From the NCBI RefSeq assembly GCF_030384665.1, contig NC_083678.1:1-64000 (forward strand): a DNA stretch of 64,000 nt. The letters are read 5' to 3'. The notes below the pieces were generated by a model, which was not told the origin of the DNA, ran no database searches, and saw only the letters and a program-made list of their open reading frames with translations. Position numbers and translations under genes: made by a program. Shown here in pieces: positions 1-64,000 of the stretch (the stretch's first letter is position 1; each line of letters opens with the position of its first letter). The stretch comes from Lodderomyces elongisporus. Taxonomy: Eukaryota > Ascomycota > Pichiomycetes > Serinales > Debaryomycetaceae.

Positions 1-376
1 TGTTTCAAGTGCATCCTTACACCGAGTTTCAAGTGCATCCTTACATCCGAGTTTCAAGTGCATCCTTACACCGAGTTTCAAGTGCATCCTTACACCGAGT
101 TTCAAGTGCATCCTTACACCGAGTTTCAAGTGCATCCTTACACCGAGTTTCAAGTGCATCCTTACACCGAGTTTCAAGTGCATCCTTACACCGAGTTTCA
201 AGTGCATCCTTACACCGAGTTTCAAGTGCATCCTTACACCGAGTTTCAAGTGCATCCTTACACCGAGTTTCAAGTGCATCCTTACACCGAGGTTCAAGTG
301 CATCCTTACACCGAGTTTCAAGTGCATCCTTACACCGAGTTTCAAGTGCATCCTTACACCGAGTTTCAAGTGCATC
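1..376 (-). repeat. Telomeric repeat array (about 15.5 units of 24 bp)
   Basis: A 24-bp unit repeats head to tail. Read on the minus strand it contains GGTGTAAGGATG followed by CACTTGAAACTC. The core GGTGTAMGGATG is shared with telomere repeats of Candida species: the C. albicans 23-mer carries GGTGT next to ACGGATG, and C. tropicalis has AAGGATG. The G-rich strand runs toward position 1, as at a left chromosome end. One unit (34-58) has an extra T, and one near 290 has GAGGTTC instead of GAGTTTC. The array stops after GTGCATC at 376. All reading frames are open because 24 is a multiple of 3, so the octapeptide ORFs here are artefacts. Identification as telomere rests on motif similarity. Confidence 0.88.
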
Positions 377-813
377 TCAATCTTATGCACAGATCTCATC
401 CCTTTCATGGTGACTCTCCGTTAATTGCTCTACTTTTCCATCAACATCTCTCATTTTACTAGACACTTACAATTGAACACCTCACAACATGCCAACTTTT
501 CTACTTTCTATTACTGTAAGGAATCCATGACTAAACTTACTATATTTTAATTTTCTTGTTAATTGTTATGAATGTCAGCACATGATTCATCTGCATTTGG
601 TTCAATTTCCAGTCAAATCAGTTCACCAAAATTTAAAAGTGAGTGTTTTGTCAACTTTTTCTTTTTTCCTTGAACAATTTTGACTTGTCTTTAAAGCTCA
701 TCACTCATAATTATTTTTCAATCAGTAACATCACCTCCTAGACTATATCAAACTACAATTTTATCTGCTCAATGGATTCTGTATTGGCTCTTCATTAGCT
801 CTACCCTACTTAA

Positions 814-821
814 TCACGTGA
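814..821. promoter_or_regulatory. TCACGTGA palindrome (Cbf1-type E-box)
   Basis: Perfect 8-bp palindrome matching the Cbf1/bHLH consensus, 438 bp inside the terminal telomere array. No gene is evident for it to control. Confidence 0.4.
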
Positions 822-1500
822 AGAGCAGAAACAATGTCAAGCACTGGTGCTACCAACTTTTCTCTCGTCTCCCTCATTAAGTTGTTCCTGCTTGCCCTGG
901 TTATGTATATAACAAAGTTCATATTTAATGGCCAACGCCTCTACCTTCCATAGACATCTTTTAAAAATAGCTTGCAAGTGTAATACACTGACTATTTTTA
1001 CACCTCGTTATTACATAGTATCTGTACAGATACCACTCGTTTCATTTATGATATTCGATTTAGACGAAACAATCGCTAACCACTCCTACAGTAAGTACAA
1101 TCACTTTGCCTTTTGAATACATTACTCTAGAGTAATTTTGTACACCATTAGAGACTAGGACACTTCATACTTTTACAATTAACCCCACTCCATCTCTTTA
1201 TTTTAACTTCCATGGTCAGAACCTGCTACGAAATATGGCTATGTGATTCCGGTTGCTCGTCTCCATCATCATCACCATCTCCCCTCATCGTCAGGCGTGG
1301 GTCCGCCAAAACCACTTCATTCTTTCCCTATTCACAAAACTTCAATGCTCTTGTTTTATCGTTCTCCGCTCTAAACTTCCTTCTTTTTTTGTCTATTTCT
1401 CCACAATTGTTCTCAATCTCAACGAGCATCAAAATTGTTAAAGAGCAAAGAAAGAAACAGAAACGGACCAAACTTCTTCTCGCGCAATAATCTTGTATGC

Positions 1501-1512
1501 TGACTCACGTGA
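1501..1512. promoter_or_regulatory. Composite TGACTCA / TCACGTGA site
   Basis: A Gcn4-type TGACTCA (1501-1507) overlaps by three bases a perfect TCACGTGA (1505-1512), giving TGACTCACGTGA. Both are exact consensus matches. The stretch to the right carries no convincing gene, so the target is unknown; the site may be chance or the relic of a promoter. Confidence 0.35.
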
Positions 1513-2267
1513 TGCAGTAAAGAAACTCAACCATAATTGGATTTCAATTCTAATACCACCCCAACACGAAACACCGATTTTTCCATGATATACAGACAAG
1601 TTATCCTTGTTCTATGAGCACCAAAGAATGTAACTCTACCTTTGAATTTGCTCGATCATTTTTTTTTTTGCTTTCCCAATGTGGTAGAAAAAAATGTTTT
1701 AATGTATACATTAATACATGTACTTTGTGAAGAGTGTGAAGAATCGCAATTTTTTCCATGACACAAGTACCTAAAACACTGGCATCCTTATAGTCGCTTT
1801 TTTCATAATAAACAAACTACTTTTATAAAATGCAATATCTAATGGGATCTGTTCTCTTTCTAATTGTTGTTTTTGTTTTTGTATTTCTCTGTGACGGTAT
1901 ATTGAGAATTGCATTGATCATTTCTTTCTCTGATCACATTCCTTTTTTTTGGCGCATTTTAATACAAAAATATACGGAAAACAAATTAAGCTTTGATATC
2001 GAATTCGTGGAAAATTATTGAATCATTAGACTACAAAACTTTCAAATTCTGAATCATACAAGCAGTCTTCACATCATTTATGCATAGTTTGGCTTTATAC
2101 TTCTTACTTAATTTTTACTTATACCCACAATTTCTCATTCAGATAACTGCTTCAAAAAAAAATACAACAAACTCATTTCATAATTAAGCAGTCCTCGGTC
2201 CTATAGTTGTACTCATTCGCTATTTACTCTAAACATTACTCAATAATACATATTCATACATAAATAA

Positions 2268-2346
2268 ACACACACAAACACACATACACACATACACACA
2301 TACACACATACACATATACACAATTATAATTATAATACACACACAC
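2268..2346. repeat. CA-rich microsatellite (ACACAT-like)
   Basis: Imperfect runs of ACACACAT/ACACAC with a short TATAAT-rich interruption, just downstream of the SAC7-like stop codon. Confidence 0.8.
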
Positions 2347-2378
2347 TAACTCATAGGTTTAGTGTTTCGTGATTGCTA

Positions 2379-4549
2379 TCACGTCTTTACATTAGTTGCT
2401 ACAATCACAGGTTTTCCAATAAGTTCCATCGGACTAGTCTTGGGACTGCTCATGGTACTAGGTGGCCGAATTTCATGAAAATACGATTCTTCAGCATCTG
2501 ACCCTACTCCATCTGAAACTTCGTACTCTACATCAGATTCATCAGGAATGCACTCTGTGGCATTGTGTTTATACCCCATCACGATATCCTCGTGTTGTGG
2601 TGTAGAACTTAGACTTTTAGAGTGCAGCCCTTGGAACCGAGGAGTTAATTGTTGCTGTTGTTGTTGCTGCTCTTGCATAACCTGACTAGATGAGGATGCT
2701 GATGCTGCTTCCACTACTGACAGTTGACCTTTCTGTGCTTCCCGCGTGGCTTCTGAGTTGGAAAGAGAGTCTTGTGGCCCAATATCATCTGCAGAGGCAT
2801 TCGCACTTGCACTCGCACTTGCACTTGCACTCGCACTTGCACTTGTTGCAATTGGCGGTGGCGGCGATGGTTCCTTGTGCGATGGCAACAATTTATACGA
2901 ATACTGAATCAAAAATTCAACCACTAGTTGTGACAATGCATACTCTTCAGGATCAAGATCATGGTCTGGATGCGAGAGTATCAGTGGCTGGAAAATGGCA
3001 GAAAGGTTGCGTGCACTCATCAAGTTCTGTTTCAGATAGCTTTGTACCATAGCAAGTAAGTCCAAGATGTAGAATAAAAGTTGTTTCGATGCTATTGGGA
3101 GATTGTTTAATAATACTCGGTAGATGTCGATAGCAGTGCGCACATCATTAGTGAGTTTCTTGTAGTTTTTTGCCTTCTTCTTTTTCTGCTTATTGGAGAA
3201 ATCTTCTTGACTACTTTGGGGAATGGATAGCAGGAGGGTTGGTTGTTGAAGTGAAGCAGTAATTGTCGAAGCAGGAGCAGTTTGTGCAGTTTGTGCAGTT
3301 TGTGCAGTTTGCGGAGCTTGCGAAGTTGGAACTGCTGAAACTGCTTGAGTATCTGGTAAATTACTTGGTGTAGCTCTCGCGTTGCTCAGGCTTTCTGCAT
3401 TCACAGACAGAGCATGATTATCGTTATGACGTCCCATGTTGGCTTCAGTCAACATCTGTGACGAGTCTCCTTCACTTTTCTTTCGAAGACTCCTCGTTGG
3501 ATTCTCTGCCTTGTACTTCATATAGCTTATAATTCTAGGTCGTTCTTTCAAAACAACTCTAAACTCCTCATAAACATCAAGCGGAATCAATGGTTCTGGT
3601 AATGCATTCAAGTACCTTCGCAAGATGATGCTGCGTCATGAACAGTATACCCATCCCAGATCAACTTCTTACCATAATCAGGAGGTGTATTGAATATAAC
3701 TTGCAACTCCTTCAATCGTTTTGAAGAGCCACCAACACGAAATATTCCTTCAACTGTCAATCCATTCTTTTTCAAGTATACTCCGCACTTGGCAACCACA
3801 ATGGGTATTTCACCATACTGCAAACCACTCGTCTGGTCATCTGATGATAACACCGAGATCTTGGCTGCTGCCTCGGAAAGCGCTTGTTGTAATGGTACAC
3901 CAAAATACTTTGAGTTTTCGTCAACTAGCGAATTGCTCTGCAAAAAGGAGTCACGACGATTTCGTATACTATTCTCGGAGTTGGATCGTACTCTAGACAC
4001 ATTGTTTGTTGATCTCAGTTTGTGGTTCAATATAGGTCGCAAGAAATCGTGCGTTGATGATGATGCAGTCGGCGAAGTGCCCAAATAATTCGAAGTTGAA
4101 AAGCTCGACTGCGCATTATTGTGCAGCAGTATCGACTGTCGCTGGTGGAAAGGCAGTGGGATATAGTTTGATGGAGACGGGGAGATTGCTCCCGGCTCCA
4201 AGTTCCCACTGATACTCGATGACATTGGGATGCTGTTGCTGTTAATGTTGCTATTGTTGTTTGTGTTGGATGGAATATTCAACGGACTTCGCTGTGGTTG
4301 AAGACGTGGCATCTGTTGCTGCTGTTGTTGCTGTTGTTGTTGCTGCTGAAGTTGCTGCAGTGATGAAGACGGAACTATTGATGGAAATGCTCCTGCATTT
4401 ATCAGTTTCGTGGGTGAAAACTTTGAACTGGCATTGTCTGAGTCGCTAATCTCATTAACTGAGTCATTGGATAAAAGATGTGATCGTTTCAAACTCTTGG
4501 CCCATCCAAAGATGGATGAGCTCCTATTGGGAGATGAGGAGTGGCTCAT
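2379..4549 (-). CDS. SAC7: SAC7/BAG7-type Rho GTPase-activating protein, reading frame broken by one frameshift
   Basis: The product would stimulate GTP hydrolysis by Rho1-type GTPases in the cell-wall integrity and actin pathways. Two minus-strand frames make up the gene. The first (4549-3608, 313 aa) has a Ser/Gln/Asn-rich N-terminus, then the start of a RhoGAP domain with [12 protein letters not shown] and the arginine-finger motif [13 protein letters not shown]. The second (from about 3623 to 2379) resumes with [14 protein letters not shown] and the rest of the GAP fold ([14 protein letters not shown]), then a Ser-rich tail. Between them GCAGCATCATCTTGCG is one base short of coding AAS-x-LRR, so a 1-nt deletion lies near 3623-3626. 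Restored length would be about 723 aa. A low-complexity insert of roughly 110 residues (about 3500-3180) splits the GAP domain. Family assignment to Sac7/Bag7 is from remembered motif similarity. The shift may be real decay or a sequence error. Confidence 0.8.
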
Positions 4550-5565
4550 CTTGGTTGCTTAGTCGTTGAATTGATGGGTGAATAAGTTTTCGTGGAGGTC
4601 TGAACGTGCGAAGGTGTGGGTAAATGAAATAGGAGTAGAGACTGTGACTCCTATCAATCAATAGATTTTAGCAGTTGCTGATAAATAAAGATGGAGAAGC
4701 TTAGTTTATGGATATCTTGTTGCTGTGCTTGTGTTATCAAATAGTCCTTGTCAAAAGGAATTTGACAGAAACTTGAGATATATTTCAAACTAGTTGGTTT
4801 GCTACTTTAGTGATGAATCTACAGCAAAAAGTTGGTATATTCTTATGGTGTAGAAATTAAATATTTTTGGTTTTGTTTACATGTGTGGTTTTCTCCTTCT
4901 CAGGCTGTGACTCTCGCTTTATTTTTTATTTGTATTTTTAGTTTATTTATTTATTTTTTATTCATTTATTTTTTATTTATTTTTTATTTATTTTTATGTT
5001 TCTCTTTTTGTCACACACTCACTTTCTTTTTTTCTTTTGTCCTGTTTTGTACAAAATATGTTCAAATTTGTGTAATCCACGTCTTCAACAGTATGTACTA
5101 GAACGTGAAGAAAGGCTACTCAAACTCTCTCCTCATCCTGAACCAATACACTCTAGTCAACTCAATGCGTAGTTTTCTCCAGTAGCTCCAATAGCTTTGG
5201 TGAGGACTTAAGCGCCAGTGAGAATTTTAGAGTAACATTCATCTTTTTAATTTTTTATTATATTCATAATAGGAAGATTCATAACTCAGGCAAAGCAAGA
5301 AGAGCAAGATACAATTGAATACTACCAACTATTAAGCAAATGATATAAAACATTTTCCACCTATGTCCTTCCTAAAGTAACTTACAAGCTGCTTCCTCTG
5401 CAGGTCAATCTAACCCCGTCGCCGCTGCAACTGCTACTACTACTACTACTACCACAACCACTATTAAATGCTTTATTTATTTGACCTTGTTTGCAAACTC
5501 TGAGCCAGTTTCTATTTATACTTCGACATTATAATCTTGTATTGACACTTTTAGACAACTTCTAG

Positions 5566-5631
5566 TATACATACATGTATATATAAATTAATATATAAAT
5601 CAATATATATATATATATACATATATATAAT
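5566..5631. repeat. AT-rich dinucleotide tract
   Basis: Imperfect (TA)n including an uninterrupted TATATATATATATA run. Confidence 0.7.
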
Positions 5632-6153
5632 TCGATGTCAATATACTACTTAGCCTGACGAATGCTATTGTCGTGTCCTAGAACACATTACACACTTCAA
5701 TAGTGATTGACGATGCCGTCTATTGTCAACTATTATCTGTTGTCATTTCCGCAATTTACATGCACTGTCTCAATTTGTCTCAATTTATTTCAAAGTAGGC
5801 AACGATATAAACAATGACACAAAAACTAAATATAGGTCTTTGCGGACCAAAAAAAAAATAATAATATTTGAGGTCTAGAACTGCCCCGCAGACCTCAAGT
5901 GAGACTACACATCACGACGAAAATTAATTCTACCAGGGGGCACGTACTTTGGAAAACTCAAAAAAAAAAAATGGAGAAAAATATAAATAAAAATAAAAAT
6001 TAAAAAAGGCGAGAGGAAAAAAAAAACACACACGAATCTAAGTGGTGTAAAGTAGAACTACAACAACCACAACCACAACCATTAATTCATTCTCACTACA
6101 AATGGATCTAGATTTTTTTCAATTTTCGACACGACACTCGTAGTTTTGCCAGG

Positions 6154-6161
6154 TCACGTGA
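6154..6161. promoter_or_regulatory. TCACGTGA palindrome (Cbf1-type E-box)
   Basis: Perfect 8-bp palindrome 1.6 kb upstream of the SAC7-like start. Too distant to assign a target. Confidence 0.3.
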
Positions 6162-6616
6162 ATAAACAGTCGTACAAACGTCAATTCAGTATACACCAAT
6201 CCTAATATTATCTTTTATTTAAAAAAAGTTTATATCTTTCTTCTTTGTTTCTTCTATTTTAAATGTCACCACACCTTCTTTTCCACAATTTCGAAAGACC
6301 CCCTCTAATTGAATAATCTCTTCTACAAATATCCCATTTAGTTTACTTTAGTTCAGTTTTTTTTTTGAAAAAAATTACTATTTATTGTTTTGAAATCTAA
6401 TTCTCTACTTGAAAAATTATTTATACAATTTTTGAACCGAAAAATGAAATAACAAAAAGTGGCCGTGAAATGTAATAGACACACACCACTTGAAGAAGGG
6501 TATAAAAGAGAGGGAAAAAAAGAGACCAATGATACTTTCTTCAATCAATCACACTGAAGAATTCAGTAGACGTTGAGAAAGAACAGAAAAAAAAAGGGGG
6601 CAAGGGTTCAAACTCA

Positions 6617-9600
6617 TCAGATCAAGAATCCAGCAAACACAGCTATTGTGGATGCAAGCATTGCAAAGATGAAGTGCCAATTTGTCTTGAAGCACCATTA
6701 ACAGCAGCAGCAACTGTTTGTGCTGCGCTTCCTTCAGAAGTTCCAGAAGCAACAGCTACATTAGTTTCAGATCCTGCAGTGGCTCCAGCCTGCTCTCCAC
6801 CAGTAGTAGTTGAAAGAGTTTTACCTCCAGCAGCAACTGTTGGTGCATTACCTTGCTGAGCAGCTTGTCCAGCACTTTCAGAACCTTGCTCAGCACCTTC
6901 GGTACCTTGTCCAGCACTTTCAGAACCTTGTTCAGCACCTTCGGTATCTTGTTGAGCACCTTCGGAACCTTGTTCAGCACCTTCTGTACCTTGTCCAGCA
7001 CCTTCTTGAGATGCTTCACTAGTTGAGCCTTGACCTTGTTTACCAGTAGATTCACTAGTTCCTACATTTGCACCAGTTTCTTGTGCAGCGGCACCACCAT
7101 TGACGCCGCCAGTGGCTGCAGTCTTGTGTGCTTGAACAGTGACATTCTCAGTGACGGTGGTTGTAACATCCACAGTTACACCGACTTCAGCAGCTGATGA
7201 TTTGGCTGCTGACTCAACACTGGCAGCATGCGCAGCCTCTTCACTGGCTTGGGAAGCTTGTGCAACAGCACTTTGAGCATGAGCAACTGCCTCAGACGAA
7301 TGTTGAGCCTTGGCTGCACTCATTTGTGCTTCAGCAGCAGATTGTTGAGCAGCAGCAGCAGAGGTTTGAACTGCAACAACAGACTCATGTGTAGAAATGA
7401 TGGCCTTCAAGGTACTTTGGGCACCCGCTTCAACCAGACTAAGTGAACTTATAGCACTTTCACAGCTTTGCACAACCTCTGTTTTGGTAACCTTAGCTGC
7501 ACTTTCTTTCACGCTCTCAAGTGACAGGATAGCCGATTCACAAGACACAATGACTGTGATGATTTCCTGCTCATGTACCGTCAATGTAGACTGCACAGCA
7601 GCAGCGCTTGTTTGTTCGCAGCTTGCTTCAGACTGCACTGAGCTGGCTGACAGTTGGGCACAGTACTCAGTAACTTCAGTGACAATTATGGTGGTGGTGT
7701 AGACAGAGGTTGATCCGGATTTGTCGGTAGTAGTGACTTCACTCAACACTGTGGATGTAGCGGGCAATGAAGTCTCATCACCCAGAGTAGTTTCAGTAGC
7801 AAAAGAGCCAGAGCCAGAGCCAGAAGCTGTAACATCTCCTGTAGCAGACTGCTCTTCACTTTCCTCACCAGTAGTTGTGGCTCCAGATGATCCTGTTTCA
7901 CTTGCATCTCCACCTTCACTTGTTTGAGTGTCACCGTCCGATGTTGGACCAGCAGATGTGCTGCTTGTTTCCGGGGTAGAGTCGACTTCTGAGTTGAGTT
8001 CAACACATCCTTCGCGGTTCTTCACAGATACAACGTAACCAACCTCAGCAGGACATGCATAAAAGGTAACAACTTGATCATCACGTTTCGTGAATGCTGG
8101 AGAGTCAGATGGTAGCGTCAATTGGTTATCAGTCATACCCCATCCGGTAGTAGCCTCTTCCGCATCATCAACAACAACCAAATTACCAATTTCATCGACC
8201 TTGACGTAGCCACCAGCCAACAAGTGGAGCAATCCGTCATCTAATTCAAACAATGCTTGAACTCCATCAAAGAGCTTAATATGTGTACCATTGGATTCAA
8301 ATACAGCAGTTTCATTTAAGAAGCTAACAGATACTGAGAAGCCATTAGCAGGACTCAGTTGGCTCCAAGTCATCAGTAGTAGCAGATCCAGAAGCAGATT
8401 CAGAAGCGGATCCAGGAGCAGATCCAGAAGCGGATTCAGAAGCGGATCCAGTAGCGGACTCGGACGAGCTAACATCAGAGCCACCAGTAGTAGCGGATCC
8501 AGTTGCGGATTCAGAAGCAGATTCGGTTGAGCTGACATCAGTGCCACTAGTAAGAGTAGGCTCAGAAGTTTCAGTAACATCACCAGTAAGGCCAGCTGAG
8601 GCAGCCGAGTCCAATAACGAGCTAACACTTGCTGGAGGCATCCAGTATGGATCCCAAACACCAGCACTAGAACAGACTGAAGTAGCCAAAGATCTAGCAT
8701 CGAGCACGTCCTCTCCGCGACAATTGTCAGCAATACATTCACCAACCAATGCTTGGAACTGAGGCATGATACAGAGACAGCCGGTATCCCAGTATGGACA
8801 TGGGGTGATACCGGTGTTTTGGTACATACATGGCTGAGCACATGCAGGTAATTGGTCATAGATTCTGTCAGCAAAACCATTGATTGAGGCGGTCTTTGCC
8901 ACAGATGGGTATTGAGTATATTGGTTACCAGTGTCATCAGAAGTTGGAGCAGATGTGATTAATGAATCGGACGAGGAAGCGTTATTGGTATTGGATTGTT
9001 GACCTGAAGTGATGGAGCTTGAAGTTGATTCTTCAGATGCTTGAGAAGATGACTCTTCAGCAGTAGCAGAAGAGGAGGAAGAAGGAGAATCACTAGAAGA
9101 GGCAACATCGGTGCTTGACGAGGTGTCATCAGTAGTAGTGGCAACGGCAGTAGCAGCATACTCTAATGAAGAACTGATACTAGCAGGAGGCATCCAGTAT
9201 GGATCCCAAACACCAGCACTAGAACAGACTGAAGTAGCCAAAGATCTAGCATCGAGCACGTCCTCACCGCGACAGTTGTCAGCAATACATTGGCCAACCA
9301 ATGCTTGGAACTGAGGCATGATACAGAGACAACCAGTATCCCAGTATGGACACGGGGTGATACCGGTGTTTTGGTACATACATGATTTAGCACATTCTGG
9401 TAATTGGTCATAGATTCTGTCAGCAAAACCATTGATTGAAGCAGTCTTTGCCACGGATGGGTATTGAGTGTATGGATTATCTGCTCCAGTGGTGGTTGGA
9501 GCCGATGTGACCAATGTGTTTGAAGCAGTCTCAGTAGGAACGGTTTCAGTGTTTTCATCGGTTGTGGTGGTTGTAATGGCGTTGCTGTCCCAAGATGCAG

Positions 9601-10443
9601 TAGCAGCATATTCCAAAGCAGAGGTTACACTGTCATCTGGCATCCAATATGGTTCCCACATTTGGGCACTGACACAGATTGAGGTGGCCAATGATCTGGC
9701 ATCCAAGACATCTTCACCATGACAGTTGTCGGCAATACACATTCCGACTGGGTTCTGGAATTGAGGCATCATACAGAGACACTGGGGTATCGTAGTAAGC
9801 ACAAGGGGATACACGAACGTCCTGTTTTACGCAGGGTTTAGCACACTCTGGTAAACGGTCGTAGATCTTGTCTGCAAAACCATTGATTGAAGCTGTCTTT
9901 GGATTGTCACATACCATCCGGAGGAGGTTGAGGAGGTGGTTGGTGCTGTTGTGATCAATGAGTCAGAGGAGGAAGCGGTATTGGAGGTTGATTGTGTTTC
10001 CGAAGAGTCTGAACTTGATTCAAGAGCAGCAGATGATTGGGTGTTGGAACTTGACTCTTCAATTGTCGAATCAGTAGACGATGCTTCTTCGACAGCAGTA
10101 GATGAAGTTTCTTCAGCTTCGGTTGAGGAGGCTTCTTCTTTGGTCGAAGAAGAAGAAGAAGAAGAAGAAGAAGAAGAAGAAGGAGAATCACTAGAAGAGG
10201 CAACATCGGTGCTTGACGAGGTGTCATCAGTGGTAGTGGCAACGGCAGTAGCAGCATACTCTAATGAAGAACTGATACTAGCAGGAGGCATCCAGTATGG
10301 ATCCCAAACACCAGCACTAGAACAAACTGAAGTAGCCAAAGATCTAGCATCGAGCACGTCCTCACCGCGACAGTTGTCAGCAATACATTGGCCAACCAAT
10401 GCTTGGAACTGAGGCATGATACAGAGACAACCAGTGTCCCAGT
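6617..10443 (-). pseudogene. CSA1: CSA1-like multi-CFEM GPI cell-wall protein, 5'-truncated and frameshifted
   Basis: CFEM proteins of this family bind heme at the Candida cell surface for iron uptake. Four CFEM units are visible in transcription order: unit 1 (10443 to about 10280, only 5 of 8 Cys left), unit 2 (about 9905-9640), unit 3 (about 9457-9185) and unit 4 (about 8899-8632). Units 2-4 keep eight Cys positions, and the heme-type Asp lies in WDTGC or YDTP. Ser/Thr-rich linkers separate them. After unit 4 come a Ser/Gly tract, a beta-type domain ending FYACPAEVGYVV...GCVELN (8357 to about 8000), a Ser/Ala/Gln-rich stalk with GQGTEGAEQGSE repeats, and a hydrophobic GPI-type tail ending AVFAGFLI with TGA at 6619-6617. 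The frame changes four times: near 9910, near 9788 (CCCC run), near 8360 and near 6655. The signal peptide and upstream part are missing because telomere repeat begins at 10441; the frame continues open through it to 10807. The stated gene symbol is by family only. Confidence 0.75.
10147..10182. repeat. GAA/TTC trinucleotide run (poly-Ser linker)
   Basis: About a dozen GAA triplets on the plus strand, read on the minus strand as TCT codons coding a poly-Ser stretch in the linker after CFEM unit 1. Confidence 0.85.
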
Positions 10444-10807
10444 GCATCCTTACACCGTGTTTCAAGTGCATCCTTACACCGAGTTTCAAGTGCATCCTTA
10501 CACCGAGTTTCAAGTGCATCCTTACACCGAGTTTCAAGTGCATCCTTACACCGAGTTTCAAGTGCATCCTTACACCGAGTTTCAAGTGCATCCTTACACC
10601 GAGTTTCAAGTGCATCCTTACACCGAGTTTCAAGTGCATCCTTACACCGAGTTTCAAGTGCATCCTTACACCGAGTTTCAAGTGCATCCTTACACCGAGT
10701 TTCAAGTGCATCCTTACACCGAGTTTCAAGTGCATCCTTACACCGAGTTTCAAGTGCATCCTTACACCGAGTTTCAAGTGCATCCTTACACCGAGTTTCA
10801 AGTGCAT
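10441..10807 (-). repeat. Interstitial telomeric repeat array (15 units of 24 bp)
   Basis: The same 24-bp unit and orientation as at 1-376, with the G-rich strand pointing left. The first unit (10441-10460) has CCGTGTTTC instead of CCGAGTTTC, and the same TGTTTCAAG variant stands at position 1 of the window. The left border cuts CFEM unit 1 after CCCAGT; AGT (10441-10443) is shared by the CFEM sequence and the telomere unit. The right border is GTGCAT at 10807, followed by unrelated AT-rich DNA. On the minus strand the array encodes MHLKLGVR repeats in frame with the CFEM remnant. Confidence 0.88.
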
Positions 10808-10926
10808 TACTCATAAACTAATTCCTAATATTCGACTTTCGGTAAATGACGAATTCTCACATACGATCAAAATCTTATCTTTCACCAAAAGCACACAACC
10901 TATTATACTCAATTGTCAAAATTGGA

Positions 10927-10934
10927 TCACGTGA
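10927..10934. promoter_or_regulatory. TCACGTGA palindrome (Cbf1-type E-box)
   Basis: Perfect palindrome 120 bp beyond the end of the interstitial telomere array. Another lies 438 bp beyond the terminal array. Confidence 0.35.
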
Positions 10935-11420
10935 ATATACAACTTTTCTTTTATCTTCAATATTTAGTCTCAATAACATACAGTAATTCTTCCAACCAAA
11001 TTAAAATGCGACATTCAAAACTAGTCTAATTTGGTCTTTTACGTCCAAAGCTAGTTGGTGTTGCTCCATCTTTTGATTAGTCTGTTATATCACTTCCAAG
11101 TCAATAATAAGTCAAAGAACACCATTTATCATAACTCGCTTTAAGTAATATCACTCTGAAATGTTTTATCCGCTTATAATCTATTAAGATTTTTTTTTTT
11201 AATATGACTTGAGAATGCAAAAGTGAAAACATTCGTTGAGACCACATTACACAATTATTTTGTTTGATTTTGCAGCAAAAAACAATAACTACTGTACTGC
11301 AGTCATTACTAACCGCTTTACACTTCTAATTATGCATTTGACATGACCCTCGTGCTCCTTCGTAAATACATTATATACTATATACATCAACCTTTAAGCT
11401 ACTAAGTCGTTTCAAAGTGA

Positions 11421-11585
11421 TTAATCTTCAAGTACTGTTCTACCAATTTGCATGTTTGCATGTTCTGGTGCAATATTGACAGGTCCAACGCCAAGCCGTA
11501 CTTTTATTTTCTCACTGCCGCGCTGAACGATCAAAAAAATACCTCTTTCAGGATTCATAACCAACTGCGCGCTTGCCATAGACAT
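11421..11585 (-). CDS. Possible 54-aa small protein, unknown
   Basis: An ATG-started frame of 54 codons, with an in-frame TAA directly before the ATG. It reads MSMASAQLVMNPERGIFLIV and continues with a mixed, non-repetitive composition (RGSEKIKVRLGVGPVNIAP), ending VLED-stop. Its local base composition, with GCGCGC and CGGCAG, is richer in GC than the surrounding DNA, which is why I list it. I recognise no family, and an open frame of this size is expected by chance in 64 kb. It could also be a fragment of a decayed gene. Confidence 0.2.
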   Translation of the reverse strand: MSMASAQLVMNPERGIFLIVQRGSEKIKVRLGVGPVNIAPEHANMQIGRTVLED

Positions 11586-12500
11586 TTATCTTGAGAATCA
11601 AAACAACCAAGACAAAAAAATATCAGATCCATTTCCAACAAGTGGACTTTGATTATTAAGGATAGCTTTGGCTTCTATAGTGTCGGAGTTATGCAAGCCA
11701 ATACTATTCTATATAATCGAACAGATAAAGGATTACCAAAACTTCGATTTGCCTTGGTACAAACAATTCGTTTTATCTTCACTATCTATGCAAACTTTCA
11801 CGTGCAACACCACTGAGAAACACAACTCTTGAACAGTAGCAAATACAATTAATGAAGCTTCCTTTAACAAAAGTGATCACTGCACGTACTTTACTTGCGA
11901 TAGACAATTACAAAAACTACAATTTCAACAATATTTGCAAAAAAGTAACGAAAAAACTACCTGCTAATGCACTTGTAAATTGTATGCTTTTGTTTTCTCT
12001 TCTGCGCTCAAAACACACTATGTAGCAGGAGCAATCATTTGTTAAGCAAGAGTATTCAAACCGCGATGTTATAAGCATTTGCAACCCTCCTGCTCTCGTG
12101 ACATATAGTAATTGTACATGACCATTCTGCCCTCGACACACACTCCATTTATAAACAATCGATAAAAGTGCAAGTTTCTCCACCAATATATAGTTGCAAT
12201 CTGATGCTACTTGCCTTGATTTCTTTTATCTTGATCCGACGAACATTTACTGATTTATGAGTTCCATAAACACTCCCTTTTGTCACTCGAAAACAATTAT
12301 AGCGCTTTACAAAGATTCTAAACCACATCTAGTTACACTCGCAAGCTAAAGCAATGTTGGGGTTAGGCTCTAACAGCACGGTTCCAAAATCTAAAAAAAA
12401 GAGTAAAAAGAATAAAGAGAATAAAAAGAATAAAAAGAAAAAAGAACTATATTTATCATCATGCCAATTTGCTATGTATCAAAACTATAAACTTATAAAT

Positions 12501-13841
12501 CTATTTCGCCACCAATACACTCGCAGACTTCTTCCTCTTCGCCAAAGCATATTTCGCTGATTTCATCACACCCGCAGTGAAAACACCCTTTACAGCTTGC
12601 ACGAGCGAACTGTACGCAATGGTCTTTGCAATCAATTTCCGAAGATTATTGGCCAACTCGCGGTCCTTGACAATATCCTTGATCGACGATTCAGGATACC
12701 TGCTATACAATTGGGTTCTAAACTTCAATGGCAAACACGATATTAGCTTGATCTTGGAACTTGGATTGAGGTTGGTCTTGAACGTTCTGTTTGTCTCGTC
12801 ATTGTCTGTAATTACCAAGTAATTTCGGTGGATGAAATACTGCAATATCGGATCGTATAGTTTCTTAAAGTGGTGAAACTGCTTGGAAACAATGTTCTTT
12901 ACCTTGTGCGGGTTCTCTCCGCCAATGTACATTCTAAAATCACCCAAGTACGACAAGTTGGTGATCTGCTCGTACAATTGCCTCTCGGTGAACGAGTTGG
13001 ACTCAATGAGGAAAATGGCAATAGTCATGGCATTCTTCAAATTGTACTGGTTAAGAAACTTCAACATGATATCGTCGTCCTTGACGAAATTGACCGGTTT
13101 TTGCAACCTTCCTGCAAAATATAACGAAGACCATTCACTCAAGTCCATCATTGCTGACTTCCGCTCAATGATACCGTACTTTGTGAGATGATTGTTGATA
13201 GATGCATACGGGTTAAAGTAGATGCCCTTGCCCTGGATATAGTTGATCCACATAAGCGACTTGGACGAGTAGTGGTTTGCATTTTGTAACAAGTTCTCCT
13301 TATGGAATGATGCTGAGTTTTTAACAACAAAGATAAAGTCCATTTGCTTTGGATCTGCATCTGACTTGGAGGTCCCCATTGCTGCTGTGGTTGAGGCTGA
13401 GGTTGAGGCGGTGTCAATGGCAGTGGAGGTGTCAGTGGCGGTGTCAATGGAGGTATCAGTGTCAGTGGCTGTACCTGCATCAACGGGGTATCCATCTTGC
13501 GGAAGCACTCCCGATCCATACCCAATCGCGGTTTCCATTGGTGCATGGAAACTTTTCACAATCCCTTCTAGTTTCTCCTGATCCTCATACTCTACAAGGT
13601 TCTGGTTGTCTGCACAAAAATCTATGGGGATTACCAACTTGTCGAACCCATCTGCACCCTCGGCAATGATTGGCTGATAGTACTTATCTGAATAAGGTGT
13701 CGTTCGAATATACGCTGCAGTGGCATTGTGTCTACTATGGATAAGTATGCTTCTGATGCAAGTTGTGTGGATGCGGTAGTGCAATAGTCGTATCATCCTG
13801 GTTACGTGTTTCATATCGGCTCCCCTCACCTTGGACCACAA
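12501..13841 (-). CDS. TAM41: Mitochondrial phosphatidate cytidylyltransferase (CDP-diacylglycerol synthase) Tam41
   Basis: Makes CDP-diacylglycerol from phosphatidic acid and CTP on the matrix side of the mitochondrial inner membrane, the first step toward cardiolipin. The 446-aa product starts with a basic, hydroxylated presequence-like region (MKHVTRMIRLLHYRIHTTC from Met10). Family motifs follow: AIGYGSGVLPQDGY (nucleotidyltransferase glycine loop), then QMDFIFVVKNSASFHKENL, and the helical C-terminal half with YIQGKGIYFNPY and MIGG-like YIGGENPHKVKN. A Thr/Ala/Asp-rich insert (about residues 120-160) sits just after the glycine loop and is not typical of the core. Either Met1 or Met10 could start translation. 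It is divergent from THR4, with a 427-bp shared upstream region. Confidence 0.93.
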   Translation of the reverse strand: MWSKVRGADMKHVTRMIRLLHYRIHTTCIRSILIHSRHNATAAYIRTTPYSDKYYQPIIAEGADGFDKLVIPIDFCADNQNLVEYEDQEKLEGIVKSFHAPMETAIGYGSGVLPQDGYPVDAGTATDTDTSIDTATDTSTAIDTASTSASTTAAMGTSKSDADPKQMDFIFVVKNSASFHKENLLQNANHYSSKSLMWINYIQGKGIYFNPYASINNHLTKYGIIERKSAMMDLSEWSSLYFAGRLQKPVNFVKDDDIMLKFLNQYNLKNAMTIAIFLIESNSFTERQLYEQITNLSYLGDFRMYIGGENPHKVKNIVSKQFHHFKKLYDPILQYFIHRNYLVITDNDETNRTFKTNLNPSSKIKLISCLPLKFRTQLYSRYPESSIKDIVKDRELANNLRKLIAKTIAYSSLVQAVKGVFTAGVMKSAKYALAKRKKSASVLVAK

Positions 13842-14268
13842 ACAATCTTTTGAGAATCTGTGTACAATATATATTACACACTCATTGTATACATATATCT
13901 ATGTATATTTTTTTTTTGTCTTGGGTAAACACGCGAAAGCCAAAAAAAAAAAAAAATTAAAAAAAAAAAATATATGTGCTCACACTAACATAAAGTAACA
14001 GAGGAGAAATGAGAGGATAAAAAAAATATAATAAAAAATATAAAATAAAAAAAGATTAAAAAAAAATTAAAAAAAAGAATTATTCAGATTTCTGAAAAAT
14101 TCAAACAAAGCCCGAACAAAATGTCTGAGTCAGACTATCGGTTTACTTTTCTTTTTTTTTTATTTTTTTTAATTTTTTTTTTAATTTTTCGTAGTGAATT
14201 TTTGAGGACTCGAAATAAAAGGTGATTAATTTCAACAAACCAGACCAAAGACTACAAAAACCAAAGAA
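13842..14268. promoter_or_regulatory. Divergent TAM41-THR4 promoter region
   Basis: A 427-bp spacer dominated by poly(dA:dT) tracts, typical of nucleosome-depleted yeast promoters. It contains a Gcn4 site at 14126-14132. No gene is seen in it. Confidence 0.7.
14126..14132. promoter_or_regulatory. Gcn4-type TGAGTCA site upstream of THR4
   Basis: Exact TGAGTCA, 137-143 bp upstream of the THR4 ATG. Gcn4 activates amino-acid biosynthetic genes, THR4 among them in S. cerevisiae, so position and target agree. Confidence 0.7.
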
Positions 14269-15783
14269 ATGTCGTCACAAGTTTATAGATCCACCAGGTC
14301 CAGCCAGCCAGAGGAACTCTCCTTTGAGGATGTGGTCATGACCGGGTTGGCCCCCGATGGAGGTCTTTATTTGCCCTCTTCAATCCCACAATTACCATCC
14401 AACTTCACTGAAACTTGGAAAGACTTGTCATTCAACGAGTTGGCCTTCGAGATTTTAAGATTGTACATCAACGAACTGGAGATCCCAAGCGACGACTTAA
14501 AGGACTTGATCAAGAGATCGTATGCTACATTCAGATCTGATGAAGTTACACCAATTAAGAAATTGGACGACAATTTACACATTTTGGAGTTATTCCATGG
14601 TCCAACATATGCCTTTAAGGATGTTGCACTTCAATTTGTGGGAAACTTGTTTGAGTATTTCTTGGTGAGATGCAACAACAAGAAGAAGGAAGGTGAGCCA
14701 AGAGACATCATTACCGTTGTTGGTGCCACCTCTGGAGATACTGGTTCTGCTGCCATTTACGGATTGAGAGGTAAGAAGGATGTTTCTGTGTTCATCTTGT
14801 ACCCCACTGGAAGAATTAGTCCTATTCAAGAAGAGCAAATGACTACAGTTGAAGACGCCAATGTACACACCCTTTCCGTTAATGGTACTTTTGACGATTG
14901 CCAAGATATTGTCAAATCAATCTTTGGTGACAAGGAGTTCAACGACAAATACCATGTTGGTGCAGTCAACTCCATCAACTGGGCAAGAATCTTGGCACAA
15001 CAGACTTACTACTTCTACTCCTACTTCCAATTGCAAAAACAACTCGGTGGAAACTCAAAAGTCAGATTCGTTGTTCCATCAGGTAACTTTGGAGACATTT
15101 TGGCAGGTTACTATGCATACAAGATGGGATTGCCAGTGGACAAATTGATTATTGCCACAAATGAAAACGATATCCTTGACAGATTTATGAAATCTGGAGA
15201 ATATGCAAAGCAGCAAGAAGTCGGTGTCAAGGTCACCTACTCGCCAGCCATGGACATTTTGATCTCGTCCAATTTTGAAAGATTGTTGTGGTACTTGATC
15301 AGAGACAATGTTGCCAACGGCAATGACGAGAAAGCCGGCGAGATCTTGAGCGGATGGATGAAAGAGTTGAAGGAAAACGGTAAATTTACAGCACCTCAAG
15401 AAGTTGTTGAAAAAGCCAGAGTTGTTTTCGACTCCGATAGAGTCAGCAACGAGGACACCATCAAGACCATCAAGGAAGTGTATTCAAACAACCCAGAAAA
15501 GTACATCATTGACCCACACACAGCAATTGGAGTCAAGACATCCTACAGATTCATCGAAAAAGAACCTAAAGCAGAATACATCTCGCTCTCGACTGCCCAT
15601 CCAGCCAAGTTCTCCGAGGTTGTCAACAAGGCACTCGAGTCGTTTGACGGTTACTCTTTTGAGAAGGATGTACTTCCAGCAGAGCTTAAGGCTTTGAGCA
15701 CCAAGGAAAAGAGAATCAAGCTCATTGACGAGCCAAGCATCGAAAAGGTGAAACAGGCCATCAAAGATGAGTTGAAGTTTTAA
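14269..15783 (+). CDS. THR4: Threonine synthase
   Basis: Converts O-phosphohomoserine to threonine with pyridoxal phosphate, the last step of threonine synthesis. The 504-aa protein begins YRSTRS...LSFEDVVMTGLAPDGGLYLP, the N-terminal signature of the long fungal and bacterial form. The PLP-binding lysine is Lys117 in HGPTYAFKDVALQF. Further cofactor motifs are VVGATSGDTGSAAIYGL and VPSGNFGDILAGY. Length matches yeast Thr4 (about 514 aa), and the frame is clean end to end. The ATG is preceded by an A-rich leader (CCAAAGAAATG). It is likely under Gcn4 general amino-acid control through the upstream TGAGTCA. Confidence 0.97.
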   Translation: MSSQVYRSTRSSQPEELSFEDVVMTGLAPDGGLYLPSSIPQLPSNFTETWKDLSFNELAFEILRLYINELEIPSDDLKDLIKRSYATFRSDEVTPIKKLDDNLHILELFHGPTYAFKDVALQFVGNLFEYFLVRCNNKKKEGEPRDIITVVGATSGDTGSAAIYGLRGKKDVSVFILYPTGRISPIQEEQMTTVEDANVHTLSVNGTFDDCQDIVKSIFGDKEFNDKYHVGAVNSINWARILAQQTYYFYSYFQLQKQLGGNSKVRFVVPSGNFGDILAGYYAYKMGLPVDKLIIATNENDILDRFMKSGEYAKQQEVGVKVTYSPAMDILISSNFERLLWYLIRDNVANGNDEKAGEILSGWMKELKENGKFTAPQEVVEKARVVFDSDRVSNEDTIKTIKEVYSNNPEKYIIDPHTAIGVKTSYRFIEKEPKAEYISLSTAHPAKFSEVVNKALESFDGYSFEKDVLPAELKALSTKEKRIKLIDEPSIEKVKQAIKDELKF

Positions 15784-15840
15784 AAATGTTTCTACTTTAT
15801 TTTATTTTATTTTATTTTCATTTATAATTTAATTTTCTAG

Positions 15841-17298
15841 TTAATTTTCTAATTCTTTCTTTTTTTGTTGTTGGTCATTTTTCTTATTTATAGTGACATT
15901 CCCGTCAATAACATCCACCTTGTATCCAACTTCTTGCAATACATCGTCATCGATCACTTTCTTTGCCTCCAATTCTGCCACTATTTTCTGGTTCGATGGA
16001 TTCTTGTCCAAAAGATACTTTGTACACAATATTGCTTGTTCTTTGATGAATGGGTTATTGTTGTCAATCACACAATTCGATAGCACAAGTGTTAGGCCGC
16101 CTAGTTCTCTTATTTGCTCTTGAATAGGGAAGGACTGGTAGCACATGTATGAAAGGATGGTGATGATGTATGATTTTGCATGTGGGTACCCAACCACCTC
16201 CTCTATTTTGGACTTTATTGTAAGTTGTTTGACATTTTCATGAATGAGCTTAAACACTTTTATCAATACTGGTAAGAAAGATTCCTGCATGTTGGTAAGG
16301 AACTGTACTGTAGCATTAAACTTTGATAAATCGGCCAAAATACTCAATGCTGGAAGAATCTGATATTCAATTTCGGAATCGTTGAGGTTGTCCTTGGTGA
16401 GCGAGCCACCAACAATACAAAATATATAGACCACCCAGTCCAAGAGAGCTACTAGTTGATAGTTGTTCCAGTCATCGCTAGTCTGTAAAATTGTCGATGA
16501 TAATTCCAACCACTCTCTCCTTACTTCCGTGCTAGTCTGCACTGTATTGACCCACTTTCCAAAACTTTCATGAGTAATGACATCATATAGTAAATGAAGC
16601 AACATTTTGGAATCGTGTGTGATATCCTCAAAGTTTATACTTTCATATAACTTGTATAGTTGTGCCAATACATGATTATCCTCAATCTTCAACAACTGGA
16701 GTAAATTTTCATTTGTCACATCGGGATCCTCGGTGAAGAACTGGCGGAACAAGAAATGGATTACTGGTGATCTGGGAAACACTTTGGTAGTCTTGAATAG
16801 CTTGTTGAGCTCATCGAGGTCTTCCGTATCTGACATCTCTTCAGGCTCTTTAAGTTCCTTGAGTTTTTGCAAAAGTTGGTGTTTTCGTGGGAAATTAGCC
16901 ATAGTTTGCCAGTACACTTCAATGACCTTTTTATTCCAATCTTCATCTTCTTCTTTCTCTTCGTTTTCAACTTCTTCTCCTGTTGGGTTGTCCAGTACAA
17001 TAAAGTTTTGGAAGCTCTTCACAACTTTTGAATAAACGGTGCCATCGCTTAGCAGAACTGCTTTATTTCGCACAATCAATAGAAGCCCTCTGTATAGTCG
17101 TAATTTATATACATTCTTTTTTGGTGGTGCATATTCAAGAATCGATGAGATGTGATTTAGACTCACTGGTGTGTTTTGATCCTCTGCTGTCTCTTTCACA
17201 GCCAAGCTCAATTGCGCTATACAACTATCAAAGCCCTCCTGATTCGTAGACTTTAACCATTGCAACGTTTGCTCTATCCTTAGTTCCACATTAGACAT
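15841..17298 (-). CDS. CTR86: Ataxin-10 family protein (Ctr86-like)
   Basis: A 485-aa helical protein of the ataxin-10/Ctr86 family, whose molecular role in yeast is poorly defined. The diagnostic part is the C-terminal Atx10 domain (about residues 365-465): a helix ending in LSYMCYQSFPIQEQIRELGG, then LVLSNCVIDNNNPFIKEQAI and CTKYLLDKNPSNQKIV, matching the family pattern RELGG-x-n-NNPFI-x-EWA. The rest is armadillo-like with an acidic stretch (EEVENEEKEEDEDW). It converges with THR4, with 57 bp between the stop codons. The frame is intact. The symbol follows the S. cerevisiae orthologue by domain similarity. Confidence 0.82.
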   Translation of the reverse strand: MSNVELRIEQTLQWLKSTNQEGFDSCIAQLSLAVKETAEDQNTPVSLNHISSILEYAPPKKNVYKLRLYRGLLLIVRNKAVLLSDGTVYSKVVKSFQNFIVLDNPTGEEVENEEKEEDEDWNKKVIEVYWQTMANFPRKHQLLQKLKELKEPEEMSDTEDLDELNKLFKTTKVFPRSPVIHFLFRQFFTEDPDVTNENLLQLLKIEDNHVLAQLYKLYESINFEDITHDSKMLLHLLYDVITHESFGKWVNTVQTSTEVRREWLELSSTILQTSDDWNNYQLVALLDWVVYIFCIVGGSLTKDNLNDSEIEYQILPALSILADLSKFNATVQFLTNMQESFLPVLIKVFKLIHENVKQLTIKSKIEEVVGYPHAKSYIITILSYMCYQSFPIQEQIRELGGLTLVLSNCVIDNNNPFIKEQAILCTKYLLDKNPSNQKIVAELEAKKVIDDDVLQEVGYKVDVIDGNVTINKKNDQQQKKKELEN

Positions 17299-17586
17299 AT
17301 TTGAGGCAAAAATAGAAAGATGATAAGAAAAGGGAAAGGGGAAAAAAAAACAAAGGAGTGCGAAGAGGAAGAAAAGGAAATTGGGTGCAAACTAAAGAAT
17401 CTATACTCTACTCTTATATTTTTATTAGTAATTTAATCTCTATTCCTACTTTACTCTTCTATACTTTTTTTTGTCTATTTTATTCCTTATTTTTTTTTTT
17501 TTGCTTTTTTTTACTTTATTCTATTTTATTTTATTTTATTTTGCAGAGCCAAAAAAATAAAGCAGAAAGGATAATCTGAGAAAAAT

Positions 17587-19269
17587 CTATTTTGGTTTAT
17601 TCAAGTCACAAGCGTGCGGATTCATCACGCAATACTTTGGGACCAAGGGCGCTGCAGGATGGCCTGCTTTTATCAAAAACTCTCTGAAAAGTAAAATACG
17701 AGTCGTCATTTCCTCTAACCGGAAAACACCCTCTGCATTCTTATTGCCACTCCATAAGGATTCTGCAAGTGCCGACGTTCTTGGCCAAATCTTACCCGTC
17801 AAAACAGTAAAGTCAACTTGCTCAGAAAAAAGGACAGCTTCGGCACCCAATACCAACTTGGATTCTTCTCTAGTCAAATTCTGTGCAATATCAAACGTGT
17901 AGATTCGTTGCCAAGTCTTGTAGGGAGCACACCAACTTCCGCCTTGGCCATTATTAAATTCTTCATTTTCGGGAGAGTCTACATACCGGAAATCATCTGT
18001 GACCCAGCCACCGTAGCCACAATCGAGATACAAGTGACTGGACAGCGACACCACCACCTCGTACCCTTGCAGAGTCAAATTCTTGACACCGCTCTGTTCA
18101 TGCCACACTTGGAGTGTAACATTACTAGGCAAACTATGAGCAGCTCCATCTGACGACAAGAGCACATCGTCCCACATCATCAACTTACGTCCAGGAATAG
18201 CGTTGAACAAAGGCAAGGCACGATCAATGTAGTGCTGGACCACATCGCCAAGTGTAGTTGCATTATTAAACCACTCACGGGGAAAACAATTTTTTTGAAG
18301 CTCATCGTTCCCAACATGGAAATATTTGTCGCCAAATACATTGCTGAGTTCATTGTACACGTCGGAAATGTACTTATAAGTATCCAGATCCATAATATTT
18401 AATTGTCCTGGAGGAGGCTCTACCGCCACATCACCCCACCAATCATTTCCACACAAGACTATATTGGGGTCAATCTGCCTCCAGCCTGCTCTTGCATGGC
18501 CCGGCATATCGATTTCCGGTATAACGCGTACTCCACGAGATCTAGCAAAATCCTGCACCAATTTGAGTTCATCTTTAGTATAAATCTCGCCCAGTGAATA
18601 TGCATCACGAATCATCTCAGGGTGCGACTCCAAAAGCAACGGCCAGCTTTGACTATCAACCAAATGCCAATGGAGTACATTCATTTTGCACAACGACATA
18701 ATCTCTATTTGTTCCAAGACATTTGCCACTGGCAAGAAATTCCTGGCGGAATCAATCATGAGCCCCCTATGTTGATATTGTGGGTAATCCTCGATATGTA
18801 CTGACGACTCACATATCCAGTGACCATTGTTGCCTTTGTACACCAAAAGTTGCGCCAAAGTCGTTAATGCATGCAACGCACCCCAGATTGTGCCACTCGA
18901 TATTCCAATCTGGGTTTCGTTTACCTGCAATTCAAAGGACTCATCGACTCCCACTTGTAAATCTTGGTCGAGATCATCCACTTGTATATCAATCACATGT
19001 GACTCCAAGGTGCTGGAAACAACAATAATTGGATCCGTTGAATTAGTATAGTCATAAGGCGACCATTTGGCACGTCTCACTTGTGCAATTGTTCTGCTGA
19101 AAGCGTCATTAAGGATTGAACTATTGGTATTTAGTTGCAATTGATTAATATCGATTGTTATGGACGTATTGCCTAACCAATTGATACTTTGAGGACGCGG
19201 TAATGGATCAACAAGCACTGACGCAACCACGGCAATGGTGTAAAAGTAGACAAGTATGATGTTCCACAT
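17587..19269 (-). CDS. HEX1: Beta-N-acetylhexosaminidase, GH20, secreted
   Basis: Hydrolyses terminal GlcNAc from chitobiose and glycans outside the cell, feeding GlcNAc use in Candida. The 560-aa product has an N-terminal hydrophobic signal peptide (MWNIILVYFYTIAVVASVLV). A GH20 accessory domain follows, then the catalytic barrel with YQHRGLMIDSARNFLP, MNVLHWHLVDSQSWP, RVIPEIDMPGHARAGW and the catalytic Asp-Glu pair in FHVGNDELQKNCF (about residue 320). Downstream aromatic motifs LWSG and TSALAESLW close the sugar site. Multiple N-glycosylation sequons are present. Length is typical for the family. Confidence 0.96.
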   Translation of the reverse strand: MWNIILVYFYTIAVVASVLVDPLPRPQSINWLGNTSITIDINQLQLNTNSSILNDAFSRTIAQVRRAKWSPYDYTNSTDPIIVVSSTLESHVIDIQVDDLDQDLQVGVDESFELQVNETQIGISSGTIWGALHALTTLAQLLVYKGNNGHWICESSVHIEDYPQYQHRGLMIDSARNFLPVANVLEQIEIMSLCKMNVLHWHLVDSQSWPLLLESHPEMIRDAYSLGEIYTKDELKLVQDFARSRGVRVIPEIDMPGHARAGWRQIDPNIVLCGNDWWGDVAVEPPPGQLNIMDLDTYKYISDVYNELSNVFGDKYFHVGNDELQKNCFPREWFNNATTLGDVVQHYIDRALPLFNAIPGRKLMMWDDVLLSSDGAAHSLPSNVTLQVWHEQSGVKNLTLQGYEVVVSLSSHLYLDCGYGGWVTDDFRYVDSPENEEFNNGQGGSWCAPYKTWQRIYTFDIAQNLTREESKLVLGAEAVLFSEQVDFTVLTGKIWPRTSALAESLWSGNKNAEGVFRLEEMTTRILLFREFLIKAGHPAAPLVPKYCVMNPHACDLNKPK

Positions 19270-19614
19270 ACTAAAATTAATATCTTTTTTTGTTATTGAT
19301 TTTGCAATAGCAGATGTAGTTGCAGATGTAATTTGTCTGTTTTCTTATTATTCTTTTTTCTTTTACCGTTGTTATGCTGATGTTATTACTATACAATGGT
19401 GAATATTTACAAGCCTTTATACCTCCAGGAAATCTTTCAATAACTCGTTCAATCTCGTTCAATTTCGTAAGCTGAAGTTTGTCGTTCTTTGTTATAGTTC
19501 AGTATGGTTCTGTGACATTCATAAAAGATCATTAAAGGCTGCTGCCGATTTTAGCCGTTCGTTACCGAAATGTAACATCCATTCATTTTCCTTTCTTTTT
19601 TTTTAGTTATAAGT
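19270..19614. other. Spacer between HEX1 5' end and COQ10 3' end
   Basis: A 345-bp AT-rich spacer that should hold the HEX1 promoter. It contains a 61-codon minus frame with no features. No strong binding motif recognised. Confidence 0.5.
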
Positions 19615-20166
19615 TTAAAGTTTTGCCTCGTCAGTTTGTCTATTGTTCTTTGTATTTTCAAACGAGAGTTGCATGAGCCGTTTCTCGAATGCACCAATCA
19701 TAATACTTGAAACTTTTGGTGCAAACAAGGAGCTAAGTTGCTCGTATAGAGGGTTTTTGAACTTGTATGTCAAGGTAAAGTCTACTTTGCATTTTGGTGG
19801 TCCATTGGATTTAATATTTTTAAACGTCCATAACGTCTCGAGCGAGTGGAATAAATCCAACTCTATACTTTTGGCATAAACTTTTTCGTTCTTTGCACAC
19901 TGGAGCTCGCATTCAAATCTTTCAGTAATATCTTTCCAGCCAACTTTTAATCCTGCTCTAGACGGGAGCGAATTGGCATCGCGTGCTGTAATGAAAGAAT
20001 CCTCAACAAATGGTACAAAATGCTTATACTTATCAACCTCACTTACGATTGCATAGACTTGCTCTGGTGACCCATTTAAAACTCGTGAAATCCTGTATGA
20101 CTGAGGCTTTGCAGAGCCGAAAAATGTTCTCTGAAATGTAACCGGTGTAGCAACTCGTCGTAACAT
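19615..20166 (-). CDS. COQ10: Coenzyme Q-binding protein Coq10 (START-like, mitochondrial)
   Basis: Binds ubiquinone and is needed for its proper use in respiration, in the mitochondrial inner membrane or matrix. The frame is open from 20364 (249 aa), but I take Met67 at 20166 as the start (183 aa). From there it reads MLRRVATPVTFQRTFFG, a basic presequence directly before the SRPBCC/START fold, and it matches the family length. The domain shows YRISRVLNGSPEQVYAIVSE, VDKYKHFVPFVEDSF, LKVGWKDITERFECEL and the C-terminal helix SSLFAPKVSSIMIGAFEKRL. The longer version would add a hydrophobic leader that is not typical of Coq10. It lies between HEX1 and RPS25 on the same strand. Confidence 0.9.
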   Translation of the reverse strand: MLRRVATPVTFQRTFFGSAKPQSYRISRVLNGSPEQVYAIVSEVDKYKHFVPFVEDSFITARDANSLPSRAGLKVGWKDITERFECELQCAKNEKVYAKSIELDLFHSLETLWTFKNIKSNGPPKCKVDFTLTYKFKNPLYEQLSSLFAPKVSSIMIGAFEKRLMQLSFENTKNNRQTDEAKL

Positions 20167-20562
20167 CGGTAATTTTTTGTCAAGTAAGTTGTTATTATTA
20201 GATATTGCAATGGATAGTTGTAAAAGAACAGTCGTCCGGAGAAAAGATGGAATTGGAATGTAAAGAAAGGAAAGGAAATGAGATGGCACCGAACAGGACG
20301 CGATATACAAAATCAGCACTATATACTCAGCCCACGTAATTAAACAAAGTCTTGTTTTCTCCACGCCAGAGTTTTTTCTTCCAAAATCAAATCATTTATA
20401 TGTTTTGATCACATTAGAGAGCAAATTCTACAAGTTTTAAATATTCTAATAATTTTTTTTTTAATACATGATGTTAAAAAGGGGGGGTTGTGTGTTCGTA
20501 ATATACAGTCAACTAACAAGTTAAACAAGTTAAACAAATTAAAACAGCAACTGTTAATTAGT

Positions 20563-20880
20563 TTACTGAGCACGGGTGTAGATAGCTTGCTTGGAGTGCT
20601 TCAACACTGGGGTGATAATACCATCATCTTCCAATTGTCTCAAAGCAACACGGGCAAGGGAACCACCAATCTTCAATCTGTCAACCAAAACGGAGACTGA
20701 GACGTATTTGTAGGTTGGGACATCCTTCAAGATTCTGTCGTATTTCTCTTGGTCCAAGATGACAATGTGTTGAGCCTTGTCCTTAACCTTACCCTTGTTC
20801 CACTTCTTTTTACCTTTCTTACCACCGGCTAAAGCAGCAGCAGCTTTAGCGGCCTTAGTTTGTTGGATCTTTGGGGCCAT
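20563..20880 (-). CDS. RPS25: 40S ribosomal protein eS25
   Basis: Small-subunit ribosomal protein near the head, also involved in IRES use. The 105-aa product [20 protein letters not shown] is followed by a basic stretch and the winged-helix core [40 protein letters not shown] and [11 protein letters not shown], essentially full length for the family. Every Leu codon I read in it is TTG, CTT or TTA, as in a highly expressed yeast gene. The ATG lies two bases after a clear 3' splice site (TAG-AA-ATG), with a TACTAAC branch point 21 nt upstream, so the coding exon is complete and the leader is spliced. Tbf1-like and Cbf1-like promoter sites lie upstream of the presumed first exon. Confidence 0.97.
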
Positions 20881-20882
20881 TT

Positions 20883-21389
20883 CTATTAAAAAAAAATTTA
20901 AAGTTAGTATTCTACTCCAGAGTTAATATAGTGATTATGAAAAAAGAAAGAAACCAATAATGGAAACACAAATGATGATGGAAATCACAATAAACATGCA
21001 GTAATCAATTCCTAATCAATTTTGAGGAAAAAAGAAATTAAAATAAAATATGAATGATGCTGATTAATTCTGGTGATAGGTACTTTAAATACTCCATGGC
21101 AATTCTGACTTGCTATTACTGGTGGTTGGTTTTTCTATATCCCAAATGTGTAGTTCTCAATAGTTTTCCACATTGTTCCTTTGCCAGGACCAAACTCGAG
21201 CACGTTGTTGTCGGCAAGTTTGTTAAGTTTGTAAAGTTTGTCAAATTCTTCAAGTTCTTCAAGTTCTTCAAATTCTGTAGGTTCTTCGATATCTGCAAGT
21301 TGCTCATGTTTCACATATTCATCTTCTAATGGTTGTTTCCATCTTTCTTTCTCTCTTCTGATCACTTTGTCTTGACGTTGTGAACATAC
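20883..21389 (-). other. 5'UTR intron of RPS25 (507 nt)
   Basis: On the minus strand a consensus donor GTATGT (21389-21384), a perfect branch point TACTAAC (20909-20903), a T-rich tract and acceptor TAG (20885-20883) are arranged in canonical yeast order. The acceptor is 2 nt before the RPS25 ATG. No ATG stands in the short sequence just before the donor (CTATAGAA), so the intron would lie wholly in the leader. Open frames inside it (for example 21135-21365, with GAACTTGAA-type repeats) are probably not coding. Confidence 0.75.
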
Positions 21390-21545
21390 TTCTATAGTTG
21401 CTTAGTTACTGTAAGGAAAAGACTAGTGAAAGTGTTTTTTCAGGTATCTTGAAGATAAAGTCTATATCTCGCGCACTAGGGTGTATGAGTGAACTGCTGA
21501 GAGCGGTAAGAAAAAAAAAAGTGAGAAAAGAGAAAAGAAAATTGT

Positions 21546-21574
21546 GCACGTGATATAGTGGTTTAAACCCTAAC
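21546..21574. promoter_or_regulatory. Cbf1-like and Tbf1-like sites of the RPS25 promoter
   Basis: GCACGTGA (21546-21553) and AAACCCTAAC (21565-21574, a TTAGGGTTT Tbf1-type element on the other strand) lie 12 bp apart, about 160 bp upstream of the intron donor. Published work showed that C. albicans ribosomal-protein genes are driven by Tbf1 with Cbf1. The pair supports transcription starting upstream of the 5'UTR intron. Confidence 0.6.
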
Positions 21575-22392
21575 TTTGTAAAGAACGCGAAAATCGGCTG
21601 TAAGATACTTATGCTTGTGCTAGTAGAGCTACTAATATAGATAATTCGATATACAATAGACAAGGCAACACCGATCCATTAAATCGTTTTGTGCACTCTA
21701 ATCATTTTGGTTGTCCCTACCAAAACAACGTGTGCTAACAGCAATATACTGAGCCAAATTATAAACCATTCTGTTTGACGTATATCTACACAAGAGAGAT
21801 GTGTTTAAGGAAAAGCTCTTTGATCATGAATGCTAGAGATGACCTTGAAATGATCTTTAGATGATCTCAAGCAATTGCATTTTACTCTTACTGATAGTAA
21901 TACCAACAAAAATCGCTAATATCACTAATATCACTAATAACAGTAACAATAATTATAACATCAGCAATAGTACTTACACCTCTGTTCAAGTTTTGATTAA
22001 AACAATCTTTCAAAAAATGACATACACCTTGTTCTTCGTTAATCAATCGATTAACAATATGTATTTCTCATTCCTCAGTTCTCATTTCTCTTTTTACAAC
22101 TTCTATCGCCGTAAGATTAAACTCTCTCCAACAAGTATAGAGAAAACAAGAGAAGTGAAGAAAATTAAAAATAAAAATAAAATTAATAAAAATGAAATAA
22201 AATAAAGCAAGAGCGTAAGCTCCACCATGAGTTTCGAAAGTTGGTAGCTCTATATGTTTGTCAGACATCGCTTCATCAAGTCTCCACGGTCATCATATAC
22301 TATACATGCTATAAGACTTGTAAAACTATAGATTAAACTATACACTTGAAAGTAAAAGAAAATTAGTAAAGAAATACCAAAAAGAAAATAGA
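21575..22392. other. Spacer between RPS25 promoter and NUP2
   Basis: AT-rich divergent intergenic DNA. A plus frame (21861-22205) and a minus frame (22068-22268, starting MSDKHIELPTFETHGGAYAL before turning into Phe/Ile-rich low complexity) are open, but neither has a recognisable domain. It probably holds the NUP2 promoter and leader. Confidence 0.5.
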
Positions 22393-24846
22393 ATGGGGAA
22401 AAGGCAAGCTACTGGGCAGATTACTAAAGATGCCTTCTATGATGATGAAGATGAAGAACAACAAACTAATGAAAGTACCAGCAAGCCAATTCAAGCAAGC
22501 AGTGAAATACTTTCAACCAGAAAGATCTTGAAGCCACGAGGCAAGTTGGGCGAGAGTTCCAATGGGTTTAAACCAGCAGCAAAACCAACCACTGCATTCT
22601 CATTTGCTCCATCTACTCAAACCTCTACGCCATTCACCTTTTCAGCACCAAAACCTGCAAATACTAGTGCTGGTGCGGCTGGGTCTATATTTACCACTAC
22701 AACATCATCAACACCAGCAGCAACAGCAACAACCTCTACATCATTGCCACATGCTAGCGAACAAGACAACAAGCTTCGAGCTTTGAATGAAAACTTTGTA
22801 AAGAAAGTCAATGAATGCAATGCAGCTAACAAAGTTGCTAACTTATCCGATATTGCTGAAAAGTATATCCAATATTATAAACTGATAGCCACCACCACAA
22901 GCACTACCACCAGTAACAGCACAAGCAGTACCACTACTAACAATACCACGCAATTTACAACTCAGCAACCTGCACCACCCAAGGTAGAACAACTAGAAGA
23001 GAAGCAAGACAAGAACGTGACCAAAAAGTCCAAGTCAACAACACCAGATTCAGAGTCCGAGTCCGAGTCAGATTTAGAATCCGATGATGATGCAACCACG
23101 AAAAAGGAAATCAAGGTTCAAGGACCACTGTTTACCTTCAATACTGGCGCTGGAGCCAAATCTAGCTCACCATTTACGTTTGACCCTAAAAAGATCTCCA
23201 AATTGAATGAAAAAGATCCCGATGATTCCGATGACGACATTGAGATAAAAGGACCTACATTTAATTTCAATAAGCCAATCAAGGACAATGTTTTCAAATT
23301 TAAATCTCAAAACGGTGATAGTAATAACAACACCGGTGCAAATGCCAGTGCAAATAATGGAAATAATGGAATTGGCTTTAGCTTTGGTGCCAACCAAAAA
23401 AAAACTGAACTGGAGTTTAAGTCGTCTGAGCAAAAAGGCGGTGTTGCCAATGCTAACACTGCTACTGCTAATGCTACTGCTAATGCTACTCCTCAGAATC
23501 CATTCTCGTTCCTCAAGCCAAACACTGAAACCAAACAGGAACCTTTTAAGACTCAGTTGAATGAATCTAACGGCAAATCGGAAGAACCCAAGGAAGTGAA
23601 GAAACCAGCGTTCAGTTTCACACCAACCGCGAACAAGGAAGACTCTGGTTCAGCAGCAACAAAACCAAGTGGGTTCCAGTTTGGTACTCCAGCAAGTACC
23701 ACTGCTTCAAACACCTCTGCATCAAACACTTCCGCACCAACAACTGCTTTCCAATTTGGTGCATCAAATTCTCCAAGTACAGCAGCTTCTAATACTATAC
23801 AAAACAATATTCCAAGCGCATTTCCCACCTCTACTAATGCCACCACGGGATTCAAGTTTGGAAATAGCACTACCTCTAGTTCTTTTCAACCAACAACAAC
23901 AGCACCATCAACGTCAACGTCAACAGCACCTACAGGCGCATTCCAATTTGGCAGTAAACCATCTTTTGGAACACCAGCAACATCGGCCTTAGCCTCATTT
24001 TCAAAACCTGAATCAGAGTCTCTGAATTCCACAAGCGCTTTGGACTCTGGAAAACCAAAGCCATTCCTGTTTGGAACTTCAAGTTTAGGCACAAGCTCAG
24101 ATTCCGCAGCAAAACCAAGCTTCCAATTTGGATCTTCATCTGGATTTGGGTCCAATTCACAACCATCGTCACAGCCAGCTCCTATTTTCAATTTTGGAAA
24201 GCCTGCAAATGCAACTGCACCTGCACCTGCAACTACAGCTACATCACAACAGCCGGCATCGGATTCGTCAAAATCTACCCAATCAAGCAATTCTCCATTT
24301 GTATTTGGTGCCAAAACTTCTACTACCACAAGTGCCTTCCCACTGTTTAATTTCACTGCTACGCAATCATCTCAATTGGAGAAAAATGATAATAACAAGA
24401 CTGAAGGAGCAGATGAAGAGGATAAAGTAGAGGAAGAAGAAGTTGAAGGCAATTTCAAGCCTGTTGCACAATTGGGCGAGAAGCAAGATGTCCAATCTGG
24501 TGAAGAAAACGAAGAAGTTAAATATTCAGCTAGGACAAAGTTGATGCTTTTGGATACAAGCAACAAGACCAACCCCTATATCAATAAAGGTATTGGTGAA
24601 CTACGTATATTGTACAACCCAGAAACAACCAAATCAAGAATTCTTATTAGAGCAGAGGCAAGTCAAAGGGTTTTACTCAATACACTTTTGTCCAAAGACA
24701 TTACCTATGGGTCCATGGGAAATGGTTCCTTGATCAGAGTCCCAGTGTTTGGTCCCGAATCCAAGGTCGAGACATATGTCATCAAACTAAAGACTGCAGC
24801 CGATGGGCTGGAACTCCTCAAGGTCATAAACGAAGTTAAAGCATGA
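22393..24846 (+). CDS. NUP2: Nucleoporin Nup2 (FG repeats, Ran-binding domain)
   Basis: A mobile nucleoporin of the nuclear basket that helps release importin-alpha and cargo. The 817-aa protein starts MGKRQATGQITKDAFYDDED, the importin-alpha-binding N-terminus of Nup2. A long Ser/Thr/Asn-rich region follows with FG/FxFG motifs (FQFG, FKFG, FGFG, FNFG, FVFG) and acidic patches (ESESESDLESDDD). It ends in a RanBP1-type domain (about residues 705-815) carrying YSARTKLMLLDTSNKTN, NKGIGELRILYNPETTKSRI and VLLNTLLSKD. S. cerevisiae Nup2 is 720 aa, so the FG region is longer here. Translated with CTG as Leu, a few FG-region and RanBD positions would become Ser in a CTG-clade yeast. Confidence 0.94.
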   Translation: MGKRQATGQITKDAFYDDEDEEQQTNESTSKPIQASSEILSTRKILKPRGKLGESSNGFKPAAKPTTAFSFAPSTQTSTPFTFSAPKPANTSAGAAGSIFTTTTSSTPAATATTSTSLPHASEQDNKLRALNENFVKKVNECNAANKVANLSDIAEKYIQYYKLIATTTSTTTSNSTSSTTTNNTTQFTTQQPAPPKVEQLEEKQDKNVTKKSKSTTPDSESESESDLESDDDATTKKEIKVQGPLFTFNTGAGAKSSSPFTFDPKKISKLNEKDPDDSDDDIEIKGPTFNFNKPIKDNVFKFKSQNGDSNNNTGANASANNGNNGIGFSFGANQKKTELEFKSSEQKGGVANANTATANATANATPQNPFSFLKPNTETKQEPFKTQLNESNGKSEEPKEVKKPAFSFTPTANKEDSGSAATKPSGFQFGTPASTTASNTSASNTSAPTTAFQFGASNSPSTAASNTIQNNIPSAFPTSTNATTGFKFGNSTTSSSFQPTTTAPSTSTSTAPTGAFQFGSKPSFGTPATSALASFSKPESESLNSTSALDSGKPKPFLFGTSSLGTSSDSAAKPSFQFGSSSGFGSNSQPSSQPAPIFNFGKPANATAPAPATTATSQQPASDSSKSTQSSNSPFVFGAKTSTTTSAFPLFNFTATQSSQLEKNDNNKTEGADEEDKVEEEEVEGNFKPVAQLGEKQDVQSGEENEEVKYSARTKLMLLDTSNKTNPYINKGIGELRILYNPETTKSRILIRAEASQRVLLNTLLSKDITYGSMGNGSLIRVPVFGPESKVETYVIKLKTAADGLELLKVINEVKA

Positions 24847-25081
24847 TTCTTTTTTATCATTTTCGTTTCTCCTTGTTTCTTACCGAAATTAAGGATCATT
24901 TGATTTATATCAAATCAGAATATCAATCGATCAAAGTTTGATAAATTGAAAAGAAAAAAGAAAAGAAAGAAAGAAAAAAGGCAAAAAAACTACTTTACAT
25001 CATTCTCTTTATATATATTTATATATATTACTATATATTTACAGATACTTACATACAAGAAAAGAAATTTTGCAGAGGTAA

Positions 25082-26614
25082 TCAGGCATTACCATCTTTA
25101 GATTTGCCATTACTGTCAAAGTTTAAAAACTTGCCCAAAACTTTTCCAATCCTTGCCAATTTTGAAGGGTGCAAATCCTTTTCATCTATTTCGTGTAGCT
25201 TCTCCGTCTTTGCATCTGGATCCAACTCCAACTGCCAGTCTGCATCTGTTCTCTTTGCATTCTTGTCGTCAAAGGCATCGGCCAATGCTTCGAGCAATGC
25301 CGTTTGTGTTGGTGTTTCTGGAACCAAAGTCTTGACGTTCAACACAACATCCAAATCGCCTCTATTATTAACATTTCTGTTGATTGGTACTCCCTTTTCA
25401 GGTATAACGAGTTTACGGCCACTTTGGACACCAGGTCTAATCTTGAGCTTAATCTTTTGTCCATCGATAGTCGGTACAATGATCTCACCACCCAATGATG
25501 CAGTGGTCATCATAATCTCCTTTTCGACAACCAAGTTATTGTTTTCACGCTTAAAGACCGGATCTTTTTCAACGTTTATTCGCACAATCAAATCACCATT
25601 ACGTGTCTGGTTGTACTCATCTTTTGCTACATATGGAGCATCTCCTGCACCAGGGATTCTAATTCTAGATCCATTCGCAATACCAGGTGGGATGTCGATG
25701 GTGGTTGATTTGGGTGTTTCCTGAACTCCATTGCCGTGACATGTACCACACTCATCTGCTCTAGGGATTGTTACACCAGCACCCTGACAAGTTGGACATG
25801 TAGAGGCCATATGGAATCCACCCATAACATGCGAAGTTTGACCACTTCCATGACATGTTGGACATGTCTTTTTCTTAGCACCGTCTTTTAATCCACTTCC
25901 TTTACAAGTATTACACGAGTCTAGCACTTTATAGTTGATGGTAGCCTGGCCACCGAAAATACTTTCCTTAAATGGTATTTGCTTGAGCACCTCAACGTTA
26001 TCTCCAACATGCTCTGTAACAAAGTGGGCTCTGCTGCCTCCCGTACCTCTGCCTGCACCACCTCTTCCACCGGTAAAAGCTTCTCTAAACAAATCTTCAA
26101 AATCAAATCCCATATTTCCAAATGGGTTGCCTCCTCCACTGGCACCACCACCAAATCCGGCAAATGGGTTGCCTCCGCCACCACCACCACCAAAAGGGTT
26201 CTGGCCCTGAGCGCCACCAAACGGACTTGGGTTTCCATTTTCATCAAAAGCACCTTTACCGAATTGGTCGTATTGGGCTTTTTTCTCCTTGTCTCGAAGT
26301 ATCTCATAACTCTGTTGGATCTTGTGGAATCGTTTCTCTACACCTTTCTCCTTATTGACATCAGGATGGTATTTCTTCACCAAGTCATAGTATGCCTTTT
26401 TGATCTGTTTTGCATCGGCTGATTTGTCAATACCAAGAGTCTGGTATGGATCGTAATCAATGAGCTTTCTCAGAGATGCATGGAACAGTCTTTGGGTGAT
26501 CTTGATCCCCAGACTTTGATTGAAGTATGGTCTGTTTCTAGCTCCGATCCTAGCCCTGGCTCCAATTCTCGTACATTGTATATTAACCTTCAATGTTGCT
26601 GCTGATATTCTCAT
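25082..26614 (-). CDS. MDJ1: Mitochondrial DnaJ-type co-chaperone Mdj1
   Basis: Hsp40 partner of mitochondrial Hsp70 (Ssc1) for protein folding in the matrix. The 510-aa product has an Arg-rich presequence (MRISAATLKVNIQCTRIGAR). The J domain begins DYDPYQTLGIDKSADAKQIK with the HPD motif in KYHPDVNKEKG, and a Gly/Phe-rich linker with several GGG(G)NPF motifs follows. The zinc region has four CxxCxGxG motifs (CNTCKGSG, CPTCHGSG, CPTCQGAG, CGTCHGNG), and two C-terminal substrate domains end the protein. Length equals S. cerevisiae Mdj1 (511 aa). It converges with NUP2. A heat-shock-element-like sequence lies about 183 bp upstream of the ATG. Confidence 0.96.
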   Translation of the reverse strand: MRISAATLKVNIQCTRIGARARIGARNRPYFNQSLGIKITQRLFHASLRKLIDYDPYQTLGIDKSADAKQIKKAYYDLVKKYHPDVNKEKGVEKRFHKIQQSYEILRDKEKKAQYDQFGKGAFDENGNPSPFGGAQGQNPFGGGGGGGNPFAGFGGGASGGGNPFGNMGFDFEDLFREAFTGGRGGAGRGTGGSRAHFVTEHVGDNVEVLKQIPFKESIFGGQATINYKVLDSCNTCKGSGLKDGAKKKTCPTCHGSGQTSHVMGGFHMASTCPTCQGAGVTIPRADECGTCHGNGVQETPKSTTIDIPPGIANGSRIRIPGAGDAPYVAKDEYNQTRNGDLIVRINVEKDPVFKRENNNLVVEKEIMMTTASLGGEIIVPTIDGQKIKLKIRPGVQSGRKLVIPEKGVPINRNVNNRGDLDVVLNVKTLVPETPTQTALLEALADAFDDKNAKRTDADWQLELDPDAKTEKLHEIDEKDLHPSKLARIGKVLGKFLNFDSNGKSKDGNA

Positions 26615-27098
26615 CTATTCTCAAAACGAAAAAAAAAAAGAAACAAATGCTGTTGTATATTTTAAAGTCCTATTAAATGATGGTGAGAAACTTGGCCTAT
26701 ATATTATGAAATGTAAAAGAACGCGCTTTATTATAAAGAGAAGGATGATGATGATGAAGAGGGAAGATGCTTTTTTTTTGGAGATAGAGAAAGGTCGAAA
26801 TTTCCACAAAGTTCTATTTATTCGAAATCCACGTGACTCGGGCGCGATTTGTAACCATTTTCAATTAAGCAAAATAAAAATAAAAATAAAAAATAATAAT
26901 AAAGCTATGGAAAAAAAGGAAAAATAGAATATGGATGAAATGGTAAAAACTACTAACACAAGCGAGGGTATGTAAAGAAGATAAAATGTACATACATGTA
27001 ACTATATATATATGAACAAGTATGAGAATTATTTAATACATGTATTCACCAGTCGTAGACACTTCACTCGTTAATCAATCTTTTTTCTTTTTCTGCAT
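26615..27098. other. Spacer between MDJ1 5' end and APE1 3' end
   Basis: A 484-bp AT-rich spacer with the MDJ1 promoter (heat-shock-type element at 26797-26814, CACGTGACTC near 26830). The frame 26520-26927 runs mostly antisense to MDJ1 and is not credible. Confidence 0.55.
26797..26814. promoter_or_regulatory. Heat-shock element upstream of MDJ1
   Basis: GAA-nn-TTC-nn-CAA-nn-TTC with exact 5-bp periodicity: three perfect units and one with a single mismatch (CAA for GAA). The Hsf1 consensus is alternating nGAAn, and MDJ1 is heat inducible in S. cerevisiae. It lies 183-200 bp upstream of the start codon. Confidence 0.5.
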
Positions 27099-28934
27099 TT
27101 ACTCCATGCCCTTGATTACCTCATGCCATCTACCAAATACTTCCTTAAAGAACCGTACACCCATCCCTACATCTTTATAGCCAGCTACGCTTCTGATAGA
27201 ATGCATGCTTAATATAGGAAGTCCTACATCAATAATCAATTTCGCACCATTCAAACCTCTTTTGCTACTAGCCATAATCGGTCCAATAGTGCCACCCGAC
27301 CTTGAATCGTTCCTTATGTGAAATTGTTGTAGTTGAATACCTTGCAAATTTGCAACTATCCTGTCCAAGAACTCTTTACCAAAAGAGTCACTCAACACAT
27401 GTGCATTCGAGTCAAACTTGATTGAAGGACCCGTGTTGGGCAACGGGAAATTGTGTTCAAGGTAAACCTCTTTGAAGTTTGGATTCATGGCATGTGTTAC
27501 ATCGCTTGAAAGGAATACTGTGTTGGTAATTAAACGTGCCACAGCTTCTTCAATGGTTATGTCATTTGCTTTAGCTTGAACGATGGATCGTAAATTGTCC
27601 ACCAAAAAGCCTCCATGGGCTCCAGTTGAAGTTAAACTGCCAATCTCTTCATTGTTGGCCAAGTATACACCTGCCAACCCGTTATAGTCTGAAATGTCAT
27701 TATCGAGAAAAAAGCTTTGACTAAATTCAATCAATCCATAGATTGAATCAAATGCACAAAGTCTGTCATCAAGACTCGGCAGAAAAATAAATTCATTGGA
27801 CAATCCACCTCTGCAGCTTTGTTGAACATCCACCAAATCCAAATCAAAGTCAACGATGGAATCAAGTGGAGCACCTGTTTGCTTGCTGATGAATCTTAAT
27901 AACCTTAACGAGTGTTTCTTATAGAATTTACTTTGCTTTTCTTCTTTCGTTGGTGTTAGTTCTTGAGTATTGTAAGAAACGATTGGCACAGTTTGCGTCT
28001 GTTTATTGTAGTGACCACCTTGTAAACCAAAGTGAGGTGCAAATTGAGGGATAACGGCAATTGGCGATGGTGCAGAGTTGATCAACTTTCTTTCCACTTT
28101 CCCAGTTTCTGAATTACGAACCAAGACGCTTCCAGCTAAACCCAAATCTCTGTTTAACCAGTTATCGTTTAAACTACCCGAGTATGGAGCAACACCAAGT
28201 AACTCGTACCCATTGGCATTAGTATGCAACAGACCTCGTGGGTTTAATTTTACGCTTAAAGCATCACAATGACTACCTACAAAGCACGATCCATGCTGGG
28301 GTTGCCATTGGCCACCAATTACAAAAGCTACCAATGTTTGGTCTGCTCGTGTGGTATAGTAGAATCCGGGTGTCAAATGTTTTAGTGGTTTTGCTTGCGA
28401 GTAATATTTGAAGTTATTGTGTTCGAGAAGGGACCCAAAGTGTTTAATTACGTGGTATGTAGTGGGATTGGAGGATATGAATTTGAGAAATTGGTCAGCA
28501 TATGCATCGTAGTATGCTTGGAAAGGGTCACCAGGTTTCTCATTATTGGAGGATGCAGTGGTGGGTGTAGTAGTGGGTGCAGTAGTGGGTGCAGAAGCAG
28601 AAGCAGGAGAGGAAGAAGGAGAAATGGTGGGACTCCTTTTAGTTACGCCATGTCCAATGTCAATTGAGCAAGGTTCTTCTTTAGTTAAACCATTCTCAAC
28701 ATGGATGTATTGACTTGCACGTATTTGAGGCATCATAAAATTGCTCGTTTCACCCTCATTAAATGAAGCACTACTAGAATTGCCAATGGAATTACCAATG
28801 GAGTCACTTAAATCATTATTATTGTCGTCACTCGCAGCAGAATATGTCTCCACACTGTCATCGCTCAGATAATCTTCATCGGTAGTAATTGAGACTATAC
28901 TACCATCACTTTCAATATACCCAAATTGGCCCAT
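27099..28934 (-). CDS. APE1: Vacuolar aminopeptidase I (M18 family)
   Basis: A zinc exopeptidase that forms dodecamers and reaches the vacuole by the Cvt pathway in yeast. The 611-aa product has an extra N-terminal 130 residues rich in Ser/Asp/Asn and Pro/Thr/Ala, where S. cerevisiae Ape1 (514 aa) has a short propeptide. The M18 body follows: FLKFISSNPTTYHVIKHFGS, the metal-binding SHCDALSVKLNP, APYSGSLNDNWLNRDLGLAG, the LDDR motif, NNEEIGSLTSTGAHGG (metal Glu pair) and VTHAMNPNFKE. The final motif is GTIGPIMASSKRGLNGAKLI, then a conserved C-terminal end LSMHSIRSVAG. I cannot tell whether the long N-terminus still acts as a Cvt propeptide. APE1 and DAP-type (Ape4) members share the fold; the vacuolar assignment is by overall resemblance. 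Confidence 0.88.
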   Translation of the reverse strand: MGQFGYIESDGSIVSITTDEDYLSDDSVETYSAASDDNNNDLSDSIGNSIGNSSSASFNEGETSNFMMPQIRASQYIHVENGLTKEEPCSIDIGHGVTKRSPTISPSSSPASASAPTTAPTTTPTTASSNNEKPGDPFQAYYDAYADQFLKFISSNPTTYHVIKHFGSLLEHNNFKYYSQAKPLKHLTPGFYYTTRADQTLVAFVIGGQWQPQHGSCFVGSHCDALSVKLNPRGLLHTNANGYELLGVAPYSGSLNDNWLNRDLGLAGSVLVRNSETGKVERKLINSAPSPIAVIPQFAPHFGLQGGHYNKQTQTVPIVSYNTQELTPTKEEKQSKFYKKHSLRLLRFISKQTGAPLDSIVDFDLDLVDVQQSCRGGLSNEFIFLPSLDDRLCAFDSIYGLIEFSQSFFLDNDISDYNGLAGVYLANNEEIGSLTSTGAHGGFLVDNLRSIVQAKANDITIEEAVARLITNTVFLSSDVTHAMNPNFKEVYLEHNFPLPNTGPSIKFDSNAHVLSDSFGKEFLDRIVANLQGIQLQQFHIRNDSRSGGTIGPIMASSKRGLNGAKLIIDVGLPILSMHSIRSVAGYKDVGMGVRFFKEVFGRWHEVIKGME

Positions 28935-29401
28935 GTTATTCTTGGTGTTGTTTGAAAAATAAAAGTATTGGTATTGGCTGGCTAGTTTTTATCGCACAAA
29001 TTGTACACTACATTATCTACACACTCAAGTATTTTTCCCAAAATTCTGGGGGTGAATGCCAATTAGGTAATAATTTTGTTTTATTATTTTTTCTTTGCTA
29101 CTATTCTATCAGTCCTTTTTATACACATATATTTTTTTTTACTTATTTTTCCGCGTTGAGAATTCCGCACAGTGTACCACAATTTTGCACTAGCACCAAA
29201 CAGTCATAAATATCTTGTGCTTCATTGAGTGTGTCTATGTGCCCGTGTGTCTATGTGCTTGTGTGCCTGTGTACATATGTTCTATGTGCCTGTGTACATG
29301 TTTACCCGGTGCCTGTGTCTGCATGATTTTTTCACTTTTCCGTTTTACTACATCTTCTACACAATTCTTGATTAAACACTAAATTTCCAGAACTTATTTT
29401 A
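28935..29401. other. Spacer between APE1 5' end and PRS1 3' end
   Basis: A 467-bp spacer holding a GT-rich minisatellite (29228-29326) and the APE1 upstream region. No gene seen. Confidence 0.55.
29228..29326. repeat. GT-rich imperfect minisatellite
   Basis: Irregular repeats of GTGTCTATGTGC / GTGCCTGTGTACATGT, strongly asymmetric (G and T on the plus strand). Confidence 0.7.
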
Positions 29402-30685
29402 CTACTCTACTGCTGCCAATGAGTCGAACAAAACAGAGATGGATTCACCAAAATGGTCTCTTCTGATACACTCAGCAAAGATTGGTGAAACGTCAATCAC
29501 AACCAATTTATCCTTGTGTGCTTCGATTTCTTCTTTTGGAATTGGGTATGTGTTTGTAACAACAATCTTGTCGATACACTTTGAGTCAGTCAAGGCATCC
29601 AAACAAGTATCATTGAATACACCATGTGTTCCCACAACATATACAGCCTTGGCACCACAGTTTAATCTCAAGTGCTCTGCCGCAGCAATAAATGAATTTG
29701 GTTTATCAATCATGTCGTCCAAAATAATTGCAACCTTGTCCTTAACATCTCCAACTAAGGTAATCAATTTCTCCTCTACTAATGGCCCATCATCTTCATC
29801 GTCTGAGTTGGCCACATCATATGAGCCACCAAGGACATCGCTGTCTACTATATTGTGTTTTGTCAAGTGAGTTCCATTTGAATCGCAAAGCACGCTGTTT
29901 TCATCAGCAACCTCTCCCTTTTTACAATTTGCACTCTTGCATTGGTAATCATCATCGACAACGTGTCCTTGAACTATTCTCGCCGTTTGGAGCTCATTAA
30001 CAATATTGTCTTTTCCATTAGAGTCAACTCCATCTTCATCGATAATCTTGGCCTTTTTCAATGCCTTCTTTCTAGCATACTCATCCTGTGTTCTTCTTCT
30101 ATCGGTATGAATCATGGCAAAGTTGATCTTGAGCGAGTCTGCCAAAGCAGTTACCCTCTTTGTACCACCCGGATTCTTTGAAACAACAACAGAGTTTTCC
30201 CAATCTGGAATATTGTGGCGAATCCATCTGGCCAATGTAGGTGCACCAAATAAATTGTCAACTGGCTTTGTGAAAAAGCCTTGCATCTGACTAGCATGCA
30301 AGTCCATGCTCACAACATGGTCGGCACCAGCCATGACCAACAAATTGGCCAACATTCTTGCTGTAATAGCACCACGGTGTTTCTTCATCTTACTCTGCTT
30401 GCTGTATGGAAATTGTGGAATCACAGCAGTAATTTTATTGGCACTTCCACCACGACATGCACTGATCAAAATCAACAACTCCATAATATGGTCATTGATA
30501 TGAGGTGAGCCACTCTGGATGATGTATACATCCTCATCTCTGACACTAACTCCTATCTGCACTGAAGTTTCTCCATTGCTAAATTTCTTCAAGGTACATG
30601 GCGCTGGTTCAACGCCTAAACGTTCACAAACGAGTTGGCCGAGTTCAGGATGTGATGATCCAACAAACACCTTGCATTTACGCAT
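29402..30685 (-). CDS. PRS1: Ribose-phosphate pyrophosphokinase (PRPP synthetase), Prs1 type with internal insertion
   Basis: Makes PRPP from ribose 5-phosphate and ATP for nucleotide, His and Trp synthesis; yeast Prs1 works in heteromers with other Prs subunits. The frame is open from an ATG at 30703, but Met7 (30685) gives MRKCKVFVGSSHPELGQLVC, which aligns with the yeast start, so I choose it (427 aa). Motifs include FSNGETSVQIGVSVRDEDVY, MDLHASQMQGFF and the PRPP-loop-like VAIILDDMIDKPNS. Between TDRRRTQDEYARKK and EEKLITLVGDV lies an insertion of about 105 residues of low complexity, the non-homologous region that marks yeast Prs1. Length agrees with S. cerevisiae Prs1 (427 aa). A TGAGTCA lies at 30696-30702, inside the extended start. 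Confidence 0.94.
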   Translation of the reverse strand: MRKCKVFVGSSHPELGQLVCERLGVEPAPCTLKKFSNGETSVQIGVSVRDEDVYIIQSGSPHINDHIMELLILISACRGGSANKITAVIPQFPYSKQSKMKKHRGAITARMLANLLVMAGADHVVSMDLHASQMQGFFTKPVDNLFGAPTLARWIRHNIPDWENSVVVSKNPGGTKRVTALADSLKINFAMIHTDRRRTQDEYARKKALKKAKIIDEDGVDSNGKDNIVNELQTARIVQGHVVDDDYQCKSANCKKGEVADENSVLCDSNGTHLTKHNIVDSDVLGGSYDVANSDDEDDGPLVEEKLITLVGDVKDKVAIILDDMIDKPNSFIAAAEHLRLNCGAKAVYVVGTHGVFNDTCLDALTDSKCIDKIVVTNTYPIPKEEIEAHKDKLVVIDVSPIFAECIRRDHFGESISVLFDSLAAVE

Positions 30686-30703
30686 TTCCAATGACTGAGT
30701 CAA

Positions 30704-31179
30704 CGTGGATACTTTTGTTTAAGGAGGAAGTGGGGGTGGGGAAGGAAGACTAAGGAAAGGGAAAAACAAAATAAGGAAAGTATGGGGTAAGAAGTTTTAA
30801 AACTTGAGTATTAGAATCAGTTCATATGAAAAAAAGGGATGAGACAAAAGTGAGAAAATGAAAGAGATTGAGAGTGAGAGTGAGAGAGAATGAGAATGAG
30901 AATGAGATACTATAAAGTTTCAAGTTGCGAGATGTGCTTTCTTTCTCTTTCTTCCTCTCTCTCACTGGACTCCACTGTAGAAAAAAAAAATACAAAAAAA
31001 AAAATTAAAAAAATTGATAGGCGGCACACGTTCTCTCAATTTTGTGTGTGAAAATTTATCTTTACCAATATATCTTTCCACAAAGAAAAACAGTTGAAAA
31101 AAGGTGAAGAAAAAAAAAGGTTAGGAGTAAGCGAATGATGCCATAGTTGAATAATGTTTGAGGTTGTTTTTTTCATATT
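30704..31179. promoter_or_regulatory. Divergent PRS1-BER1 promoter region
   Basis: A 476-bp spacer with GAGAGTGAGA/GAGAATGAGA repeats (30865-30910) and poly(A) tracts. No gene or recognised regulatory consensus inside. Confidence 0.5.
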
Positions 31180-31947
31180 ATGGAAGAGCTACAACTGGGT
31201 ATAGCCAAATATCGGGAGGTTATTCACAATTCTAATTTTTTTAATGAGGTGAAAGAAACTGTGCTGGTGGAAAATGGATATACGAAAATTAGATGTTTGG
31301 CATTAGGCTCTCCATCGGAAAGTTCAGATGCTCGTTATCAATATGCATTTCTATTGGAATTAATGGATTTTTTAAACATCACCCAAATTTCCTTATACGA
31401 CCCAGTTTTTACGAAATTGGACAAACAGGTGTTTGCTTCGTATGTCGTTGAAGAGTCCTTCGAACCTAAGAATGATGACAAGGTGCTACATTACATTCCA
31501 CATGCTCCTCTTTCAGTGATGGAGCAAATTCTCAAAAATGAAAAACCAACGGCATTCTTGGGTAACGACATTATTGCACATACTGACCGCTTGACGAAGC
31601 GGAAGCTTGCGGATCTATACCCCTCAATGGCAATCCTTGTACATTATTCAAAAACAGATCCAGTTGAAGATGGGTTTGTTAAAGTACTCCCGAAAAGTCG
31701 AAACAACCAAAACACTCAAACAAACCAAAACACTCAAACAAACCAAAACACTCAAACAAACCAAAACAAACGTAGTAGTCGAAATGGTCGAAAAAGCTTT
31801 AAAGAGCCAGAGATTGAGTACGATTTGAACTCTGTTTATTTCGATGGTGTAGAGATTAAAAGGTTTAAACACAACTATGTCAAGGGCGATGTGTGGGGCA
31901 ATTCCTTTTCAGATATCGCATTTCACAATATACATACTAAAAAATAG
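31180..31947 (+). CDS. BER1: SRR1-domain protein (Ber1-like)
   Basis: A member of the SRR1 family: plant SRR1 acts in light and clock signalling, and yeast Ber1 has been linked to microtubule function; the biochemistry is unknown. The 255-aa protein carries the family core IRCLALGSPSESSDARYQYA, ISLYDPVFTKLDKQVF and PHAPLSVMEQIL...FLGNDI. Near the C-terminus a triplicated hexapeptide NQNTQT (18-bp DNA repeat, 31705-31768) is inserted before the final conserved strand. It is divergent from PRS1 and converges with SKN7, whose stop is 16 bp away. Confidence 0.8.
   Translation: MEELQLGIAKYREVIHNSNFFNEVKETVLVENGYTKIRCLALGSPSESSDARYQYAFLLELMDFLNITQISLYDPVFTKLDKQVFASYVVEESFEPKNDDKVLHYIPHAPLSVMEQILKNEKPTAFLGNDIIAHTDRLTKRKLADLYPSMAILVHYSKTDPVEDGFVKVLPKSRNNQNTQTNQNTQTNQNTQTNQNKRSSRNGRKSFKEPEIEYDLNSVYFDGVEIKRFKHNYVKGDVWGNSFSDIAFHNIHTKK
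31705..31768 (+). repeat. 18-bp tandem repeat in BER1 (NQNTQT x3)
   Basis: AACCAAAACACTCAAACA occurs three times head to tail, followed by a partial copy, all in frame. Confidence 0.9.
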
Positions 31948-31963
31948 TAAATAAAACAAAAGT

Positions 31964-34135
31964 CTACTCTATTCGCTGTTTCTTAATAACAGAACCGTCC
32001 TCACTCGTTTGTGGATGTGGATGTGCTTGTGCCTGTGCCTGTGCTGGTGCTGGTGCTTGTTGCTCTTCCTTTAGTAAATGCTTTGACAATATCGAATATA
32101 AATCGTCCTTTGTGAATGGCTTAGCAAGAATATCGCTCATACCATTTTGCAAATACGTCACCAAGTCATTATCTTCGATGTTTCCTGTCATTGCAATAAT
32201 AGGTGTTTTTGTATCAAATGACCTAATCACGCTGGTGGCAGTAGCGCCATCTAGATTAGGCATCACTATATCCATCAAGACAAGATCATACTTTGTATGT
32301 TCAACCGTGGAAATCGCATTCAAACCATCCGTTACGACGGTAACCTGGCACCCGTATTTCACCAAGAACTTGCGACACAATTGTATACAAACATTGTCGT
32401 CCTCCACCAAAAGTACGTGGAATTTGGGGTTTGGTATGGAAGTTGTACTGATTTGCGGCAATATATTATTGTTTGGTGACGAAGATGTGCTCGTCAATGG
32501 CGATAAGGGCTTGTTTGCAGGTGAAGCTTGAACAAACTCGTTTGGTGCACTTGCATTAGTCGTTGCAGATGCTGCTGGATTGGTTGAAGACGAAGAAGGT
32601 GGGTGATTTTGCGGTTGACTAGCCAGGTGCCTTGCACCATTCAACCCCTTATAAACTGCATCGCCATCTTGACGCGGACTTATTCCGTCACGATTCTGAT
32701 CAAGTGCTTGGTTTGTAGTTTTTGCAGGTATAAACCCTGAATTTGGTTGAGCAATAGACAGCAGACGAGACAAGTTTGCAAGACCACTTATTGGGCTGGT
32801 AACAGCTGCATTGTAATTTGGCGGTGGGCGTCCACTAGGAATAGACAAGGCCCGGTTGGCGCCAAAGAGTGCTTGTTGAGCTGGAGCGTGAGGGGAAGGG
32901 ACCATGTGCAGAGGTGGTGGAGGTGGCGGAAGCTGTTGTTGCAGTGGGTGAAACGCTTGGTTATTGTTATTATTAATGTTATTGTTGTGGTGGTTGTGGT
33001 GGTGGCCGTGGTGGCTGTTGTTATTATTATTGTGATTATTATTGATTCCGGGTGGTTGTAAAAATGGTGGTTGCACTAATGGTGATTGGAGATGTGGCGG
33101 TATTCGAGGAGACTGCAGCAGCAAGTGCTGTGATATGCTGGGCAAAGATGTTGCCGGCATAGAGTTTGGAAATGGGTTATTTTGGCTTGAAGGTGATTGC
33201 TCGTGTGGGAAAACAGGACCACCACCACTATTACCACCACCACCAACTCCAATACCAATACCAATACCGCTAATATTGCTGCCACCGATACTGTTTGGTG
33301 GTGGAAAATCCAATGGCGGTACCTTGATTCCTGATTGTAATAGCACATTCGCCAAGGTAGTCATTGATCGATAATACCTCTCGTTAAAAGAGTTGATGGT
33401 TACAATATGGTCCACCAAAGTCTTGTACTTCTTCTGCAATACCAAATTTTCTTGCACAGTATGTTGGTTGCTTTCTTTCAAGTGCTCGATTTGATCTTTG
33501 AGCTGGTTAACAGTATGATTCAATTGTGTGATTTGCGCAATGGTTTGTGAAATTTTCTTTGCTTCCTCGGCCAGGTTTCTTGTTTCATCAAGGTTGATAT
33601 CTGTTAGACTATGGCTCTTTTTGTGACCTTGACCTGCTATTTTACTACCATTATCTATTGATGACGCAGCTCCTGCTGCTGCTCCTGTGGCAGCTATTGC
33701 ACTCTTTTTCGTTGCTGGTCCTTTTCTCCTGATATTCTCTAAAGATTCACGATCATTAATCTTAAAGTTGGGATGCTTAAACTCCCATGCATCGTCGCCA
33801 TAAGGGTACGTCTGTTTCTCCTCGTTGCTGATCTTAACTTTATGGAAATCTTACTTGTTTAGCTGTCTAACAAAACTTGCAAAGTTTGAATGTTTAAAAT
33901 GTCGAGGCAAAATCTCCTTTGTAAATACATTTGTGTTGATAACGACAAAACTATCCCCTTGTGCCGTCCATCGTACTATATCTTTGTAATTGTCCTCTTG
34001 TAGCATGAGAAACAATTTCTTAACGAAATCATTGGACCCACTCTGATTCGAGCTTGAAGTCGTGGCAAGTGTTGAGTTTGACGATATCTTTGTGTCCTTC
34101 AGTGGAGCTGAGGTTGAATTAGATCCCAGTGACAT
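31964..34135 (-). CDS. SKN7: Skn7 response-regulator transcription factor, interrupted by an in-frame TAA
   Basis: A two-component response regulator for oxidative and osmotic stress and cell-wall signalling. One continuous frame from 34135 to 31964 (about 723 codons) has a single TAA at 33853-33851 (codon 95). Before it comes the HSF-type DNA-binding domain, NDFVKKLFLMLQEDNYKDIV up to FVRQLNK; directly after, in the same frame, DFHKVKISNEEKQTYPYGDD completes it. The family has Tyr (NKYDFHKV) at the stop, so TAC/TAT to TAA would explain it. No stop follows up to the coiled coil (from NHTVNQLKDQIEHLKESN), the long Asn/His/Pro-rich linker and the receiver domain with LVLMDIVMPNLDG (phospho-Asp near residue 620) and the KPF lysine motif. 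An intron is unlikely because nothing is missing. Either a real nonsense change or a sequence error. Confidence 0.88.
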
Positions 34136-35363
34136 TTATGTTCTTGTTGCAAAAGAGTGTGGTATGTTGGCATACACCTGGATAACTTGTGTGCAAAAAG
34201 ATAAAACAAAAACAAAAAAAAAAATTTAGTGTGGGGGAAATATGATGTAATTCGTAAACAATTTTCCGAACAACTAATGAACAGTGTTGGATAGTTTCTA
34301 AACAGTTCGTGTATAGAATATGTGTGCAATTTGTGAGCTGTTGGTTGTTTGCAACTTTTTTTCTTTTTTTTCTCCTTGACTATAAATAGATTGCGTCAAG
34401 AAAAAGAAAAAATAATAACTGGTACTACTTTTCTTATTGAACCATTCAACGTGCTCTCCACTTTTATTATAGTGACCCCAATGTGTTATGTTAAGAACAG
34501 AGAGTGTAAAAAGAAATAAAAGAAATAAAAGAGCTGTAAAAAGTCGAATGGAAGTCAGAAAGAAAATTGGAATTGGAATTGGAAATGGAAATGGAATTAC
34601 AATAAAACAAAAAGCAAGGCTTGGTCTCTGACGTGGTGTTTTTTTTCCCACAGGTCCGTCCTTTTTGTTTCTCTCTCGCTCTCCCGCTCTTTCTCTCTTT
34701 CTTACTATCGTCTTTTTTTTGTCTTTTTGAGTTGTTATTGTTGAAATGACGCTCGTTACTGTATCTCTATTGTTCGTGAGAAAAGTAAAAGCGAGAGAGC
34801 AGAAGAAGTGAGGAGAAACGAGGATTAAGAAGCACCCCTCTGCTTATAATCTCATTTGTTCTTGTTCGTGTTCCTGTTCCTGTTGTTGTTGTTATTTTTT
34901 TCTTTTTTGCTTTTTTGCTTTTTTTTTCTTTTTGTCCCTCTTTTTTTTTTGTTTCTGTTTATCTGCTACAAAGTTTTGCCAATTCTACTTTAGTCAAACA
35001 GTACCTGCATATAAGACCCTATTTCAAATTTCTCTATTTTACTCTATGGACTCTAATTTTTCAATAAAGAAAAATAAAGTTGTGCAAAATACCATCATTG
35101 AGAAGGAATTTCACCCCCTGGTTATGATGTTGAAACACACCAACGCTTTCATTAGACACTTTAATTTTATAAAAAGAAAAAAAAAAAAAAACTCGGCTTT
35201 ACTGATTAATCAAAAAAGTTATCAAGGAGTCTCTATGAAATTTTTCAAATTCTTTTTTTTAAACTTTGAAATTTTTGCATCTTCGCTGTTTTTCTTTTTC
35301 TTTTTTGGCGTAGTTCTAAATACACTGGGGGAAAAAAAAGAATTCAAATTCAAATTCTGCAAG
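34136..35363. other. SKN7 upstream region / ROT2 3' flank
   Basis: About 1.2 kb of AT-rich DNA with many poly(T)/poly(A) runs (for example 34900-34950, 35170-35190). Two longer open frames (34298-34651 minus, 34932-35414 plus) are Phe/Leu/Lys-rich low complexity and the second overlaps ROT2, so I do not call them genes. Confidence 0.55.
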
Positions 35364-38165
35364 TTACAACTCATCATGATGAGGAATTTTAGTATCAGCA
35401 TCTCCAAACAATAATGGGAACTTTGTTGGATGAACAATTGTTAAATGCGACGATCCACTATGCTGAATCTTTCCCGAACTTACAGTTGTATCTTTAATGT
35501 GTTCTTTTGGTACACCTGCAATGATTATGGTTTCAATATTTATTGCATCCTTTTCGTAATCTCCTTCAATTTCCAACGATATACCAGAGTTGATATCAGC
35601 CTTGATGGTGATGTACTTGTATGATCCTCCAATAGTTTCACCATCGTCAATATAAAGATTACCTTTGGCTTTTCCATCGGCATCAAGAGCTATAACTAAA
35701 GTATAAGGATCGTGCTTCATCAATTTTGTAGATCTTCTATATCTAGACTTCATAGGAACTATTGATCCTCCTTTTAATAACATGGGGATGCGGTCGAGCC
35801 CTGCTGCAACAGTAACGGTGGACTCGGTAATCTTTTCTCCAATTTTTCCATTTGTAAAGTCATAATAAATAGATCCATCTTCACCATCCTTTGGTATATA
35901 AAACTCAACTTGAGTCTGCCCCTCGGTGGTAACAGGTTTCACCAAAATACCCGAATCACCAATAAAGAACTCATCATCAATCTCAAAAATTAACTCGTCG
36001 CTCGAGTTTTGAGCTTCGTAAAACAATGGTTTCATTATTGGAGACCCACTAAGCGAAGCCTGGTAAAAGCTGGTATACCAAACTGGCAATAATGCATAAC
36101 GCAATCTAATAGCATCTCTGATATATACAGTGTATGGATCTCCAATCAACCATGGCTCCCTTCTTCTAGAGTCAATATGAGCATGAGCTCTGAAAAATGG
36201 ATACCAAATACCTGTTTGGTACCATCTAGTAAGTAATTCTGGTGAAGGGTTTCCAAAGAAACCACCAACATCGGCACCTGCAAACGGCATACCAACAACG
36301 TTGGATGTGAGCACCATAGGTATTGATGCCTTGAGGTATTCCCATTTGGACATGTTGTCACCAGTCCACATTGCTGCAGTTCTTTGACTACCGGCAAAGT
36401 ATGAACGTGTCAATATAAATGGTCTTTGAGCAGGAAACCTATTCAACAAAGCCTTGTGTGTGGCTTCATGGTAGGTGAGACCAAAGAGATTATGGATTGA
36501 ACGGTGCTCCCATTGTCCATAATGAAGGTTATCCTTTGGCGCACTAGTTTCTGGTCCATCAAACACCGACGGCTCGTTCATATCATTCCATAGATGCAAG
36601 TTCTTGTGCTTACTGGATAACATGAATTTTTCATGTGCTTGGTTCCAAAATGGTTGAGATTCGGGGTTCAAGGTATCAATCCAAACCGATTCTCCGGGCC
36701 AGCAATGGCCACTGAATACCGAATCTTTTGAGTCCTTCATGGCAATGTTTTTGCGTATAACCTCATCACTTATTTCGTAGCCCTTTTTCAAGTGTGGGTC
36801 AATAATAACAACCAAGTTCCTTCCAGTCCTATCCAATGTCTCCAACATTTTGCCTGGTTGATCAAAGTTCTCAGGATCCCATGTAAAATATTGTTTCTTG
36901 TCTGCATACTCAATGTCTAGCCAAATGCTATCATATGGTATACCAAACTCGTCAAACTTGGCACTAACGTCAAGAACATCCTTGATGTCGTTGTAATTCC
37001 ATCTACACTGATGGTAGCCCAAGCTAGGCAAGAGTGGTAACTGTACATTACCTGTTATCTTCCCGTAAACTCTATTTAAGTCTGCAGCTTTGGACTCCAT
37101 AATAATGATGAAATCGAGCACACCATTTTCAGACATCCAGTGAACAGATGAATTAGTAGAATCAAAGGAACTAGATGAAGTTGACTCTTTGTTCTTTCCT
37201 TTCCTCAGGATATCAATAAATGAGTCTGCGCTATTGATCCAAAAGATTCCCAAAGCAACATCTTTTTTGACACCAAATAAAAGAGGTATTGACCCGTACA
37301 TTGGCAAACGAGAGTCCACTTCATATTCAAAAATGTCCACATTGTACAATCTATAAGGTTCTGCATTTATCGTATCTTTCAACAACAATGAGTCTGCGTG
37401 TTCTGGAATACCATAGAGATTCAGAAACCCTTTAAGTGTAAAGTCTGCAGCAATTGATTCCGGACCAAATGGCAAGGAGTCCGCTCTAGAGTCGCCGAAT
37501 GAGTCTGAAAACATATCATAAGCGGTTTCTTCAGGCAACAAGTTGTTTTCGTTGTCATCTTGCAGTCTCCAGTGTTCAAAGTTTAAGAATTGTTGCTCAT
37601 TAAAAACCAACTGCTCTTCGCCATTAAAGTAAAAAGATAATTTAAATGGTTGAAATTGTAAAACCACTTGTTGTTGTGCAAAGCCAATTACTGCCGAATC
37701 TTTTGTCAATTCAAGTGAAGGTACACCAACGTTGATGCTATCAGTAAAAGCCCATTTCGAAGTTTCATTATACCTTTTGGAATTGACCACTTCACTCTGA
37801 GGCTGTCTACTGTCAATTTTTTCATCCATCTTGAACCGGAAACTATCTTCTACAAAGCTAATCTCAAACGGTAAGCTCACCAGCTTACCATGTCTCTGTC
37901 CTTGTCCTTGTCCTGATCTTGGTTCTGGTATTCTCTTTATTATCTCCCCATGTATCACTTTATCAATCTCATCTAGATAGACTGAATCCTGTTTCACAGA
38001 GTATGGTGAAACAAAGTTCTGGTTGTTGCTAACTTGCTCAGCATAATATCGGTTCCGGTGACAAAAGCCCGCTTGTGCACATGTTTTGAACAAATGTTCT
38101 TTAACAGCCGATCCTAAACCAATGAGTAGAAACAACGCCACCAATTGCAACTTTAGCAGCCTCAT
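35364..38165 (-). CDS. ROT2: Glucosidase II catalytic (alpha) subunit, GH31
   Basis: Trims the two inner glucoses from N-glycans in the ER during glycoprotein quality control and also affects beta-1,6-glucan. The 933-aa product begins with a signal peptide (MRLLKLQLVALFLLIGLGSA), then the mature N-terminus KEHLFKTCAQAGFCHRNRYY typical of this enzyme. The GH31 barrel shows LGYHQCRWNYNDIKDV, DSIWLDIEYADKKQYFTWD, the nucleophile Asp in WNDMNEPSVFDGPE (about residue 530), the acid/base region MWTGDNMSKWEYL and PFFRAHAHIDSRRREPWL. There is no C-terminal HDEL; the catalytic subunit is retained by its beta partner. A 10-bp pyrimidine repeat array sits 216-305 bp upstream of the ATG. Confidence 0.96.
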   Translation of the reverse strand: MRLLKLQLVALFLLIGLGSAVKEHLFKTCAQAGFCHRNRYYAEQVSNNQNFVSPYSVKQDSVYLDEIDKVIHGEIIKRIPEPRSGQGQGQRHGKLVSLPFEISFVEDSFRFKMDEKIDSRQPQSEVVNSKRYNETSKWAFTDSINVGVPSLELTKDSAVIGFAQQQVVLQFQPFKLSFYFNGEEQLVFNEQQFLNFEHWRLQDDNENNLLPEETAYDMFSDSFGDSRADSLPFGPESIAADFTLKGFLNLYGIPEHADSLLLKDTINAEPYRLYNVDIFEYEVDSRLPMYGSIPLLFGVKKDVALGIFWINSADSFIDILRKGKNKESTSSSSFDSTNSSVHWMSENGVLDFIIIMESKAADLNRVYGKITGNVQLPLLPSLGYHQCRWNYNDIKDVLDVSAKFDEFGIPYDSIWLDIEYADKKQYFTWDPENFDQPGKMLETLDRTGRNLVVIIDPHLKKGYEISDEVIRKNIAMKDSKDSVFSGHCWPGESVWIDTLNPESQPFWNQAHEKFMLSSKHKNLHLWNDMNEPSVFDGPETSAPKDNLHYGQWEHRSIHNLFGLTYHEATHKALLNRFPAQRPFILTRSYFAGSQRTAAMWTGDNMSKWEYLKASIPMVLTSNVVGMPFAGADVGGFFGNPSPELLTRWYQTGIWYPFFRAHAHIDSRRREPWLIGDPYTVYIRDAIRLRYALLPVWYTSFYQASLSGSPIMKPLFYEAQNSSDELIFEIDDEFFIGDSGILVKPVTTEGQTQVEFYIPKDGEDGSIYYDFTNGKIGEKITESTVTVAAGLDRIPMLLKGGSIVPMKSRYRRSTKLMKHDPYTLVIALDADGKAKGNLYIDDGETIGGSYKYITIKADINSGISLEIEGDYEKDAINIETIIIAGVPKEHIKDTTVSSGKIQHSGSSHLTIVHPTKFPLLFGDADTKIPHHDEL

Positions 38166-39697
38166 TTCTCTCTTTCTTTGTTGTTTTTTTTTGGTGGTTA
38201 GAGTAAATCAATTGATTAGTTAATCAGTTAACTATTCGTCAGTTGTCGTTTGGTGATGGTTTTGATGAAAAGATGAAAATCGTGGCTTTGTGTGTTCTCC
38301 AAGATCATTGGGATTGAATTCCCCATAAAGAACGCGCACGCACTTCTCCACTTGCTCTCTCCCTCTCCCTCTGTTTCTCTCCTCCTCTCTCCTCCTCTCT
38401 CTTCCTCTCTCCTTTTCTCTCCTTTTCTCTCTTCCTCTCTCCTCCTCTCTCTTCCTCTCTCCTCCTCTCTCGCCGCCCTTTTGCAACCAAGTGCCATGGA
38501 CACGTAACAATGTTAATTTGGACTAGTTGAGAACACTCTTGAGCATCAAGTGAAAAGATAAGACTAAATTAAAGAAAAGAATAATTAAAGTTTTTTTACA
38601 AATCTCAAGAGAACAAGACTAAGAAGTACACCTTTTGTATCTGTATAGAAAAAAAACATTAAAAGATAATTTTAATTTTCCAAATCCACAAATTTGGTTG
38701 ATAATTGTAACAAAAAAGTATGCAACTTTTATGTATTTATTATTCTAGAACAAGAGTATTACATGTCAAAAAGCTAGTATGTTCCATTCATCAAATCTTT
38801 CCAAATATATATTTGAACCTTTTCACTTCCAAAAATAATATAAATAGGAAAAGGAAAAGAAAGAAGATGCAGTTGTATAGTAGACATACTTTACTATACA
38901 AAAATTAAAGATTGCTTATAACTCCCATTTGGTACCGCGTCGTTGCAAAAAATCTCGACCAAATGTCTTTCCTCTCCCCTCCACCACTCCCCTCATAGTA
39001 AAATAATTAGTGTTAGTGTCGCTTTTTCAACTATTTTTTCTCGCAAAGATAGTATGGACAAAATGAAATAAAAAGAAAAAAAAAAGAACCAAAAAAATTA
39101 AAAAACAAGCAAGAGACAAAGCCTTTTAATTAACGTCCTTGTCACAATCACTAATCGTCATAATGAAGTTCGAAACAGAAAAACGAGACGGATGCAGCTG
39201 ACCATGAAGTGATAATACTGGATGAATTTATAAACAAAAAAAAACCTCAAGTATTCAACAGATCAAACATTTGACATCTATACATGAATCTCCATTATTC
39301 TGCAGTCATGAACAATAGTAGGATGAACCCTTCTTATATTTATTTTTCTTTTCCTTTTGGGTTTTCCTTTCATTACTTTACAGTATTTGATACCATGCTT
39401 CCTTAGTTTTTTGTTTTTTCAAAGCTGAATACAATATAGTATATGCTTACCACCCTTCAGTATTCCAATCCTGCACATGTATTGGCAAGTGGCAAAGTGC
39501 CTTTCTTTACAAAGTCCCCACATTTCATGGCTGGATTATCTTTTTCAGTATGGCAAGTAATGGTCGTGTGAGTTTGGACAAAGTGTTTAAAAATTTTATT
39601 TTCAGTGCGTAGACGGGTATGGTGATAGTATGGTGAAGAAATACATAGAGGTAAGGGTAAAAAAAAATATAGTAACAAAAGACAAAGACAAAGATAA

Positions 39698-39736
<39 letters not shown>

Positions 39737-40145
39737 TTCATGGAATTTATATCCATATAAACATATCATCGTCATCACCACCAACCACCAAACACCAGAA
39801 ACCAACCACCAAAAACCAAAAACCAAACGCTCGACTCCCAACATTAAACATCGTATATATTAAATACAACTAGGAGGTTTGGCTAGTCTTTTCAAAAGAA
39901 TCTGCATCATTTATCCATTTTTCCCATTTCCAGAAACCATTAATCAAAAGCCGGCTTGTCATCCAAGATAATTTTAGCCACAAATACTCTGTCCACACAG
40001 TTGTCGCTGCTTTTAGTACACAAATACTTGTTTCTGTTTCTTTACTACTACTGCTGTTGCTACTACTACTACTATTATAACTATAATTTTTCTTCCTCTG
40101 TTTTCTTACCTTCATCTTCAAAACTATTATCCATAACTATTCACC
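38166..40145. other. Divergent ROT2-BRE1 intergenic region
   Basis: Nearly 2 kb between two divergent starts. It contains the 10-bp polypyrimidine array (38381-38470), poly(A) and AAAAG repeats near 39700-39730, and CCAAACACCAGAAACCAACC-type runs near 39785. The open frames (39457-39756, 39870-40121 and others) are low complexity or unrecognised. I found no tRNA or snoRNA signature. The region is long for this genome and could hide a non-coding RNA. Confidence 0.5.
38381..38470. repeat. 10-bp polypyrimidine minisatellite upstream of ROT2
   Basis: Nine consecutive 10-bp units made only of C and T on the plus strand, of three types: A = CCTCCTCTCT, B = CTTCCTCTCT, C = CCTTTTCTCT, in the order A A B C C B A B A. 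A less regular pyrimidine tract continues to the left to about 38354. Confidence 0.92.
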
Positions 40146-42236
40146 ATGAGTGTGGATACTGACAACAGAAAGAGGCTGCTTGACTCTGAGCCAATAGACT
40201 CACTGAAAAGACTGAAGAAGGCTCTTGATGAGTTGAGTACTGAGGGTCCGTTGACCCAAGCAGACGTTGTATATTTCAAAAAAGAGGCTATTTGGCGACA
40301 AATGATTTCTTATAAGCAACAGGTTCTCAAGCTCAAAGGTGAAGTCAAAAGATTATCACGAGATTGTGAGAGTCTGAAGCATATAGTAACTGTATTGACA
40401 GCATGGTACGATGAAATTTTACTGCTATTCGATGAATTAGGTGACGACGATGGGATTTTGGTTGCCTTTGACGACTCTGAAAATTCCAACATTAAAGTTG
40501 ATGAGAAGTTGCAAAATATCAGGACAAAATTGTCTAGAGCAATCTCGCTGAAAAACATTGGCTCTTTAGACCTGGCAAAATTGCAGGAGCTTAGCTTGCT
40601 CAAAAGCCAGAATCAGATTCTAGCGAAGGATAATGTTGCACTCTCCGATAAGATTATAAATCTAGAGTCTGAGTTGCAGGAACTACTTCACGACCAAGAA
40701 CGAGATCGATCAGTTACGTTGAAGAGAGTTGATGATAGCAGAAAGGAGGTTAATAGTTTGGAGCAACAAGAAAAAGGCAAAGTAAAAGTCGAGTCCCAGA
40801 CGCCACAACCATCTGCAAATGAAATCAACGGCCATGCCAATGTCAATTCCAATGGAAATGGCAATGGCAATGGCAATGGCAGTGGTGTTAATAATGGTAA
40901 AGACAGTAATCTTGTTGACTCTGAAGAATTGGATAAACTTCGCTTAGAGATTGAAGAACTTAAATCGTCAAATGATTTATTGGGCGAACAGGTTTCTGAG
41001 TTGACCAACACCAACCAAACGTTACTACAAAATGTCAACAGTTTAGAGAGTAAGTTGCATAACTTGGATGAAAAGGATATTCAAGAGAATCTCATCTATA
41101 AGAAAATTGTTAAGAACAATCAATCGTTGCAGGACCAAATCAGCAAAGTCAATAAACTTAATGCCTTGAATGTCTCAAAACTAAGCGAGCTTGAGGAGAA
41201 ACAAAATGAAGTTAAGAAGCTTGTTGAATCTGAATTGATAAAGGAAAATGAAGCTTTAAAACAGCAAATGAGCAAGAATGAGCAAGATCTTATAAGAGTG
41301 CGTACAACACGAGATGAGCTATTGGCCAAGAACACGATCTTGACAAAGCAAGTTGAAGAGCAAAAGACAACGCAAGCACTTCTTGAATTGAATGAAACAT
41401 ATTCAAAGAGGATTGAAGAACTCACCAAGGATAAATTTAACTTGGATGCTCTGGAAAGTGAAAAGATTGATTTGCTAACCAATGAAATCAAGGAGATTGA
41501 AAGTGCTTTTAAGCAAACAAGGGAGTTGACTATAAAGAAATTGTCTTCACAGGTGGATCATGAGAGTCAAGTCAAGAAACTTGTGATTGAAAAAAACAAG
41601 GCTGATCAAAAATACTTTGCTTCGATGAGACTAAAAGACTCACTTACAAATGAGAATAAGGTGTTGAAGCAACAAGTGGGCAAATCGCAGGAAATGATCA
41701 AGAGTCTTTCTGAGTTGGAGACAAACTATTTGGGCAAAATCGATGTATTGACAAAATCATTAACGGACTATAAGATCATCAAGGAGAATGCGCTTCAGGA
41801 AAACTTTAGCTTACAGGATACTGTCAAGAACTTGAAAATTACCAATGAGACGCTTGAAGCAGATGTTGCAAGGAAAGATGACAAGATCAAGGCCATTACA
41901 TCGGAAGTTGTTGAGTTGAAGGACCAAAATAACAAGCAAGATTTGCAAATCATCAAATTGAGTAAGTCCTTGGCAAACACCGAGTCTTTATTGGTGAAGT
42001 ACAAGACAAATAATACCAATTCCATTATCCAAGCAGACGAGGAGCAATTGGAGGCGCTTAGGTCGATTGCCAAGTGTTCACTTTGTACGAAGAATTGGAA
42101 GGATACTGCCATCACCGTTTGTGGACACGTTTTTTGTTCAAGCTGTACTCAAGAGAGATTGGCTGCTAGATTAAGAAGGTGTCCTAGTTGCAACAAAGGG
42201 TTTTCATCCAACGATTTACTCACTATACACTTGTAA
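40146..42236 (+). CDS. BRE1: E3 ubiquitin ligase Bre1 for histone H2B
   Basis: With Rad6, monoubiquitinates histone H2B during transcription, a step required for H3K4 and H3K79 methylation. The 696-aa protein is almost entirely coiled coil (heptad Leu/Glu/Lys) with a short Asn/Gly low-complexity break near residue 235 (NGNGNGNGNGSG). It ends in a C3HC4 RING (about residues 643-686): CSLCTKNWKDTAITVCGHVF, then CSSCTQERLAARLRRCPSCN. The N-terminus ALDELSTEGPLTQADVVYFK, then FKKEAIWRQM, matches the Bre1 Rad6-binding region. Length agrees with S. cerevisiae Bre1 (700 aa). Confidence 0.95.
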   Translation: MSVDTDNRKRLLDSEPIDSLKRLKKALDELSTEGPLTQADVVYFKKEAIWRQMISYKQQVLKLKGEVKRLSRDCESLKHIVTVLTAWYDEILLLFDELGDDDGILVAFDDSENSNIKVDEKLQNIRTKLSRAISLKNIGSLDLAKLQELSLLKSQNQILAKDNVALSDKIINLESELQELLHDQERDRSVTLKRVDDSRKEVNSLEQQEKGKVKVESQTPQPSANEINGHANVNSNGNGNGNGNGSGVNNGKDSNLVDSEELDKLRLEIEELKSSNDLLGEQVSELTNTNQTLLQNVNSLESKLHNLDEKDIQENLIYKKIVKNNQSLQDQISKVNKLNALNVSKLSELEEKQNEVKKLVESELIKENEALKQQMSKNEQDLIRVRTTRDELLAKNTILTKQVEEQKTTQALLELNETYSKRIEELTKDKFNLDALESEKIDLLTNEIKEIESAFKQTRELTIKKLSSQVDHESQVKKLVIEKNKADQKYFASMRLKDSLTNENKVLKQQVGKSQEMIKSLSELETNYLGKIDVLTKSLTDYKIIKENALQENFSLQDTVKNLKITNETLEADVARKDDKIKAITSEVVELKDQNNKQDLQIIKLSKSLANTESLLVKYKTNNTNSIIQADEEQLEALRSIAKCSLCTKNWKDTAITVCGHVFCSSCTQERLAARLRRCPSCNKGFSSNDLLTIHL

Positions 42237-44137
42237 CCTAGATTGATTAGTACCTATGTAAATACATTTCATAGAGCATATATGTAAGAGTAAAGCCACA
42301 CTTTAATGAATTGATGATTGAGATATTTTAGTAGATACTCTTTGCAGATAAAATAGAGAGTTAGACAAAAGAATAAAAAATATGAAAAGCAAGGAAGGAC
42401 TGAAGTTTTATAATTTGCCATGCTTTGTATCCAGAAATGAAATGAAGGAGGTAAACGAAAGTATAGCGAAAGTAAAGTAGAACAAAAGTAAAGTAGAACA
42501 AAAGTAAAGTAAAATGAAAAGCAAGAGAGAAAGAGGAAATTTGCCCAAGATAAAAGACCTGCGTATAAAATACTGTGGCTATAAAGCAAATATAAATTAT
42601 AAAGGAATAAAACTGGTGATAAGAAGCAGAGAAAAAGGTACCTTATAAAATAATTACAAACACGATTATTTTGTTGTTGTTGTTTTTTTTTTTATTTGGT
42701 TTGCCAGCCAACATAGACTTTCCTACACTAATTGCAAAAATCAATTATACCACTACACCAATCTCACCAAATGTTATCTAGTAGACAAAATTAAAACTTT
42801 TTTAAATAAAGATTCATGAATATTGTTCAAGAGAGATATGACATGAACTTTTTTTTATCCAACCATTTTTACCACCAAAAAAAAAAAAATTGAAAGGCGC
42901 CTTAGATAGTTGTTCACCTTCAAACAAAGAGCTTATACATGCTATAAATTCTTACTTGCAGATATAACTAGAATTTGACCGTGACAGGTTGATGTTGTTG
43001 TTGTTGCTGTTATTTCTTTTTTGCCACTTCCACTTTATGCTATCGATACCACTGCTTTAACTCCTAGCTTTAGCCTAAGTCTTTATTTGAAACATTATCT
43101 AAGACTTGATCTCATATTCAAACTTAGCCTTAGTTTTATCTTCCACCCCCGCCCCTTCCTTTCTTTTCCACTACCCCTTTTTTTCGCCACCAGCTATCTG
43201 CTTGTTATAAAGAGCTGGAAAACATATAATTTATGCGTGGTCATGGTGCTGGCTAATAAGCTTGATGTGTGACGTGTCGCAAGTCGTGTGCAAATGTACC
43301 AAAAAAAAACAGCTGCAGATGAGGTGCCTTAAGTATGTATGTACGTGTTCAGATAACAATCTCATTTTCTCTCTCTCTCTCTCTCTCTTTGCTTTTGTTT
43401 TTTTTTTGCTGCTGCTGCTTCTTCTTCTTCCCCTGTTGCTTCTTTACTCAAAATGAGCGAGATGCGCAAAAAGTGAAGATGGACGAGAGCGAGCAGAAAA
43501 AAAGTGCACGCGTACACGAAAACCATCTGAGTATAAATAAGAGTTCATTTCCCCCGGATACGTTTTTTTTCTTCCAGAGGCGCTAATTTTTTTTTGAAAA
43601 AAAAAAGAAAAGGAAAAGGAAATAGGAAAAGGAAAGGAAACTAAAAAAGCTATAAGAGAGAACAGAAAAAGGTAAAAGGGAAAATAAATTCAAAGAATAA
43701 AAAAAAAAAGATCTTGAAGCTTCTTATCCTTTCATCCTTGTTTACTTTAAAGACAATTTACACAAAACGTCTGGGTTTACCTAATTTTTTTTTCTAATTC
43801 TTTTTTTTTATATTCTTCTACAATCATTTTATCACTTTACTATATTGTGAATACCACACTTCCATAGAGAAGTGAAAGATAAAAGAAGAAGAAAGAACAA
43901 AAAAAAGAACAACAGACCCCTTTTTTTCCGTGAAATATTGGATCCAGATCACCATCGCGTACTATTATACATAATACCCTTAGAGATACATTAACTTGTA
44001 TATTCCAAAAAGCATCACAATCCATAATTTACAAAGTACATTTTACCAAGAACCAATAGACAAATAGACTAAGACCGCGTGTGTTGTTTTTTTTAAAAAA
44101 AAAAAAAAGAAAAGAAAAAGGATTTTAATTTCACAGA
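42237..44137. other. BRE1-BDF1 intergenic region (BDF1 promoter/leader)
   Basis: A 1.9-kb spacer with AAAGTAAAGTAGAAC repeats (42470-42510), a (CT)n run (43369-43388), an ACGCGT hexamer (43508-43513) and long A- or T-rich runs just before BDF1. No convincing ORF, tRNA or spliced-leader signals. The length suggests a complex BDF1 promoter or a non-coding transcript, but nothing decides it. Confidence 0.5.
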
Positions 44138-46504
44138 ATGTCGCAAGGTATCGCTGCTGAAACACACACTCCAGTGCAAACTCCCTCTGCCGATGGGTCT
44201 ATTCACCAAGATGACAATATCAACAACAGCGGTAATGACAGTAACAACAGCAACAACAACAACGACGACAACAGCGATAAAATCAGTACAGTGCATGATA
44301 GCAAACCTTTAAATGGAGTCAAAGGGTCTATTAATGAAAATGCTGAAGAAAACTCGTCACATCAAAAGCACGAGCATGAGCCACTCTCGCCGCCAAATCC
44401 ATCGCCAACTCCAGAAAAACGTAAGCTTGAAGAAGAATCAAGTGATACAGCTGAGAAGGATGTTGTTCCTGAGGAGAAGGCTGATTCTGTAGAGCCAGAA
44501 GCGAAAAAGCAAAAAGTTGAAGAAACTGAAGCCACAGATACATCACACACAAGTGCTGGCCTTGAAACGAATGGCGCGGAATCTGTAGAAAAGTCTGCAC
44601 TGCTTTCTCCTACTGCTACTGGTCCCACTCCAGACGACGAAATAAAAGAAGAACCAAAACTAGATGAGGAGAAACCAGAGGAGAAATTTGAAGACAAATC
44701 AGAGGAGAAATCTGAAGACAAATCAGAGGAGAAATCTGAAGACAAACAAGAGGAGAAAACGGAAGAGAAACAAGAGGAAAAGTCGGAAGAGAAACAAGAG
44801 GAAAAGTCGGAAGATACCACAGAGGTACAGCAACCTCTTGAACCAGCACCAAAGCCTCCAAGTGAACCCGATATGAACAATTTACCAGAACACCCATTAC
44901 CTCCACACCAAACCAAATTTGCACTTAATACTATCAAGGCTATCAAGAGACTCAAAGATGCGGCACCATTTTTGCACCCAGTCGATACGGTGAAACTCAA
45001 TATCCCATTTTACTACAACTATATTCCTCGTCCAATGGACTTGTCAACAATTGAGAGGAAATTGAATGCAAAAGCTTATGAAGACATCTCTCAATTTGCT
45101 GATGACTTTAATCTCATGGTGGCAAATTGTAAAAAATTCAATGGTGAGACAGCTGGTATTTCTAGAATGGCAACCAATATACAGGCCCATTTTGAAAAAC
45201 ACATGCTCAATGCACCACCCAAGGAACTTCCCGTGGGAGTTGCCACACACACATCTGCCTCGTCGCCAGAGGCTGTGACCCCTACAAGCAAAAGAAGAGT
45301 TGCCGCTGAAACTAATGCGCAACACCAGCACAGAGACTCGGTGGCAGCTGCAAGGCCAAAACGTACCATCCATCCGCCCAAGTCCAAAGAATTACCATAT
45401 GATGTTCGCCCGAGGAAAAAGAAGTTTGCTGCAGAACTCAGATTCTGCGGACAAACTATTAAGGAGTTGATGTCGAAAAAGCACCAAAACTATAATTTTC
45501 CTTTCTTGGCTCCTGTTGATGCAGTTGCTCTCAACATTCCAAACTATCATGACATTGTCAAGCATCCCATGGATTTCGGAACTATTCAGTCGAAATTGAC
45601 AAACAATCAATATGAGTCGGGTGATGATTTCGAAAAAGATGTCAAACTAGTTTTCCACAACTGCTACTTGTTCAACCCTGAAGGTACAGATGTCAATATG
45701 ATGGGACACAGAATGGAGGCTGTTTTTGATAAGAAATGGGCTCAGAAACCTATTCCTGAACCAACTCCACCACCATCTGATCATAGTGATGTTGAAGATA
45801 TCGTGAGTGAAGAGGAAGAGGAGGTTAGCGAGGCTATGCTTTCCGAAGTGCCTGCAATCCAATTCCTTGAAAATCAATTGACCAGAATGAAGAAGGAGTT
45901 GGATGAGTTGAAGAAAGAGCATTTGAAGAAATTGCGCGAGCAACAAGCAGCAAGAAGGAAACGGAAGAGAGCACAATCAGTTTCCAAACGTGGTTCAAAA
46001 TCGAAAAAGGGCCATAAGGAATCTTCACATTCAAGCTCGAACCACAATAGTCATCACCGTCATCAAGTGAAATTGACTCCTCCACAACCGGTTGTGACTT
46101 ATGAAATGAAAAAGCAAGTTTCAGAAATGGTTCCAAACTTATCGGACAAAAAATTGAACGCTTTGATCAAAATCATCCAAGACGACGTGCAAATAAGTAA
46201 TGATGACGAAGTTGAATTGGATATGGACCAATTGGGAGACTCAACTGTTTTGAAACTTTACGACTTTTTATTTGGAGAAAAGGCTACACAAAAGTCATCA
46301 TTGCAACAACAACACAAGAAGAGACTGAACAAGGCCAGCGCAAATTTGGATGAGTTGGCACACCTTAGATCGCAGTTGGCATTATTTGACGAGGGCAACG
46401 GTCATTCTGCTGAGCATCAATTGGAAAACAATGGATTTATGAGTATAACCCATGAAGAAAGTTCCGATGATGCAGCTTCATCGGAAAGTTCTGAAGAAGA
46501 GTAA
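44138..46504 (+). CDS. BDF1: BET-family double-bromodomain protein Bdf1
   Basis: Reads acetylated histone H4 and links TFIID and SWR1 to promoters. The 788-aa protein has an acidic N-terminus with EEKSEDK/EEKQEEK repeats (about residues 170-230). Bromodomain 1 (about 260-355) has HPVDTVKLNIPFYYNYIPRP and the acetyl-lysine Asn in NCKKFNG. Bromodomain 2 (about 433-535) has APVDAVALNIPNYHDIVKHP and NCYLFNPEG. A coiled basic segment (MKKELDELKKEHLKK) and a NET domain (about 654-712, EMVPNLSDKKLNALIKIIQD) follow, then an acidic Ser-rich tail ESSDDAASSESSEEE. The domain order is the BET order, and the frame is intact. Fungi of this group usually have a single Bdf gene. Confidence 0.96.
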   Translation: MSQGIAAETHTPVQTPSADGSIHQDDNINNSGNDSNNSNNNNDDNSDKISTVHDSKPLNGVKGSINENAEENSSHQKHEHEPLSPPNPSPTPEKRKLEEESSDTAEKDVVPEEKADSVEPEAKKQKVEETEATDTSHTSAGLETNGAESVEKSALLSPTATGPTPDDEIKEEPKLDEEKPEEKFEDKSEEKSEDKSEEKSEDKQEEKTEEKQEEKSEEKQEEKSEDTTEVQQPLEPAPKPPSEPDMNNLPEHPLPPHQTKFALNTIKAIKRLKDAAPFLHPVDTVKLNIPFYYNYIPRPMDLSTIERKLNAKAYEDISQFADDFNLMVANCKKFNGETAGISRMATNIQAHFEKHMLNAPPKELPVGVATHTSASSPEAVTPTSKRRVAAETNAQHQHRDSVAAARPKRTIHPPKSKELPYDVRPRKKKFAAELRFCGQTIKELMSKKHQNYNFPFLAPVDAVALNIPNYHDIVKHPMDFGTIQSKLTNNQYESGDDFEKDVKLVFHNCYLFNPEGTDVNMMGHRMEAVFDKKWAQKPIPEPTPPPSDHSDVEDIVSEEEEEVSEAMLSEVPAIQFLENQLTRMKKELDELKKEHLKKLREQQAARRKRKRAQSVSKRGSKSKKGHKESSHSSSNHNSHHRHQVKLTPPQPVVTYEMKKQVSEMVPNLSDKKLNALIKIIQDDVQISNDDEVELDMDQLGDSTVLKLYDFLFGEKATQKSSLQQQHKKRLNKASANLDELAHLRSQLALFDEGNGHSAEHQLENNGFMSITHEESSDDAASSESSEEE

Positions 46505-47118
46505 ATATTCAGCTACTTCTTTTTTTTTTCACGTACGTCTGTGCATTTACAAGTTTGTAAATAGGCGTACTATTTTTTTTCTCTCACACTCTTTCTTATC
46601 ATTTGCACATTAACTTCTGCTTCATTATATTATGTATTATTAACCAAAATTATTCACAAAAAAAAATCTATTGCTGACCGTTGTATATAGTCTGCGCATC
46701 TGAGTAAATCATAATCATGACTGTATTTGCGTTATTTTATTTTTTTTTTATATATCTTTCAAGTATTTGTCTTGCTCTGTATCTCGTTATCTCGTACTCT
46801 TGTAATCCTTATTCTCCGAACTCATTCGTCAAGATTATTTTGGTGGTGCCTTTGCTGTTTTACTTATATTTCAATCGTTTTTTTTTTCTGTATCTATAAT
46901 TATACGTTGTGGAAAATACTAGATAAGGGAAACGAATAAAGTCTAACCCAAAAAGAAGAATAAAAAAGAAGAATAAAAAATAAATAAAAAAAAGAAATAA
47001 AAAGAAATAAAAAATATTTTGAAAGGAAAAAAAATAAAAAAAAAAACTCTCTCATCAAACCTTTGCAACCAAAATACCCTTTTCCTTTTCAATAACTCAT
47101 TCAAAATACTTTTACCCA
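46505..47118. other. BDF1-DUS4 spacer
   Basis: A 614-bp AT-rich spacer with BDF1 3'UTR sequence and AAGAAATAAAAAG-type runs before DUS4. No gene recognised; short open frames here are Phe/Leu/Tyr-rich noise. Confidence 0.55.
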
Positions 47119-48147
47119 ATGCCAGTTCCCTCCGCGGTGCCAAATAGACCTAGGGAAAATAGGCCGACTGAGATTATCAAAAGGTGTAATGCAGAAGGAC
47201 GACGAGCACATGTGGCAGGCCCCATGGTCCGATACTCGAAGCTTCCATTTCGTGAACTTTGTCGTTTTTACAACGTAGACATCATCTATACACCAATGAT
47301 TTTGGCTCGTGAGTTTGTACGAAACGAAATGGCGCGATACTCCGATTTTACTACAAATGACAAGGACACATGTGTTATTGTACAAGTCGGTGTTAATAAT
47401 GTTGAAGATTTCATGAAGTTTATTGAAATGATCCACCCATATGTTGATGGTATTGGAATCAACTGTGGGTGTCCTATTAGAGACCAGATCAGGGAAGGCA
47501 TAGGTGCGGCATTAATGAGTGAACCTGATTTAGTTGCAGAGATGATTGCGACGGCAAAGAAACAATACGGAGACTCCATTTGTATAGATACTAAAATACG
47601 TATCCACAATGACTTATCGGAAACCATTGAGTTTGTGAAGAAAGTCGAAGCTGCAGGTACGGATATCATCACAATACACGGAAGAACCAAAACCACTCGA
47701 TCTTCCATTCCGGTTAATTTGGATGCCATCAAGCTTGTGAGAAGCCACATCACTAAAGTGCCTGTCATTGCCAATGGAGACTGTTTTACATTAGAGGATT
47801 GTGAGCGTATTGCAGATTACACTGGAGTAAATGGCGTTATGTCTGCAAGAGGGATATTAGCCAACCCAGCCTTGTTTCAAGGGTTCAACCAAACACCTTG
47901 GAGTGCAGTTGAAGTGTTTATGCACTTGACTACTTGTTACGGCCTTCCATACAAGCTCTCTCAGCATCATGTGGCACAAATGATGGAGAATATGCTGATA
48001 CCGAGGAAAGTCATTAAAGAAGTTAATGAGTCGAAAACAATGATTGATATGATTGATACATTAGACAAGTATTTCTATTTAAAAAGAAAAGGTGAAAAGG
48101 GTTTTGCCACCGCTATAGAACCTGCTTGGAAGGAACAACCTTTGTAA
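47119..48147 (+). CDS. DUS4: tRNA-dihydrouridine synthase Dus4
   Basis: An FMN- and NADPH-dependent enzyme reducing uridines (positions 20a/20b in yeast) in tRNA D-loops. The 342-aa protein has the Dus fold: VAGPMVRYSKLPFRELCRFY at the N-terminus, YTPMILA, INCGCPIRDQIREGIGAALM containing the catalytic Cys, TKIRIHNDLSETIEFVKKVE, TIHGRTKTTRS, IANGDC and VMSARGILANPALFQG. The AGPMVRYSKL start and compact length point to the Dus4 subgroup rather than Dus1-3. It converges with SMC4, with 171 bp between stops. Confidence 0.93.
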   Translation: MPVPSAVPNRPRENRPTEIIKRCNAEGRRAHVAGPMVRYSKLPFRELCRFYNVDIIYTPMILAREFVRNEMARYSDFTTNDKDTCVIVQVGVNNVEDFMKFIEMIHPYVDGIGINCGCPIRDQIREGIGAALMSEPDLVAEMIATAKKQYGDSICIDTKIRIHNDLSETIEFVKKVEAAGTDIITIHGRTKTTRSSIPVNLDAIKLVRSHITKVPVIANGDCFTLEDCERIADYTGVNGVMSARGILANPALFQGFNQTPWSAVEVFMHLTTCYGLPYKLSQHHVAQMMENMLIPRKVIKEVNESKTMIDMIDTLDKYFYLKRKGEKGFATAIEPAWKEQPL

Positions 48148-48318
48148 TGATAAGTTATCAAGAGAGAATTAGTGATGGAGGAAAATGGAGACATAAAGGA
48201 AGCGACGAAACTAAGAGAAAAGAAACTAAAAGATATACAAAGACAATAATTAAAAGGAATGAAATTCTAGAGCAACACTTTCACGTTGACTCATTTCTTC
48301 TTCTTTTTCTTTTTCCCT

Positions 48319-51300
48319 CTATTCTATATCCTCCAATTCGATGTTCAATATGGGAACACTTTTGGTTTTATTTTCATATTTGAAAATTCCAATGAGCTTT
48401 TGCGCCAACTCAAACATATTGTTTCGCAACGAAATCACAATAAACTGTGCATTCTTTGTTCTTTCCTTTATGTAGTTGGCGACAATTGACACATTTCGGA
48501 AATCCAATGCCGCATCGATCTCGTCCATCACATAGAGCGGGGTAGGCTTATACTTGTGCAAAGCAAATACCAATGCCAAGGAACTCAATGTCTTTTCACC
48601 ACCTGACAAATTGGAAATGTTCCTCCATGATTTCTTTGGAGGCATAACACTAAACAAAATACCCTCTGAGAATGGATCTAAACTGTCCACCAATTCCAAT
48701 TCTGCATTTCCTCCCATAGTAATCATTCGATACATCTCTTTTAGTGTCATTGATATAGTACTAAAACCAACCATAAATTCGTCCAATCTTTTCCTTTTCA
48801 AGTCCTCGCAATAATCTCTTTTTTCATCCCGCTCCTCTACTGCTCGGTTCAAATCCTCTCTTCTTTCATTGTATTCGCGAATCTTAACCCCATATTCTTT
48901 CAAGATCTCAATATCGACTTGAATTGTGGACATGTATTTCTCAATCTCTTCAATCTCCGACTCGACTGCATCCAAATCAATATCATCTATTTCGACATCT
49001 GTTAATTTATCCTGATCAGACGCAATATACCTCGCCTGTTCTTCTTCGTCAAGCCAATACACATAAGGCGTGGCATCCCTAAACTCTATCGATTGGAAAG
49101 CCTTTTCGCACTCCTTCATCGAATAAACTATCTTTCTTAAAATACCATTAATTTTCTCCAATTGGTTATTTGTTTCCACTTCGTATTGTTTAAACGCAGA
49201 AATTTCTTCTTCCTTTTCTTCCAATGCAACACGCAAAACTTCCAACTGTTCATCCTTGTCAATCTTCTCTTGCTCAACGGCATGAATCTTTTCTTCTAAT
49301 GAATGTATCTGAGAAACAATCTCTTTGTGTGAGCTCTTCAAATCTTCAAGTGCATTTTCAAACTCTTTAATCTCACATTCAGCCTGTTCAATCAGTCGTT
49401 GATGTCGCAGAATATCGCTTTCCAATTTCTTTACTGCAATTCGGTCGCCACTGGTCTTTTCGTTTATTATGGAAATTTGTTTCTTGATGGAATCAACCTT
49501 GGAATTTTGAACCTTCAATTCTACACCACCAGCCTCCATAATCTTCTGTTCCAATTCAGACATTCGAAATTCAGATTCTGCCATCTCCTCTTTAAGTCTA
49601 AGTTTTTCGCGTTTCAATTTTTCCAATTGGTCCTTCTTTTCTAAAATTTGACTTTCAAATGGATTGTTTATTTCCATTTCTTCTTGTTCAACAATCAAAC
49701 TCTTACGGAGCTCAGAAACATCCTTCATCTCAGACGCTAGACCAGCTATGTCCAATTTTAATCTATCCAACGCAAGTCTTGTCTCTGGCTCCAAAGCCTT
49801 GACTTTCTTGAGAGCAGCTATACTTTCATTGTATTCCCGATTGGTTTCTTCGAGCTGTTCCTCCATTTCTCTCAATTTGGAACGCATCTGCTCTATGTCC
49901 AGCTCATCAACGTCTTCTTCGCGACTTTGAGCACGTTCGGCAGAAGATAGTTTCATGGCACCTCTTTGGACGTAGTTACCACCTCCAGACATTGTTCCAA
50001 AAGTATCAATAACCTTACCATCCAAAGTCACCACTTTCCATCGACGAGCTCCATAAGCCACTGCTTTCGCTTCATTTAAATTCGGCGCAACTAAAGTATT
50101 GAACATCTTGCTGAAAAACGCTGGTGCAAATTTTGAATTACTGGGCTTGATCAAATCAAAAAGTCTCTTTATCCGTGCTGGGTCTCCTGGAACCTGGATT
50201 GGAGATAAGTCAAATTTACTCAACTTGTCAAGACAAATGAAATTAGCGTATCCTAACCTGTTTTTTCGGAGATAATCGATGCAAGCTTGTGCAGTTTCAA
50301 CAGTTTCAACAACCATTGAATCCAATCCTGGTGCTGCGGTCGATATGGCCACGTCGTATTTCTCATCAATGGTACCCAAATCTCCCAATCTACCGTAAAA
50401 GCCTTCGATTCTACCCGACTTGCCCAATTTGGTTAATGCAGCCAACACGCTATTTTTGTTATCACGAGCTTGCATTATAGCCAATGAGTCCTGAAGTTTA
50501 TTCCTTTGTTTGGTTATCTGTTGTTTCATCTTTTCCAAAACAGATTTGAGCATGTTAACCTGCTCTTCTCCCAATGCACATTGCTCCTCGATCTTTTCCA
50601 AATCACTTTCTTTCTCCATATACTCAGCTTCTTTTGCCTTTCCTTCAGTCTTGATTTGCCGAAGTCTTTGCTTGCTATTTTCCAATTGTGTCTTTTTAGC
50701 ATTCATCTGTGATTCCAAAAGTTCAATATTCGATTGAAGAAGTTGCGAGTTGTTTTCATTTTCCTTTAAGGCCGTGGTCCATGGTTCCATTTGCTTGCGC
50801 AATGACTCTACTTCCTGGGTGAACCCCGAAGTTCGCTCAGTAAGGTTTTCTCTCATTCGCATCAATTTCTCTTCTTCTTCTGCAAACTTCACATTCAAAG
50901 CATCAATTTCAATCGTGTATTGCGAAGATGAGTTTGAATAAGTTGCAAGGCTCTGTTTAGCGTTATTCAACGAATGCGTCAGTGCATTTTTAGCCTTTTG
51001 CGCTTTCTTCAACTTGGTTTCCATACTCTTGGTTTTTTCTTCAAATGAGACATTTTGTTTGTTCAAATCTTTCTTTTCCTTGTTTAACTTGTCAATTTTA
51101 GCCAATAAAGTCTTCACTTCCCCTTTGACTTCTTTTTGCTTCTTTGTATCAGCCTCAATTAGTGCAAGCACTTCCCTGTTGGAGTCCCTTTTTTCCTCGA
51201 GCTTTTTAGAAAGCTCACTCACCTCTTCTTCCTTAGCAGCAATTTGACCCTGGTACACACGTGCTTTTGATTGATACTTTAATCCTTTTAATGTACTTAG

Positions 51301-52680
51301 TTTCTTCTCTTGTTCAAGAAACCTCAAAGCCTCTGCTTTCTTTTCGTCAAGCAAGTTCTTGTCCTTTTCAACAAAGTCAAATCGTGCTGATTTTTCTTGA
51401 CAAGCCGTGTTTAGCTCTTCAATTTCCAAAGTGCTATTTTCAATCAATTGTTTGTACTTTGTTGTTCCAATGATGTCTTCCAAGTATTCCAAAAGCCCAT
51501 CCTCACCTTCTTTTTCTGCTTTGGCCTTCATCTGAGCAATCGACTCAACCTCACCTTGAAGAATAAGAAACCTTTTATGATCGAGATCGATCCCCTGGTT
51601 TTTGAGCAAAGATGTCACCTCTGTATATGTACTTTTCTTATCATTTATGTAATAAAAAGACTGGTTATTTTGATAAGCCTTTCTCGAGATTATCAACTCG
51701 GAATCTAGAGGAGCATCTACTTTATGTGACTTTTCATGATCGTCAATGACTTGTTTAAAGTGTATATCAACTTGACAAAAATCGGGTTTCTCCTCTCCGG
51801 AATTGTGTATAAGCTCTGATATCTTGCCTTGTCTCATTTTGGTTGCTTTGAAACCAAACACAAACAACATTGCATCAATCACGTTGGATTTACCACTTCC
51901 ATTAGGTCCCACAACAGAGGAAAAAGATGAATGAAATGGTCCAATGGTTTGGCACCCAGCATAGGATTTGAAATTTGTCAACACCAACTTTTCAATAACT
52001 AGTCTTGGTTGATTGTGCGCGTGTGTTGGTACATGTTGGCTCTTTTCATCCGTGATTTCTTTGTGGTCATCAAGTGGCTGAGAATTCTCCTTAATAGAAG
52101 TAACGTTTTCAACTGTTGCTGTATTTGTAGATGTAGCTGTAGGTGTGGAGGTAGAAGTGGAAGTCGAAGCTAAAGTTGAAGTAGTTCGAGGTGTGGGCGA
52201 GGAAGTGAGCTCAGCGGAAGCCGGTCGTTGCTGCTTGACATCTGTTATAAGCTTGTTGGTGGAATTTAGACCCTGTGTATGTCCCGAATCTCTTGAAGTG
52301 AGCTCAGGGTCGTCGTCAACTTTATTAATACTCTCTTCATTTTGACTATGTTGTAATTTATCATCAATTTCATTTTCCAGTGCATTTTCATCAACATTTT
52401 CTAGATTCTTTGTAATTGAATCTGTCGTCAAGTTCAATGATTTTGTGTCTCCTTTCTTTTCCTCCTCTTCTTCTTCTTCTTCTTCTTCTCTTTCTCTTTC
52501 ATCCATTTCCATCTGTTCTTGACTTTGCTCTTGGTCTATAGAAGAAGTATCAACGTCACTGGCTACATCCTCGTGCAGGTCTTTTACATCATAGTCACTA
52601 TTATTGATAAACGTATCATTACTTGAAGAATCTTCATCATCCACAATTTGTGGACGCTTTCTCTTCATGTTGCAAATCAC
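48319..52680 (-). CDS. SMC4: Condensin subunit Smc4
   Basis: ATPase core subunit of condensin, pairing with Smc2 to compact chromosomes in mitosis. The 1453-aa product has an acidic Ser/Glu-rich N-terminal extension of about 220 residues. The ATPase head starts LVLTNFKSYAGCQTIGPFH with Walker A GPNGSGKSNVIDA (about residue 260). A long coiled coil, the hinge (about 753-880: GRIEGFYGRLGDLGTIDEKY, then GTMSGGGNYVQRGAM), the second coiled coil, the ABC signature LSGGEKTLSSLALVFALHKY and Walker B PLYVMDEIDAALD follow. The hinge and insertions fit Smc4 rather than Smc1-3. Met5 (MKRKRPQIVDDEDSS, 52668) is an equally plausible start. It is similar in length to S. cerevisiae Smc4 (1418 aa). Confidence 0.96.
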   Translation of the reverse strand: MICNMKRKRPQIVDDEDSSSNDTFINNSDYDVKDLHEDVASDVDTSSIDQEQSQEQMEMDEREREEEEEEEEEEKKGDTKSLNLTTDSITKNLENVDENALENEIDDKLQHSQNEESINKVDDDPELTSRDSGHTQGLNSTNKLITDVKQQRPASAELTSSPTPRTTSTLASTSTSTSTPTATSTNTATVENVTSIKENSQPLDDHKEITDEKSQHVPTHAHNQPRLVIEKLVLTNFKSYAGCQTIGPFHSSFSSVVGPNGSGKSNVIDAMLFVFGFKATKMRQGKISELIHNSGEEKPDFCQVDIHFKQVIDDHEKSHKVDAPLDSELIISRKAYQNNQSFYYINDKKSTYTEVTSLLKNQGIDLDHKRFLILQGEVESIAQMKAKAEKEGEDGLLEYLEDIIGTTKYKQLIENSTLEIEELNTACQEKSARFDFVEKDKNLLDEKKAEALRFLEQEKKLSTLKGLKYQSKARVYQGQIAAKEEEVSELSKKLEEKRDSNREVLALIEADTKKQKEVKGEVKTLLAKIDKLNKEKKDLNKQNVSFEEKTKSMETKLKKAQKAKNALTHSLNNAKQSLATYSNSSSQYTIEIDALNVKFAEEEEKLMRMRENLTERTSGFTQEVESLRKQMEPWTTALKENENNSQLLQSNIELLESQMNAKKTQLENSKQRLRQIKTEGKAKEAEYMEKESDLEKIEEQCALGEEQVNMLKSVLEKMKQQITKQRNKLQDSLAIMQARDNKNSVLAALTKLGKSGRIEGFYGRLGDLGTIDEKYDVAISTAAPGLDSMVVETVETAQACIDYLRKNRLGYANFICLDKLSKFDLSPIQVPGDPARIKRLFDLIKPSNSKFAPAFFSKMFNTLVAPNLNEAKAVAYGARRWKVVTLDGKVIDTFGTMSGGGNYVQRGAMKLSSAERAQSREEDVDELDIEQMRSKLREMEEQLEETNREYNESIAALKKVKALEPETRLALDRLKLDIAGLASEMKDVSELRKSLIVEQEEMEINNPFESQILEKKDQLEKLKREKLRLKEEMAESEFRMSELEQKIMEAGGVELKVQNSKVDSIKKQISIINEKTSGDRIAVKKLESDILRHQRLIEQAECEIKEFENALEDLKSSHKEIVSQIHSLEEKIHAVEQEKIDKDEQLEVLRVALEEKEEEISAFKQYEVETNNQLEKINGILRKIVYSMKECEKAFQSIEFRDATPYVYWLDEEEQARYIASDQDKLTDVEIDDIDLDAVESEIEEIEKYMSTIQVDIEILKEYGVKIREYNERREDLNRAVEERDEKRDYCEDLKRKRLDEFMVGFSTISMTLKEMYRMITMGGNAELELVDSLDPFSEGILFSVMPPKKSWRNISNLSGGEKTLSSLALVFALHKYKPTPLYVMDEIDAALDFRNVSIVANYIKERTKNAQFIVISLRNNMFELAQKLIGIFKYENKTKSVPILNIELEDIE

Positions 52681-53552
52681 TTTTAGACGTGTTGTTGCCT
52701 TCTATATTGGTAAGAAGTGATCCAATTATCTGAAATTGAATTAAAAAATCAAAATTTATTTTGGTTTAAACTTAAATTTCAATCTTGCTTCAAAATTCAG
52801 GTGTGACGATATAGTAGTAATCTTCTTGATAAAGGGAGATAAAATTGAAAATAGTATACTGATGATGATGATGATGATGTTGTTGTTGTTGTTGTTGTTG
52901 TTGATGAATGCAGAAAAGGACTATGTGAAATGAAGAGGTAAGAATTGGACTTTTTAGAATGGTAAACAAACGAGATCAAGAGAGAACCACTTTGTATACA
53001 TTACACAAACACCACATAATAAAATATTTGAGGCGTCGTGCACGACTTTACCATTTTGAGATACCAAAGAGTACTAAGCTCAGCTCAAGCACTACTTGAA
53101 AGACAAATTCTACTTATAAGGTGAACAACTTCCAACAAGAGAAGACACGATGGAAAAGAAAAGAAAAGAAAAGATGATGATTAATACAGGTTAAATTAAA
53201 AAATTTATAAAATTTTATGTGGTGAACAGGCCTATGCATTGTTTATAATGTACCGTGAATGTAGTTAGGTCATGATATAGTTTGAATACTGATCTTCTGT
53301 TCGCATGTTTTCGCCTTTCGTTATACACAAGCAGTTGCTACCTTGTCTTATATAGGAGTGGAACAACGTAATTCTCATGTATTATGCTATATTATACGAC
53401 TTACTAACCCTACTTCTACAAGTACGTGAGAGGTGAAAATTTTTCCTATTCGGTTGGCATATTTGTACCTTTTATCGCTCACTTGGTAGCGATATATTAC
53501 CAACATCTTCTCACGTACAACAATCAACACCACTCAGTGTAAATCGAGTATA
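52681..53552. other. SMC4 upstream / RPA14 downstream spacer
   Basis: An 872-bp spacer. It contains a (GAT)n-(GTT)n trinucleotide run (52859-52903) and a perfect 12-bp palindrome GTCGTGCACGAC (53035-53046). TACTAACCC at 53403 resembles a branch point but has no donor or exon around it. No gene recognised. Confidence 0.5.
52859..52903. repeat. Trinucleotide tract (GAT)n followed by (GTT)n
   Basis: About seven GAT then eight TTG/GTT triplets, outside any credible reading frame. Confidence 0.85.
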
Positions 53553-53966
53553 TTAATCTTCAAAAACAATTTTCTTGTTTTTTGAACCCTCACCAGCAAT
53601 CTCTCCACTCATGCTACTATTACTGTTGTTAGCGTCAAACAGTTGTGGTTTTTGTTCCAGTGATTGTTGGTGTTGTTGTTGTTGCTGAGGAGCTGGTTCG
53701 AGTGGCGGTAAGCCTCTCAAATTTCTTTGTATTCTCCTAAGTTGGGATAGTACTGCAGCATTACCACTATTACTTGCCATTCCTGACTTTTGGCTCTGAG
53801 GCTCTTGGTTCACTGGGTTGTTGTTGAACTCGCTTGCATCGATAAACTCGGTCAACAAACTCTCAGCTTGACTTTGTGGTATCAGACTCGATGACCGTAC
53901 GCGGACAGTAGTGGGTGTATTCAACGTGGAAGGGAACGCCCTTCTATTTCCATAGGCTGCAGACAT
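53553..53966 (-). CDS. RPA14: RNA polymerase I subunit A14
   Basis: The A14 subunit forms the Pol I stalk with A43 (counterpart of Rpb4/Rpb7). The small protein (137 aa, as in S. cerevisiae) is recognised by conserved short blocks: STLNTPTTVRVRSS near the N-terminus, a LLTEFIDASE helix, SQLRRIQRNLRGLPPLEPAP (yeast has SQLKRIQRDFKGLPP) and a Lys-rich C-terminal end KKIVFED (yeast KKTTFADE). The Gln-rich stretch between is variable. Subunits of this type diverge fast, so recognition rests on block order and length. It is divergent from MRPL34. Confidence 0.85.
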   Translation of the reverse strand: MSAAYGNRRAFPSTLNTPTTVRVRSSSLIPQSQAESLLTEFIDASEFNNNPVNQEPQSQKSGMASNSGNAAVLSQLRRIQRNLRGLPPLEPAPQQQQQHQQSLEQKPQLFDANNSNSSMSGEIAGEGSKNKKIVFED

Positions 53967-54511
53967 TGTAAAGAATTAGTAATTAATAACAAGAAAAGAA
54001 AAATAAGAATCACTCAAAAAAAAAAAAAGTTGTGTTGCTGGATATAGTGGTGATGTTAATGGTAGTGGTGGTGGTTTTGTTCTCTGCTCTTTATTTTAAG
54101 TGAAGACTTTGATTAAAGATTACTTGAAAGGTCATCTTGACCTTTAAAACTTCAAAAGCGCACAAAAGAAAAGACAAAGAAAGAAAAAAAAAAAAAAAAG
54201 AGGAATTTATAAATGTAGACATCAACATAATAAACAATTCTTTGAAACCGCTGATGAAAAATAGAGCTTTGCGTTGCGCACAGAAAAAACCGTGAAAAAT
54301 CGAAAATCGAAAATTGAAAACCCAGAACCAAGAACCCAGAACCTGCCATATATTATTCAACAACGGACTGCTTGAATATAGATAGCAACCCTTACCACTA
54401 CAAATTTTACTACAACAAGGCACATCACATATCACACATCACACATCACACATTACATTACACACTACACACTACACAGCACGACATTCCACATAATAAA
54501 ACATATACATC
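53967..54511. promoter_or_regulatory. Divergent RPA14-MRPL34 promoter region
   Basis: A 545-bp spacer with poly(A) tracts and a CACAT/TACACA pentamer-hexamer repeat (54420-54478) just before MRPL34. The minus frames at 54091-54435 are Phe-rich noise. No binding site recognised with confidence. Confidence 0.5.
54420..54478. repeat. CACAT/CACTA short tandem repeat
   Basis: Repeats of CACATATCA, CACATCA and CACTACA directly upstream of the MRPL34 start, probably in its leader. Confidence 0.8.
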
Positions 54512-54835
54512 ATGTTTCACCTGCTCATCAAATCACAGACAAGTAATCTCATAAGACTGCTGAGACAAGTAATTCCTTCCTCAATCTCGTCAACATCGCC
54601 GATGTTGAATGCGCTGATCAACAATACCCAAGCATCCTCATTACCAAGTATCTCACCATTCCAATCGATATTGGGCCTCATACAAAAGAGATTCAAAGCA
54701 AGAGGTAATACTTACCAACCATCCACCTTAAAGAGAAAAAGAACATTCGGCTTTTTGGCAAGACTCAGAACAAAAGGAGGTCAAAAAGTTCTTACTAGAA
54801 GAAGAGCTAAGGGAAGATGGTACTTGTCGCATTAA
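54512..54835 (+). CDS. MRPL34: Mitochondrial large-subunit ribosomal protein bL34m
   Basis: The 107-aa product has a presequence-like basic and Ser-rich N-terminus ([20 protein letters not shown]), then the bacterial L34 core at the C-terminus: [20 protein letters not shown] followed by [19 protein letters not shown] and a final YLSH. The core is about 45 residues, the whole of bacterial L34. S. cerevisiae names the mitochondrial L34 gene MRPL34 (105 aa), matching in length. It converges with CSF1, with 209 bp between stops. Confidence 0.93.
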
Positions 54836-55044
54836 AGAAGAGTAAAATAGTTAAGGAGTGAGAGAATGAATGTACATATTTATAGCCCCTTGTGACTAGT
54901 TTTCGCCAAAAACTTTTTTTTTTTGGTTTATCACAGTTGAACGAAAATATTATCGATTTATTATTATTCTAAACCTTTGTACGACATACAGTCCGGCTGT
55001 ATACCTTTTTTGTTTGTTTTTCTTTTTCTTTTTTCTTGCTCTTC

Positions 55045-58000
55045 TTAAACTTTACCCAACATCTTGGAGTATTGTACTTCTATCTCATGAACCAATCTCT
55101 GCAAGTTGATAATCGCCAAATTATGTGTAAAATTTGGAAACTTGTCTCGATGCAATCCAAACCATTCCAATGGTGGAGTAGCATTTCCCAACTCTTTCAA
55201 TTGTGGAGCCTCGATGATTGGGGGCGCCATGGCAACGTATTTAAACTTGGATTGAGTCTCCACTTTTTCCATGGTCTCTTGTATTGCATGGTCTATATCC
55301 TTTGTTGGGTCTTCAGAATCTAATTGCTGCCTCAATACTGACGAAGTCTCTTCAGCCTTGCCTTCAGCATCGGCTTCGGCATCGGCATCAACCTCAATTC
55401 GAGAAGTTGTTCCAGTGCTAGCACTTGTATGCGATTTCTGTCTGTTTAATCTATACTCCATTCTTGACGATAACGCACTCGAATGAATGTGGTACATATC
55501 TCTTATGAAATTCACAGAACCCAAATTCCATTTAATATCCACGGTACCATTAAACGAAGACTGGAATAGGTATTCGATAACATTAGTATTATTCTTTTCA
55601 AAAGTCCGCATCGATATCTTAAACGAAGGAAACACAAATATCGTACCACCTTTGGCTCGACGTGCAACCGCGGTGAACTCGTCTACAGTACAACTTTGTA
55701 TAAATGATTCCGACGAAGAAGTCACTGACGAAAGTGACACCTTGAGGTCATTAAATTTGATGTCAAGTTCGTTTGAAATACCAGTTCCATATTCGTTTTG
55801 TTGGAACTTGGCACGAGACTCGTCTAATTTTATAACCAAAACTTTGGAATTCTCCAATGACGATGGGTACACATGCAAACGCAACTCGCCAACGGAAACA
55901 AAAATCTGTGTGTCCAAACGCTTAATAGTTTGCAAAAGTGATTCATCCTCATTTGCCCTCCGTGGCCACTGGGTCAGGTTTTTGTCCTTGGCTGACTCTT
56001 TCAAAGTCTCCTTATACGAGCTTCTGTTATCCTGAATCATTCTCTGGATGGTATTGCTGATATCAACAATATTCGATGCCGTCAATGCTGTAATATACAC
56101 TTCCAACGCACGAACTTTACTAGTAACATTTAAATGGTCTTTTGAAACAGAAAATGTACTTTTCTTATTGTAGATATCCATGGAAAAATCATCAAGATTG
56201 GCAATAGCAATAACATGATAATCAAACGAAGCCTTGAGCTGCAACATCCCGACTCCACATGAAACAAGAATCAACGGAACATCAAGCGTCTCGCCTGTTT
56301 CAACTTTCCAACTAATCATCGTGTGTAAATTGAGGTCTCGAACAACAAGTGAACCACTCAACCTTCCTTCTGCTGCAATGGTAATCGCACCGATTCCCAT
56401 TTTCAAATCCTGAGACCAGTTTTGCGATTTTCGAGATACCGCCCACCAGTTATCAATAGCAAATTGAGATTCGCCCAAAGCTTGTCCAAAATCCACATCA
56501 AGGGCAATTTTGTCAACTCCAAAAACCACGAGCCATGGGAAGGCAGAAGATGTGGAGACTTTTTTGAACTTTGTAGCAATACTTGTATTCTGTGCCAATT
56601 CTGATTTATTTGTATTGTCACTATTGTTGTTGTTGTTGTTGTTGCTGCTATTATTGTTGTTGTAATTACTATTATTACTATTGGCATTGAAATCGATACT
56701 TCTATTGCTCTCATTTGAACATTGCTCGTTACTTGCTGTCTTCTTTGGAAACCAAATATCCTTAAACAAATCGACATCTTGGTACTGTTTCACATTTATA
56801 TAGGCACGGACACTTGTCGAACTTCCAGCTAAATAAATATGAGGCGACAGACCAAAACGTAGCGCACTCATCATCAATATCCTTTCAACATTCAAAGAGG
56901 CACTAATATCCCTAGAGTATATGTGCTGAAGCGAGGTAGATACTTCATCCATAAGCATTGATAACGCAAGAGTTTGCGAATCTGTAGAGTTTACTTGCAC
57001 CCATATACCTGCCAAACTAACCACTGCAGCAACTTTAGCCGTAGGTTCGCAACTCAATGTGAGTTCTTGCCTTTCGATCCTTACCGCCAAGTCCACCAAT
57101 AAGTTATCGAAAACAAAATTATTGTACTCTTGTCCCTGTTCTTGAGTCTCGTTATCTTTATCTTTATCTTTATCTTTATCTTTATCATCATCAATGTCAT
57201 TATAATGATCTAGACCTTGGCTATAGTTTCCGCTAGACTTCTCCGCTAAGTATCTTTCATTATTATTGCTTCCTGACTCGTGCATGAACTCCTTAACGCT
57301 GCATATCAAGTCCATTGCAATTGGCACACATGGTGGATACAAAGTGTTCTTAGATGACGATGTTACCATTTCTCCCGTTAGCTTCCTTCCGACATCAGAG
57401 GACTCTGTATATCTAAATATAGTCTTTATTGCCGGAGCCTGTAAGTATAGCGAATTACGCTCCGTAACTTCTCCATTCTCTAATCTTGAAATACAAATCT
57501 TGGAACCTGCAAAGTTTGAAATGAATGCCACCGACTGGAAAGGAACTGTGAAATCGGAAGCTTTATGTGGCAGCTTTGAATTTTCTTCGCCATCTTCGTT
57601 TTCAATTCCATTCTCATTTTCATTTTCATTTTCATTTTCATTTTCGTAATTGTCGTATTCTTTTCCTCCTTTCTCTTTCTTACTTTGCTCATTCTCTGCA
57701 ATCAACATTCGTGATCTTCTTGCAAGGTAATGTTTCAAATTCGAGGTTGAATCAATAACTTTCTTTACGATACGTCCAATTGCGGTTGAAACAAATCTTA
57801 CATCAATTTCATCACCGTGCACAGTCACTTGCAAATGTCTCAAATTTCTCTCAATCTTTTGTATTTGATATATCATTTGCAAATTAGGCAAGAAAGCACG
57901 ATTCAATGTATGCTTTTCCGATTTGGAACTGAAGAAACTCGAAGCATTATTACCATTTGCTAGCGATAAGTAAGCACCAATCAAGGTGAATTTACCCAAA

Positions 58001-61000
58001 CTCTCTTCCGTTGCAGCAAAAAACTTTTCTGCACCAGCAATAACACCAGGATAATCTTTTGAGGAATCGTTGAATAACCATCCCATGCAAAAATTGTAAG
58101 ACAAAAACTGAAATGATGAAAATCGGGAATATATCAACAGCTCAAAATCATTTCTAACCGTGGCAGACTCAAAGGCTTTTGATTCATTCATCTTTTTTGT
58201 TGAGCCGGGAATAAGAGGAACAACCCGATCAACAATTTGCAAAAGTGCAATTACAACATATTCTGAAATGCAAAGACGACAAAATTGGGATTCAATCTGT
58301 AGATGTTGCCTAGTATGCAATGTATCTGAGTCATTGAATAACCTCACTGCAAAGTTTACTGCAAGGATTGTGGATAACGCCACAGGTATATTTGAAGCAA
58401 GTACACTCACACGCGCTAGTGGCACATCAATATCTCCGTACATTTCAACTTCAGTAGTTGAAGTAAAACTATCATCACCAATACCACCGTTATTGCTGCG
58501 GCTGCTCTTACTGCTATGTTTGTTGTTAAGTTTGTTGTTTTTGTTGCTCTTGTTTTCGCGTGTTGCAATATTACACAAATTGAATAAAGCAGCTTCAATT
58601 GCAAAACTTACTATGGTCTTTTTCACGGCTGCTGATATCTCCATGTAGTCATTCTTTATTTTAAGTCTGAATAAATGGTTTGTATTAGTTGAAGGCTTTT
58701 TTGCCTCGCCACTCGAGACAATTGGTCCCTCCAGCTCCAGCTTCGCGTTCTTATCTTCAACAAATTTCAAAAAGTCGTCACATTTCTTTTGCAATATTGG
58801 AAGCTCATGCGAAGCAATCTCCAAAACCCGCTGAAGATCGGGCGCAAATAGTTTTATATAAGATATGGACAAGTCAGCCGAAATCAAACGCGTTTGCTCC
58901 AGTGCATCCAAATTAATCAATGCTAAAAGGTCTGCAAATTGTAGTTCCAACATGCTTTGTCGAGCTAAACTCAAGTTGCATCGTAACCTTCCCCAAAACA
59001 ACCGAGACATCAATACATCATTCTCAAAACTAGAACTAAAGTCAAGATTTGATGCAGCACCTGACACGCGGAAAGGTGAAAGGACTTCCAAGTCCCATAT
59101 GTACTCTTTGACTTTAATGGCAGATAGTATTTTAGAAACAATCTCTTGCTTCATTGCAGACCCTAGCTCAAGCTCAAGTTCGGTTTCAAGTTCAGGTTCA
59201 CGCCCAGATTCAAATATTGATTTTACGCTTGATTCTGATTCTTTCTTATTTGTTTCCGTACTATTGTCAGTGGCGTCACGGGCTGTATTCGCAGGCATCA
59301 ATGATTTGGCAAAAGGAACTTCGTTCGACAAGATGTCTTTCAAGGTATCAAATAGTTTATCGTCTTTGTTGGGCATGTGAGTTTGTACTCTATCCAATTC
59401 TGCAACAACGTTTACCGATGTTTGAGACTTTGTCACGCAAAATTTTGAACCTTGAAATGCTTGAGTCAATATATGGTGATCATATCCGTGCAATTTTATT
59501 TCAACCATATCCAAATTAACTGCTGCACTATCCTTCTTCTGAATTTCTTTCTCTGCATCAACACCAATTCTTGTGCCTGCTCTTGTCACTGTCTCATTCT
59601 CAGCTTGTACTAATACATTCTCTAAATTGCAAACTAACTTAGTCTTCATAAATTCAATATCTTGGTGGAAACGAGAAATACTCAAAGTCATGTCTTTTGT
59701 CTCGACAATGTTTTTCTTTGAAATTTGACTAATTTGAGATGATGACACTAAGGAATCATCTGTATCTGAAATACTCTCTATAATCCGATCTTCATTCATA
59801 TCATTGTTTTCACTTGCGTTCTTATTCATTTGTTGTTGTTGTTGTTGTTGCTGTTGTTGTTTTAAAATGTTTGACACAACAACAAACACATCCTGTGTTA
59901 GTCTGCTCTCATAAGATCTCAAGTCAACTAAAACCGCTGTTGCATTCTTTTCCTGGTCCTCCCTAACTTTAATAGCAAGGTATAAATCATCCAACCCAAT
60001 ATAACACGGTATTTCAGTGTATAAGTTAGATATTTCGGTTTCAACTATGGAAAGCGATATATCCACCAAAGACAGAGGCAGAATATCTTGTAAAAGTTTG
60101 CGTTTGAATATCCTCTCCAAAAAGTCGAGCCTTTGCTGCGTATTGGCCTCCCAAGGTCTCCAACTTGCAAAGAAATTCAAGACATGTTGAAAAGCATGCT
60201 CAAAAACAGGTTGCTTGTCTTGCTGCAACATTTGAGTCGTTTTGGTAACCCAAGATTCGGGTACATTCTGTAGTATATGTCTCAACTTTGACATCACTTT
60301 CCAACTATCAAAAAACCTGATATGTTCAGTCTTGGATCTTAATAAATAAGCAGGTCTTGTCAACACATCTGGATCATGATCAATAGAATACTCAATCGAT
60401 GCCAAAGTTAGGGCATAGATCAATTTCGCTTGCAAGTCCTTACTTGGTGTGTAAAATGATTTGATGGCTGATCCGTATTGCGTACAATACAACTCTGCTT
60501 GATTAGTTAACCACTCTATTTGAGAGAAATCAGTCAGAACTTGAACAAAGTCAATATCTGCAGATCCAACACAACTCTTGTTGCCTTTGATGGTTGTAGT
60601 GGTACCATCACTGCTGTTCGAATCGAGCCATATCTCACAATCGTTAATATTTGCCTGGAATGCCAAAGGATCATCGCGCAACTTGGACAATTTTGCAGCC
60701 ACGCTTTCTATATGCAATGCAAAGCTGGTGTCATCATCCAGATTCACTGATGCAGCAGCAGATATATTTTTAACTTGCAAAACAAGTGTTGGGTGCACCA
60801 ATGATGACTTTAAATCGTCAACTTTATCTAAACAGTTTAACCCAAAATGGATATCCATTTGGTTCGTCACCACGCGGAAATTCTTGGCCGTTTTTGATGA
60901 ATGCAACATTGCATTCAACAGTTTAACTGTTGAAACTTCAATTTCATCCATTATGCTGTCTAGATTTAATTTATTGTAATCTTCTGCAAGAGAAGATGCA

Positions 61001-64000
61001 ATTTCTATGGCTTCTGGGCACAAATATACCTCTGGCTCGCCAAATTGAACAATTATATTGTCATACTCGGTATTCGGGTCTAGTTGGTGCAAAGGTGTAA
61101 AATCTTTTGGGTCATAACAAGTTGTAGGATACTCCTGACTTGGATCAATTGTGGAACTCAAATTACTGTCATTTGAACTATTTGTATTGGCCAGTGTATG
61201 GTCTGCTGTGTACTCAGTTAATGGTGGTGCAACTTTGGGTAGACTCAACGGGGTTAAAAAGCAACCTTTGTTCTCATTATAGAATAGATCTCTATACTCG
61301 TCCGAAAGAATAAACGGTGCACGATGAAATGGTGCGTCGCTATTCCTAACATGCTTCTGCTGTATTTCCCTCCGGCCATCCATATCAGCTTTTTGACATA
61401 TATTTGTCAATGTCAAAGATGTCTTGATATAAAAAGAAATCTCTTTATCAATTTCGCCAGTCTGCCCATCTGTTCTGATCCTTGAGCTCTTTATTTCAAT
61501 GCTTGGTATCAACACCGATAATCTATTGGAATACCTAATGTTGCATATATCGTTATAGGTCAACAAAAGATTGGTTAATTCAATTTCAAAAAGACTGTTG
61601 TTCAAAGTATTCAGCCGTAATTTAAGAGCAAACTTGGGACACCTAAAGGAAAAGTTTGCTGCATCAAATGCCGGAGGAAACGCCTCATCCAACCCGTTTT
61701 CATGGTCCAGAAAGGTAACTCCAAAATTTGTCAATGCTTCGTCCAAGACTTTAAGGTGATAGGCGCTGCCATCAATAACCCAGTCTCCACAGCTGAAATC
61801 CCATTTACACCAAAATGTCAATTCATCCGGTGGTGCCCCAAACATTCTATGTGAATGCACACTAAATCCATCAATTTGAATGTCAATATGCTCACACAAA
61901 TGGTTGCGTGCATATTCACCTACACTGATCCATGGACCTTCAGGGTCAAAGTTCGTGCCAAATACTCCTGTGATGGGACTAAAATCTGCTTGCATATCCA
62001 TATAATAGTTTGAGAATCGCATATCGATATCAAGCATATCGAAATTCAAACCAACATGCGACAGACAACTGTATCCGTGTTGTGGAAGAATAACAAGACC
62101 GTTACGGACACGGAAAGTAAAGAGCACATCAACATCATTTTCCATTTTTACCATTCCCCAATAACCATTCTCAGGAACCGATTGCTCTATTGCATCACCA
62201 TCTCGGCCACCATTATCATCGCTACTGTCATCTAGAATGTTGTTGTTGCTGCCAAAGGGTGCTGCATCAGGCTGACACTTTGCTTGTTTTTCATTAAACT
62301 CATCAAATGTTTGGAAATGTATATGGTCACCAAAATAATTCTCGCGCACTGCAAAAAGGTATCTGATTACAAAACCATAGAAGATCAAGCAAACTTCGTC
62401 ACCAACGCAGTTCATCTCAATGCAGTTTGAGGTATTGAGTTCTACTCCAGTGTAGAAAGTATATGTTCCATAAACTTCAAAATTTGCACTGCTTCCGACT
62501 ATATTGGACTCCTTGAGGTATGCATTGACTGTGTGCCAAGGAGGTGTATTAAGTACAAGATTAAATTGCGGAGTAGAAATACTGAAATCCACAGAGGTTT
62601 TTTTTGTGCATGCTCCATCGAGCGGTAGCTTGACCTCGCAATTCATCTCATCACCGTGGAACGACATATACTTGTTGTTGTTAAAATCTAAAGGATTATT
62701 GATAATATTATAATCGTTGACATTGAGATAAAGTTCATAGTTTAACAACTTCAAGTTGATACGGTAGATGAATGCTCGAAGGTTTTCATATAACACGGGG
62801 TCCCCAGCTCCAAAATCAGCAAACAAGTCTGAAAACAATTCCACATGTTCACGGAGAATGAATATTCGAGGGTTAAGACTCACCTGGTCAAATGTCCAAT
62901 CTGGAACACCGTTCCATTTCAATGGTATACCTATATCAGCATTGATCTCATGCGAGTCCGCAAGCAACATCACATCGTGATTTACTGATGTTCTAACCTC
63001 TGGCATGTTGAAAATGACTTTTAATTTATTTGGCCATTTGTTCTCATGAGACACAAATGATGTAAACAGTCCAATATTCGAACCTTCGCTGACCTTGACC
63101 TCGACCCACCCAAATGCTCGAAGATCAGTTCCGGTAAAGTTTTTATCCTTGCTTGGTTCACGAGTTGGTATTCTTAGCACCAAATCATCTTTGACAATAA
63201 CAGTAAGCTTGAACCCTTCGTAGTCCCTCTTTTTCCCAAGCGCTAGAAAATTCGAGGTTGGTAACAGATCCTTTGCAAGTGACGGGAAAAGCATATTTTG
63301 AATAGGTATCCGCTGCCTATCAGCCCAAGGTCCATAGTGGATTGTGCCATGTGAGATCTCGATTTCTAGACCTGACTCAGGAGCTACTCTGCTTTCAACT
63401 GTTTGGATTCCTGGAGCATCATAGTAATAAATAAACCTAGTCATTGTAGAGTCAAGTATAAGACTATATCTGGCATATTCCTGGGTAGTGCTATGGCTCA
63501 AGTCTGAGTAAGGAACATCTCCAATATACCTCTTTAAACCTCTCCATTGGTATTCTGCATTCATTTCGCCGTAATCGACCTCGTCAATCCTTTGATTCAA
63601 GAGCCGCCTACGCACTTTTTCAATAGCCCTATGAAACCTATGCCAATCTGTGAGTTTTGCTTTCAAAGTTTTTTTGGGTTTCTCCAGCTTGTTTATTACT
63701 TCAGAAGATTTGTTTCCATACCGAAACTTGTCATAGCCAAGGTTTGGTCTCATCCAAACTTGAAATTCGCTAAACTGGAGATCGTGTACGAGTCTGTAGG
63801 GATCAAGAGGACTGGTTGCCTTTGCTAGGTCGATGATACCTTTTGCTGACTTGAAGTTGCTTACCAAAATGGAAGGTGTACCCACATTTCCCACAAGTAT
63901 AGCACCTTTTTTGACCTTAATTTCGAGTGGGAGAACCAGCAAGAATAACATCAATGATCTACTTTTAGCAGCCTTGATTTTTGCCACAGTCTCTGACCCA
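55045..64000 (-). CDS. CSF1: Csf1, bridge-like lipid transfer protein (BLTP1/Tweek family), 5' end beyond the window
   Basis: A very large ER-anchored bridge protein that channels phospholipids between membranes; yeast Csf1 supports GPI-anchor synthesis and cold growth. The frame is open to the window edge and codes about 2985 residues. The first ATG-less codons at the edge and the missing N-terminal membrane anchor show that the gene begins outside. Csf1 landmarks are YRLVHDLQFSEFQVWMRPNL with GYDK following, the GTIHYGPWADRQR motif, DLRAFGWVEVK, NVNDYNIINNPLDFNNNKYM, LNTPPWHTVNAYLKESNIVG, ITGVFG and HSHRMFGAPPDELTFWC. The rest is diverged beta-rich RBG repeats with many low-complexity inserts: poly-Gln (about 59830-59865), ENENENEN (about 57603-57650), DKDKDKDK (about 57160-57190) and Asn runs (about 56620-56700). 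No frame breaks over 8.9 kb. S. cerevisiae Csf1 is 2958 aa, so the full protein here is longer. Confidence 0.93.
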   Translation of the reverse strand, partial: GSETVAKIKAAKSRSLMLFLLVLPLEIKVKKGAILVGNVGTPSILVSNFKSAKGIIDLAKATSPLDPYRLVHDLQFSEFQVWMRPNLGYDKFRYGNKSSEVINKLEKPKKTLKAKLTDWHRFHRAIEKVRRRLLNQRIDEVDYGEMNAEYQWRGLKRYIGDVPYSDLSHSTTQEYARYSLILDSTMTRFIYYYDAPGIQTVESRVAPESGLEIEISHGTIHYGPWADRQRIPIQNMLFPSLAKDLLPTSNFLALGKKRDYEGFKLTVIVKDDLVLRIPTREPSKDKNFTGTDLRAFGWVEVKVSEGSNIGLFTSFVSHENKWPNKLKVIFNMPEVRTSVNHDVMLLADSHEINADIGIPLKWNGVPDWTFDQVSLNPRIFILREHVELFSDLFADFGAGDPVLYENLRAFIYRINLKLLNYELYLNVNDYNIINNPLDFNNNKYMSFHGDEMNCEVKLPLDGACTKKTSVDFSISTPQFNLVLNTPPWHTVNAYLKESNIVGSSANFEVYGTYTFYTGVELNTSNCIEMNCVGDEVCLIFYGFVIRYLFAVRENYFGDHIHFQTFDEFNEKQAKCQPDAAPFGSNNNILDDSSDDNGGRDGDAIEQSVPENGYWGMVKMENDVDVLFTFRVRNGLVILPQHGYSCLSHVGLNFDMLDIDMRFSNYYMDMQADFSPITGVFGTNFDPEGPWISVGEYARNHLCEHIDIQIDGFSVHSHRMFGAPPDELTFWCKWDFSCGDWVIDGSAYHLKVLDEALTNFGVTFLDHENGLDEAFPPAFDAANFSFRCPKFALKLRLNTLNNSLFEIELTNLLLTYNDICNIRYSNRLSVLIPSIEIKSSRIRTDGQTGEIDKEISFYIKTSLTLTNICQKADMDGRREIQQKHVRNSDAPFHRAPFILSDEYRDLFYNENKGCFLTPLSLPKVAPPLTEYTADHTLANTNSSNDSNLSSTIDPSQEYPTTCYDPKDFTPLHQLDPNTEYDNIIVQFGEPEVYLCPEAIEIASSLAEDYNKLNLDSIMDEIEVSTVKLLNAMLHSSKTAKNFRVVTNQMDIHFGLNCLDKVDDLKSSLVHPTLVLQVKNISAAASVNLDDDTSFALHIESVAAKLSKLRDDPLAFQANINDCEIWLDSNSSDGTTTTIKGNKSCVGSADIDFVQVLTDFSQIEWLTNQAELYCTQYGSAIKSFYTPSKDLQAKLIYALTLASIEYSIDHDPDVLTRPAYLLRSKTEHIRFFDSWKVMSKLRHILQNVPESWVTKTTQMLQQDKQPVFEHAFQHVLNFFASWRPWEANTQQRLDFLERIFKRKLLQDILPLSLVDISLSIVETEISNLYTEIPCYIGLDDLYLAIKVREDQEKNATAVLVDLRSYESRLTQDVFVVVSNILKQQQQQQQQQQMNKNASENNDMNEDRIIESISDTDDSLVSSSQISQISKKNIVETKDMTLSISRFHQDIEFMKTKLVCNLENVLVQAENETVTRAGTRIGVDAEKEIQKKDSAAVNLDMVEIKLHGYDHHILTQAFQGSKFCVTKSQTSVNVVAELDRVQTHMPNKDDKLFDTLKDILSNEVPFAKSLMPANTARDATDNSTETNKKESESSVKSIFESGREPELETELELELGSAMKQEIVSKILSAIKVKEYIWDLEVLSPFRVSGAASNLDFSSSFENDVLMSRLFWGRLRCNLSLARQSMLELQFADLLALINLDALEQTRLISADLSISYIKLFAPDLQRVLEIASHELPILQKKCDDFLKFVEDKNAKLELEGPIVSSGEAKKPSTNTNHLFRLKIKNDYMEISAAVKKTIVSFAIEAALFNLCNIATRENKSNKNNKLNNKHSSKSSRSNNGGIGDDSFTSTTEVEMYGDIDVPLARVSVLASNIPVALSTILAVNFAVRLFNDSDTLHTRQHLQIESQFCRLCISEYVVIALLQIVDRVVPLIPGSTKKMNESKAFESATVRNDFELLIYSRFSSFQFLSYNFCMGWLFNDSSKDYPGVIAGAEKFFAATEESLGKFTLIGAYLSLANGNNASSFFSSKSEKHTLNRAFLPNLQMIYQIQKIERNLRHLQVTVHGDEIDVRFVSTAIGRIVKKVIDSTSNLKHYLARRSRMLIAENEQSKKEKGGKEYDNYENENENENENENGIENEDGEENSKLPHKASDFTVPFQSVAFISNFAGSKICISRLENGEVTERNSLYLQAPAIKTIFRYTESSDVGRKLTGEMVTSSSKNTLYPPCVPIAMDLICSVKEFMHESGSNNNERYLAEKSSGNYSQGLDHYNDIDDDKDKDKDKDKDNETQEQGQEYNNFVFDNLLVDLAVRIERQELTLSCEPTAKVAAVVSLAGIWVQVNSTDSQTLALSMLMDEVSTSLQHIYSRDISASLNVERILMMSALRFGLSPHIYLAGSSTSVRAYINVKQYQDVDLFKDIWFPKKTASNEQCSNESNRSIDFNANSNNSNYNNNNSSNNNNNNNSDNTNKSELAQNTSIATKFKKVSTSSAFPWLVVFGVDKIALDVDFGQALGESQFAIDNWWAVSRKSQNWSQDLKMGIGAITIAAEGRLSGSLVVRDLNLHTMISWKVETGETLDVPLILVSCGVGMLQLKASFDYHVIAIANLDDFSMDIYNKKSTFSVSKDHLNVTSKVRALEVYITALTASNIVDISNTIQRMIQDNRSSYKETLKESAKDKNLTQWPRRANEDESLLQTIKRLDTQIFVSVGELRLHVYPSSLENSKVLVIKLDESRAKFQQNEYGTGISNELDIKFNDLKVSLSSVTSSSESFIQSCTVDEFTAVARRAKGGTIFVFPSFKISMRTFEKNNTNVIEYLFQSSFNGTVDIKWNLGSVNFIRDMYHIHSSALSSRMEYRLNRQKSHTSASTGTTSRIEVDADAEADAEGKAEETSSVLRQQLDSEDPTKDIDHAIQETMEKVETQSKFKYVAMAPPIIEAPQLKELGNATPPLEWFGLHRDKFPNFTHNLAIINLQRLVHEIEVQYSKMLGKV

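Follow-up and report, generated by a model that had tools for sequence, protein, structure and literature searches.

An internal telomere array near the left end of Lodderomyces elongisporus contig 6 and an assembly join as the most likely reason for its position

The left end of contig 6 of the Lodderomyces elongisporus genome raises the question as to why a telomere array should lie some 10 kb inside a contig that already begins with one, and whether the DNA lying outside it belongs to chromosome 6 at all. The window examined here is a stretch of 64,000 bases (contig 6 bases 1-64000, that is, the left end of the contig) in a genome of 8 contigs and 16,086,460 bases, with a largest contig of 3,597,007 bases and an N50 contig of 2,328,861 bases. 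The PacBio HiFi assembly of strain NRRL YB-4239, a diploid, has been published, and its description states that hifiasm was supplied only with reads longer than 20 kb, 25x out of 645x, the mean read being 13.3 kb (PMC10586162). An earlier note on this DNA had interpreted the inner array as the former left telomere of a chromosome beginning at 10808, to which another chromosome end was joined either by a past capture or fusion or by an assembly join. The whole structure is, judging from the contig sequences, most likely an assembly join and not a real feature of the genome.

The two arrays and the DNA to the right of the inner one are as follows.

1-376, minus strand: terminal telomere array, a copy of the contig 7 left telomere; its first base is aligned to the contig 7:116 end mark
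10441-10807, minus strand: internal telomere array of 15.3 units with the G-strand leftward, interpreted here as chromosome 6's true left telomere
10808-14000, no strand: unique DNA beside the putative true telomere, with no other long match in the genome
12501-13814, minus strand: TAM41, within this unique DNA; a search with its protein gives a 100% match

By Tandem Repeats Finder the 24-bp unit is repeated 15.3 times at 10441-10807 (99% matches) and 15.6 times at 2-376 (98% matches), and if up to 3 mismatches are allowed the window holds 29 units, 15 terminal and 14 internal, on one strand throughout, where 100 shuffles give a mean of 0.00. The array at 10441-10807 is thus an interstitial telomeric sequence in the sense of repeats that lie inside a contig beyond chance expectation. 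In both arrays the C-rich strand is on top, such that the 3′ end of the G-strand points left; the internal array of 15 units in the orientation of the terminal one was correctly described before, and the accompanying argument, that telomere addition to a broken end of the left segment would give the opposite orientation, is geometrically sound. A genome search with four tandem units lists at least 97 matches, which fall at the 16 contig ends (the repeat is present at all 16), in the internal array, and once on contig 3; among the matches listed the internal array is the only long one within a contig, the contig 3 match being of 32 bases. The internal array spans 367 bp, or 350 bp if counted from the mark at 10458 described below, compared with 351-542 bp aligned in the 16 terminal arrays, and it adjoins unique DNA directly, like the other telomere borders compared.

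The DNA outside the array corresponds to the left end of contig 7.

377-10443, no strand: copy of the contig 7 left subtelomere, reaching contig 7 base 10560; its unique DNA differs by 7 indel events and 0 substitutions
2379-4549, minus strand: frame-broken copy of a SAC7-like RhoGAP gene, with two open frames here and one of 723 codons in contig 7
6617-10443, minus strand: frame-broken copy of a gene for a CFEM-domain surface protein, truncated on its 5′ side where the array begins; the start in the window is taken from the alignment
10441-10443, no strand: junction bases AGT, common to contig 7 and the telomere unit

Positions 1-10443 of the window align to contig 7:116-10560 over 10,449 columns that include the contig 7 telomere and its border, which agrees with the proposal that the outer DNA derives from another chromosome end. 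Beyond base 10560 contig 7 continues without an array and through an intact CFEM gene (6731-10825, minus strand, one open frame of 1364 codons), whose product has three CFEM stretches in the tested 1089-residue part. The first base of contig 6 coincides with the contig 7:116 mark. The outer telomere is therefore as long as the marked telomere of contig 7 itself, which is what one would expect of a molecule that was simply a contig 7 end. When the 15 other contig ends (9-10 kb each) were compared by BLAST, contig 7 left was the only one to share the outer DNA at length, with contig 2 left giving one 86-column low-complexity match. Three broader searches are uninformative in this respect: a genome search with 377-10440 lists neither the segment itself nor contig 7 left, so that its silence carries no weight, and Lodderomyces elongisporus is absent both from the best 120 of 1428 protein matches to the RhoGAP product and from the 21 matches to the 1089-residue CFEM part, neither of which bears on the contig that carries the gene elsewhere.

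The manner in which the copy departs from its source warrants a closer examination. Six of the seven indel events in unique DNA are of one base and one is of three, and five of the single-base indels disrupt the reading frames of the RhoGAP and CFEM genes, both of which are intact in contig 7; the telomere part differs by one insertion and one substitution, these being two departures in the terminal array, neither of which is found in contig 7. Subtelomeric duplications that have diverged naturally are also present in this genome. A 91% copy of the contig 7 left RhoGAP gene lies at contig 4:10134-12278, about 10 kb from the left end of that contig, and the subtelomeres at either end of contig 2 share 85% identity across 903 columns. 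The first of these pairs shows 120 mismatches and 8 gap openings and the second 117 mismatches and 7 gap openings, or 15-17 substitutions per indel in the two natural duplications (n=2); if indels make up about 6% of events, the chance of seven indels in seven events is about 4e-9. The differences in unique DNA are thus of the kind made by sequencing error. Uncorrected errors in HiFi reads are of this appearance, and the copy looks like one uncorrected read. Since coverage by many reads would have corrected the indels, the extension is probably supported by a single molecule or by very few. A crude frameshift scan, which separates the outer stretch from other ends weakly, finds 3 candidates in 377-10440; the 15 other ends have 0-2 apiece and 5 together, while 10808-20808 has 0 and 10808-64000 has 1. 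It is the direct comparison with contig 7 that carries the argument.

A further feature bears on where chromosome 6 ends.

10458-10463, plus strand: TGTTTC end mark, containing the sole repeat departure in the internal array

Twelve of the 16 contig ends start with TGTTTCA, and within 480 bases of each end TGTTTC is otherwise found only at positions 9 and 25 of contig 4 right, 25 of contig 6 right and 116 of contig 7 left. In the internal array it arises by the change A>T at 10458, the only departure from the unit there, and lies 17 bp inside the outer border. Within the arrays the base preceding GTTTC is A, so the leading T is non-telomeric, and with 367 bases and three possible changes at each, a single random change would hit that base in that way about once in 1100. 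Apart from marks and a block at contig 1 right, the departures at the other ends are found no more than about 75 bp from the inner border. The steps of the library kit named in PMC10586162 include overhang removal, end repair and A-tailing (PMC11344823, in the part covered), and an A added to a blunted G-strand end would be read as a T on the opposite strand, which could produce the non-telomeric T. If the longest read slightly overshot the usual stop of the reads from that end, error correction would impose their T within the array. By that account most chromosome 6 molecules would end at 10458, and the mark stands in the array as if chromosome 6 normally ends there; it is an indirect hint, from the contig sequence, that reads may stop at a natural end inside the contig. 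With its normal length, its unique-DNA border and this outer-end mark, the array is well explained as the left telomere of a chromosome starting at 10808, as had been suggested, although here it is probably the present end and not a former one.

We consider it likely that the internal array is the true left telomere of chromosome 6 and that the outer 10.4 kb is a chimera of one molecule, or of very few, that the assembler kept. Chromosome 6 would end in the array at about 10458-10807, and one such molecule, or very few, would have joined its telomere to a fragment from the left end of chromosome 7, with ligation during library making as the likeliest origin. Selection of reads longer than 20 kb from a library with a 13-kb mean would enrich joined pairs of ordinary fragments, and the assembler would then have kept the fragment as a free extension: because nothing lies beyond a partner that itself ends in a telomere, no read contradicts it. 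Partners from chromosome interiors would, we argue, create branches that assemblers cut. A chimeric ligated long read at a contig end would share with this locus an abrupt join of two loci, an indel-only copy in unique DNA, an intact source and a nearby mark; the present case differs in the three bases shared at the join, and in that the chimera is deduced from the contig sequence. Of the two causes offered in the earlier note the assembly join is thus favored, by the read-error-like copy and by the mark in the array, and a past rearrangement, by break-induced replication or fusion, that now stands in the genome is not supported.

A counterpart may exist in the same data set. At the left end of contig 8 the authors of the assembly trimmed 12,416 bp of rDNA that lay beyond the telomere, and suggested that rDNA had been added to ageing telomeres (PMC10586162). 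The contig 6 join looks like a similar case that escaped removal: in both instances a telomere array is followed outward by more than 10 kb from another part of the genome, but there the partner is rDNA and was trimmed, whereas here it is a chromosome end that was retained. Unlike the contig 8 rDNA, the contig 6 structure receives no mention in the portion of that paper covered (PMC10586162).

Several observations count against a chimera. AGT at the junction suits a mechanism acting in cells slightly better than it suits blunt ligation; by a rough reckoning such a match arises by chance in about 5% of cases. Since the mark lies 17 bp inside the array and not at the junction, the molecule that was joined must have extended past the marked end. 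In its telomere part the copy carries one substitution in addition to its insertion. Random ligation, finally, would not usually be expected to involve the end of a chromosome, to which we would reply that perhaps only such partners survive assembly.

An alternative explanation, which we regard as unlikely though deserving of consideration, is that in a few cells the chromosome 6 telomere used its G-tail to invade chromosome 7 at the three-base match and copied it to the end. This could have proceeded by microhomology-mediated break-induced replication, or the telomere could have fused with a broken chromosome 7 end, one such molecule then being sequenced. The polarity of the arrays, the copying of chromosome 7 all the way to its end, and the AGT microhomology all fit an event of this type, as do the authors' own reading of the contig 8 rDNA as rDNA moving to ageing telomeres (PMC10586162) and the finding that in S. 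cerevisiae subtelomeres are rearranged as a result of telomere uncapping (PMC13022453, in the part covered). As in break-induced replication onto a chromosome end, the donor is duplicated from the join to its very end and is itself intact, but a ligated end fragment would look alike, and the contig 6 copy has neither natural divergence nor any sign of many molecules. The array is moreover of normal length, unlike a worn telomere, the outer telomere has exactly contig 7's marked length save for changes resembling read errors, and nothing demands an in-cell event over ligation. One sequenced molecule cannot distinguish copying in the cell, from within the chromosome 7 CFEM gene, from ligation. 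Extended to the genome as a whole, and with a similarly low likelihood, this reading would hold that in this wild-type yeast full-length telomeres are extended in a few cells by the copying of chromosome ends or rDNA, such that subtelomeres stack outward; the contig 6 join and the contig 8 rDNA would then be two caught molecules of a continuing process.

Somewhat less probable still is a standing duplication of the left end of chromosome 7 onto chromosome 6, fixed or heterozygous. The deposited contig contains the structure, subtelomeres have been duplicated elsewhere in this genome (the RhoGAP copy on contig 4 and the paired ends of contig 2), and in a diploid strain heterozygosity is possible in principle. 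Against this, the differences in unique DNA are indels only, which many reads would presumably have corrected, and the end mark inside the array suggests that reads stop there. An old, decaying subtelomere duplication is ruled out by the 0 substitutions in unique DNA. The same-polarity arrangement also recalls the Y' elements of S. cerevisiae, which have interstitial TG tracts, the inner and outer tracts being of the same polarity. While the polarity of both tracts is shared with contig 6, the outer block here is not shared by many ends and its join cuts a gene, and a Y'-like repeat family is ruled out since, among the 15 other ends compared, contig 7 left alone shares the block at length.

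Least probable by far is that telomerase added the repeats while mending an internal break between flanks that were always neighbors: interstitial arrays of that origin are known in mammals and other vertebrates (PMC7215372, PMC8537989, in the parts covered), but the left flank runs on in contig 7 without an array, within an intact gene, and bears contig 7's own telomere at its far end. Such insertion is ruled out by the contig 7 continuation unless contig 7 is itself wrong.

If the preferred reading, a chimeric molecule joined beyond a true telomere, is correct, about 10.4 kb at the left end of chromosome 6 in the assembly would be false sequence, the interstitial telomere would be false as such, and the broken duplicates of two genes could be mistaken for pseudogenes or for the expansion of a gene family. 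The general lesson would be that a contig with two telomeres can conceal a chimera if the partner, too, comes from the end of a chromosome, with three telltale signs: a telomere array inside the contig, an intact counterpart at another locus, and indel-only differences. Should a rare capture be the true explanation, the locus would instead provide direct sequence evidence of chromosome-end capture in unperturbed cells.

The join also gives rise to a 326-codon open frame on the minus strand (9827-10807) that fuses telomere repeats to a partial CFEM domain. The telomere unit amounts to 8 codons, is free of stops in one frame and contributes one ATG per unit; this frame should not be taken for a gene and could mislead automatic gene callers.

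The terminal arrays show some further variation. Variant units occur near the inner border at both ends of contig 3 and at contig 7 right, in pairs whose members carry the same change, and the contig 1 right array contains two copies of an extra 10-base piece, 34 bases apart and about 150-215 from the end, perhaps through a slip of telomerase. The 32-base match on contig 3 (1310241-1310272) consists of one unit plus 8 bases and lies between open frames; it is probably the template of a telomerase RNA gene, for which it is a candidate on sequence grounds. Rfam places no telomerase RNA near this site, and a telomerase RNA has been reported for Lodderomyces elongisporus (PMC5033589, in the part covered). 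Finally, 12 of the 16 contig ends begin in the same register of the 24-bp unit, with the C-strand starting at GTTTCA after the non-telomeric T, and this common register may reflect a sequence-defined 5′ end of the C-strand.
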